Below, piece after piece: positions 1 through 64,000 of a DNA stretch of 64,000 nucleotides. Within the stretch, counting starts at the first letter, position 1. Each line of letters opens with the position of its first letter. A program made the position numbers and the translations under genes. The stretch covers positions 47,059,777 through 47,123,776 of the forward strand of contig OX439050.1 of the NCBI GenBank assembly GCA_949317995.1, written 5' to 3'. Under the pieces are notes generated by a model. The model saw only the letters and a program-made list of their open reading frames with translations, was not told the DNA's origin and did not search any database. Source of the DNA: Acholoe squamosa (taxonomy: Eukaryota > Annelida > Polychaeta > Phyllodocida > Polynoidae).

Positions 1-488
1 TTAGATATGTTAATCTCCTATTTCTCAGCTTTATGTTGGTGTCTTTGGTTATTAGATGGGTCTTTCCAGTCAAATTTTATCAGTGATTAGCTAGAGTGAT
101 CACCTAATACACCATGCATGTTTAATGGTCGCTCTTATCTGGATATTTGAGTAGAAATATAGGGCAGAGAAGGGCAAAAAGATTTTCACATCTTTAAACT
201 ATGAATTGGTATAAAATTGCTTCTAATATGAGTATAAACTTGATTCAAAAAGCAATGAATTGTAAATTTCAAGCTCTTTCATTTGATGTATAAATTGCGT
301 TTTTCTGCCGAGGTCCAAATTTTAGGCTGACTTCGCTACCTCTGTTGAGTGTTGTTAAGAAATGACTACTTCCTTATGTCTGTATTTGCTGGTGTCAACA
401 GTCAAGTAAACTTCTAACTACTTACTTTATTAGTAGTACTAGTATCTTATACTATATTATAGTGATAATTCCTCGGATTGCTTCTCAC
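1..488. other. AT-rich non-coding sequence
   Basis: No open frame, exon with plausible splice sites or recognisable repeat is visible. It probably lies in an intron of, or beyond, the leftward gene whose first exon is at 1633-1698. Confidence 0.5.
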
Positions 489-491
489 TTA

Positions 492-1318
492 GGGAGTGGT
501 CATTATTTATCAACAGGGGGGGGGGGGGTGGTGGATTTGAGGGGGGACGTAAAATTTTCAGACCCCTCCCAAGGGGTGGCTAAAAAAAAATTTGACCCCT
601 CTTGAGGGGCGCTAAAAAAATTCACAATCTTTTTAGCAAAAAAGCCAGCGCGCTACTATAGATCAAAGAAGGGCGGGAAAACTCTCCGCGCCTCTGGCGC
701 GGGTCGCAAAAAAATTTGACTCCCGTCGAGGGGGCGGCGTAAAGGAGTGATCATTTCTTAACAACAGGGGGGGGGCTGGTGGGTTTGCGCGCGGACACGT
801 GAAAAAAATCTCGACCCCCCTCTCGAGGGGGTAAAGATTTTTCGACCCCCCCCCATAAGGGACAAAATTTGCGCGCGAACGTCCCCTTTTAGCCTATAGT
901 AATGCACACAGAGATGTCAGTTCGATATTTGGCAAAACTCTGAAAATTATTTTGGGGCACTTCAAAAGGGGGGTTATACCCTTATCAGAGTGACAAATAC
1001 CTTCAAAATTAAACACTTAGGGTTGGGTGTACCTTTAAGAAATATCAGAATTATAAAATATTCATTTTAAATTTTTTATTATTATTATTTCTGTAGTAAA
1101 ATATCACCTTTGAACCTCTGAAATCAGAGAAAATCTGAAACTGTCATCTCTGTGCACAGCCACAGGGTTTTCCACTGAAAACAGGTGCAATTATTTTGAC
1201 CCCCCCATCAGAGGTGTTGAAAAAATTCTAACCCCCCCCCCCGGTCAAGGGGTTGAAAAAATTCTGACCCCCCCTCAAACCCACCAGCCCCCCCTGTTGT
1301 TAAAAAATGATCACTCCC
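492..1318. mobile_element. MITE-like element with poly-C/G arms (GGGAGTG family)
   Basis: The ends form an inverted repeat: GGGAGTGGTCATT on the left and its near-complement (AATGATCACTCCC) on the right, each followed inward by an AACAACAGGGG or CCCCTGTTGTT tract. TTA flanks both sides (489-491 and 1319-1321), which fits a 3-bp target duplication. The interior is a series of short palindromes of the type GGGGTC...GACCCC with runs of A/T between. A second left arm near 742 suggests a nested or rearranged copy. It has no coding capacity, so it is probably non-autonomous. Related copies lie at 2.3-3.2, 21.1, 36.05, 40.5-42.6 and 47.9 kb. Confidence 0.7.
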
Positions 1319-1632
1319 TTAAATACTGGTCTATAAAATTTCTACCAAACATGGAGATTCTGTTGACATTCCAGGACGAGTATGAATAGGGTCTACTAGT
1401 ATAAACCAACATCAAAACACGAACACTCCATGATATATTAAATAATAATAAATATTCAGGCTGTCAAGGGCAAGGCCCAGCCAGGGCAGACCTTCGCTTC
1501 TGTCAATCACGTACACATTACTTCGACGATCACCGCCTGACAGCGTTCACATATCTTCCCCCGGCATCTTCCATACAGAGAAGCACAGATACTTCAGAAC
1601 CACAAAATACATCTTGTTAAAGCGATACTTAC

Positions 1633-1698
1633 TTGAATAAGTGACACGAAAGCTGGTTTCGGTGCCAGCAACTTCGCAAGTCCACAAACCGTCGCCAT
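1633..1698 (-). CDS. first coding exon of an unidentified leftward gene
   Basis: On the minus strand an ATG at 1698 in good context (AAAATGGCG) opens 22 codons that end at a consensus donor (CAA|GTAAGTATC) at 1632. The encoded N-terminus has hydrophobic, Ala/Leu and basic residues and no acidic ones, like a mitochondrial presequence or signal. The remaining exons must lie left of the window, because no matching acceptor plus open frame is found in 1-1600. It starts about 490 bp from the oppositely oriented centrin-like gene. The product is not identified. That it is a real exon rests on the start context, donor and head-to-head placement. Confidence 0.55.
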
Positions 1699-2189
1699 TT
1701 TGGCTGCTTCTTACTGGTTCCTGATGCTGCTTTGACTGTTTACTTTGGGTTTGCTCTGAGACGTCCCGGGCACCAGTTTATAAACACGCATGCGGCGTAA
1801 TGAGGATATTTAAGGTCGCGCAACAGCGTTTTGTAACCTTTACGTAACTGGGAACCTTACGAAATGTGTTAATTACTAGCTTTTTCAGAGCTGGCATCCC
1901 TTTAAAACCCTTTAAACGGGTCATTTACTTTTGTTTTCGTGTCATGTTAGTATATTGGGACTGAAATACATTTTTCTAGAGACATTTTCTCCATTTTACT
2001 CAGCTTCGGGCACCTGCTTATGAAACGCACAGTTCATAATTGAATCACTAGATGGCAGCACAATCCTGCCTCGTGCTGCCGCCCTGTGAAAAGTAGGTGA
2101 ACCCATGGAGGAGTCCCGGCAACGAGTGTAAACAACATGGCGACGTAAACACGCCCTTGTGGGGTGGTAGGCAGAGAAAGTAAATAAAT
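1699..2189. promoter_or_regulatory. probable bidirectional promoter region
   Basis: This roughly 490-bp interval separates the start codon of the leftward first exon (1698) from that of the centrin-like gene (2190). No TATA box at a convincing distance is seen on either side, and GC content is higher than in the surrounding introns. The shared-promoter role is inferred from the divergent arrangement. Confidence 0.45.
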
Positions 2190-5100
2190 ATGGGAAAACC
2201 TAAGAAAAAGAAAACGAAGGATGGCAAGAAAAAGAAGAAGGAAGACGAGCCTCCTCCGAAAAGGGACCCAATGGCACCTGACTATGTTCCACCACCTCCC
2301 AAGCCAGGCGAAAGGGTAAGAGTCTAAAGTTTAGAACTTAAAAACTGTCATGGACATGGTCGTTTTCTAACAACAAGGGGGTGGGGGGGGGACACAATTT
2401 TCAGACCCCTCTTAGGGGGGAACAAAAAGCCCACACACCACTAGAGAATAAAAGGGGGGGACGGACAAATTTCAGACCCCTTGAAGGGGGGACGGAAAAA
2501 TGTTCACTGCGCATGCGCAGAATTTCACCAACCTCCCCCCGTTGTTAAAATATGACCACTCCCTAAACTTAGGCTAAAGAGGGTAAATTTTTTTATCCCT
2601 CCCCTCAAGAGGGGTCAATTTTCTTTTTAGGCCTCCCCCCCTCAACCCCCCCCCCGGGCCCTGTTGATAAATAAAGACTAGAGGTCTACTCCCTGAGGCA
2701 CAAGAGAAATTTTCGTGCCCATCTTTGATCTAGATCAATAATGGTGCACATGCAGGCTTTTTTTGCTGAAAAGAGGGTGAATGTTTTACGCCCCCCCCCC
2801 AAGAGGAGTCAAATGTTTTTACGCCCCCCCCCCCCACATTAGGAGGGATCAAAAGTAAAACAATTTGCGACCCCCTCAAACCCATCACCCCCCTGTTGAT
2901 TAATAATGACCACTCCCTTAAGCTTAACCTTGGGCTTGGCTTTTAATAGTTTAGGGAGTGTCTATAGTAAGAATATCCCATCTATAAGTATAAGACGCAC
3001 CCAGACATCGGGGTTATTTTTTAAGGCACGGGGGGGGATTTTTCTACAACAGGGTGTGTGTGTGGAGTTTTTCGCATGCACACGCAAAAATCTTTTTATA
3101 TCCCCCTTGATGGCGATCAACCCCCCACCCCATGCCAGAGAGCATGCTTTTCTGCTAAAATGAGGCCAAATCTTTTTACGCACCTGTCAATGTCTCGTTA
3201 CATGTCATGAAGTGAGGTAACAGGAGTCCAGACAATTCAGTTGATGATCCAGCTTTATTGTAAGATTGGCATGATGAGTAACTGATACAGTGTACAATAT
3301 AGTACTCGCCAGTCTGACCAAGCTATATCCTAAGCCAAGGCACCTGAGTGTCGTAGGGTCTAGGTTGGAGAAGAATAAGATGCTGAGGCTTGATCCTGAC
3401 TAGGTTATATAGTCAGGAGCAAGCCCAGATGACGTCGTGTCTATTTCTGTACTTTCTATTTTTAGTATAGGGAGCGACTCAAATATGCTGAGTCGGTGGT
3501 TCTGCTCAGTCCCAATCTGTGGTAGGAGGGGTGAGCTGCTCCTATTGGCTAGGTGAATCTAAAAAATAGTTGAGTTCTCCAGTGGGGGATCCACAGGAGG
3601 GAGCCTGGGGATTTCCCACTGGAGGAGGGCAGGTGTGAACTCTTCACCCTGCCAAGCTAAAAATAGGTTGACCTTGGTTTGAACTAGGGGGTAGCTTGGC
3701 CAGTTTGGTTTGAGTATGTCGTTCATAATTATAATACGTAGAATAGTCCATTGACATATCCCCACATTCCCACTCATCTCTGCATGAGGTTAAAGGGAGT
3801 ATAATTATAAGGAGTGAGAGTCTATATCGAGTCCATTGACATGCTCAAGTATAAGATGTGAAATAGGGGGCTGAAAAGATGTTCAGCGCTGGGTAAAGAT
3901 TGATATTACCAAGTTTCTTGTGAAAAGGGGGTACAATATTTGGTTCTACCGGTAGTAGTTGGTACAAAACATAGGGGCTTGGATAACAACTGATATTTTT
4001 CTTAGCTAAAACTACTTGAACTTGCATCCTCTCAATTGAGGCAAACTCTATGAACTAATTCAAAATAATCTGGCTTGAACACTACAAAAATAGATGCTAA
4101 GGGTACTAAGACTGCTCTGGCTGAGCAGGGTAGTAGGGGCATGACTAGGTCTGACTTGTTCATCATACATTGTCAAAATACATTTTCTATATCCAGTATA
4201 AAAATATACGGTAAAAATTACAAATACATCAGCGGTATAAAAGCACAGATTGTTTAAAAGAGGTTTTAAATAAGGTGAAAATATGTACATGCTGTCCTTA
4301 CATACAAGGTTTTAACAAATAAGTTAATGATTGAGCTGGGCAGTAGTGGTATCACTGCTAAGCTACATATATGGGCGAGGTGACGATCATCAGTGACATA
4401 CAGTAAGATGTGACCGAAGATCTCTTTTGGACTAGCTTGTACATAAAATAATTGAAAACACAAACTTGCATGCAAGGAGAAACTGTTCACCCAGAGCCGA
4501 GAGGTTGGTGAAAATGTGAAATTTCTAAAAAAAAAAATTTTTGGATTTTTGGAAAAGGGGGCATTTGGCCCGAGGTAGTTGTCACTTGTTACTTTTGGGG
4601 TTGAAAGGCTTGCCGAGGTGGCATTCTGTAGAATTTTAGTAGTGGAAATTACAGGCTCTGGATGTTCAACTTCTTGAGACAATAAATATTTCAAAACATT
4701 TTTCACACATGGTTTTCTACTGAGGCTAAAACCCATAAATACAATGACATGGTTGGGCTTGAAAAGAGGGATGGGGGCTCTGTGGCACCTGAAAGCTAGG
4801 GTTGATCTGCCAGCCAGGTCAACTCTAAGCTTACACAGAGTTTTTACAAGTAAATGTATGGTGGTTTATTGGTTAAGATGGTACAATATGAGTTTGGTTT
4901 TATTTTTACAATCGTGGAGAAATCGTGTGAACCTTGCAGATCGAATTAAAGGTCACATACAAATGAAAGCGGTACTGTGGTTCTTGGGGGGGGGGGCGTT
5001 TTAAATTGTGTCCCTACAATCGATAAATATGGAAGGAAGGTAAGAACAACACTGATTTGTAATTGAATTCGGAGGGGTTTACATGACTTTCTGAATATTA

Positions 5101-8100
5101 ATGTTTCCATGGTTTACTGTCTCCAGCACTGACACTGGAGGGGGGTAGGTTAGGGTGGGGTCTGGGGGTTCTTATGTAGAATCTGCCTCTTGCCCACTTC
5201 CTTCTGAGTGCAGCTCTTTTAATAGGAGTGCTGGGGTCTAAATCTATGTCTCTGAAATCCTCTTCCACCGAGGCCAGGTTGCCTGGTTCGGCAGAAGTAG
5301 AGGTTGAAGAGTCAGAGTCTTCAGACTCGGAGCTATTGTCATTTTTGTTGTCCTGGTGATCTAGGTTTGAGGTGCTATTGGTGAAGGTGGTGGTGGTGTA
5401 GTGTCTCTGGGATACTAGGGGTCTGAACCTGATGCCTGTGTAGGAGCAGGGGCAGACAAAACCTTCAGGGGTGCTGGAGCACAGTCTGCATCCTGCTTTT
5501 AGGCATTTTGGCCTTGCTGGTGTGCGGGGGTTGCTCCTCCAGTTGTAGCGGGCCTCTGGGATGGGGGTGTCGGCCCTTCTGCTGCGTGTATTTCCGCTGC
5601 CGCCATTAGGGTTCGTTCCTGCTGAGTATTGAGGGTAACTGGTTTCCTGACCTGGGTATTTCTCGGCTGAGGAGGTGTCTGGTCTTTCGGGGCCGGCTTC
5701 GTCGGTGTTGGACTGGTCCCAGTCATCTCGCGTTGACCTGTTCAGAAAACAACATAGAGCAGAGAAAACAAGGCATTAGAGACTGTGTCAGGTTGTATGG
5801 TTCACAATCAGGTCCACAAAAATACCAAGATTAACTCATGGTGCTAAAAATTGGTTAAGTCGACACTTGGGAGTACCATACAGAAGCAAAGGTTTAGGTT
5901 TGGAGCTAGGCGGGAGGCCGTATCCAAGGACTCTATGTTAATTTCAATGCTACACACCTGGCGGCGCCAGCGGACGGTCGCTGGGCCGTACGCTGCTCCG
6001 TCTCGGATTTTAGTTCGGGAAAATAACACCGAGAGGCGCCACTGCGCCAGCGTCTGTACAGCGTTTGGTTAATGTATGGGATTTACGTTAAGGCTTATGA
6101 GTTTACGGTGAATGAGAGATGTAGACTTGCACCAACCCTTCAGGGTTGGGACGGGGGCTGGGGAGGTTTACTTTGTATTTTAGGTTGGGGGGGGTTTGGT
6201 TTGGGTTCAAGGATTTTGGAAAGCGGCTGGAAAGGTTTGGATTTTTGAGGTTCGAAAATTGGGCCGAAAAATGAGCTTAAGGTTCCCGCGGTAGGGTCCA
6301 CTATAAAAGGGGAAGACGGCGTTTTTGACGTCAGAAACTGCTGAAATATTGACGGAGGAAGTTCGCACCAAACCCCGGAGATTTTGAAGGAGGCTCTGTG
6401 TTGCTTCGGCAAAAAAAAAAAAAGGAAAAGGATTGTCATGGAGGTGTCGCTCTCCATCCATGTCACGGAGTTGGGGACCGTTTGCCTGATGCTCCGCGTC
6501 GTTGAGCCGGTGGGGTGAGTCAAAATCTAATGGATGGATTCATTGTTAATGTGCTAATTTGTTCGTCGTTGAAAAACATTATGCTGTTTTTCACAGAGGG
6601 TGGCTTTGGTTTCTCTCCAGGGTGCGTGTGTATCTGGTGGTGGTTGGATGGGTGCCCTATGCGTGTCATGGTTTTAAGGGCCTGCAAGGGGGCCCCGGGG
6701 GCACCGGCAGCGGACCCTGTGGGGTTTCTGCTTAGGAGAGAGGTGAGTGATATTTCAGGAGTTTTTGAAATTTTGTGGGGCTATTTTTAGGTTTTTTAAT
6801 TAGGAGGGTTGAAATGCAACGAAAAATTTGAATCCTTGTAAGGGGTCGATGGGGAGTAAAGGGCTGTCTGTTTGGTTTCAGGGATATTGATATGAAGGCG
6901 TGGGTCGGTTGAGGACGGGCAGACAAGAGAGCCGGGGAGTGAGAGAAAGAAAGAAAAGGAAGATGTGAAGCCGGAGAAAAGGACTAGATTCCAGAAGGTG
7001 GCGAGGCCTAATGCGCTATGTGATTGACTGTGATTTCCCTGTGATTTATTATTGTGATTACGGCATCAACAGCCAGAAGGGCTCGGATCAACCTGTGATA
7101 AGTGACTTTGATAATATGCTTGATTCCTCGTGATTTTAATGTGATTGGCGCCAGAGAACCTGATTAATTTGTGATATTTGCTAATAATATAGAAAAGTCC
7201 ACCACCAGTTTAGAGTTTTGTTATGGATTTTGGGGCTTGTAAATTGGGTGCCGGTGTTGTCTGAATTAGATTGGTATAGTGATCGGGGAGTGGTAAGTCG
7301 GGGTATGTTGCAAGTCTACTGTAATATAAACACGTGCATATGTTATTGTATTGGCGTGCACACCACGTGTGGACGTTTATTTGGTTATGCATATTGTCAT
7401 GTGAGCGTGATCACGTGCGAAAAATTTGCATTTGGTGACTGGTTTCGGTACTGGGGACGCTCGGCAACGTCATGACGCTGCGTTTGGCGCGAAAATGCCC
7501 AGACGCAGCGTCAGCACTAGACGTCTGTGATCCGCTAACAACATTCAAAATTGGGTCAGTGGGGCTGCTATTGTATAGGTATGTGGCGGTATGTTTGTTT
7601 TAATGGGGCTATGTTTGTTAAGCTGATAAGACTGACGGGTAATGGGATGGGAGTCTGGAATGAGATGAGGCATGGCTCGGCATCGCCGGGCTGGGTTATC
7701 TGTGGGGTAGGGGGGGGGGGGTGGGGTATCCCCACATAGGATGTGTTATCCTGTGTGTGGCTATCCGGTCGTGTGCTGTGGTATGGTTGGACGGTTCCAT
7801 TATATGAGAAAATAGGGGTGGCCGGTGGCTGTAGAGCAATTTTGGCTACGAAGACATGTGGGTATCCCCACATAAATCAAGACGCGGACCTTAAGGATTT
7901 TGAACGGAAAAATAAACATACCGATTTCTGGTGGGGATTTGGTAGATATATCCTCCAGGGTGGGGTCGAACACGTACATGTCCTTAGGGGGTTGGTAGTC
8001 CTTTGGTGTGAATTTAGTTAGCTCCACCTGGCCGCTGGGTCTTTGGGTGCCCCTGGGCCTGGGGCTGGGGCTGCTGGGGGCCTGGATCCTGGGGATTTCT

Positions 8101-11100
8101 GGGATGTTGGTGTCTTCGATTGTTATATCCTGGGGTCAGCTGGAAGTCTGGCTGGGTCTTGGATTTGATGACCAGGGTCATAACATGTGGCTTCCCATTT
8201 AGGATCCTGTAGAGGGGTAGTCTCCAGAAAAGGGGGCAGCGAGGGTATCTCTCGAGCTGCACCACTCTTAATTGAGCGCCAATTATGAAGCTGACCTTGG
8301 CCTTCCAGTTGAGATCCAGGTGGCGGCCAAAGGGCATAGTGAGGCGGGGCTTTCCAATTTTAGGGGCCTTAATGAAGGGTGGCCATAGGTTGGAGCCGAA
8401 AATCATGGTTCCCACAACAAACTCGTATGTTCTGCCCTGGGAGTGGATGCGGAGGACAAACTGGGGCAAGCCATCGGATTCGTCTTGCCTACAGTGTGGC
8501 CAGTGTCTGCAGCATCTGGAGATGAAGAGGCGGGCCAGGTACAAGATGATCAGGACGGAGCCGATTGCCCACATCACATCGTAGCGTCCAGGAGTCTGGA
8601 TAAATTCCAGGCTTTGCTCCACGGGCTGTTGTGTGGGTGTCGAGGGCCAGTTGTTGTTGGCCTTGTTGATCAGATCCTTGAGATTCTGCCAAGTCGCTGC
8701 ATCCGCCATTCTGGGTGTGTTGAGTGCTAGATGGACTGTCACCAACTGAGCCAGGCGTGACACGCGCATCTGGATCTGGCATGTCATTGCACAACAGAGG
8801 ATGGCAATCAGAGGGGTCACTAAGTGGAACCAGATCGAATATTCCAAATGGTAACCAAGGTGTGTTAGTGAACTTGCTGACAGAAGAGAAGACTCATCTG
8901 ACAGACCTTTGGCTGCTCGTCTGAGGGTGAGTACGCTTTTAATTAAGGGTACTATTTTTTGGTTGTGTAAGGATTTGAGACGCTGGAAGTTAGGTAGTTC
9001 CAGGGACCGTGGCACGGTTGTCATGGTAACGCCTGATATGTTAGCTGGAGGTGAACCAAAATGTCGCCATAGTGGTAAGTTTATGGGGCTCATGGCCATG
9101 GGTTCCAGTGTTATATTTTGTACGCAGGTTATATTTGAATTGATCATAACCATGCCTGCATTCTTAATAGAGCATAGGCATGGTACTGACATGACTGAGT
9201 ATGCTGCATTGATCATTGGGATTTGTCCCGCATTGTGACACTGTAAGTAAGATGGCGACTTACCAGTAATCATGAGATATGTTGACCTAGAAATGGGTTT
9301 GATTAGGTTGGGTATGGGTGCAGCCATGTGTGCAGTGAAACTGCAGGTGTGGTGCACTGCATCAGGTAGGTCCAGGAGTAGGGACAGAGTGCAGGTGGGG
9401 TGTAGAGGTGATAGCAGGGGGAGGGGTAGGTTACAGCTGATGAAGGTGTCTTGTGTACATAGGTCTAAGTCTGCCTGCTGAAGCTCCATGAAATGGGCGT
9501 GGCTGGGAGACATGGCTATGTAGGGGGGTAGGGGCTGTACCAGGGTGTAACCTGTAGAGTTAACATCTGATGTGTCAAAGGGGACTGGAAAGGTTTCAGT
9601 TCTGAATAGGGTGTAAACATTATCCCCTAGTCCTATGGGTATGGGTAGTGAGATGAAGAGGGTGGAGGGGTCACTCCACTGGGCACTTACTCGTCTTTTA
9701 TAGTAATGACCTATGGGTATGTCAAGGATTGATATGCCTTGGTGGGCGCTACTCAAGGCGCTGGAGAGGTTGTTTAGGCCTGACCTGAGGGTGTCATGGG
9801 AAATTAAGTTGGGAGGGAGCTCGCCCTCCATTAAGCTGTTTATGGCACTTAATAAAATATCTAGATCCTCTTGAAGGTCGATTAGTGACTCAATTTGTGA
9901 GTTTGCTGCAGAAAATAACATGGAATAAAAGGTGTCCTGTCTGGCTTGGGATTCTAAATTTAAAATAATGTTTGAAAAGTTGGAATCTAATGTTTTTAGA
10001 TTTTGGGCCAGCAGGGACAGTGCGTCGTCAGTATCATTTTGGAATTCAGATAGGATGTTTAGGGAATTGTAATTGTATTCTGAGATATTTAATAGAAAAT
10101 GGGTGGCTAATTCAACCACATGCATTTTAGTGGCCAATCTTCTGTCAATGTCAGAAATGTCAGCGTTTAGAAGGTCAATTTCAGGTTGGGTTCCCAGGCC
10201 TAGGGTTGCTCTGAGAATATCGCCAATGATTTGTCCTGGGGCATTTCTGGCCTGACGGTTCCTGGGGTTGGAAATTAAATTAATCAAAAGGTCTAATGAA
10301 TTTTGGGTTTTGTCAAATAGGGTGCTAATCAATGTGTCCAGATTGTTGGTTGTTTGGGTAATGTATGGTGGGGTGCCGGGCCTAAGTAGGGGTGACACTC
10401 TATCAGGTCTTTGGAGGTTGGGGGACAGGGAGATGTTCAGACTGAAAACTAGGGGGTAGTCCATGAAATTTGAGATTAGGGGCTGTGGTAACTGGGTAAA
10501 CAGTGCTCCATAATTTGGTCTGAATACGATCCTTTGTGGTAACTCCTTATCCTGTGATCCATTGGTGAGGTTGAAGAGGATACACAGCACTATTAGAGGT
10601 ACTGCGGCTCTGTAAAAGAGATGTGATGGGGGGATTGAGTTTGTGAGTCATATCAGCAATTGGGTTATGTGGTGGGGGATTTTATGGTCGATTGTGTGGG
10701 AGGTGTCCTCCTGTGAAAGGGGACTGTAGGCACACCTAGGTGGGTGTAGTGTGGTTTGTTTAAACAGTGGGGGGGTGGTTGCTTGGCGAGGGTGTGAGGT
10801 GGGTATGATGGAGATGTGACTGGACCTGTGGTATTAGTAGGCTAAGACTAAATGGGGGGGTTGTGAGAGTAAAAATTTTGTAGCTTACCCTGTCAGGTTT
10901 ATTTCAGCAATGGGCTGTAGGTGGGAGTTTAGACAGGTTATTGGACCACATGTGGGTCTCAAGAATGGCTTTCTGAACTACTAATTCTATGGCGTCCCTG
11001 ATGACCAAAGCTCTGCCCGTCCCACTAAAGTATCTGGGAAGGTCTTTTAAAGGCTGGTCAGAGACCAGAAGTGTGCGCGCGCACAGCAAGGCTATATAAG

Positions 11101-14100
11101 CGGCTGTTTTAGGTTTGAAGGTGCTCCAATCTGGAGAAATTGGCATGTCACAACAGACATAAAGTAACATCCTCTTGACGAGGGTAGAGACCAACGGGTT
11201 TGATAGCGGCAGTTCCTTGTGGACTGCGGGGTCATTCAGGTAATATGCTAAATGTCTAGAAGTCATATTGAAGACCAAATTTTGGTGGTGTACAATGAGC
11301 TGCCTAAACTCAAAAATGTCTCTTCCTTCTTTCAATAATCCAACCGGTCCCAGGAGGTCGTAGATTGTCCAATTTTCACTGAAGAGAAGTTTTAATTTGA
11401 GTAAGCTACTTTTTTGAATAAGCTGTAAACCATACAGAGGGGTGAGTATAGGGGCACAAACAATTGAGTCAGGTATGGGGCGCGAAGTGAACAATCAAAC
11501 TTTTTACAGGTATTCTAGTACTCACACTGCCATTGGTTAATAGAGGTACCTGGGTAGCATGACATCAGATTATGTCATTGACCATATAAGAACGACTGAT
11601 AAAACTAGTACTGGTTAATGGGCACATAGGACAGGCCTACCTGGGCTTATTGCACGTCGTAAACGCCATGGTGATCCCTGGTCCAGGCACTTGTTCACTT
11701 GGAACGCTGATATGGTGTGATCTGGGTGATATTGTGGAGTGGCTAAGGTGGGGGTGGGCTAAGGCTTATAAACCCATCCGTGAGGGTGGCTATTTCTCAC
11801 TTTTGGATATCCCTATAGTGGTATGTCTTGCCCTAAAAAGGCTGGGCCTGATTCTATTGGATGGCTGCAGTTTGGGCATATGTCCCTTATGCAAATTTGG
11901 AACCTATACCCCGGTAATAAGCTTATAATTGGAATTCCTGGGGTCAGGTTTGAGATAAGGCGGGAGTGGAGAGGTCAGTTCACATGTCTAAAAATTTGCT
12001 GACCATGAATACATGTGTGTGAGAAACATCATGCCTGGGGTACCGAGCTGCTCTTAATTGACAGCTCATAAATATGGGGTTCTACCTGTATCAGCGCCCT
12101 CGTGCTAAACAGAGGTACAAACATGGGTGGGCATGGGGGAATACGAGCACCTACAATAGGCGTGTCAACTGGTAAATAGGAGCCCTGAAAAGCTATCTAG
12201 CCGGTGTATGCATGATTTTTCTTTAAATGAAAAACATGTACCAGAGGATACACTGCTGCCGTGGGCAATTTATGTGGCTACCTAACCATAGCTGGACAAA
12301 ATTGTGTGCATATGCTGCCCTTGAGTGGTTGACAGTGCGGCTGGTTGAAGGGTTTGATCCTGGGATCAAACAGTGTATAATTGGGCTCATTGGGCCTTTG
12401 ATAAATAATTTAAAGGAAAAATAAAATTGGTTTGAGAAAAACGAGATATATATAATAAAAGGATAAATATAAAAACAAAAGGCGTGCGAGGTGATAAGTT
12501 AAGAGGTGAGTGTTAGTAAATCTTCAAAGAAGAGAAAAAGGGGGTACCTGATGATATGGGGTGCCGCTGAGGGAATTTGTTATCATCAGGTCGGGGCTTT
12601 GAGGTCGGTGGTCACATGTGTAGGGTGGGTAATTGGGCCTAGGTGTGTGTGAGTGCGGGTGTCCCTGTAGATAGCAGGGGTGTGGCACGTGGCCTGAGTG
12701 TGGGCCAACAGCCGTGGTGAGTGTTGGTATGTGTGTGTGTATGGGGGGGGGTCGGGGTTGAGGGGTGTTTCTGTGTGTGGGGGGGGGGGTATTTGTGCTT
12801 TCTCTATATGTGATTTCAACGAAATTTCATTGCTTCCTTTTCTTTGCCCTTTTCTTGGGTGATGGGGCAAAGGTGATGATACCTTTCTTTGCCGGCCTTC
12901 CTCTCTTTTTCTTGAGGGGAGGAGCTGGTGTATTGGTATCAGCAATTATGCTTGAATCAGGGTCGAAGAGAGTTTGTACAGGACCAGTCTGGAGCCTTTT
13001 TATGATGGCTTTGGCGCTGGCTCTAGTAATTGGTCTTCTCAGCCTGGACACATGTACTGCCTTTTTGAAGACATGTCCATCCTGCAACCTTTTTAAAATT
13101 GCAGTTACTGATGAGGTCATCTTAACTATGATGTAAGGGCCAGAGTATGTGGGTTGCAGCTTTTTGGTGGTGTGTTTCACCAGGAGGTTAGGTATATGTA
13201 AGTACACCAACTGACCGGTATTGAAGGTGGCTACCTCTGCAGAGGCGTCATGCTTGGCCTTCATCTTTTTGTGGGCCTTTATCATGCTCTCTGCTGCCTT
13301 CATTTGAATTTCATCCCTGAGATTTAATAAATGAGTGGCTACATTTTCTTTTTGTGCCGGGTCAACATCTTCTGTTGCTGTGATCAGTGCTAATGCAGCC
13401 TCTGTGGGTAGATGGGTTTGTTTTCCAAATACCAGGAGATTGGGTGAGTAACCCAAGGCACTGGAGACTGTGTTATTCATGCTAAAAATCACAGCTTGGA
13501 GGAAAGTCGACCAATGTTTTTGTGATTTAGACACAAAGGCTCTGAGGGATGATTCTATTGTCTGGTGTTGGCGTTCACATAGACCTTGAGATCTGGACCA
13601 GTGTGCGCTCCCTGTGACATGCTTAATACCAAATTTATTGCAGAAGAGGGCAAAGAATTTTGAAGTGTATTGTTTAGCATTGTCAGTGTTTAAAACTGAG
13701 GGAGTGCCATGGATGCAGATCACTCTCTGAAAGAAACCAAGGGCTACCTCAGCGCTTGTGTTGTCTTCTGTGCACCATGCTGTTACATGTCTAGTGGCGT
13801 GATCTGTGACCACATGTATGTGGTGGGATCCATTAACAGCCTTGTTAAATGGTCCTATTGTATCCATGGTGACATGAGAGTAGGCTGTGAGTACAGGTTC
13901 ACGGAGTGTCATTGGTGATTTTAGGTTTTTCGGCCTCTTTTTGGTGGTAAGGCATGTGTGACATGTGCCACAGTAATCAAACACCTGTTTGAACATTGAG
14001 CGCCAATAGTACCGTGACCTGATAGCTGCATATGTTTTCATTGAACCCAAGTGCCCTCCTAATGGGGAGCAGTGTGTGGATTCAATTAATGATTCTGCCC

Positions 14101-17100
14101 ACTTTTCTGGAATCACAATTTGAAGGGAGGGGTCTAGGGATTTACCCATGACTGTGTCAGTGATTCTGAAAAGTACCTCATCTAGTATGATGAACTGATC
14201 ATGATTGGCTAAAATCTGATTTGTCAAGCCTTGATCTGGTGGCAACTTTCCATCCTGAATGTAATTTAGCATTGATGAAGCAAAAAGATCTTCTTTTTGT
14301 GCTTTAATCAATACTTCTCTAGAGGGTGTGAGTGAGGGGTGCTTGCAAATTTTGGTGATAGCCCTCTCAGCCAAAGGTAACACTTTGTGTGACAGCTTGG
14401 CGCGTCTGGCATTGGCTGCCTTAACTGATACCCTGGGTGACCTAGACTTGGGAGGTCGACCTCTTGGCCTTGAACCAGCTGGCTTGACCTTTGTGGGTCG
14501 GCCTTGTTTGTTTACAGCGGTTCTGGACCGTGATTGGCTGGGGGCTGGGGGTGTGTCTTCCTGGGAGTTCTGTGACTGTGCCCTGGTCAAGACGCACAGC
14601 TCCGTTGGCGCTGCTAGTGAAGCTAAGTGGTTTCTTTCAGAGCTATTTTTCTTTGCAATTACACCTTTGGGTGGTTTGCCTGTGCTTCCCCAGATTTTAC
14701 CTCCTTTTAGAATTGATCTAGGGGGTCCCATCTGGATTGGGTTCTTGGGTACTGGCTCGTTGGACCTAAAGACTTTGGTCATGGAGATATCAGAGAAAGT
14801 TAATTTCTTGGGGGGGAGAATAATTTTCCCCTGGGATCTAATTGGCACTGGGTCATCAGAGCTGGGTGGGTAGGATCTCCTGGATAGGAAATCTGCCACA
14901 AAATTTGCTCTGCCTTGCAGATACTTCACCTCAAAGTCGTAAGACATGACTGTGTCTACCCACCTGGCTAGTCTCCCATTAGTAATGTTCTCTTTTTTAT
15001 TAAAAAGGGAGACCAGGGCAGTGTGGTCTGAGTACACTTTGAAGTGGGCTCCATCCACATAATGGTGGAACTTTTTAACTGCAAAGACGATGCCTAGAAG
15101 TTCTTTGTCTGTTATTCCATATCTCGTCTCCTGTGGTGTCAAACCTCTACCTGCAAATTCAATTGGTCTATAGAAACCATTTTCATCTACCTGTGTGATC
15201 ACAGCTCCCAAGCTATAGTTGCTTGAGTCTGTAAATATGACAAATGGCTTGCTGTAGTCAGGGAATTTGAGGACAGCTTCAGTGCAAATTGAAGCTTTGA
15301 TTTTCTCAAAGGCGCGCTGGCAACTAGTGGTCCATTTAAAGGTCCCTTTGGTGGCTTCATATAGAGGTGCCATTATGTGGGCAAAACCTTTAATAAACCT
15401 TTTGTAGAATTGTGCCATGCCATTGAAACATCTAAGGTCGTGGATGTTTTTAGGTGGAGGGAAGGTTTTGACTGGCCAGATTTTGTCTGGGGAAGGTGAC
15501 ACACCGTGTTGATCTAGAGAAAATCCCAAGAAATCCATCTTGGTTGTGCCGAATTCACATTTTTCTGATTTCAGTTTGATATTTCCCTTGATGAAAAGTT
15601 TGAGTACCTCATCTAGGTCCTGCAGGTGTCTTTCCCAGGTGGGGCTATAAATAGCCACATCGTCAACATATGCTACTGCATTTCTGTACTTGCATTTCAT
15701 GAGCAATTGCTCCATGACATTCATGAAAGACAAACCTGAGGTTTTGAGTCCCATTGGGAGAACTTTGGCCATGTATCTGGTTCCATTGGCTGAAAAGGTG
15801 GTAATAGGCCTAGATTCTTCCGCCAGGGGAATTTGATGGTAGGCACTATATACATCTAATTTTGAGAAATATTTTGCACCTGTTCTGCCAACTTGTTGCA
15901 TGAGGTCGTCTGCTCTGGGGAATTGGTAGGAAAAAGATTTGAGGTTTTGATTAACCCATCTGTAATCCACTACCACTCTCCAGCCTGAGGCTACAGATCT
16001 GTCTCCCTGAGGTTTGGGTACTAAGAAAGCTGGTGAATTCCATTCACAGGGCTTGGTACATTCCTCAATGATTCCCTGTTTTAAATGTTTATTTAGGAGC
16101 TCTCTTTGGAAAATTTCTTTATGAGGGGACATTCTGTATGAGGGCCTGTTGCAGGGCTTGAAATCTGGAATTAATTCCAGCTTGACCTCATTCTCAGTGT
16201 TGGAGCCAATGGCGCTGTCATCAATCACAAAAGCCTGCCTATTCTGTTCAACAATTTTACGCACCTGCGTTTTTTGAGTCTCAGTGAGCTGCTCACAAAT
16301 TTTGTATTGTAGGGGTTCATTACCCTTGGGAAATTGCTCCAGGGGGTCTTCACCACAATTTATTGGAAAAAGCTCGCTGGCAGGTGAGACATGGTTCAGT
16401 GAATGATGAGTGTCCAGGGGGCCTATTGGTATAGCCTTTTTCATGTTGAAAGGTTTGAAAATACCTAGAGGTGTGTGTTTCTTCTTTAAATGCAAAGGAA
16501 AATCATTTGGATTTGCCACAGTTACCGGTATTAATTTTGCACTAGTCTTGGGTTTAACCAAGGCGTGCTTAATCAAGAAAGGTAGGGCTGGTTTGATATT
16601 TTCAGTGATGCCTGTCAATTTATTTAAATTTTCTGAACCGTTGACAATAGCATTGAGAGTGGTTTCAGAGTTTGGTGGTATTGTGATATTTTCAGCAGGC
16701 CTGATTGTGTTTATGGAGGGAAGCTTGGGGCCAAAACTAAGCTTAGCTTTGTACTTGGTCATGAAGTTTACTCCAAGAATGATGGGGTGATTTAATTTTG
16801 GTACAACATGTAATCTTGTAACAAATTCTTTGCCTTCAATTAGGAAGCTGAGTGTAATGGCATGGTTTACCTGTACTGTGGATCTGTCTGCTAGGAGGAC
16901 ATTCATACGTGAGCGTCTTCCATGTTTAAAGTTTGGGGTGTGTATTACCTTATCTGCCATTTTTTGACTGATAAAAGATAGGGATGCTCCAGAGTCTACC
17001 AAAGCTCTATAGGGGTGGTCATTTATGTCGACAAAGACTGCACCTTTAGTTAACTCGGTATTAATGCGAGAGACCTTACCTTGCTGCCCATACTTATCTG

Positions 17101-20100
17101 ACTTGATTCTCAGTTGAAGCCGTGCCACTCTGCTACTGCTGTCCTCGTAACAGTCTTCGCTGTCTGAAGAGGAACTGTCACCAAAATCCAGGTTGTTGTC
17201 CTTGGAAAAATCCATTTTTGGCCGCTGTAGGGAGTTGATTTCTGCATCACTTTGAATATCAGTTGGGTGGTGGCTGGCGGGGGGCGTTCCAGATTTCATA
17301 TCCACTGTGGTGGGGGCGGGGTGGTTTGGTGCTTTGCATCCTTCCCCTGAAACCTATTCTTCGTCATCATAGTCTGTGTCTTCATCAATGAAGTCTTCAT
17401 CACCATCGTTGTGATCATGATTGTCTTCATCAATGTTATGTAGGTCAGCGTTGCCCTCAAGTTCCGTCGGATCACTTTCATTGTTATTCCTGGGGAATCT
17501 GCTGGGTGTGGGGTCTCTGGTCCTCCTATTCTGGTAAGGGGGACTATTGCTGTTTATGATATCAGCCTCATGTGTGACCTTTTTAAAGGAAACCTGTTTA
17601 TTGTTTGCTGGGGCTGTGGCCACTGTGATGACTATTTTGTTGTCATCCCTGGAGGTAGGATTTCTGGAGGCGCTTTGTGATCTAGCTCTTTGCTGAGGTG
17701 GTTTATTTCTTCCTCCAGAAGCATCCTGAGACCTTGACCTTCTGAACCTTCTGTAATTGGGGTCAGATTGGTTGCTGGAGCCGTTTTGGGTCCTGGTCTC
17801 ATACTGCCTGTTGTAGTTGCCACTGGGGTACCTGTCATACTTTTTATTGTTGGAGTATTGGTTTTCCTTTCTGGGTGTGCCACTATTGTTTTTGTTACTG
17901 TTCATGGCACAGAGGTCTGCTTGTTGGGTCCCAGCCATGGCCATTTTATGTGCTTCTATGCGCAATTCCTGTGTAAGGGCCATTTTTTCTGCATCAGCTA
18001 TGGTTTTGGGCATGTCAGGGAGGATTACTGATTTAATTTGAGGCTTAAGCCCATTAATTAGGTAATCCACTTGAACTGACTCCTCCAGGTTGCTGTTTGC
18101 CAAGAGCAGGGTCATGTCTTCTAAGTACTGTTCCACTGTCTCATCTGGCTGTTGTGTCCTGTTTCTATAACCTTTGCTGATGGTTGCAGGGTCCGGGGTG
18201 CCAAAACGCTTCAGGAAGGCTGCATATACTGCCTCATTGTCATACATGATGGGCTTCTCAAAAATATTGGCGAAGAACCATTGAGCTGCCCTGCCCTTTA
18301 GGAAGGTGTATAGGCAGGAGGCGTGCAGGTGTTGGTGGCGGGGGTATACATTCCTGATCCAGAACTTAAATTCTGTGATGAATTTGGCGGCAGACCTGTA
18401 CTCAGTTGGTTTGTCAAATGTCTCAGGCTTATTAAAAGAGCTGAGTTGGGCTGAGGAGAGTTTGTCATCACTCAAAGTCATTTGACCCAAACCGCTGGCG
18501 ATGTGAGATTGGCCTATCATTGGTATCATAGGGGTGGAGTGGTCGTATGCCTGGCGGTGTCCTGTTGGATGTGCACCTGTGCTTTGGGAATACAGGGTTT
18601 GCATGGGTATAGGCATGTTGCTGGGTGTACGAGCATGAGCAGGGATATAGATACTACCTGCCACTGTACCTAATGTGTTAGCATTGGCCTGCACTGGGGT
18701 GGTGGCTGGAGCTGCCATCTGGTGAGTAGCGGAGACACTAGGAATATCGTCTCGGGTCGACCTGTGTGAGGTGGGCGTGGCACCCAATAAACCAGCTGGA
18801 GTGTTGTTCTGGAAGGTGCTGGGTGGGCTTAACCTTATGTCATTGCCAGCATGTTGGAAACCTGGCATGGTAGGTGCACTGGGGGTCTGTGAGGCATGAG
18901 GTATACCCAAGTTTGCCGGTGAGGAGTGGGCAGGAGGGGGCTGGAGTGGGGGCCTGTGGCCATAAACTGAGCAAATCTCTCTCCTAACATCATCCATGTT
19001 CCTGTTGATGCGCTCAGAGATATCTGCTGCCATCATTTCAGATCTCCTCAGGACATCTGCATTATCTTCTGCAGCTCTCCTGTGTGATTGTATCAAGTCG
19101 CGCTCCATCTGAGCCCTCCAGGTGTCCATGTTGTCTAACCTGTCGTTGACCCTGTTTAGATGGCTGGTGTGCTCCTGGCCTACCCTTTGGATTTCAGCTG
19201 ATAGGAGATTAATCTGGCCAGTCAGTAAATTGCTTAAGGAATCACTGACTGCCTGTGTACATTCTCTTACCAGATTCCTGGCCAGGTCGTCCTGATCATA
19301 CCTGGGAGGATGTGTAGTGGGTGTCCTGCTGTCCATCCTGCCTCTGCGTAGGTGAGGGAAGGTGATTTCAGGATCGTCCTCAGAGGTTAGGCTGTCTTCT
19401 GAGGTGCAGTATGGGGTGGCTCTTCTCCTGAAGATCTGGGAGGTGGCTCCTATAGCACCTGCTACTGCTGAGTCTATGCTCCTCAATACCCTATAGTAGG
19501 GGGGTGTCTGCCTTCTAAGAGGTGAGGTAGACTGTGCCCTCCTTCTCCTGGGGCTAGGTAGGGGTGTATAGTCTGAAGAGGTGGCCCCTGTGTCCAGGTT
19601 TGGGGTATTGAGAGTGTTTGGTGGTGTTGGGGTAGCCTCAGGGGTCGGGGTATTTAGATATGACCTGAAGGGGTCACTAGATGTGGTGGCGTCAGGCCAC
19701 TGCTCCTCTAGTATTCTATTAATGCGACCTAAAAATGCTGAGGGACTTTCACCACACTGTGTACTGTGAGTGTTGGGGGCTGGTGCCTCCTGAGCTCTAT
19801 TTGTCCTTACTGATCTCCACCTATTGATAGCTGATCTTATCCTTTGTCTCCAGAGATCAGATTCAGGTGGTAATGTAGGGTCAGGGGGAATATAACTGTC
19901 CCAGGTGAGTTCAGAAGGGTTGGGGTGTGTAAAACCAGCTGGGGGTGAGGTGGTGTCTGTACCGGTAGCAGGCTGCCGAGGTAATGTAGGTATGCTTTCT
20001 AAGGCGGCCTGTAATCGTGGTGACCTGGGCTCTAGGTGTGAGTCTAGGTCTAAGTGGCTTGGTGAAGCTACAGGTGTAGATGATGTTTCACCTGGTAGAC

Positions 20101-23100
20101 CAGCAAGTCTTAGGACTGGGGATTCAGCACTTGAAAAACCAGGTAAAGTCAGATTAAGTTCTGGTGCCTGTGATGTGAGTGGGGTGCTGGTCTGTGTACC
20201 GGTATTATTGTCATCAATTGTTGATGAAAAAGTTTTGTTTCTACTCACAGGTGTTGGCTTGGGTGTTAGAAATGATGGTGGTAGGATTGGATCCAACAGA
20301 AAGGCGTCAGGTGACGAGTCAGATGACGGAACAGTCTGCTGCTGGTCTGGGGCTGCTGCTGGTGCTGCTGCTGCTGCTACTGCTGGTGGGGGCGCGTCTA
20401 GCCCTGGGGATGTAACGGCATCTTCTGTAAATGGCTCTTTGGTTGTTGTCTCACTTTGATTCATGGCTCATGAGAGGTGAAAACAATGGGACGTTACAAA
20501 TAGGGTTCTCCACCATTGTCAATGTCTCGTTACATGTCATGAAGTGAGGTAACAGGAGTCCAGACAATTCAGTTGATGATCCAGCTTTATTGTAAGATTG
20601 GCATGATGAGTAACTGATACAGTGTACAATATAGTACTCGCCAGTCTGACCAAGCTATATCCTAAGCCAAGGCACCTGAGTGTCGTAGGGTCTAGGTTGG
20701 AGAAGAATAAGATGCTGAGGCTTGATCCTGACTAGGTTATATAGTCAGGAGCAAGCCCAGATGACGTCGTGTCTATTTCTGTACTTTCTATTTTTAGTAT
20801 AGGGAGCGACTCAAATATGCTGAGTCGGTGGTTCTGCTCAGTCCCAATCTGTGGTAGGAGGGGTGAGCTGCTCCTATTGGCTAGGTGAATCTAAAAAATA
20901 GTTGAGTTCTCCAGTGGGGGATCCACAGGAGGGAGCCTGGGGATTTCCCACTGGAGGAGGGCAGGTGTGAACTCTTCACCCTGCCAAGCTAAAAATAGGT
21001 TGACCTTGGTTTGAACTAGGGGGTAGCTTGGCCAGTTTGGTTTGAGTATGTCGTTCATAATTATAATACGTAGAATAGTCCATTGACACACCCCTTCCCC
21101 TCAAGATGGGTCAAAAGATTTTATGCCCCCCCCCTGTTAATGAATAATGACCACTCCCCAGAATAGGTAGGGATGTTTTTTGACCCCTTGACATAAATCG
21201 ACTCTCCAGGTTTATAAAACCTACATGTCAATTGTCATAGGGGAAGAAGGGCGGGGGGGGGGGCTCTTATTAGCGCCTCCCACGCCGCGTAGCGGCGGTA
21301 CCGCGAAGCGGTACGGGAGTGCGCTATGATGATTTCATTTGCCCCATGTGATGAGGTCTCACAATACAAAATAACAGTGGGAGGCGTTTTTTTACGCGGT
21401 CACAACGGCATTTCTTGTTTAGAGAGCATCGTGAGGGTTGACAGTCAAATTCTAGGTAGCTAAGGACCTGGCAAAGGGTCAAATTACATAGGTTATATAC
21501 TAGAAAAAGTCACCTTTTGCTGATTTATTTTCTAATATTGGGATTTAAAAATATTGCATTAAGTATGTGGTGTAGATTTCAGATTCTGTAATGCATTTTG
21601 CCGAAGGTGGTCTAGATCTTTTCTGATGAGGGTTTTAACACCATATATCCCCATGTTCTAGGCACAGCCCTAAAGTCTGTCTGCTGAAAAGAAATGACTT
21701 CTCAAATTTGAATACATTTTGCAGCTATTGAAGGTGCTAACTACACACAAAGTGGATGAAAAGGAGCTGCATGGGTTTAAGGTGTCAACACGTGCCCTCG
21801 AGCAGCTCACTGCACAAGAGATCCGTGACCTGCGACTCGTTTTTGACGTCTTCGATATGCAAGGCAAAGGGTAAGCGCTCTTGCATGTACTACAGTGTAC
21901 TATTTCTGGGGTCTCGTGATGTGCACAAAGCTGTCCTCTGAACTTGAATTTCACTGAGTACCACAGATAAGCACTGGTGACTGAGAACTTAAATCCTCCC
22001 ACATGCTGATTACTAATTTGGAGCAGTCCATATCTCAATGATCGGGTAGTATCTGATCAGTTTCAACATGCCAACAGGTACTAAGTATGCACAGATTAGT
22101 CAAGTCACAGACATGATTATTTTTAAAGATAGCCGTTCTCCAAGTTTTTTTTGTTTGTTTTTCTTGTGTGATTTGTAGAGAATATTTCATACCACAACAT
22201 TGATAATCTCGGGGATCTTAGAGAGGGGGAGAGATCGTCAAGAGGACCCCCGGGATAGGACCCACATCAGACAACTCTAAAATGCACTTGAACTTCAGGT
22301 GATGAGTCAATAATGATTCTGAGATGACATGTACTAATTCACCTTACAGGTATATTGGCCCTAACGAGGTGCGGAAAGCTATGAAGGCCCTGGGATTTAA
22401 GGTGAGCAGAGACCAGGCCAGGCAACTCATACAGGACGCCAGCCTCAGGAGCGGAGGGTAAGGCAACAACTACAGGCCTTGTTACTGAAGTAGGGGCATT
22501 ATAATGTCCCTATTATCGTCGTATCTGACCATATGAGTAATAAAGTATTGATATACCGATACCAAACTGTCACTTTTAATCACTGTATATTGAATAAGCG
22601 CCTGTGTATAAAAGGACCAGGGGCGGTTATTCGCAATAATAGTCATTAATTAAACAAAGGTGCAATAAATTTGGCCAACAGCTAATTAATACCGAAAGGC
22701 CAAGCGCAATTAAACATTATGTCATTGAGTGTATAAATTTAGATATATGTACTGAAACGGATAATAATTGTTCATTTTTCTGTACCTTTCAGGGTGATCG
22801 ACTTTAATGAATTCCTTGATGTTATCATTGACCGACAAGGGGACTCTAGGGACATATATGAAGAGATCATGCAAGGTTTTAAGATGTTTGACTATGGTGA
22901 GTTTAATACATGCACCATTCATAATCTGCAATAATTGTGTACTTCTTCCGCTGAACGCTACTCCTTCTGAATGCTCTCATTAAAATATCTTCATATTCCA
23001 AAGCCACCGCTAGTAGGCAAACAAAGATTCATCGCTTCTCATTTTAATTTGACACATATTTTTATTGTGTCTTATTTCAGAAAGGACCGGTAAAATTTCA

Positions 23101-23253
23101 CTTGATGACCTGAAACAGTCATGCCGCGACGCGGGGGTCAAGTTCTCTAAACAGGACTTACAGGATATGATGGAGGAAGCCGACCTGAATGGAGACGGTT
23201 TTGTAGACAAGGAGGAATTTATCAAGATCATGCTGCAGACAAACCTCTTTTAG
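2190..23253 (+). CDS. centrin/caltractin-like EF-hand protein, 5 coding exons
   Basis: Exons 2190-2315, 21725-21870, 22350-22457, 22793-22896 and 23081-23253 join with GT-AG introns and consistent phases to 657 nt, a 218-residue protein. Residues 1-42 are a Lys- and Pro-rich tail encoded by exon 1; the rest has the four-EF-hand layout of centrins. Only the last loop (D-L-N-G-D-G-F-V-D-K-E-E, exon 5) has a full set of calcium ligands. Loops 1-3 are degenerate (for example D-M-Q-G-K-G). Centrins act at basal bodies and centrosomes and bind calcium; that role is taken from the family. The first intron is 19.4 kb because a 17.9-kb retroelement and several MITEs sit in it. The start was chosen because the ATG opens the only frame that meets the donor in phase with exon 2. 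It could be a divergent centrin paralogue rather than a true centrin. Confidence 0.85.
2316..3184. repeat. cluster of poly-C/G inverted-repeat MITE copies
   Basis: Several partial copies of the GGGAGTG family lie end to end: arms with AACAAGGGGG or CCCCTGTTGAT tracts and CCACTCCC tips at about 2353-2567, 2571-2700, 2775-2919 and 2950-3184. The last copy is interrupted by the Ty3/gypsy element; its right arm resumes at 21089. No coding sequence is supported here. Confidence 0.6.
3185..3756 (-). repeat. 3' LTR of the 17.9-kb element
   Basis: It is 572 bp, appears identical to 20517-21088, and ends in TG...CA with an 8-bp terminal inverted repeat TGTCAATG/CATTGACA. In element sense there is a TATATAA box at 3411-3405 and an AATAAA at 3259-3254 about 150 nt downstream, a normal promoter and poly-A arrangement. 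Confidence 0.95.
3757..3775 (-). promoter_or_regulatory. polypurine tract next to 3' LTR
   Basis: In element sense the 19 nt just before the 3' LTR are purine-rich (GAGTGGGAATGTGGGGATA), the expected primer site for plus-strand DNA synthesis. Confidence 0.75.
3776..5097 (-). other. 3' untranslated part of the retroelement
   Basis: This holds one ATG-started frame of 156 codons on the minus strand (4266-4736). That frame is hydrophobic in places, matches no family I know and has no supporting splice or codon signal, so I do not call it a gene. Otherwise there is no coding sequence. Confidence 0.5.
5098..5737 (-). CDS. Cys-rich accessory reading frame, spliced type, no ATG
   Basis: On the minus strand a strong 3' splice site (long T/C tract, then CTGAACAG, ending at 5738) is followed by 212 open codons to a TAA at 5098-5100. 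The frame contains no ATG and is closed by stops a short way upstream of the acceptor, so it can only be an internal or last exon. Seen in order: an acidic, Ser/Thr-rich N-terminal part, an Arg/Pro-rich stretch, a Cys cluster C-x4-C-x2-C-x8-C-x-C (codons about 86-103), a Thr run, an acidic Ser-Glu-Asp patch, and a basic tail rich in Arg/Lys. A putative zinc site plus acidic and basic patches recalls regulatory proteins of complex retroviruses, but I recognise no homologue. Its place between env and the 3' LTR fits such a role (inference). Confidence 0.6.
5738..8013 (-). other. retroelement interval between env and the Cys-rich exon
   Basis: There are only short frames. A 127-codon frame at 6140-6523 opens at TTG and ends Pro/Gln/Lys-rich; it may be chance. 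The sequence ACTATAAAAG near 6300 on the plus strand is TATA-like, but its relevance is unknown. No confident gene. Confidence 0.45.
8014..10609 (-). CDS. env: envelope-like glycoprotein frame (class I fusion, F-like)
   Basis: A long minus-strand frame of about 860 codons opens without an ATG. A splice acceptor TTTTACAG ends at 10610, so env is probably made from a spliced RNA whose first exon supplies the start. A hydrophobic segment directly behind the acceptor can serve as signal peptide. Near codon 110-115 (counting from the GTG at 10590) is a furin-type site R-N-R-Q-A-R. It is followed by a Gly/Ala/Ile/Leu-rich stretch (about 117-133) like a fusion peptide, then heptad-like helices with many Asn-linked glycosylation motifs, and paired Cys in the middle. 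Two hydrophobic spans lie near 584-604 and 671-690, then a Cys-rich turn and a Pro/Gln-rich tail of about 160 residues. The layout resembles baculovirus F and errantivirus Env proteins. The two closely spaced membrane spans and long tail are unusual. Confidence 0.75.
10904..11422 (-). CDS. accessory reading frame between pol and env, spliced type
   Basis: The minus-strand frame is open from 11494 to a TGA at 10904 but has no ATG at its head. A good acceptor (GGTTTACAG, ending at 11423) would start it in phase, giving about 172 residues. Codon content is protein-like, with mixed hydrophobic and charged residues, several Cys and no obvious domain. A consensus donor (ACAGG|GTAAGC, GT at 10888) follows the stop by about 15 nt. 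Together with the env acceptor at 10610 it would define a 279-nt intron. The frame may be an independent accessory protein or part of the env leader. I do not recognise the product. Confidence 0.5.
   Translation of the reverse strand, partial: LIQKSSLLKLKLLFSENWTIYDLLGPVGLLKEGRDIFEFRQLIVHHQNLVFNMTSRHLAYYLNDPAVHKELPLSNPLVSTLVKRMLLYVCCDMPISPDWSTFKPKTAAYIALLCARTLLVSDQPLKDLPRYFSGTGRALVIRDAIELVVQKAILETHMWSNNLSKLPPTAHC
11495..12826 (-). other. retroelement spacer between pol and accessory frame
   Basis: About 1.3 kb without a convincing frame on the minus strand. Short plus-strand frames here are low in quality and antisense to the element. Confidence 0.5.
12827..17353 (-). CDS. pol: Pol polyprotein (protease-RT-RNase H-integrase), via UAG readthrough
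   Basis: The frame continues directly from gag after a single UAG and stays open for about 1,500 codons. Numbered from the GTG at 17305: protease D-S-G-A at 104-107; RT with Y-V-D-D at 546-549; RNase H with T-D-S-S near 692 and S-D-H near 760; integrase zinc-binding H-x5-H...C-x2-C (about 1078-1115); integrase catalytic D1148, D1208, E1244; then a GPY/F-like module. Domain order RT-RNase H-integrase is that of Ty3/gypsy. Odd features are a roughly 200-residue basic insert between RNase H and integrase with two AT-hook-like motifs (G-R-P-T-K at 935-939; R-P-R-G-R-P-P-K at 946-953), and a third AT-hook-like motif plus Lys/Arg tail at the C-terminus. These could direct nuclear entry or chromatin binding. 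All catalytic residues are present. Confidence 0.93.
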   Translation of the reverse strand, partial: VSGEGCKAPNHPAPTTVDMKSGTPPASHHPTDIQSDAEINSLQRPKMDFSKDNNLDFGDSSSSDSEDCYEDSSSRVARLQLRIKSDKYGQQGKVSRINTELTKGAVFVDINDHPYRALVDSGASLSFISQKMADKVIHTPNFKHGRRSRMNVLLADRSTVQVNHAITLSFLIEGKEFVTRLHVVPKLNHPIILGVNFMTKYKAKLSFGPKLPSINTIRPAENITIPPNSETTLNAIVNGSENLNKLTGITENIKPALPFLIKHALVKPKTSAKLIPVTVANPNDFPLHLKKKHTPLGIFKPFNMKKAIPIGPLDTHHSLNHVSPASELFPINCGEDPLEQFPKGNEPLQYKICEQLTETQKTQVRKIVEQNRQAFVIDDSAIGSNTENEVKLELIPDFKPCNRPSYRMSPHKEIFQRELLNKHLKQGIIEECTKPCEWNSPAFLVPKPQGDRSVASGWRVVVDYRWVNQNLKSFSYQFPRADDLMQQVGRTGAKYFSKLDVYSAYHQIPLAEESRPITTFSANGTRYMAKVLPMGLKTSGLSFMNVMEQLLMKCKYRNAVAYVDDVAIYSPTWERHLQDLDEVLKLFIKGNIKLKSEKCEFGTTKMDFLGFSLDQHGVSPSPDKIWPVKTFPPPKNIHDLRCFNGMAQFYKRFIKGFAHIMAPLYEATKGTFKWTTSCQRAFEKIKASICTEAVLKFPDYSKPFVIFTDSSNYSLGAVITQVDENGFYRPIEFAGRGLTPQETRYGITDKELLGIVFAVKKFHHYVDGAHFKVYSDHTALVSLFNKKENITNGRLARWVDTVMSYDFEVKYLQGRANFVADFLSRRSYPPSSDDPVPIRSQGKIILPPKKLTFSDISMTKVFRSNEPVPKNPIQMGPPRSILKGGKIWGSTGKPPKGVIAKKNSSERNHLASLAAPTELCVLTRAQSQNSQEDTPPAPSQSRSRTAVNKQGRPTKVKPAGSRPRGRPPKSRSPRVSVKAANARRAKLSHKVLPLAERAITKICKHPSLTPSREVLIKAQKEDLFASSMLNYIQDGKLPPDQGLTNQILANHDQFIILDEVLFRITDTVMGKSLDPSLQIVIPEKWAESLIESTHCSPLGGHLGSMKTYAAIRSRYYWRSMFKQVFDYCGTCHTCLTTKKRPKNLKSPMTLREPVLTAYSHVTMDTIGPFNKAVNGSHHIHVVTDHATRHVTAWCTEDNTSAEVALGFFQRVICIHGTPSVLNTDNAKQYTSKFFALFCNKFGIKHVTGSAHWSRSQGLCERQHQTIESSLRAFVSKSQKHWSTFLQAVIFSMNNTVSSALGYSPNLLVFGKQTHLPTEAALALITATEDVDPAQKENVATHLLNLRDEIQMKAAESMIKAHKKMKAKHDASAEVATFNTGQLVYLHIPNLLVKHTTKKLQPTYSGPYIIVKMTSSVTAILKRLQDGHVFKKAVHVSRLRRPITRASAKAIIKRLQTGPVQTLFDPDSSIIADTNTPAPPLKKKRGRPAKKGIITFAPSPKKRAKKRKQ
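17354..17356 (-). promoter_or_regulatory. in-frame UAG between gag and pol (candidate readthrough stop)
   Basis: Gag ends in UAG, followed by GUU, and the same frame continues open into pol with no frame change. This is the MLV-type arrangement, in which about 5-10% of ribosomes read through UAG. The downstream 8-nt spacer and pseudoknot seen in MLV could not be judged by eye. Confidence 0.7.
17354..20464 (-). CDS. gag: Gag polyprotein of the 17.9-kb element
   Basis: 1,036 residues from an ATG at 20464, about 50 nt inside the 5' LTR, so the leader is very short. The first 600 or so residues are Pro/Ser/Thr-rich and low in complexity. A retrotransposon-gag capsid-like region lies at about 640-830 (F-x-F-W-I-R..., R-A-A-Q-W-F, Y-L-E-D-M), then a basic Arg/Asn/Ser-rich stretch, and finally a strongly acidic Asp/Glu tail just before the UAG. 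No C-x2-C-x4-H-x4-C zinc knuckle is present; the basic region may replace it for RNA binding. Length is about twice that of ordinary Ty3/gypsy Gag. Confidence 0.88.
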   Translation of the reverse strand: MNQSETTTKEPFTEDAVTSPGLDAPPPAVAAAAAPAAAPDQQQTVPSSDSSPDAFLLDPILPPSFLTPKPTPVSRNKTFSSTIDDNNTGTQTSTPLTSQAPELNLTLPGFSSAESPVLRLAGLPGETSSTPVASPSHLDLDSHLEPRSPRLQAALESIPTLPRQPATGTDTTSPPAGFTHPNPSELTWDSYIPPDPTLPPESDLWRQRIRSAINRWRSVRTNRAQEAPAPNTHSTQCGESPSAFLGRINRILEEQWPDATTSSDPFRSYLNTPTPEATPTPPNTLNTPNLDTGATSSDYTPLPSPRRRRAQSTSPLRRQTPPYYRVLRSIDSAVAGAIGATSQIFRRRATPYCTSEDSLTSEDDPEITFPHLRRGRMDSRTPTTHPPRYDQDDLARNLVRECTQAVSDSLSNLLTGQINLLSAEIQRVGQEHTSHLNRVNDRLDNMDTWRAQMERDLIQSHRRAAEDNADVLRRSEMMAADISERINRNMDDVRREICSVYGHRPPLQPPPAHSSPANLGIPHASQTPSAPTMPGFQHAGNDIRLSPPSTFQNNTPAGLLGATPTSHRSTRDDIPSVSATHQMAAPATTPVQANANTLGTVAGSIYIPAHARTPSNMPIPMQTLYSQSTGAHPTGHRQAYDHSTPMIPMIGQSHIASGLGQMTLSDDKLSSAQLSSFNKPETFDKPTEYRSAAKFITEFKFWIRNVYPRHQHLHASCLYTFLKGRAAQWFFANIFEKPIMYDNEAVYAAFLKRFGTPDPATISKGYRNRTQQPDETVEQYLEDMTLLLANSNLEESVQVDYLINGLKPQIKSVILPDMPKTIADAEKMALTQELRIEAHKMAMAGTQQADLCAMNSNKNNSGTPRKENQYSNNKKYDRYPSGNYNRQYETRTQNGSSNQSDPNYRRFRRSRSQDASGGRNKPPQQRARSQSASRNPTSRDDNKIVITVATAPANNKQVSFKKVTHEADIINSNSPPYQNRRTRDPTPSRFPRNNNESDPTELEGNADLHNIDEDNHDHNDGDEDFIDEDTDYDDEE
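20499..20515 (-). promoter_or_regulatory. primer-binding site
   Basis: One nucleotide inside the 5' LTR (element sense) the sequence TGGTGGAGAACCC begins with the TGG complementary to a tRNA 3' CCA. The tRNA species is not assigned. Confidence 0.6.
20517..21088 (-). repeat. 5' LTR of the 17.9-kb element
   Basis: 572 bp, matching 3185-3756 with no difference found by eye. It ends TGTCAATG...CATTGACA and is followed by CACC (21089-21092), which matches the four bases before 3185. Confidence 0.95.
21089..21160. repeat. right arm of the MITE split by the retroelement
   Basis: This contains a poly-C tract, CTGTTAATGAATAATG and an ACCACTCCCC tip, the right end of the GGGAGTG family. Removing the retroelement and one CACC joins it to the arm ending at 3184. 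Confidence 0.65.
21161..21724 (+). other. rest of centrin-like intron 1
   Basis: Apart from the T-shaped palindrome, nothing coding is seen. The acceptor of exon 2 (CATTTTGCAG) ends at 21724. Confidence 0.6.
21271..21326. repeat. T-shaped double-hairpin palindrome
   Basis: Two perfect hairpins with 3-nt loops stand side by side: 21283-21297 (6-bp stem CGCCGC/GCGGCG) and 21298-21314 (7-bp stem GTACCGC/GCGGTAC). They are enclosed by an outer stem pairing TAGCGC-CTCCC (21271-21281) with GGGAG-T-GCGCTA (21315-21326), with one bulged T. The result is a GC-rich three-way junction inside AT-rich intron. No nearby gene explains it. Confidence 0.75.
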
Positions 23254-24366
23254 AAAAAAGTCTGAGAAAGGGATTTCTAGGATAAAGGAATCTGGTAGTA
23301 AATCATCCACTACCATGGCTCATATCAAACACATTTTATGCATGAATGATTTTATGTGAGTGAAGGCATAGTACAATCAGTTAGTTTTTATTTATTTGAC
23401 TGTAAATAGATTTAGTAAATGTTTTCTGTGGTACAAGTATCACAATGAACATGGGATACAAGAATGTTTCATACCATGTGTATCAGATAAGCTAGGTGTA
23501 TAACCTAGTATGTATGAATGACTGAGAGGGAGAGAGAAATGCAGTGTTTAATAAAACATCAACTTCTACAACTATTCATAGTTACTCCTTTTAATACTGT
23601 CCTTAAAGAGAATGGCTCAATGACAATCCCTACTTTTAATACTCTGTGATGCTGTTTCTTGAATTTGCTAAAATAATTTACTTGAGTACCGTATACAGAA
23701 GAACTCTGTAATCAGTAATGCAAAATTCTCATTTGTCACTACATGTATAATGGATAAATGCAGTCCTGGTGATGTCTATGCGTCCTGTATTTACATGTCA
23801 TGAAAACCTTATGGAGCTGACAGTTACTCTTCTGAAAGTCACGGAGAATATATGTATGTATATTCTACATTTGTGTGAAAGTTTAAGATGAAGCATCGAC
23901 ATAGTGCTAGTACCATAATACTTTGGGTATAAGGCGCACCTGGCATAAAAGCCGCACACTGGGTTCATACCAGACCTATAAGGCGCACCTGGAACCAAAT
24001 TCTGCTCATTTCAGTGCTGACACAGTTCTATAGGACTCAGTATGGAGGCATAGTGGAGTCACCCTCTTGAATTTCGCTGGTTGAGGTGAAACCCACTGAT
24101 AAGACATACCATGATGGGTACCTTGTCCCTGGTTAACACCCACTTCCAGGGACATGATGGTCCCATTTTATCAGTTCTTATCAGTGTGTGTTGCCGGAAC
24201 CAGCTCCAGACCAGCTAGTGGCCAATAGTACCATATCCTCGCCTATAAGGCACACCCTGAGCCTAGAAATATCCTATAAGGCGCACTAGGGGTCAATATT
24301 CAAGTACAAAGCGCACCTTTTACACGAGATATTATGGGGGATTCCTAATGAGAACCATTTGGTGCC
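23254..24366 (+). other. 3' UTR of the centrin-like gene and intergenic DNA with a TATAAGGCGCACC-type repeat
   Basis: The stretch after the stop holds the poly-A signal at 23550. From about 23920 to 24330 there is a repeat with several TATAAGGCGCACC motifs in both halves, related to the CCGTAATC MITE family but degraded. Confidence 0.55.
23550..23555 (+). terminator. polyadenylation signal of the centrin-like gene
   Basis: Canonical AATAAA about 300 nt after the stop codon, on the coding strand. Confidence 0.6.
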
Positions 24367-25051
24367 CTAAAACAGTAGATCGTCATCATCAGCAGCTGCA
24401 AAGCACGCAGCAATATGACCATCTATGTCCACCGGAGAAAGGCTGAGAGGAAGAGAAAGAATACTAATGTGAAATATTTCTGGCAAGAACTTAAAGCTGT
24501 TAAATATTGATATGTTTTTTAAAATTACATTTGGGCAAAATGAAAATTGTGACTGGGATTAAATTTCAAATTCAAATCCCCCCTCTTGGCATATAGCAGT
24601 TTGTCAAATTCTACCCCTGGCTTACGACGAGTCAGTTTATGCACTGGGTTTTGCAGTATCGCACAGAATTCAGTCGCTATTTTCATAAAAAAACGTTTGT
24701 CAAAGACATTACGACATGATGAGAAAATCAACATTGTCAATACATGTATATATCATAGAAGCCATGACTATACAGCATATGTAAGGTGTGTTAGTCAACT
24801 GTTTTAGATTAAAAACGAAACAAAATGACCTCACTTACTTCATATCAAACCTTGTTTGACAAAGTGGACAGGTAGTTAATGGGGTTGAGTTCTGCTGCTG
24901 TGTGTTGGGTTCTACAGCAGCCATGGCTTCTTGCTCAAAGCTCATAAATCTATTATCAGCATTCCTGTCTGGGCTTTCTGATCGCGATTGCTTCACCCCC
25001 CTTGATTTACTTGAAGAAGTTCTTGTTTGTGGCTTTGTTGATTTAAAAAGA
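24367..25051 (-). CDS. third copy of the FAAP20-like UBZ4 exon pair
   Basis: Exon a is 24839-25051 (213 nt) and exon b is 24367-24442 (76 nt, ending in TAG), with GT-AG sites on the minus strand. They encode a Ser/Lys-rich linker, then the UBZ4 core: C-P-L-C...V-D-I-D-G-H-I-A-A-C. Phases (both exons enter after two bases of a codon) and exon a length match the second copy exactly. The frame is intact, so it may be an alternative 3' end of the FAAP20-like gene rather than a dead copy. The 10-kb retroelement lies between this copy and the rest of the gene. Confidence 0.6.
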
Positions 25052-25272
25052 CTGGAAAGTAATATACTCAGTTATCTCCTTGTGAGCAAAAATGAATGGT
25101 GTGAGATGATGTCGATAAATTGTCAACTTTTAACTTGCGTGTTCATAGAAAGAACTTTATCACTGAGTAAGAAATTTCAAGTTATTCAGTCGAATTTCAC
25201 TTGGTGAAAAAAGTAGTTAACATTGAATTAGATTTTTGCGAGCTATTGCTATAACATACTACTTGCCATATA

Positions 25273-25341
<69 letters not shown>
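25273..25341. repeat. (TG)n(TA)n microsatellite, left flank of the second retroelement
   Basis: Short TG repeats pass into about 27 TA units that stop at the LTR. The array resumes at 35399, so the element inserted in a TA array and its target duplication cannot be read. Confidence 0.9.
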
Positions 25342-25344
<3 letters not shown>

Positions 25345-25718
25345 AGCGTTTTCCGACTCTATGGTTAATAAAGAATTACACAACTCCGACAGCTTGACTT
25401 CAGTGTCTTTTATTTCCTGGCAGTCCTCGCCACACCATCTAAGTCTTATATCGTATATATTAATCCGGAGATAAGCCTTTTAGAGTTCTGCTCCTCTCTG
25501 TCTGCAACTCGGAACTAACTAATCGGAGTAACAACTCCCTTATTTATACATAGGCAGATACTCCGACCCCGGCCCGCTTTACGGCAGGCCAGCGTCGGAG
25601 GATCTCCTCCGCCGACTACTATTGCCGACGTAACCGCGTTACTTCAGGACCGCTGGCCTCGCCGCCCCCACACCAGGATGGTTTCGGCTCCGCCAACGGC
25701 CCCTCCGTCTCCGCCACA
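25342..25718 (-). repeat. 3' LTR of the 10-kb element
   Basis: 377 bp, appears identical to 35021-35397. In element sense there is a TATAAATA box (25548-25541) and an AATAAA (25414-25409) about 130 nt later. Confidence 0.95.
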
Positions 25719-25733
25719 CTCTCCCCAACTAAT
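25719..25733 (-). promoter_or_regulatory. polypurine tract next to 3' LTR
   Basis: Element-sense ATTAGTTGGGGAGAG directly abuts the 3' LTR, as expected for the plus-strand primer. Confidence 0.7.
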
Positions 25734-26015
25734 CTATAGCCTTACCGGGAGAAAGAGTGTGATATTACCCTCCTGCAGATGGGTTTCCAATTTTGAATAA
25801 TCCTGCCACGCCATGGCCCCTGGGCGTTTAAGTAAATAGCTACACATAACATACACACAGTAAATCCTACTTAAACCTCCTCTGTAGGCGGCATTAACTA
25901 CTAAGTAAACCGAATCCGCCGTCCCCTATGCGGAGTATAACCATAACAACAACTTTTATACAATAATACGACGTCATTTCGTCTGGATCCGGCAGACATT
26001 CTCCGCCCGTTCGCC

Positions 26016-27461
26016 TCAGGCTGTCTTGTCGCCGCCCTCATTGGTTCCAGCCTTGGTCGTCCGCGCCGCCGACGTCTTTGGCCACCGCTGTCCGCAGCGG
26101 CTGCAGCATCCCTTCTGATCACGGCCATAACGGGTCCGGGTAACATGGACCAGTTCAATATCCCCATTGGGGAGAGTGTGAATGGAGGAAGATTGCAGTC
26201 CCCCGGGTATAACCCTCATCTCAGGTCCTAGGGTCCGAGGCTGCCCCAGTCGTCTAGAGTGTTCCTTGAGGGCCTCCGGCCCGGTAAAATCCGAATGCCA
26301 TGGCATAGCCCCATCCTCCTCCGCCTCCTCGTCCCTATTGTCACCCGCTTTATCTCCTTGTTGATCTAGCAGCAGGCGGTGCACCTCCTCTACCCCCGCC
26401 AACCCCTCAGTGCTGGCTATTCCCCCTTCCCCCATATCTCCTATAGGTAATCCGGTTATTACAATCACTCGGTCTGTCTCAGTGTTGGGTAGGGGCTCCG
26501 GATCCCCAGGCCCTCCGACCACCGTCTCGACCCCCTCCGGCACCATCACCATAGTCTCCGCCCGTCCACTCTCCTCCCCCACTTCTACTTGCAGCAAGAG
26601 TTCCCCCCTGGGCGAGCAAAGGACTAACCCGTCCAACCCCACAGTCACGGATCGGGGGTACCTATCCAACTTGGGTAGAGCAAATAAGGTCCCCGGCTCT
26701 ACGAGGGGGGTCTTCGGTACCTTCTTCTCCGCCTGTCCTTTCTCCTTCACCGGTGTCCCTACGGAACACGATTGAAATTTACTCATTAATTGGGCGGTAC
26801 CCTCATCCATGGATCGGTTCTGTATGGCCTCCTCCTCCGCCTCTTTTAACACTCCCTCCAGGCTGAACTTCCTCGTAGACTTTCCCGCCCCTTTTCCTTT
26901 AGGGCTTTTACTTTTAGTTTCCATCTCTTTCCTCAGTCTTTCTTTCTCCGCCTCTTTGGCCTTCCTCTCCTCCTCCTCCTTTCTCCGCTGTTCCTCTTCC
27001 GCCTTCCGGCGCTCCTCAGCCTCTCTGGCCTTCCTCTCCGCCTCCTCTCTCTCTTTCCGTTTAATTTCTCTTTTCTTCTTTCGCTCCTCCTCCTTGGCAT
27101 CGCTGAGTACGGCCAGGAACTGGGCTTTCAGTTTAGGGCAGGATTGGACGTATGCCGGGATGGCCACCTCCTCCGACTCCTTGCTGGTTTCATCCTCCCC
27201 TTCCACCTCCCCCACCTCACCCTTCTCCGGCGGCTCAGGCGTCACGATTGTAACTGTCTTCAGGATGGGTTTCGGTTTGCTAGGGGAAGGTTTACTCATA
27301 TCCTCATAGGAGGGCAATGTCTCGGGACTGGCACCGGAGAGGGTGGGTTTGGGCTTGTTAACTAGTTCGTAAGGGGGCTGCTTCTCGGGGCTAGAGTCCA
27401 GCCCATTTCCCCCTAGTCCCAAGCTCTCTCCGTCCTCCCCACTCGTGGCGGAGATGTCCTC
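26016..27461 (-). CDS. ORF4: charged coiled-coil protein, in frame after UAG
   Basis: This frame begins directly after the UAG that ends ORF3, in the same reading frame, and is open for about 482 codons. No ATG occurs near its beginning (the apparent start at 27422 is TTG), so it is probably made as an extension of ORF3. Numbered from 27422: a Pro/Lys-rich N-terminal part, then a long Glu/Lys/Arg coiled coil at about 108-170, a basic Lys/Gly stretch, and a less charged C-terminal half. There is no similarity to env: no signal peptide and no membrane span. The function is not known. Confidence 0.7.
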   Translation of the reverse strand, partial: EDISATSGEDGESLGLGGNGLDSSPEKQPPYELVNKPKPTLSGASPETLPSYEDMSKPSPSKPKPILKTVTIVTPEPPEKGEVGEVEGEDETSKESEEVAIPAYVQSCPKLKAQFLAVLSDAKEEERKKKREIKRKEREEAERKAREAEERRKAEEEQRRKEEEERKAKEAEKERLRKEMETKSKSPKGKGAGKSTRKFSLEGVLKEAEEEAIQNRSMDEGTAQLMSKFQSCSVGTPVKEKGQAEKKVPKTPLVEPGTLFALPKLDRYPRSVTVGLDGLVLCSPRGELLLQVEVGEESGRAETMVMVPEGVETVVGGPGDPEPLPNTETDRVIVITGLPIGDMGEGGIASTEGLAGVEEVHRLLLDQQGDKAGDNRDEEAEEDGAMPWHSDFTGPEALKEHSRRLGQPRTLGPEMRVIPGGLQSSSIHTLPNGDIELVHVTRTRYGRDQKGCCSRCGQRWPKTSAARTTKAGTNEGGDKTA

Positions 27462-27464
27462 CTA
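27462..27464 (-). promoter_or_regulatory. in-frame UAG joining ORF3 and ORF4
   Basis: ORF3 ends GCU GCC UAG GAG GAC and the same frame stays open for about 480 codons, without its own ATG at the head. It is either a programmed readthrough stop or a single recent nonsense change in one about 1,040-residue protein. Confidence 0.6.
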
Positions 27465-29135
27465 GGCAGCCGACTTTATGGAGGTTCGGGAGGTCGGAGT
27501 GTCTTTCTTGGTTTCCTCGTACTCCGCCTCCAGGGCTCTCATATTGACTTCCCCTAGAGGCACCTCCTGTTGCATTCGTAACAGAGTCTTGGTGGGGGTC
27601 TCCCCCGCCTGTCCATATCTCTCTACCAGTAATCCTATGACGAACTTCAGTTTCCCCGCCATTTCCTCGTCTATTTCCACCTCCCCCCCGCTCAGTAGAG
27701 GTGTCAGGTCGGGTATCCCCGTGGCCAGTGGCGGGGTGGAGGGTCCCGCTTCCTCCTCCGCCTGCCGCTCCTTACCCCGTGGGGATTGTCTCTTCCTCTT
27801 TTCCGCCGATTCCTCCCCCCCCTCCGGCTCGAAGGCCCTCTTGACCCCCTTCCCTGACATACTCCTGGTGGACCTGACGGAGAGACAGCTCTGGGGTGTG
27901 CTGGTCCCCTCCACGCGGAATCCCAGCAATTGCTCCAAGTATTTGGAGGCGACAGCAGCCTCCGTCTCCTCCTCCAACGTTATTCCCGGCGACGCCATGC
28001 CGCTGAATGTAGATCCGCTGGGGCTGTCCCCCGCACCCCCTCCACCCGCCGAGGTGCCCTGCTGCGGCGGGGGGACCCCGGGCTTGGAGGCGGCGTTTAC
28101 CGGTTTCTTTTTCTTGGCCACCGCACTCCCCCTCTTCCTCTTTGTGGTGGTGAGCCTGACAGCTTCCTCCGGGCTAGCTGGGGCAGCCACGAGGCTACCG
28201 TCCGCCGAGGATCCTCCCGCCTCCGTTGCCCGGCCCACCGGTAGCATCCTGCACTCCTCCGGCGGCTGCCAGTCCTCCAGCTCTGGGTGGATACGCGTGA
28301 TGTGTCGCCGGAGATCATCCACCCGGATCTTGGCTACCATGTACTCACACTTAGGGCACTGGTAGCCCTCTTGCATCTCGTCGTGAGTGCGGAGATGGCG
28401 GTTCATCCCATCGGATCTCATGAAGTACCACTGCTTGGAGTCCCCCCTTTTCCGGCAGATCTCGCACCGATACTTCGGCAGCTCCACCCCGTCCACCCAC
28501 TCCGTGGGGACCGGCTTCTGGTCTCTGTTTTTGAAGACAGGCATTACTAGTTGTGGCGTTGTCCATAGGCTAACAGGAATTGAAGGGTGAGGCGGATAGC
28601 GCTCCCTTATATTCCCCCCGGTGGTCACGCCCCCTCTTCCTACTCCTCCAATCACCGTCCCCTGGGTCAGGCCACCCTCCGTCACCACGCCGTGGGAAAC
28701 CCCCGATTGCATCATAGCCTTACTCCGGACACCGTTGTCGCCATTGGCGCCTCCGCTCTCACGTGCCTGCTGTGAGCCGTGGGAACGTGATCCGCGGTCA
28801 GCCGAGGACCTCAGCCTACGATAGCTCCCACTCCGACTCCGGCTCTCCGAGTCCCTCCTCCCATGTCTGGCTGCCTCCGTCCGGGCAGACACTCCGTCCC
28901 TTCTGTGGCCACTAGTGGAGCGGCTAGAGGAGGAGTGGCCGGAAGATCTTTCTCTCTCCCTCCTCCTCCGCCGACTCATCCTGTGTCTTGAGCGTGTGGA
29001 GCCCTCCCGGGAGTGGCTGGACACTGTGGAAGACACTTTCTTTGACCCTCCACCAGCATTTCTACCCCGACTCGATTCACCCTCGGGCCTTGTCCCTCTT
29101 AGAACCACCAACCGCGTGTCATCTCCGGCCTGCAT
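27462..29135 (-). CDS. ORF3: two-zinc-finger protein downstream of pol
   Basis: 557 residues from an ATG at 29135, 65 nt after the pol stop and in another frame. Residues 45-125 are an Arg/Ser-rich domain, followed by a Gly/Val/Thr-rich stretch. Two C2H2-type fingers follow: C224, C227, H247, H251 (19-residue gap) and C260, C263, H278, H283 (14-residue gap, H-x4-H). The rest is Ser/Gly/Pro-rich with Lys/Arg clusters that look like nuclear signals. Retrotransposon proteins after integrase are usually env-like; this one looks like a nucleic-acid-binding protein, perhaps captured from a host gene. I do not recognise a homologue. Expression may use the TATA-like sequence or splice acceptor in the 65-nt gap. 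Confidence 0.8.
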   Translation of the reverse strand: MQAGDDTRLVVLRGTRPEGESSRGRNAGGGSKKVSSTVSSHSREGSTRSRHRMSRRRRRERERSSGHSSSSRSTSGHRRDGVSARTEAARHGRRDSESRSRSGSYRRLRSSADRGSRSHGSQQARESGGANGDNGVRSKAMMQSGVSHGVVTEGGLTQGTVIGGVGRGGVTTGGNIRERYPPHPSIPVSLWTTPQLVMPVFKNRDQKPVPTEWVDGVELPKYRCEICRKRGDSKQWYFMRSDGMNRHLRTHDEMQEGYQCPKCEYMVAKIRVDDLRRHITRIHPELEDWQPPEECRMLPVGRATEAGGSSADGSLVAAPASPEEAVRLTTTKRKRGSAVAKKKKPVNAASKPGVPPPQQGTSAGGGGAGDSPSGSTFSGMASPGITLEEETEAAVASKYLEQLLGFRVEGTSTPQSCLSVRSTRSMSGKGVKRAFEPEGGEESAEKRKRQSPRGKERQAEEEAGPSTPPLATGIPDLTPLLSGGEVEIDEEMAGKLKFVIGLLVERYGQAGETPTKTLLRMQQEVPLGEVNMRALEAEYEETKKDTPTSRTSIKSAA

Positions 29136-29143
29136 TGTAGACT

Positions 29144-29178
29144 GACCGTTAACGGTCCTTCCCCCGCCTTTTATTGGG
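29144..29178 (-). promoter_or_regulatory. palindrome and TATA-like box upstream of ORF3
   Basis: The perfect 14-bp palindrome GACCGTTAACGGTC (29144-29157) lies 8 nt before the ORF3 ATG, preceded in element sense by CCAATAAAAGG (29178-29168). Either could serve an internal promoter. A possible acceptor CTCATAACAG also lies in the gap. All of these roles are inferred. Confidence 0.4.
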
Positions 29179-29200
29179 GAGAACCTGTTATGAGGGTTGC

Positions 29201-32200
29201 TTAGTGACTCCCGCCTCTCCGGCCCTGCTCCACTAGGCGGCGCTCCGGCCGGCCGGCCTCACCGCCCGCCGTCGAGGAATTTGGAGCCTGGCCTCCCGAC
29301 CTCCCCTTCGTCATGGCTGTTCTGCAGCGTCCAACCCTCCTGGCTTCCCTCTCTTCGTTTTCATGGTTGTTGTAGATGGCTTCCTCGATCATTTCGTAAA
29401 TAAACCATCTTTCCCTATGCTTCTCCCTGATTCTCCTCCGGCCAGGATCCGCCGCCCTCCTTAACCTTTCTGCCCTGATTTCCTCGTTTTGGCCATGGTT
29501 CCGCCTTCTGTGGGCCAACTCACTCTCATCACTCACCCCCTCTTCATCCGACTCGCCCATCTCGGGGAGGGACCATTCCTCGTAGGGAGGGTCCTCCTCT
29601 GGTTCTACCCCCCTCCAATGTGACATTTCGGCTTCTTCCTTCAACCTTTTTTCATTTTCCAGCCATACATCGCACCAGTCGCGGCCTTCTTGACTCATCT
29701 TGCTTTTGCAGCTCCTCCACTCCGCCCCAAGGTAAGTATCCAGTTGAGGCGCCAGTCTGACGGCCCGGGCTGCGCTGGTTCCGGCAGGCTTCGGTGCACT
29801 CCTCCGCAGACCTTCTTTCCGATTTCCATTATCCGCTGCCCCTCCCTTACAGGTTTCAGTTATTTGATGTCTCTTTTTCTCTTTGCAGGTCAGCAGTTTC
29901 GCCTCCCGGTCAGCTCCAGTCCCCGGGGTCACCTGAACCAGCCGGATGGTGCCCCCTCCGGATCCTCCTTCCTCCTCGTCTGAATTGTCCGAAGATAGGG
30001 GCTCGGCCTCCCTTGTTTCATCCTCCATGGGAACATCCTCCGCCGTGGCCCGCGCCGGGGCCAGTTTTAGGGCGTCGTAATGGACTACCCTGGTAGTTTT
30101 ACCCTTTTTAATTTTATACACCGCCTCCCCTAAGCGCCCCACTATCTCCCATGGGCCTGTCCAATAACTCTGGAGTTTAGGTGTCAGTCCCCTCTTCCGG
30201 AGAGGGTGGTAGTAGAAGACCCTGCCCCCAACAGCGAATTCGCCTGCCGAGGCTCTTGCATCATAGTTCCTCTGTTGCCTGCAGAGGGACCTTCCAAGGG
30301 CCTCCCTAGCGACGGAGTATGCTTTTGCCATGGTGGTTTGTAATTCGGCCACATAACCGACTCCTCCCCCTACATTGGGCTCCAGCGGGTAAACCAAATC
30401 CAGGGGGATGACCGTTTCCCGCCCCAACATCAGAAGATTGGGGGACAATCCCGTGGAGGCGTGTGCGGAGGAGCGATACGCCGCCATTACAAATGGCAGC
30501 CGCCGGTCCCAGTCCCGTTGGTCCTCCGCCACCACAGTCGCCAGCAGCATTTCAATTGTTCGGTTGGCCCGCTCCACCATCCCATCGCTTTGGGGCCTAA
30601 AGGAACAGGTTCTGGTCTGCCTGACTTCCAGTAAGGCCACCATTTCCCTGAATAGTCCCGACTGGAAGTTCTTGCCCTGATCTGTGTGCACCTCCGCCGG
30701 GGCTCCAAATCTACAGATGAACTCCTCCACCACAGCCCTGGCCACCGTGGGTGCCTCCTGGTTGGGTAAAGCGTACGCTTCCGTCCATTTAGTGAAGTAG
30801 TCCGCCGCCACTAAAATATATTGGTTCCCGGCGGAGGACAAGGGCAATGGACCCATCACGTCTAGAGCTATCCTCTGTAGGGGTAGTCCGGCACCCACAT
30901 GTCCCATTGGTGCCCGGTGCGGAGGTGGAGCCGCCTTCCTCCGGAGACAGGGTTCACAGCTGGCGCACCACAGGGTCACCTCCCTCCTGAAGTCAGGCCA
31001 GTAGTAACCTGTCTGGAGGCGCCGGATGGTTTTATTGCGGCCCAGATGCCCCGCCAAGGGTTCTCCGTGGACCTCCCTGAGCACATCATTCCTGCTCAGG
31101 GTGGGTACAGCAATTTGGAAGCATCGTTCCCCCGCCGCACCTTCCCACCACCGGCCCAGTATCCCTTTTTCTATACTCATGCGCCCCAATTGGGCATGCC
31201 AGGCTCTCAGCTCATAGCCCCAGGTCCTTCTTTCCTCCTCTGTGGTGGTCGCCTCCCCGTTCACCCATGCTCTGACCCGAGTCAGCACAGCGTCCTCCGC
31301 TTGGAGTGTGCCCCACTCTCTCCCTGCCGGCGGAGTGGAGTCCCCCGCCGCCGGAGGCGCCCCCCGAACCATTTCCTGGCGTTGAGACCTTGTGAAAACC
31401 CGGCAATGCAGTAGCTCCTCCTCATCCTCTCGCCCACATTGCTTGCAGGGCTTCCTGGACAGCCCATCCGCATTCCCATGTAGTTTTCCCGGCCTATGCT
31501 GCACCACTATGTCGTAAGTACTTATAATCTGCAGCCATCGAGCCAGCTGGCCCTCCGGCTCCTTGAACTCCAACAGCCACCGCAGGGAGGCATGATCTGT
31601 TCGGACTACCACCCTCCTCCCTATTAGGTAATGCTTGAATTTCCTGAGGCCAAAGACTATAGCCAGCAGCTCCCTCCTTGTAACGCAATAGTTACGCTCC
31701 GGCCTGCTGAGAGTGCGGCTGCCATAGGCTAGGACCCTCTCTACCCCCGTCTGCTCCTGGGACAGTACCACTCCGAGGCCTGTGTCACTGGCGTCGGTGT
31801 CTAAGGTAAGCTGTCCCTCCGCCTGGGGGAAAGCCAGGATAGGGGCCTCGGTTAGTCTCTTTTTTAGGTCTTGGAATGAGGCCTCGCATTCCTCCGACCA
31901 CCGGAACGTCCTCACTTTCTCGGCCAGCGCGCTCAGTGGCTTAGCCCTCGTAGAGAACTCAGGAACGAAGGTCCTGTAGTAGCCGGCTAGCCCCAGAAAA
32001 CTCCGGACCTCCGTCACCGTGGTCGGAGTGGGCCACGACTGCACCGCCTCTATCTTTTCCGGATCCGTCTCTACCCCCGCCTCACTCACTTGGTGGCCCA
32101 GGAATAACACTCTGCGGCGAGCCAACTGGCATTTGGAGGGCTTGATCTTAAGCCCAGCATCCTCCAGCCTTTGAAGTACCTCCCCAAGCCGGCCAAGATG

Positions 32201-33634
32201 CTCCTCGAAGGTGGCGGAGAATACGACTATGTCGTCTAGATAGACCAAACAAGTTTTCCACTGTAGTCCCCCCATGGCCACTTCCATCACCCTCTCGAAG
32301 GTGCCTGGCGCATTGCACAAACCGAAGGGCATTCTCCGGAATTGGAACAGCCCCCGGTGTGTCGTGAATGCTGTTTTCTCTTTATCCCCCTCCTCTATAT
32401 CCAACTGCCAGTAGCCGCTGGCCAGATCCACTGACGAAAACCACGCGGCCCCCGCCATGGTATCGAGACAATCTTCCACTCTAGGCAGGGGATAAGCATC
32501 CTTCACGGTGGCGGCGTTGAGCCTCCGGTAGTCCACGCAGAAGCGAGTGGTACCATCTTTTTTTCTTACTAGGACCACCGGAGAAGCCCACGGGCTAGTG
32601 GATGGCTCAATCACTCCGGCTTCCAACATCTTCTCCACCTCCTCTTCTACCGCCTCTCGTCTATGGGGTGCCAATCGCCTCGGCGGTTGTTTGATAGGTG
32701 GATGTACCCCCGTATCAATCCTATGCTTGGCCAATTGAGTGTGCCCTTTGTCGCCCTTATGCCTCTGAAATGCCCCCAGGTGTTTCCTTATAAGCCGTGC
32801 AAGCTCCTTTCTACGGTGAGCCTCCGTCCCGCTCACTAACCCGTCCACCAAACGCTTTAGCTCCTCCGGCTCACCTCTCTCCACCATCCGGCACCATCCC
32901 TCTCCGGCCACTGTCTCGCCTCCGCCTCTGCACTCCACTCGTTGAATGGCCCCTAGAGTCATGTCTCTATATATCACCACTGGCTCAGGACCGGGATTGA
33001 GCACCCTGACCCAAGTTGCCCTCCCCTCGGGGCATACCAGCCCCCGCCCCACCAGGAAGCTCGGTTCACCCTTGTGTCCGGCCATCCCTTCAATCATCCC
33101 GTCGTCCCCCTGTTGCCAGGGTCCGGCTAGAGTTCCCTCTAGCATGGCCTCCTGTCCGGATCCCAGCACCGCCGCTCGGGTGCTGACGATTCGGCACACA
33201 GAATACTCCTCTGTCCACACTAGGCGCCCTTTTGCTACGTCGACCATTAGTTTGTTGGTGCGGAGGAACTCCGCCCCCAGGATTCCCTCCGTCCCGGTGT
33301 CGCTGACTACGAAACGCACATTGATAGTGCGCCTCCCGATTTCCAGCTCTGTGTACACTTCCCCTTTTATGTCCATAGGCCGCCCGTCGACGGAGTAGAT
33401 CTTCTCCGCCGTTTCCCCCAGGCGTCCCCGTCCGCCCCACCTGCTCCACCATCCTTCGGAGACCAGATTAAGCGACGCACCAGTGTCCACCAGCAATTGG
33501 ATGGGGGCCCCTGCCAGCCGACCCTCTACTATCAATCCTCCTCCGCCCCTCTCTCGGCGGCCCTGTATCACATTGATAGGCCCACTTCCCTCGACCTGTA
33601 CTTGGCCTTTAGTATAGGTCGATTCTAGTTTCCC
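29201..33634 (-). CDS. pol: Pol polyprotein of the 10-kb element, via -1 frameshift
   Basis: Reached from gag by a -1 shift at 33628-33634; the pol frame has no ATG at its head and overlaps gag by 19 nt. Numbered from the GTG at 33571: protease D-T-G-A at 29-32; RT with Y-L-D-D at 444-447; RNase H T-D-A-S at 592-595 and T-D-H near 658-660; integrase zinc site H835, H842, C869, C872; catalytic D904, D964, E1000; then a GPY/F-like module. The last 250 residues or so are charged and unfamiliar. Motifs and order are typical of Ty3/gypsy and look fully active. Confidence 0.95.
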   Translation of the reverse strand, partial: GKLESTYTKGQVQVEGSGPINVIQGRRERGGGGLIVEGRLAGAPIQLLVDTGASLNLVSEGWWSRWGGRGRLGETAEKIYSVDGRPMDIKGEVYTELEIGRRTINVRFVVSDTGTEGILGAEFLRTNKLMVDVAKGRLVWTEEYSVCRIVSTRAAVLGSGQEAMLEGTLAGPWQQGDDGMIEGMAGHKGEPSFLVGRGLVCPEGRATWVRVLNPGPEPVVIYRDMTLGAIQRVECRGGGETVAGEGWCRMVERGEPEELKRLVDGLVSGTEAHRRKELARLIRKHLGAFQRHKGDKGHTQLAKHRIDTGVHPPIKQPPRRLAPHRREAVEEEVEKMLEAGVIEPSTSPWASPVVLVRKKDGTTRFCVDYRRLNAATVKDAYPLPRVEDCLDTMAGAAWFSSVDLASGYWQLDIEEGDKEKTAFTTHRGLFQFRRMPFGLCNAPGTFERVMEVAMGGLQWKTCLVYLDDIVVFSATFEEHLGRLGEVLQRLEDAGLKIKPSKCQLARRRVLFLGHQVSEAGVETDPEKIEAVQSWPTPTTVTEVRSFLGLAGYYRTFVPEFSTRAKPLSALAEKVRTFRWSEECEASFQDLKKRLTEAPILAFPQAEGQLTLDTDASDTGLGVVLSQEQTGVERVLAYGSRTLSRPERNYCVTRRELLAIVFGLRKFKHYLIGRRVVVRTDHASLRWLLEFKEPEGQLARWLQIISTYDIVVQHRPGKLHGNADGLSRKPCKQCGREDEEELLHCRVFTRSQRQEMVRGAPPAAGDSTPPAGREWGTLQAEDAVLTRVRAWVNGEATTTEEERRTWGYELRAWHAQLGRMSIEKGILGRWWEGAAGERCFQIAVPTLSRNDVLREVHGEPLAGHLGRNKTIRRLQTGYYWPDFRREVTLWCASCEPCLRRKAAPPPHRAPMGHVGAGLPLQRIALDVMGPLPLSSAGNQYILVAADYFTKWTEAYALPNQEAPTVARAVVEEFICRFGAPAEVHTDQGKNFQSGLFREMVALLEVRQTRTCSFRPQSDGMVERANRTIEMLLATVVAEDQRDWDRRLPFVMAAYRSSAHASTGLSPNLLMLGRETVIPLDLVYPLEPNVGGGVGYVAELQTTMAKAYSVAREALGRSLCRQQRNYDARASAGEFAVGGRVFYYHPLRKRGLTPKLQSYWTGPWEIVGRLGEAVYKIKKGKTTRVVHYDALKLAPARATAEDVPMEDETREAEPLSSDNSDEEEGGSGGGTIRLVQVTPGTGADREAKLLTCKEKKRHQITETCKGGAADNGNRKEGLRRSAPKPAGTSAARAVRLAPQLDTYLGAEWRSCKSKMSQEGRDWCDVWLENEKRLKEEAEMSHWRGVEPEEDPPYEEWSLPEMGESDEEGVSDESELAHRRRNHGQNEEIRAERLRRAADPGRRRIREKHRERWFIYEMIEEAIYNNHENEEREARRVGRCRTAMTKGRSGGQAPNSSTAGGEAGRPERRLVEQGRRGGSH

Positions 33635-34980
33635 GCCGCCGGACTAGCCTGTTCGCTCACCGGCCTGGATGCCTCCTTGGCCTTGATATTTGGGCATTCT
33701 CGCTTGAAATGGCCTTCCTGTCCGCATCCGAAGCAAGCACCACTGCTTGGCTTTTTCTTCCTCCCCAACACCGCCGGCTCATCCAGCCTTTGAACTAACC
33801 GCTCCATCAACTCCGCCATTTTGCTCATTTCCTCCTTGTTGGACTTGAGGTGTTCATTTACTGACGCATCCGCCGCCCGCACTTTGTGGATATTCTCCTG
33901 CTCCACTTGTAAGTACGCCTCCGCTCCCACCGCCGTCATTACTGCGGATTGTAAATCTTTCGGTGTTGACTGATACACCCACTGCCTGAGTGGATTGTCG
34001 AGGCACAATAGGAATCTATCGAGCGCTAAGGTGTCTGTCGTCCGGGCGTCTGCCTCCGGATATGCTAACTTAGTGTACTTTTTCAGTTCTTCCTGTAACT
34101 CTTGCAGTCCCTCCCCCTTTCGCCGGACCCTAGTGCGGAGGAACGCTTTGTAGATCTCTTCCTGATTAGTAGGCTCAAACCTTTCCACGAGTGCCCTTCT
34201 TAACTCCTCATACCCCTCCGGCGTGGCTGGTTTCCTTCCCGTCAACAATCTCCGGGCTGCCCCCGACAGACTCAGACCTAGGAACATACCCGCCTCCTCT
34301 GGCTTCCATCCGTTTACTTTGACGCACAGGTCGAAGTGGTTGAGGTAGTCAGATAGGTCTGTGGTGCCATCATATTTAGCGGGTTTCACCACTGGCTTAC
34401 CCTTTGCCTCCTTCTCCCCATCGGCACCTCCTCTCCAGCCGTCCTCCGGACGACCCATAACTCCTCTACCCTGCCGGAGATCTCCACCTTCCCCTACTTC
34501 GTCCTTATCCGCCTCCTCCGCACGTCTCCCGGTTTCGGGGCGAACCTCGGCCGGTGCCCGCTTGCTCCCCTTCCTTGGGTTATTCATCTCCGCCTGCTCC
34601 TCCGGCCACCAAAGCACCTTTCCGCCATCGTCCCTTCCCGGGTTGAACCCCAGCCAGGCATTTGCATCACCCAGTTTTCCTTTAGGGTGCCTCAACCTCC
34701 AGGCCGCCGGTTTCTCCTCCCTCTCCCATGGCCACAGGTAGGGCTCCTTTTCTTTAACGCGTGGTTCCTCATATCCCGTGTCCGTTACCTCCTCCCGGGA
34801 TGCTCTATCGGCGGGTTCTGCTTGTCTCTCCGGATTCATCTCTTCCGGCCTCACCGCCCCTCTCTGCCGTAGCGTCACTTCCTCGTCCACCACTTCCAGC
34901 AAAACCCCTTTTTCCCGCTTAATCTCCTCCGTATCCCTCTTCTCCACAGGTAAGTTTATCGTTTCTGAAGCCTCCGCCAT
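33625..34980 (-). CDS. gag: Gag protein of the 10-kb element
   Basis: The start is taken at the ATG at 34980 (AAGAAGATGGCG, good context); the frame extends eight codons upstream to a TTG, but that is not a likely start. About 451 residues: a charged Glu/Lys/Arg-rich N-terminal half, a retrotransposon-gag capsid-like domain (about residues 200-360; K-Y-D-G-T, F-x-x-R-V-R-R-K-G-E), and a CCHC zinc knuckle C-F-G-C-G-Q-E-G-H-F-K-R-E-C near the C-terminus. It ends at the UAG overlapping the frameshift site. Confidence 0.92.
   Translation of the reverse strand: MAEASETINLPVEKRDTEEIKREKGVLLEVVDEEVTLRQRGAVRPEEMNPERQAEPADRASREEVTDTGYEEPRVKEKEPYLWPWEREEKPAAWRLRHPKGKLGDANAWLGFNPGRDDGGKVLWWPEEQAEMNNPRKGSKRAPAEVRPETGRRAEEADKDEVGEGGDLRQGRGVMGRPEDGWRGGADGEKEAKGKPVVKPAKYDGTTDLSDYLNHFDLCVKVNGWKPEEAGMFLGLSLSGAARRLLTGRKPATPEGYEELRRALVERFEPTNQEEIYKAFLRTRVRRKGEGLQELQEELKKYTKLAYPEADARTTDTLALDRFLLCLDNPLRQWVYQSTPKDLQSAVMTAVGAEAYLQVEQENIHKVRAADASVNEHLKSNKEEMSKMAELMERLVQRLDEPAVLGRKKKPSSGACFGCGQEGHFKRECPNIKAKEASRPVSEQASPAAGN
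33628..33634 (-). promoter_or_regulatory. slippery heptamer GGGAAAC for -1 frameshifting
   Basis: In gag frame the sequence reads G GGA AAC UAG, so the canonical X-XXY-YYZ heptamer ends directly at the gag stop. A -1 slip gives GGG AAA CUA and enters the open pol frame. It lies within the only window where both frames are open (33625-33643). Confidence 0.88.
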
Positions 34981-35004
34981 CTTCTTTCTCTCGTGGGTCT
35001 TCAA

Positions 35005-35019
35005 ACACCGCTGTCACCA
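35005..35019 (-). promoter_or_regulatory. primer-binding site
   Basis: One nucleotide inside the 5' LTR, in element sense, TGGTGACAGCGGTGT starts with the TGG expected opposite a tRNA CCA end. The tRNA is not assigned. Confidence 0.6.
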
Positions 35020-35020
35020 A

Positions 35021-35500
<480 letters not shown>

Positions 35501-35739
35501 ATCGTACATGGATGCAGCCCTGGCGAGTAACTCACTAGGGCTTAACTCAAGTTGAACACCAAACATACGGGTTTGTAATACTCCCAAAGGACTTGTACAG
35601 TGCATCATATACAATGTACTACCCCGGTACTAGTGAGTGATTCACCAGTGTTGCATTGATACATCCCCCTCAAAACACTACTGTTCTGAACAGTTACAAA
35701 ATATTCTGTGGAATGAGTCCTTATTTTACAGGCCTGACA

Positions 35740-36842
35740 TTACCTTGCGCCATCATCATCGGCAGCAGCTAAGCACGCAGCGATATGGCCATCTATATCC
35801 ACCTGCGAAAGGCTGGAGTGATGAGAAAGAATGATGTTATGACAAGCACAATGAGATTATTTTCACACAAAATTGCCAATGGATAAACAGAATGAAATAC
35901 ACTTAACATATATAAATCACAGAAACCACGATTGCTTTGTTTTATCTTCTTTTACTCCCAATCCTCAAGTATACGGTGCGGCTTATAAGTATGGATGACA
36001 CAACATTTGCACAACATGCAGTCTAGTATTGCCTAAAAGACTCCTTATAGGGGAGTGATTATACTTAACAGGGGGGGGGGGGTGGGTTTGCGCACGGATG
36101 CACAAAAAAAAATAACCCTTTGAACCTACAGTAATGCGCTGGCCTTTTTACTGGAAACAGATGAAATTATTTTGACCCCCCCATCAGAGGGGGTGAACAA
36201 ATTTTTGACCTCCCCCAGTCAAGGGGTCAAAAAGATTCTGACCGCCACCTCAAACCCACCAGCCCACCCCCATTGTTAAAAAAAATGATCACGCCCTAAT
36301 CAAGGACGACATGCACCCTAGGATTGCCTCAAAGGCTAGGTATGAAACTCTGACTTATCGTCGAGGCTATTCCATACTAAATCAGCGCTTATCAAGACTA
36401 GTATCAAACCCCAAGTGTGCCACAAAATTATTTCACTGGACACATTTTTTCCAACTAGTCTTACATCTAAAGTAAAAGGGTGGGGCGCGAACATTTATGT
36501 ACTGGACACAACCTATCAAAGCTTTCTTTGTGCCCACCAGACACACCAGTTCTTATCTGATTTGTCGACCCTGTCCCAAATTCTGTGTCTCATAAGCTAA
36601 GACTTAAGGTACAATTACAGTTGACTTACTTCAAATCAAAGCTTGTTTCACAGAGTGGGCAGGTCGTTATTGGGGTAGGATTCTGTTGTTTTCTGTCAGG
36701 TTCTGCAGCAGCCACATCTTCTTGTTGAGAATTCATCAATTCAAAACTACTTTCCACATCAGGACTTTCCGGCAGCGGTCGTTTCACCCCTTGTGACTTT
36801 CTTGGGGAGGTTGTTCTTTGTGATTTTGCCGTATTGGAGAGA
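35740..36842 (-). CDS. second copy of the FAAP20-like UBZ4 exon pair
   Basis: Exon a 36630-36842 (213 nt) and exon b 35740-35812 (73 nt, stop TAA) encode a linker and a UBZ4 core (C-P-L-C...V-D-I-D-G-H-I-A-A-C). Both exons enter in phase 2, as in the first and third copies. A GGGAGTG-family MITE sits in the intron (36051-36296). No disabling change is seen. It could be an alternative terminal exon pair; since it has its own stop, it cannot be part of one long three-finger protein. Confidence 0.62.
36051..36296. mobile_element. short GGGAGTG-family MITE copy
   Basis: The left tip is GGGAGTGATTATACTTAACA with a G run; the right arm is CATTGTTAAAAAAAATGATC plus ACGCCC. Internal GACCCC and CAGAGGGGG palindromes match the family. 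Confidence 0.65.
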
Positions 36843-37287
36843 CTGGAATAGAATGGCGTTGTGTTTTCAATGAGTACAAATGAATGAGTAAGCGTAAGAA
36901 TATATGAAGAAAGTATAAACTTTTACAATTATATTTTATGGCATATAACCCTTGCATTGACAGTGTCTCAAATGTTTGACATGTTTCACCAATGAACCAC
37001 TGTCAATTTACTCGCCAGTCATGCATTGATAGATCACAAAGGTAAATGAACCTTGGACCTAATGCCTTGATAAACAGTTAAATAATATTCTATGGAATGC
37101 AATGTGTCTGCCCTCATAGGCACGTAGCAGGATGAAAATTTACCCTATAAGATAACTCCCTGCATTCACTTAGGGCTCTTAGGGTGTAACTGACACCCAT
37201 CCTAAGTGCTTATCTTATCAGGTACCAGATCAAACAATGGCGGCTCGACTACGGGACATGAAACTGAAGGATACAATAAGATTGAAT

Positions 37288-38509
37288 TTACCATGTTAAG
37301 TCTTCATCAGATGCAGCGAAGCACGCAGCAATATGACCATCTATGTCAACCGAAGAAAGGCTGAGAGAAAATATAATTTTCATTTTATAATCATGCTTTT
37401 ACATTATTGTATTCATGAAGCGAACACAATATGCTGTAAATCTTCGTAACTAAGCATCATACATGGTTGTGATGACATGTTGGCCAGGCAGAACACTATG
37501 CTACTTAGTGAAGATAAATCAAAGATTCAGTAACAAAACAATCACCACATCAATATACGTTCCTATTGTATAAATTCACCAGTCAATATGTGTTTAGATC
37601 ATAGGGACCATGAATATGATATGATCATTTTCAATATACTACAAAGTAAAGTATAGAAAACGTCACTTCACTTACTTCACATCAAACTTTGTTTGACAAA
37701 TTGGACAAGTGGATATTGGTGTAGGGTTAAGTTGTTTTGTATCCGGTTCTATAGCATCCACATTTTCTTGTTGAACACTCATTGAATCCATATTACCATC
37801 TCTATTAGGACTTTCTGGTACTGGTCCTTTTATCCTGTGTGATTTACTTGAGGATGAAGGCTGCGGTTCTACTTTTTTGAAGAGAGGTTTGAATCCAGCA
37901 GGTTTACTGCTTACACCACTTGTACTAGGCATGAAGTCCGATGGTGTACTAATTCCTGTGAGTTGCTCATAGTGAGGGACATTCCCTGTGAGTTGCTCAT
38001 GGCGAGGGACATTCCCTGTGAGTAACTTATGGTGAGGAGCCTTTCCTGTGAGTTGCTTATGGTGCGGGGATTTCCCTGTGAGTTGCTCATGGCGAGGAGC
38101 CTTCCCTGGGAGTTGCTCATGGTGAGGAGCCTTCCCCATGGTTTGCTCGGTATCTGAACCCTCTCTTTTTGCAGCATCTATGGATGGTGACTCATATCTG
38201 CAATGGGTCCTCATGGCACATGGCCTACACACAGATGGAAGGGGAGTCCAGGTTGATGGGGTTTTCTCCTCTTCATCTTTGGTTGGTGGAGTTTCCTCAG
38301 TTATCTGTATGATTAGATAAAATGAATTCGTCTGATTTTTTCCTCCAAACTCCCAGTATATTCTTACTGGAATTTCTTTTTTTTTTACATGTAATTAAAT
38401 TAATTTTTCCTGTATACAATTAACTGAAAATGCTAAGGTTTTCTGATCTTTATTCTCCATCGAGACGTTTGTGTTATCAACAAGAATTGGGCTAATCAAA
38501 CGTGAACAG

Positions 38510-38591
<82 letters not shown>

Positions 38592-41500
38592 TATAAAAAA
38601 GAAAACCTACCTCAATTTTTGAGGGTATTATAAGAGGGGGCAAATTCCTCCAGTCTGAGGCCTTCACACCAAGGAAGCCCGGCAATAGTTGACATAATGT
38701 GTGCCTCAGTGAGTTGAGACTATCACTCACTGCAGGATCAGTAACACTATAAAAGAGTAAAGTAGGATGTTTTTGGCAGCTCTATATGCAGTAATGGCCA
38801 TGCTACTTATTAGAAACAAACATCTCTACCAGGATTTTTAGAAATAAACATTTCTACCCGAATTTTCGGTACTATAGACTGCTGTGAAAAAAAAACTGCA
38901 CTAATGTATTCAAGCTGCACCCTGACGTAGGGGCCTAAAAATTGATGGTATAATGTGTTTGTAGTATTATATAGGGAACAGAGCCATTCCTGTATGGGAG
39001 TGGCCATCTTGAAATATGTTATGTAACTGCCCCCTGACGGCCACCGTGGATCTGGCAAGGGATTGTGGGTAATCTCTCATTTTTCCCTCCACCCGCAGAA
39101 AACAATAAGAATTGATAAGACTGATAAGCTGCCCCTGCCTCTATCTTAATCTGTCCATTGTTTAAGGTGTGAATGGAGGGGATTAGCCTGATAAGGAGAC
39201 AATGGCTTGGTTTTACCCAGCCTGGATTATATGTGCTCTCTTAGAAAACTTTTAAAGTTTACTTTCTCTTGTATTTGAATTGATTGATTGATTTGTTTTT
39301 TACAGCACTTTAGCGGCACTAAGTGGCTATCCCGTGCTTCACAGGTTGATAATTTAACAGAGGAATGTGTCAGTGCACGCGCATATGTGCACCACACACA
39401 TCCTGAGGGGATAGGAAAGAGGAGATATAGACCCTTTTAAGTGGGCTAGGGAAGCTCGTCTTGTATTTGAAGTACCGTAATCTCCCGTGTATAAGACACG
39501 TCCTCCACGCCAAATAAAATGCTGGTGCGTCTTATAGGATTTCCTCAAGTTTGGGGTGCGTCTTATACGAGGGGTACTTTTACTATAGAAATGTACTAAA
39601 TTAACAAAATTGAGCCCTAAGAGGTGTGTCTTATACGCGAAAATGCTTCTACCAAGAAGGGGGTGCGTCCTATACGCGCAACGCATCTTCTACGCGGGAG
39701 ATTACGGTACTTAGCCTATATAAAGCTTCTGTTGTTTAGGTTTACAGTATTTCTATCCAAAGGTATAGATTTTTAGAATATAGCTTCATATGGACTATTA
39801 GGAAGGGCCAACCAAAGTAAACTGTACAAAGAGGACAACTGCTGATCTAGCCCCCGACTACATGAGCCACCTAGCTAATTTGCTCTGCTCCCTATAGCTA
39901 CAGTCACACGGACAAGCGAAAAAAATTTGTATGCCCCCCTTCCTTGACGGCAGTCAAATTTTTTTGTGCCCTCCCAGCGTCGGAGGTGCTGGCAATTTTT
40001 GCACCCAACTTTGATCTATAGTAGCATGGGTCTTTTTTGCTAAAATGAGGGTAAATATTTTAAGACCCCCCTCTCAAGAGGGGTCAAAATCTTTTACACC
40101 CCTCATCGCGAGGGGTCTGAAATGTTTACGCCACCCCCCTGTTGAGAAAAAATTACTAATCCCTCATATTCATGAGACAGGGATGTAAGTCAGACTGTTT
40201 GAAAAATTCTGAAGACCATTTAGAAATCCTGCATTTAGTATAAAACATTATCAAAACTTTGATGCAAAAAAGGTATTTTGGTTAAATCTATTAGAAACGT
40301 CTGGTTCCAAAAAATTCTGAAATCAGACAAAATTCTGAAAACTTACATCCCTGATGAGAGAATATAAAGACTACTAATACTACTACGTGCACTTTACTGG
40401 CTATCCAGGCGACACAGAATGGGGGTTAGGGTTTCCCATGGGCTATAGCCTACAGTGTGGGTTGTACTGACTACAATAATCCTGTAAGCTTAGGGAGTGG
40501 TCATTTTTTAACAACAGGGGGGAGGGGGCTGGTGGATTTGAGGGGGGGGGTCAGAATTTTTTCGACCCCTTGATCAGGGGGGTCAAACTAATTTCACCTG
40601 TTTTCAGAGAAAAAGCCTGCGCGTTACTAGGGGAGAACTGGGAGAACTGGGACAATATTTTTAAGTCACAATACTTTTGTTCATCATTCCTACAATAAGA
40701 ACAACATCCAAAGTAATTTGCTTCCAGAAGAAGGATTGATGGTACGCCTACAATATAGAATATTCAGACCTTTTCTAACTATCATCAATTCTTTAGATAG
40801 AGCTTGCTTTACTTTTGATTAAATGGTGAGAACTGGGACACAATTAGGGAGAACTGGGACGCAACCTAATGAGAACTGGGACGGACCAATAAAAGATGTT
40901 GTAAAGTTATCACAAATTAATCAAATTATTGAATTCCTGTAATTTCTATGATGTTTAAGACTGCTGACAAGATGCTAGAAATCATTTTGATGTATAGTTA
41001 CAAGATTAATATACTTTTATGATATCTCTATCAAAGTATGCATCATTATCAATGTAGAAATAGAGCAATTGTAGGAGAACTGGGACACCATCAAATACCA
41101 CATCAAATGAGATCAACATGTCATGGCTTGTTACCCAGTTTTTTAACCTTGTGATGCTGTAACTTCTTTTGGAGAACCTCCAGGTCCTATTTTGATCGAT
41201 AGGCTTCCTGTCACATGCTTATTTGTTCATCATTTGTGTGATTTCAGAAAAATCAGTTGTAGATTGGAGAGAACTGGGACAGGTGCGTCCCAGTTCTCAC
41301 CAGCTTGGCATTTTTAAGAAAAATATTCATATAGGCTGAAAAAGGCTAAACCGAGTAATTTTGGATAACTGATCATATCGAAAAGTTTTTAATACACATT
41401 TTACACTACCAAAATGGACTGTTGTCATTTGGGAACCCTGAGTTTGAGAAAATAATCGCCAGACACTTGAAAAAAATTCTTTTAGGGTAAAATATCATAC

Positions 41501-42806
41501 CCGTAATCTCCCGCGTATAAGACGCAGTGCGCGTATAAGACGCACCTAGAGTTTTGGAAAATTCTCAAAAAAATGAAAAATTCATAACTTTGGTTCTACT
41601 GAGTGAATTTTCAAAATTTAAAAACCTGTGTGTAGCTTGGGCCCCCTGGACCCCCCTGGGCCCCCTTATGCCCTGTTATGACCATTATGGCATGTAACAT
41701 ATCAAAAGAAAGGTCTTGGTGTCCCCCTTGTGGATCCAAGGAGAACTAAAACCCCTCGTATAAGACGCGTCTTATACGCAGGAGATTATGGTAATCTGTA
41801 ATAATTCTTGATCTTTAAATAGCAGAAAACTTTTTTTCCATAAAGTATAACTTAATATCAATTAGTCAAAAAGTAGCATTGTTAAATTTTCACTAAACCT
41901 CTTGGTAGACCTAGAACAGGGGGTGTCCCAGTTTGGCTTTGTCCCAGTTCTCCCAGGTCTCCCCTACAGGTTGAAAAGGCGCATTCGCGCGAGATTTTTG
42001 GTCCTTCGGGACCCCTTGAGAGGAGGGGGGGGGGCAATTTTTTTTTCATGCATCCGCGTGCAAACCCACCAGGTGGTACCACCCTAAATCAGGTCACTTC
42101 CGGGTAGAATGGTAAAAGTCCTGCACTAAATACAGTCAATTTTTCACTTATAGGGCTATAAAATGGGTTCTAAACAGGCTGTCTGTGTATATATTGGCAT
42201 TAAAATTTTCCTGGAGGCTTGGAGAATATTTTTAAAAAAAGATTGGAAAAGAATGAAAATAATTTAGTTCATTTACTGCGGACCAAAGGGACCTATGATA
42301 GATGTGTAGTGACTCAGGTGGCAGACCACAAAATCGGTGGTTTCCATGGCGATTTGTGAAAAATCTGATTGCACTTTGTTAAGACAGACCTAGTGTATGA
42401 TTTTTGCCATTTCAAAAGCCACAATCTGGTATATTTGGCTTAGTTCTGAGGAAATTTTAAGTATTTGAAATATTTTGTCAAGCGTCAGCGATACTGGATT
42501 TTTTTCGGGTCGCAGCGCATATTTAGGATGGTACCACCACCAGCACTCCCCCCCCCCCGGTTGTTAAAAAATTATCACTCCCTTACAGTGTACTATTTGT
42601 GATACTCACTTATTATCGCCCACCACACATTTAGAAGGTGAATTCCGGAGTAACTCTACAATGCCACTATTTTCACTTGCCACCACGTTGGTCTTGACAC
42701 TCGAGCTCTCCTTTGTTTGCACGCTGTCATCTTGTTTTTCCACGACAAGCGAAGACTTTCTAACTTTTAAACTTCGTTTTAGGCGCTTCGTGTTAGGCTG
42801 CGCCAT
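37288..42806 (-). CDS. FAAP20-like Fanconi anaemia core-complex protein with C-terminal UBZ4 finger
   Basis: Exons 42610-42806, 38611-38746, 37676-38304 and 37288-37360 join in phase to 1,035 nt, 344 residues. The N-terminus (exon 1) is basic. Exon 2 encodes a helix plus a Trp/Pro-rich segment resembling the FANCA-binding part of FAAP20. Exon 3 holds a six-fold 10-residue repeat. The last two exons form a UBZ4 finger with C311, C314, H330 and C334, ending D-L-T-W, the same style of C-terminus as vertebrate FAAP20. FAAP20 binds FANCA and, by its finger, ubiquitin chains, helping repair of DNA crosslinks (family knowledge). It is longer than the 180-residue human protein because of linker and repeats. 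The start lies 454 bp from the divergent AGXT gene. Another UBZ4 protein is possible. Confidence 0.72.
37956..38147 (-). repeat. 30-bp coding tandem repeat in FAAP20-like exon 3
   Basis: About six in-frame copies of a 10-residue unit of the form G-K-A-P-x-H-E-Q-L-T. Period 30 bp keeps the frame, and the copies differ at a few bases, which suggests recent slippage expansion within a linker. Confidence 0.88.
38512..38589. repeat. (TA)n microsatellite
   Basis: About 39 uninterrupted TA units in the intron between FAAP20-like exons 2 and 3. Confidence 0.95.
39285..39465. repeat. interspersed repeat, copy A
   Basis: This stretch (from TTGATTGATTTG to GTGGGCTAGGGAAG) is nearly identical to 54968-55140 and partly inverted at 55155-55265. 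The family is not recognised. Confidence 0.75.
39475..39707. mobile_element. CCGTAATC-family MITE
   Basis: The terminal inverted repeat begins CCGTAATCTCCCG and ends CGGGAGATTACGG; TA flanks both ends. Internal TATAAGACRCG motifs point inward from both sides. TA flanks suggest a Tc1/mariner-type origin. Confidence 0.78.
40630..41964. mobile_element. GGGGAGAACTGGGA-family MITE, nested
   Basis: Ends are GGGGAGAACTGGGAGAACTG and the complement of GGGGAGACCTGGGAGAACTG, flanked by TA on both sides (40628-40629 and 41965-41966). The interior holds scattered GAGAACTGGGAC motifs in both orientations and no coding frame. It is itself interrupted by a CCGTAATC MITE at 41500-41791. Confidence 0.75.
41500..41791. 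mobile_element. CCGTAATC-family MITE, innermost level of the nest
   Basis: The left end is CCCGTAATCTCCCGCG and the right end GCAGGAGATTATGG, both flanked by TA. Inner TATAAGACGC motifs occur at both ends. Confidence 0.72.
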
Positions 42807-43260
42807 GTTTGTATCGTTTTGGCCTGTCCCCTAGTGGATAGAATAGATACTAAAACTTCACCAGTTATCATTCGTTTATGCAAAGAGCATAGGTTGTACT
42901 CTTTGGTTTATGTTACCCTCTGAGAGGAAAATATCTAATGATCAGACTATAAACCTGCGTTAAAATGATTTTTTCATTTAATACATTCTTTAATCATTAA
43001 ATTAATGTCCCACAAAGGCCTAGAAATTAGGTGTATGTTGAGGTTTCTTCTGTCCCGACTGTGGCGCCCCCTGGCAAAACTCAAAAGAACTGCCAACTGA
43101 CCTTGACATTGGTTGAGTTCGTGAAAGGGGGCAGGGCCAGGGCAGGGAAAACTTTTACATAGGTCGTTTGACAGATTTCTTTTCGTTCTAACGTTCTCAG
43201 GGACAACATATTGACAACACACAGGGATTATATCACCAACTTCTTCTACGCCCGGGCTTG
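42807..43260. promoter_or_regulatory. bidirectional promoter between FAAP20-like and AGXT
   Basis: 454 bp separate the two divergent start codons. No clear TATA box is seen on either side. Promoter function is inferred from gene layout. Confidence 0.55.
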
Positions 43261-54048
<10,788 letters not shown>

Positions 54049-54967
54049 CTAAGTAACTTCAGTAAGGCCTTTTGGAGTCCTGAAAAGCAGTATTGAGTTT
54101 TGATGATTATAGATAATTGAATAACATTATTATTATATAGGACTTTATTGGAGTTGTGACCAAATATCTATGCATGTTGGTGTCCTCTTTGGTCTCTTAA
54201 AATACTATAGGACTATGATAGGTATTGCTGTTGAGGCATATTAAAGGTGAATATTTGATGAGGGTATTGACTTGGTATAATTGTGAAAAAAATGAATCAG
54301 TCTCAAATTAAAACATGTACTACTGTATATTGACAACATAACTTGCAGAGGAGTTGGTGAGGAGCCAACTCTTGCACAGAATCTTGCATACTACTTAAAA
54401 AAAAACACAACAGAAATGGTTATATGCACTTGCCAAAATCAGCTTATGCAACAAAGGCTGGGCCCTCATCCTGTGCAATTGCATACTTTATAATGGCATA
54501 ATATTTTCTTTTTGTTATATATCTTAGACATTTATTTGTATTCAATGGTAAAAAATACATTGCCTCATCTGGGACTCCTGTGCAATATGTTTTTTCAACT
54601 CATACTAAGAAAGATCTAGAAAACAGTGTTTGTTTTATATACTAGTAATGTTATATGGAATATATTTCTACTCATGTATCCATACATATTTTTATGTATT
54701 AAAGAGTGAGACTACAGTAACATAGAACATTAAATATTTCTGTCAGTAGATCACCCTGTTATATTGTAGACTTTATACAATACAATCTTTGTGCTGTGCC
54801 TGGTGTACACCTATTCCCCAATTAAAATTGATAAATATGCCTGATGAAATATGATGGAAATGTAAGTGGGAATTGATTAAACTTGTAAAAGTTAACAATA
54901 GCAGATGTTTTATTACTTATGTAACTGTGCAATACATTTGTTAAATATATTTTACCATGAAGATGTT
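54049..54967 (+). other. AGXT 3' UTR and downstream intergenic DNA
   Basis: AT-rich sequence with several ATTAAA-like candidates (near 54698 and 54820); none is singled out. No coding frame. Confidence 0.5.
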
Positions 54968-55265
54968 TTGATTGATTTGTGTTTTACAGCACTTTAGCGG
55001 CACTAAGTGGCTATCCCGTGCTTCACAGGTTGATAATTTAACAGAGGAATGTGTCAGTGCCCACGCATATGTGCACCACACACATCCTGAGGGGATAGGA
55101 AAGAGGAGATATAGACCCTTTTAAGTGGGCTAGGGAAGCCCGACCATGAAGATGTTATTAGCTGTCCCGGGCTTCCCTAGCCCACTTAAAAGGGTCTATA
55201 TCTCCTATTTTTTATTCCCTTAGATGTGTGTGGTGCACATATGCGCGGGCACCGACACATTTCTG
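54968..55265. repeat. interspersed repeat, copy B with an inverted partial copy
   Basis: 54968-55140 matches 39285-39465. From 55155 to 55265 the outer part of the same repeat runs in reverse, giving a long foldback around a short spacer that contains CCATGAAGATGTTATTAGC. Confidence 0.75.
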
Positions 55266-56630
55266 TGACATTGTGTAATGTAGTTCTCGCCATGAATATG
55301 ACCTTAGCTGTCAAAATGGCGTTAATCATTTATTACTCACTCACTTAGCTGTCCAATTGGCATCAACCATCTATTACTCACTCCCCTGTTATATTCAAAC
55401 AAGCCAATGTATCTTTTTGATCATTTATTAGGACTAATGTTTATTCAACTTAAGTGAATGAAGAATAATATCAGTCAAATAAAACTGAACAAAGTTTAAT
55501 TCATGCAGTAGGAAGATTTCATTTTTCTTTTAAACACAGCAACAGTCATATTTATGATACTTAAGATATACACATTTGTTGCCCAGCATTTTTATGTGAT
55601 ACAGAGTTGGGATATAACCTAAAATTCTACTTAGATTCTACTAGATTGCACTCCTAGAATTATAATTGGCAGTAAATCGAGCCTGCAAGGGTTTCTTTTA
55701 AATTTCAAGCTTATATGAGCTACACCATATAAATCTAGATAAATAATGTCAAGATATCAATGGTAGGACATCTCAGATACACTTACTCCCCGAGGATGGT
55801 TACAATGCTAATTTTATACTCTGTTGCTGACTGACTCATGCTAATATTATGTTAGCATTGGTGCAAACAGTTTTCAATGTTTTTCCTGGAAGATGGGTGG
55901 GCTGCACTTTAATACCGAGTTAACTATATAGCATAGTGCAATCTAAATTCTATTTTGTCTTACTGGATACACCTGTAATTGACAATCCTAACAGACATGA
56001 GGCATGGTGGGGTTCAATGTATCATAAAATAAGTATGTAGGTTGTAGTGAATTATGTTTGATTAACAATGGAAAGAGTGAGAATTCACCTTCAGTTGGAT
56101 GAAGCAGAAAATATTGTTTTAAAAAAAATGGTTTCAAAGAATAGCAAAAAGAAAGCTATCCTGGTAGTGCATTGCAATAAGTACCATTATCACTTTTTTG
56201 TATACACATATCCCGCCTTTGCTGATATAAGCATGTAATAAATCAATTTCTTTCATCTTGGATGGCTTATTCATGCATTTAAAATGCAAGAAGACACAGA
56301 GCATTACTTCTATAAACAGTATCAAGTATTCAACCTAATAAGCTTGGCAAAGTCTCTTGAATCTCTGAGGTACTTGTGTGTACCATTTATAATGTGATGT
56401 TAAAATCTCTCACCATAGTATAAAGTCTAATATATCACATAAAAGATTAATGATCACAGTGGCCTAGTTTTGTCTTTTCCTCATATTTACGATAGGTGGT
56501 AACAATGAAAGGTGGTATATACATATGGTAGGTGGAGATCTTGGTAGCCTCATTCATACCAAATTTCTGCATATCACCATAATCAGTATGATGGTGTTAT
56601 AATCCAACTCTACATAATGGCCTCCTGAGG
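55266..56630 (-). other. probable 3' UTR/intergenic DNA beyond the coiled-coil gene
   Basis: AT-rich, no coding frame supported. It contains the presumed 3' UTR of the gene at 56631-62705, but no single poly-A signal stands out. Confidence 0.45.
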
Positions 56631-59600
56631 TCATGTTCTGCCAACAGCTTCAGCAATTCTACGTCTACTGTCACCTAATGTTCCTCCTTTGATTTTCCCA
56701 TTAGTTTGGACAGGTTCTCCTTGAAATCCAATATTTACATTATTAGCATCTACTGCCTCGGCATCCTTTGCTTTTGCTGGTGGATGGGGAATACTGTTTC
56801 TCCTTTTCTTGTAGAGGAGCATCTCTTCTGACTTCTGGCATGTGATCCTTGAGCCAGACCGACCTCGGTCGACTGAAGATGAAGCAGCACTGGCCAGTGG
56901 GCTGTTGCCTGTTCTGGGTGTACCTGAATTACTGTATCCACCTGAAGGGGGGGGGGGTGATATTTAATGTGTAAATTAAATGAACAATGAGTTGTCAAGA
57001 GTAACAAATTTCTTACAGATATAAAAATGTTGAATGACCAATTATTAAATAGAATAAATGTAGTAGAATGTGTTTTAAATAATCCCTCCTGTTGGTACTG
57101 GAGAGAGCAGAACCCTTTGTCCGAGTAGGCGGGCCCACTAAAACTAATGTATTACAGTCATGCAAAAAGTGTTGTAAATGTAGTGGCGGGAAAAAAGCCC
57201 CCTGGTGTTTAAAAGTCGCACATGCGCAGTCTGAAATAAATCTCTTACTGGTCTACACCCTCATGGCAATGGACGTGTTCCTGTGAGTTACTCCTAAAAG
57301 TATAAGATATCTACAAAATGAAATACATCTTGTATGGTTCAAGTTTACCTGGGGGCCTTTTGAGTTTTAGTAGCTCTTCTTTTGCTTCACTGAGTGCCTC
57401 TGTCAGCTCGAAACGCTCCTCACATTCTCGTCTAACAGTTTCTTCAAGAAAACCTCTCTGAAATATAAATGTTCATGTCGGATGGAATTATGTTCTTGGT
57501 ACAATAAACAGGTAAAATAGTATCTGAGGAGATCTGTGCATCTTCTTAAAATACCATAATCTCCCGCATATAAGACGCACCTCACGTATAAGACGCACCG
57601 TGAGTTGAAGAAAACCCTGTAAGGCTCATCTAGGGGAGAAATTTTGAAGGATTAGTACTGTTCTATAGTAAAAATACCTCTCCTATAAGAAGCACCCAGA
57701 CTTTGGGAGCTTCTGATTCATGTATAAGACGCGTCTTATACGCGGGAGATTACGGTATATGTGGCATAAACTTAAATTCAACTAACCTCCTCCCTAAGTT
57801 TGGCAACCTGTTGTTCCAGTCTGATTTTGTCTTCCTTCACCTCATCCAGGTCCCGTTGCAAGAGAGATGTCTTTACTCGCCATTCTGATGACACAGCCTC
57901 CCCTGAAGAGTCCACTTTTGCTGATAAACAATTAAAAGACAGATAATTAGCCAAGTTAATTGTAAATCAACTGTAATTGTCTTAGCTATGTATGTTCATG
58001 TTAAAAGAGGGTCACATGCCCCAGAAGGTATTCATGGAACAAATGCAATACACAATATTACTGTTGTATATTGCCCCTGGTAAATCCCCACCATTGAAAC
58101 CTTACACCTTTTTTTTAAAGTGTTTTATTAAGGTTCACAGAAATTATGCAAAATTATTGTTTCTGAATTCTCACCTAACCGTGCCTCAAGGTCCTTGATA
58201 ATTTTCTTCAAACCTTCAATCTCCTTCCGCAATGAATTTTCTGTTTCTCTACTGCGTGATTTACTCTCTGACATTTGCCGATGTACTTCAGCGATCTCTG
58301 CTTTGTGTCGGGATTCTATTGTATTGAGTTCGGACTTCATCTACAGGAACAATGTTATGAGATATATACCATAATACCTTGTGTAGAACTACTGAAAATA
58401 AAGCCCCAGGTGTGCCTTATAGCATTTCCTTGATGTGCCTTGTATGCGGGATGTGTCTTATACCTAAGACATAGAGGTAACATGTATTTGGATTTTCATC
58501 ATTCATTTCAAAAAGTGGAAATCAATGTCATGTCCTGCAATATTGAGACTCCATTCAATGGGAAAAACAGAAGTTCAAACTCAAACTTATTGCATATAGT
58601 ATATAAGCATTATTTTCACATAAGAATTTCAAATTTTATGGTGCAGTATAATCAGTAGCTGTTACTTTACCTTCTTGTCTGAGTCTTTATATTCCAAACG
58701 ATATTTTTGCAGTAGTTCTTGATGTTTTTGCTTCTCAATTTCTAGTTCCTGAAAAAATACACTATCATCAATTTCATGTTCTGGTATCATCAATTATTCT
58801 CAAGTTCAATGATTGTTTATAGTAATTTCTTACTTGAAGTTAAAACATCTTTTATGTTTTTTTTTAAATACTTACTGAATTGAAGGATATGATAATAATT
58901 CACCCTTGTAAATAACTTACCATTACAAAATTTTCTTTCAGTTTCTGCTCAAGTGCTTCTAATTCTGCCAAATACTTCTTTTTCTCATTACGAAGAGCCT
59001 CCTCAAGCTAGAATGATGAAAGCACAATAACTTTTTTTAAATAATTGATATGATACCTGTTCATAAATGGAAAAAGCAGAAATATCAAAAAGTATATCAG
59101 AGTAAAAAGTTGGTGACTTTAAATCCTCAATAATTGAATGAATGGAAGCAGTCTTTGTTATTCTATCATATAAATATGACTTCTTTGTAAGAGTTTTTTG
59201 CCAGATGTTTGATTACTGTAATATGTTTGATTACTGTAATATGTATGAAATTGATGCTAGACCTTCAAACAAATAATGAAACAAGAAACAGTAGTAGCAG
59301 TTTTGTGACAAAGGCAGAATTGTTGGCATGCTAGCAGTTTACTGTACATTTATAAGATATTTTAACACAAAGTAGGCTGAGTAAATCATTATACACAATG
59401 AAGAACACAACAAGCCCTCAGTCTAGCTCAAAACATTATTCTGACTCAAGACATGCCGGAAATGTCTACATTATGCAACAGGTCACCATATATAGATAGA
59501 AAGATTCACAATACAGCTAGGAGTCTAAATATATTAAAATCAAGGTCCTTGTAAATAAACGCTATAACTATATAAAATACACTGGTATTATAAATTGAAA

Positions 59601-62600
59601 AGAACTCAAGTGGGTAGAATCTCACCATTATGCAGGACAGAGAACTGATGAAATGATTTTCAAACATATCTGACTGATCTTAAAATGCCAGTGAGAAAAT
59701 TAAAATAGCTGTCAGACATATCTAATAGTCCTGTAACACCTATTACTTAGGGTGCATACATCCTGGGAATGTTTTCTGTCAGTAAAAGTCCTCAGCACAT
59801 ATCTTGCACATCACCATATTGTCTGTTTTACATAATCTATGTTGACTCATATCTATTTGACAGATGGCACATGAGGAGTACACTCATAATGGACCTGACT
59901 GAATTGATCTTTCTGGATGATTAGATTTCACATACAGAAAAGAAAAACTGTAAGATTGATGCTATATTCTCTTTACCTTTTGTAGGCACTCTGAAGTCAC
60001 GCGTCACTGACTTTAAAACAGCAGTCATGGGGAGAGAGTGAGAAATTTGTACTACCCTTATGACATGCTACCTACGATGAGCTAATGGATTTCTATTCTC
60101 ATTCAGTGAATAACATCGATACCAGGGTGGGCAGCAGTTAATTTTAAAGGTCTTGAACGAGTGTTGAAGCGATTTATATCGCAGGAAACTCAGAAAGGTT
60201 CATACCAACGAGGGGTGAAGCGATTTCAATTGCACATAACTCTGACAAGTGTTTAAACTAGGAGGCGTGTATTTGATGGATTAAGGAAATCAGTTAAGCA
60301 CGGCATAGCCGTGGTGATTTATTTTGTCATGGTTAATGATAATGCTTAAAGTGTCAATCAATGTAGCAGGTCACCCATAAAGGGTTAATTGTGCATCAAT
60401 GCATCATGCCATCCCTAAAGGGTTAAGTGTGCATCAATGCATCATGCCATCCCTAAAGGGTTAAGTGTGCGTCAATGCATCATGCTATCCCTAAAGGGTT
60501 AAGTGTGCATCAATGCATCATGCCATCCCTAAAGGGTTAATTGTGCATCAATGCATCATGCTATCCCTAAAGGGTTAAGTGTGCATCAATACATCATCGC
60601 ATCCATAAAGGGTTAAGTGTGCATCAATACATCATCGCATCCATAAAGGGTTAAGTGTGCATCAATGCATCATGCAATCTACAAAGGGTTAAGTGTGCAT
60701 CAATACATCCATAAAGGGTTAAGTGTGCATCGATGCATCATGCCATCCCTAAAGGGTTAAGTGTGCATCAATGCATCATGCCATCCCTAAAGGGTTAAGT
60801 GTAAATCAATGTATCATGCCATCCCTAAAGGGTTAAGTGTGCATCAATGCATCATCGCATCCATGAAGGGTTAAATGTGCATCAATGCATCATGCAATCT
60901 ATAAAGGGTTAAGTGTGCACCAATGCATCATGCCATCCATAAAGGTTTAAGTGTGCATCAATGCATCATGCCATTCATAAAGGGTTAAGTGTAAATCGAT
61001 GCATCATGTCATCCATAAAGGTTTAAGTGTGCATCAATGCATCATGCAATCTATTAAGGGTTAAGTGTTCATCAATGCATCATGCTATCCCTAAAGGGTG
61101 AAGTGTGCATCAATGCATCATGCAATCTATAAAGGGTTAAGTGTGCATCAATGCATCATGCTATCCCTAAGGGGTTAAGTGTGCATCAATGCATCATGTT
61201 ATCCCTAAAGGGTTAAGTGTGCATCAATGCATTATGTCATCTATAAAGGGTTAAGTGTGCATCAATGCATCATGGTATCCATAAAGGTCTAAGTGTGCAC
61301 CAATGCATCATGTCATCCATAAAGATTTAAATGGGCATCAATGCATCATGCCATCCATAAAGGTTTAAATGTGCATCAATGCATCATGCCATCCATAAAG
61401 GGTTAACTGTGCTTTTTTAAAGATGCTTCAATGAAGAGCTGGCGAGACATCATGACTTGCATCATGACCCCCTTAAATAGCTAATTGAGGCACTGCGCAA
61501 TGTATCATGATGCACCAATGCAGTGGTAATGATTCTACTCACCAGCACTGTTTTAGTGCATCACTGCACAGCCTAGAAGCTATAATCATCTACTTGTCAG
61601 TGAGTTTGGAGTGTTTGGGAGGGATTGTTATGGTGTATAGGGACTGCACAGCCTAGAGGCTATAATCATCTACTGTAAATCCCCGGTCATAAGCCGGATT
61701 TTTTTTTCTATTTTGGGCCCAAACCGGCTTCTAAATTTTTCCCAAAGTCCCCCCCCGGCTTATGACCGGGTTTTTTTTTATTATAGAATAAAGAGAAAAT
61801 GGGAAAAATTTGACACCAAAACCGGCTTATAGGATTTCCCTGAACTCACCCCCCGGCTTATGACCGGGGCCGGCTTATGACCGGGGATTTACGGTACTTG
61901 TCAGTGAGTTTGGAGTGTTTGGGAGGGATTGTTATGGTGTATAGGGACTGCACAGCCTAAAGGCTATAATCATCTACCTGTCCACAAGTTTGGAGTGTTT
62001 GTGACAGATTGCTATGGTGTATAGGGACTGCAAAGCCTAGAGGCTATAATCATCTACCTGTCCACAAGTTTGGAGTGTGCCTAGGGAAAGCCAGGGGTAA
62101 GAAGGGCAGTACCAGTTGTCTCAGTCAGATCTAATCCACGGGCATAAAGTAGTAAGGCCAGAAAACTGCCTATGCTAAAGTCTATGGGTTCTGTGTGCTG
62201 GCCCCAGATATAAGTACCTATTAAGTTACTGCCCATGCCTAGGATTTCAGTAGATGAGCTATTGGTCAAAATTTCAACCCCTGGCTATAGATGTAAATGA
62301 TTTATTTTCATACATGAAAATAAATCAATAATAACTGAGGCCTGAAAAGGAATCATAAAATTTACCAAACCTTCACCAAGAGGTTAAATCCCCAACAACA
62401 AGAAAATAACAACAACAACAAGATGCTGGACATCATAGGATCGTAATTAAAGATGTTATGAAAAGGGATTAACCTTGTCTATTGTGTGATATAGAAAACT
62501 CTAAAATCTAAACATTTTGAAAATTATTTCCAAGTGCCTACCTTTTGTGGCCAATGATCAGCATCAGTAAGCCTTGTTTTGAAGCTATTTCGCAACTGCT

Positions 62601-62705
62601 CGATTTGACTCTGATGTGCGGTGATGATCATTTCACGTTCAGTTTTTAGTGCCTCACAATCACCACGCACCCTTTTGAGTTCCTCTTCAAGTTCAGCTGT
62701 TTGGT
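56631..62705 (-). CDS. coiled-coil protein, C-terminal seven exons (5' part outside window)
   Basis: Exons 62542-62705, 58921-59007, 58671-58748, 58175-58340, 57787-57920, 57349-57457 and 56631-56941 connect in phase with GT-AG introns and end at a TGA, giving about 349 residues. Six exons encode almost continuous Glu/Lys/Leu heptads typical of a long coiled coil. The last exon is a Ser/Gly- and Lys/Arg-rich tail ending S-R-R-R-I-A-E-A-V-G-R-T, which looks conserved. Such proteins are often centrosomal or ciliary, but I cannot name the family. The first window exon starts mid-codon behind TTATTATACAG, so more exons lie to the right. Confidence 0.82.
57554..57755. mobile_element. CCGTAATC-family MITE, 202 bp
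   Basis: Ends CCATAATCTCCCGC and GCGGGAGATTACGG, TA on both sides, and TATAAGACGC motifs facing inward. It is located in an intron of the coiled-coil gene. Confidence 0.8.
59008..60354 (-). other. intron of the coiled-coil gene
   Basis: No exon with acceptor, donor and matching phase was found; the phases at 62542 and 59007 already agree. AT-rich, with no recognisable repeat up to the satellite. Confidence 0.55.
60355..61412. repeat. 38-bp satellite array, about 27 units
   Basis: Tandem units of the form AAAGGGTTAAGTGTGCATCA followed by ATGCATCATGCCATCC, with variant CATCGCATCC and CAATCTATA types interspersed. The ATGCAT and GATGCAT palindromes recur in each unit. No spacers differ in a CRISPR-like way. 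Confidence 0.93.
61562..62079. repeat. 80-bp tandem repeat, four units, one split by a MITE
   Basis: Units start near GGACTGCACAGCCTAGAGGC at about 61565, 61641, 61945 and 62025. The second unit is broken by the element at 61673-61894. Confidence 0.88.
61673..61894. mobile_element. CCGTAAATCC MITE, 222 bp, with readable empty site
   Basis: Ends are CTGTAAATCCCCGGTC and GACCGGGGATTTACGG; inner ATAAGCCGG motifs face each other. The first tandem unit shows the unbroken site (CATCTACTTGTC). The second reads CATCTA, element, TACTTGTC, so TA was duplicated. This supports a Tc1/mariner-type transposase as mobiliser. Confidence 0.88.
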
Positions 62706-63671
62706 CTGTATAATAACCATCAATTTAGATACCATGATATTATGGGGAAGACAGTGAATATGTTTTACTTCCTTACATCAAGAGTGATACAATGTTTAAG
62801 TATTCTCATATTTTCAAAAAAAGATCCTGGGGAGGACTTACTTTTGGGAGAATGCTACTTAGATTTCAAAGCTTCCAAGGGATTCTGATTTCCTCATGTA
62901 GAGGCGCCACAGTATTTCAAGACTGAAAAACCTCTTTTAGAAGGCAACTAGAGGCCAACATGGCTTTAAGCATTTTCTCTATGTGGGAACATGGCCTGGA
63001 AGGTTATCTCGTCAAGTATTATAGTTTGGCCAGGTTTCTATGGTCTCTCAAATACAAAGTTGTGTAATCACAATAAAATATCATATCATTAGTATCATGA
63101 CTTGGCTTACATAATGAATTACCATATTCAATCGTATTAGTGCACAGCATGGTTAAAAAAATGTTTTCTCTATGACTTGAAGTTAATTTAATTACATATC
63201 CTGCTCAGACATCTGCAAATGTTAATGTGATTCAATAGGGATATATCTGTGTATTGTGCATACTTTGCTAGGCCCATGTGTGAGAGCCTACATACAACCA
63301 TGACATCAGTGTATATTGCTGCCCTCCCCTCTCCTCTTTACACATTGCTACATTCACTGACATTTGTACACACCAGGGTGTGTGTTTATGTATCAGAAGA
63401 AGATGGGGGTTGGGGCTGAATCAAACATGTGCACTAATTAGCTTGAACATGGTATGGGCAAAATACCCCAGAGTAACATGTTTATTGATCACTGGTTGTG
63501 GTATAAATAATAGATGTAATGTCATCTTATTTTTTCCCCAACAGTGCAAATTTATGAGGAAAGTGATATAGAAGTATGGAGTATGTTATCAATATGCACA
63601 GTGCTTATTTTCTTTTTAAAAATGATGCACATTCCACATAGACCTGTTGTAAATGTTTATAGTCCATGTCA

Positions 63672-63751
<80 letters not shown>

Positions 63752-64000
63752 GCATTAATGTTTTATGGGACATCAAATGTATAATCATATATATGTTGTC
63801 TCAAAATGTATTTCAATTGTGCTGAAAATTATCTATGTGAGTTCTGTGCACACTGTTTTATATAGATATTGTCTAGTGGGATAAATTCAAATTCAATTCA
63901 AATGGAGTAGGTGTCAAATTTTTAATGTATGTGTCATCAAAATGCACCAGTTCTCTTATGTTGTTTAAAATAGTCTATTGTTTTACCTCAGTTGTTGATG
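62706..64000 (-). other. intron of the coiled-coil gene up to the window edge
   Basis: No exon was recognised. It contains a (TA)n array at 63675-63747. Confidence 0.5.
63675..63747. repeat. (TA)n microsatellite
   Basis: About 36 TA units without interruption. Confidence 0.95.

What the first reader, a model, noticed from the sequence alone, without database searches (positions are those of the whole stretch)
3185..21088. Giant, intact, env-bearing Ty3/gypsy element with a complex-retrovirus layout
It spans 17,904 bp with LTRs identical by eye, a CACC target duplication, open gag, pol and env, and at least two further spliced-type frames. Animal Ty3/gypsy elements are usually 5-10 kb with at most gag, pol and env. 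The extra frames and 4-kb 3' region make this look like an undescribed complex errantivirus-like lineage that is still, or was very recently, mobile.
Basis: partly seen in the sequence, partly recalled or inferred. Interest (0 to 1): 0.9.

Follow-up and report, generated by a model that had tools for sequence, protein, structure and literature searches.

The report
Complex virus-like jumping gene family

Summary
Window 3185-21088 is one 17,904-bp LTR element on the minus strand; its 572-bp LTRs show no differences and CACC flanks it. Order: gag, in-frame UAG, pol, X, env, variable stretch, Y. Pol is Ty3/gypsy-type. The length is a family trait: of 40 LTR matches scored in the same genome, 34 form 17 pairs spaced 17.1-17.3 kb. 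Against an older family with the same X-env order, env has dN/dS 0.10-0.13 and X 0.25-0.31; among young copies env has pN/pS 0.12 and Y 0.18. The env and Y acceptors fit a leader frame open from the LTR across the primer site. Between env and Y, 30 copies about 0.5% apart in env carry eight cassette forms, six of them shared, reassorted relative to env. This copy is not fully intact: its Env tail leaves the frame of 29 other copies. Envelope-bearing gypsy elements are known across animals; the accessory genes and swapped cassette look new, but the key paper was unreadable. Errantivirus membership was not testable.

The parts
20517..21088 (-). 5' LTR (element sense), TATA-like box and AATAAA
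   Evidence: 572 bp identical to the other LTR; TATA-like at LTR positions 346 and 456, AATAAA at 498
3185..3756 (-). 3' LTR
3181..3184 (.). left target-site duplication, CACC
   Evidence: three other copies each have a different 4-bp duplication
21089..21092 (.). right target-site duplication, CACC
20455..20654 (-). leader frame, open for 66 codons from inside the LTR to a predicted splice donor after window 20455; crosses the primer-site region and holds three in-frame AUGs
   Evidence: as open in 38 of 2000 shuffles in that phase and 121 of 2000 in any phase
17354..20464 (-). gag, 1036 aa, ending in UAG; capsid-like domain late in the protein, two PPxY motifs, no CCHC knuckle
   Evidence: Retrotrans_gag E 1.6e-4, under its cut-off
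12827..17353 (-). pol: PR-RT-RNaseH-IN with SH3/GPY-type end, same frame as gag after the UAG
   Evidence: closest solved chain is Ty3, E 9.7e-90; UAG kept in 10 of 10 other copies read
10904..11494 (-). X, accessory gene; predicted acceptor at 11422
   Evidence: one homologue, 47% identity; 137 of 150 matches without stop; dN/dS 0.25-0.31
8014..10609 (-). env exon: signal-like segment, RxxR site, helical stretch, Cys-rich part, TM-like segments; tail in another frame after about residue 838 in this copy
6346..6977 (-). core of the variable cassette (outer limits 6166-7203)
6550..6735 (+). antisense open frame (61 aa) over the conserved block 6607-6726 of the cassette; coding is a lead only
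5098..5737 (-). Y, accessory gene exon from predicted acceptor 5737: five Cys in 20 residues, acidic/Ser run, Arg-rich run
3757..3786 (-). polypurine-tract region
   Evidence: same in 4 of 4 copies

Best explanation
This is a recently amplified, envelope-carrying Ty3/gypsy (Metaviridae-type) element family with a complex, retrovirus-like plan. The full RNA makes Gag and, by reading through the gag UAG in the same frame, Gag-Pol. One splice donor just after the gag AUG joins a leader frame, running from the LTR across the primer site, to env and to Y. X, between pol and env, is probably a further spliced gene. Y is perhaps a small nuclear regulator (Cys cluster, acidic run, Arg run). Copies spread by particles that need Env, so env stays under selection between genomic copies. 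Co-packaged genomes recombine, and this shuffles old divergent cassettes between env and Y onto a nearly uniform backbone. Shown: anatomy, many full-length copies, selection on env and Y among copies and on env and X against an older family, cassettes unlinked to env. Inferred: read-through, splicing, Env-dependent spread, co-packaging, the roles of X and Y.
For: Anatomy. Pol type. Multicopy and same length: 17 pairs; 50 of 52 scored env matches without stop; 137 of 150 scored X matches without stop. Against the older family: env dN/dS 0.13, 0.11, 0.10; X 0.25, 0.31, 0.27. Among young copies: env 14 pairs, 157 synonymous and 59 nonsynonymous changes, ratio 0.12; Y 7 pairs, 52 and 31, ratio 0.18, full frames of 223 or 225 codons. 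X homologue outside this genome, 47%. Splice phase: the env acceptor fits the leader in 30 of 30 copies; Y in the 11 of 14 copies whose acceptor motif matched exactly. Cassettes: 30 copies fall into six shared forms and two single ones; env distance 0.0053 within and between forms. The extra regions have a sense-strand C-over-G skew (-0.16 to -0.62), against -0.10 to +0.10 in tiles of the right flank.
Against: No transcript or protein data. No Env homologue among 5.8 billion proteins, though only 7996 candidates were scored. The best-placed leader AUG lies upstream of the gag AUG and would hamper Gag translation. X in this copy has no in-phase exon-1 AUG, and its phase varies between copies, so its expression is unexplained. 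Among young copies X alone shows no clear constraint (0.48 in pairs, 1.14 against the window copy). RNA around the UAG is not unusually stable (z 0.96; z -0.86). Both structure models failed (mean pLDDT 33.7 and 39.5). The control on pol is thin: 4 synonymous and 3 nonsynonymous changes over 5 pairs of a 130-codon piece, ratio 0.21. The pairs used are not strictly independent lineages.
Confidence: 0.8

Rival explanations
1. A plain env-bearing gypsy element whose extra length is later junk or nested insertions.
For: X and Y match no Pfam family; parts of the pol-X gap and the 3' end have no assigned gene.
Against: 17 LTR pairs of nearly the same length; X and Y constrained; extra regions share the element's strand skew; no blast match between the inside and the window's flanks.
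Confidence: 0.04
2. A true retrovirus (foamy-like or lokiretrovirus) rather than Metaviridae.
For: Splice plan, accessory genes, UAG between gag and pol; fish foamy-like ERVs reach 17 kb with accessory ORFs (PMC6431247, passages).
Against: RT and RNase H align continuously with Ty3 (305 bits), no tether or second RNase H found; foamy and other retroviral chains score about 100 bits or less.
Confidence: 0.05
3. The copies spread only inside cells; env and Y look constrained because few young source copies made them all.
For: The family is very young and star-like; L010 stands apart (0.0114 in env); the pol control is too thin to compare.
Against: Env differences between young copies are strongly synonymous (157 to 59 over 14 pairs), which neutral copying would not give; the older family gives the same sign.
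Confidence: 0.12
4. The cassettes are captured host sequence or assembly artefacts.
For: Forms align poorly or not at all along most of the core; copy L035 is the C form with about 600 bp of different composition added; the genome search for the cassette did not complete.
Against: Six forms recur in 3 to 8 of the 30 copies; A-G share base composition; most, though not all, show remote similarity to another form (tblastx to 6e-31; E only weakly, to F, 1e-4), with 0 hits in a shuffled control.
Confidence: 0.1

Closest known systems
Envelope-carrying gypsy elements of metazoans, including Errantivirus (Chary and Hayashi 2025; cited in PMC13172572, passages seen; the paper itself not read)
   Same: Ty3/gypsy Pol, an env gene, probable spread between cells
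   Different: 17.9 kb, X and Y, swapped cassette, in-frame UAG between gag and pol; no sequence link tested
Burro giant gypsy elements of planarians (PMC6431247, passages)
   Same: Gypsy-type, very large, env-like region, extra functions
   Different: Burro exceeds 30 kb, with env in frame between gag and pol in a large polyprotein; here separate genes, env after pol
Fish foamy-like endogenous retroviruses (PMC6431247, passages)
   Same: Size up to 17 kb with accessory ORFs
   Different: Endogenous retroviruses; here Pol is Ty3-type without a tether
Bdelloid rotifer LTR elements with extra ORFs: Juno, Vesta, TelKA (PMC5408684, passages)
   Same: LTR elements with env-like or other ORF3; F-type env plan (RxxR, fusion peptide, coiled coil, Cys, TM) in TelKA
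   Different: An ORF3 after pol; no spliced pair of accessory genes or swapped cassette in the passages seen
Lokiretroviruses and Odin elements (PMC9040795, passages)
   Same: Relatives of Ty3/gypsy and retroviruses; lokiretroviruses bear env
   Different: Dual RNase H with tether; not found here

Membership tests
Metaviridae (Ty3/gypsy) | Pol order PR-RT-RH-IN | tested here: met
   Pfam order along Pol
Metaviridae (Ty3/gypsy) | Single RNase H directly after RT, no tether | tested here: met
   Continuous alignment of residues 404-839 with Ty3; RNase H domain at 658-789
Metaviridae (Ty3/gypsy) | TG...CA LTRs with 4-6 bp target duplication | tested here: met
   (4 of 4 copies, 4 bp); Troyka's CG...CG and 3 bp not met
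Metaviridae (Ty3/gypsy) | GPY/F module after the integrase core | tested here: met
   SH3_Tf2-1 match, 24 bits, under its cut-off of 30; GPY in the aligned stretch
Metaviridae (Ty3/gypsy) | Placement in a tree with reference clades | not testable with these tools
   No reference set at hand; one search has only unnamed near relatives
Errantivirus | env gene | tested here: met
   By layout and constraint, not by homology
Errantivirus | Env related to baculovirus F protein (origin as stated in PMC12440569) | tested here: inconclusive
   No F family hit in Pfam at E up to 10; only a sub-threshold torovirus spike match over the helical part and a chance-level hit
Errantivirus | Pol groups with gypsy/ZAM/Idefix | not testable with these tools
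   No reference Pol was at hand
Errantivirus | -1 frameshift between gag and pol (recalled) | tested here: not met
   Same frame across UAG
Retroviridae / lokiretroviruses | Tether plus second RNase H (as in PMC9040795) | tested here: not met

The most novel reading that the evidence does not exclude
A Ty3/gypsy lineage has evolved the full plan of a complex retrovirus on its own: an env leader read across the primer site, two conserved accessory genes, and an allelic cassette between env and Y, perhaps with an antisense exon, that is kept diverse and passed between proviruses by recombination, as expected of a target of host recognition or silencing.
Probability: 0.35. Interest if true: 0.9.

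Novelty: new variant of a known kind. Interest (0 to 1): 0.75.

Why it matters
It bears on how LTR elements become complex infectious agents: here env and accessory genes are measurably constrained in a gypsy-type family, so the step from gag-pol-env to regulated complexity can be studied outside Retroviridae. The swapped cassette among near-identical copies gives a natural record of recombination and of diversity kept at one spot.

Tried and rejected
An Env homologue search among 5.8 billion proteins gave none at E 1e-3 (7996 candidates scored). Structure prediction of env (mean pLDDT 33.7) and X (39.5) was useless, so no fold search was run. Scans of viral contigs with Pol, P0007, A1, A3 and A2 and of genome contigs with A3 confirmed no relatives. 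Rfam and tRNA scans of the window were empty. Codon-usage scoring was too weak: conserved X scored no better than flank frames (31 of 117 as high), though Y scored top (0 of 117). No unusual RNA structure was found at the gag UAG. The Pol tree has 110 rows, this Pol included; 12 of 121 matched proteins were dropped for a short core, and no errantivirus reference was at hand. A first pol control for selection failed through indels; redone codon by codon, with few changes. A multiple alignment of the 3' pieces gave a meaningless 22% distance and led to the cassettes. In one search loci on the minus strand were read unturned; redone. The primer tRNA was not identified; tRNA-Ala was considered from memory only. 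L042 (6 changes to the window's X, so a young copy) was not used for selection claims. The host was not identified; CpG depletion fits a methylated genome and no more.
Full report
Observation. Two 572-bp LTRs (3185-3756, 20517-21088) differ at no position, begin TG and end CA, and are flanked by CACC. The element reads on the minus strand. Gag (17354-20464), pol (12827-17353), X (10904-11494), env (8014-10647) and Y (5098-5775) are open. Stop-free runs as long as those of Y and X are rare in shuffles of their regions: 8 and 18 of 1000.

Kind. Pol carries protease, RT, RNase H and integrase in Ty3/gypsy order. Its best solved relative is Ty3 (E 9.7e-90), with RT and RNase H aligned without a tether. 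The nearest proteins in a 5.8-billion set are three unnamed ones at 56-62% identity (160 proteins at E 1e-3, 120 listed). They form a 4-row group with this Pol (support 100) inside an 8-row group (100), with no named member. RGRP motifs like AT hooks (motif recalled) occur twice in this Pol and also in P0007, but not in P0008 or P0009 (P0009 is cut short); 1 of 11 rows in P0010-P0020 and 5 of 106 beyond have such a motif.

Copies. The genome searched is the window's own, 1.48 Gb, unnamed. Of 1070 LTR candidates the 40 scored form 17 pairs spaced 17,085-17,337 bp and 6 singles. The four pairs that I compared, this copy's included, have no LTR differences and four different 4-bp duplications. 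Env: 52 matches scored of 6869 candidates, 50 without a stop. X: 150 scored of 1512, 137 without a stop. So the length is a family trait and the family is very young; 0 of 572 LTR differences puts divergence below about 0.5%. Without a host clock I give no age in years.

This copy is not fully intact. Env leaves the frame of the 29 other fetched copies at about residue 838; 26 of the 29 have a 949-codon frame. X starts after a homopolymer whose length differs between copies, so the phase of X to the acceptor falls in three classes: 12, 5 and 12 of 30 copies, with 1 unread; one of the 5 (L029) has a broken X frame, so its class means little. The window copy is in a class that no exon-1 AUG fits. 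How X is started is open; assembly error in such tracts cannot be excluded.

Genes or chance. X has one outside relative, P0127, 47% identical over 95%. An older family in the same genome (L039-L041), with broken env frames, has X followed by env in the same order. Against it X has dN/dS 0.25, 0.31 and 0.27, and env 0.13, 0.11 and 0.10. Among young copies env has 157 synonymous and 59 nonsynonymous changes over 14 pairs (pN/pS 0.12); against the window copy, 0.18. X among young copies is uninformative (12.7 and 21.3; 0.48; against the window copy 1.14). Y is open in 14 of 14 copies over the part fetched; in two (L055, L056) that part began at or inside the exon, but the overlapping stretches L077 and L071 show the acceptor and an open start there too. 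Its 7 pairs give 52 and 31, pN/pS 0.18. A pol control is thin: 4 and 3 changes over 5 pairs of a 130-codon piece, 0.21. The pairs are not independent lineages in a strict sense.

Expression plan (inferred). Gag and pol lie in one frame across UAG, kept in 10 of 10 other copies, which suggests read-through; no special RNA fold was found. A donor after window 20455 follows the third gag codon (splice matrices recalled). The frame upstream of it in one phase is open for 66 codons from inside the LTR across the primer site, with three AUGs; 38 of 2000 shuffles do as well in that phase, 121 of 2000 in any. The env acceptor (10609) and the Y acceptor (5737) both fit that phase: env in 30 of 30 copies, Y in the 11 of 14 copies with an exactly matched motif. 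An Env start in the gag AUG phase with a weaker acceptor is also possible.

Env and other proteins. Env has a signal-like segment, RQAR at 131, a helical stretch with one better-than-shuffled heptad window (22 of 1000; the six others tested were not), eight Cys between 397 and 508, TM-like segments at 605 and 691, and 11 sequons. This is the plan of class I/F-type fusion proteins, by layout only. The best family match is a sub-threshold torovirus spike hit over the helical part. Gag has two PPxY motifs (as many in 62 of 2000 shuffles) and no CCHC. Y has five Cys within 20 residues, an acidic/Ser run and an Arg-rich run, which recalls a small nuclear regulator; that role is a guess.

The cassette. 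Beyond env the copies split. Comparing 16 fetched copies with the window, the core 6346-6977 (up to 6166-7203 against some forms) is replaced in most other copies by sequence that aligns poorly or not at all, while the sides stay 79-100% alike; for L035 the right side lay outside the stretch. By the last 420 or so bases of each env locus, the 30 copies fall into six shared forms, A 8, C 5, E 5, B 4, D 3, F 3, and two single ones, L022 and L035. L022 is kin to D; L035 is C with about 600 bp added. Forms A-G share the C-rich composition, and most show remote similarity to another form (tblastx to 6e-31; E only to F at 1e-4; some pairs none), with no hit in a shuffled control. Env distance is 0.0053 both within (58 pairs) and between (293 pairs) forms in 27 copies, L010, L022 and L035 left out. 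Old cassettes thus sit on a uniform backbone, which is best explained by recombination between co-packaged genomes.

An antisense lead. In one conserved block (window 6607-6726) substitutions follow a three-base period. For three pairs (C-F, B-F, B-C) an antisense frame is stop-free with pN 0.18-0.32 and pS 0.62-0.72; the A pairs and D-G show the same ratio with one stop. Against this, the sense frame that shares those third positions shows much the same ratio (B-F even lower), though with 3-5 stops, and the second block shows no clear frame. Antisense frames are short, 44-61 codons, and none was found in the three E copies. This is a lead to an antisense exon, no more.

Not a composite. The inside of the element has no blast match to the window's flanks or to itself. 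Every internal segment, gaps included, has a sense-strand C-over-G skew of -0.13 to -0.62, while 21 tiles of 1,344 bp and 12 of 2,276 bp of the right flank lie between -0.10 and +0.10.

Literature. Envelope-carrying gypsy elements are said to be widespread in metazoans (PMC13172572, passages), so env alone is not new. My searches (listings) showed me no Ty3/gypsy element with this gene set or with swapped cassettes; the central paper was not readable, so absence from print is not shown. Papers were seen as passages only, except Troyka (PMC12440569), parts 1 and 2 of 5.

Noticed in passing
window 25342-35399: A second LTR element, minus strand: 379-bp repeats identical over their length, set in a (TA)n tract; gag-like 33625-35013 with CCHC and a weak SCAN match, pol 29201-33643, then a 598-aa frame with weak C2H2-like zinc-finger matches and a 481-aa charged frame. 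Pol 26-27% identical to the first element's.
   Followed up: partly
window 11408-11430 and loci L009-L038: A homopolymer just after the X acceptor differs in length between otherwise near-identical copies and sets the phase of X; phase variation or assembly error.
   Followed up: partly
L039, L040, L041: An older family with the same X-env order, X 59-68% and env about 70-81% identical in its main blocks, env frames broken.
   Followed up: partly
L078 (copy L035): Type C cassette with about 600 bp of A/T-richer sequence added, unlike the other forms; perhaps a nested insertion.
   Followed up: no
window 60349-61412: Tandem array, 38-bp unit, about 28 copies.
   Followed up: no
window 4266-4865: A 199-codon sense frame after Y, of a length reached as second-longest in 0 of 1000 shuffles, not tested in other copies.
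   Followed up: no
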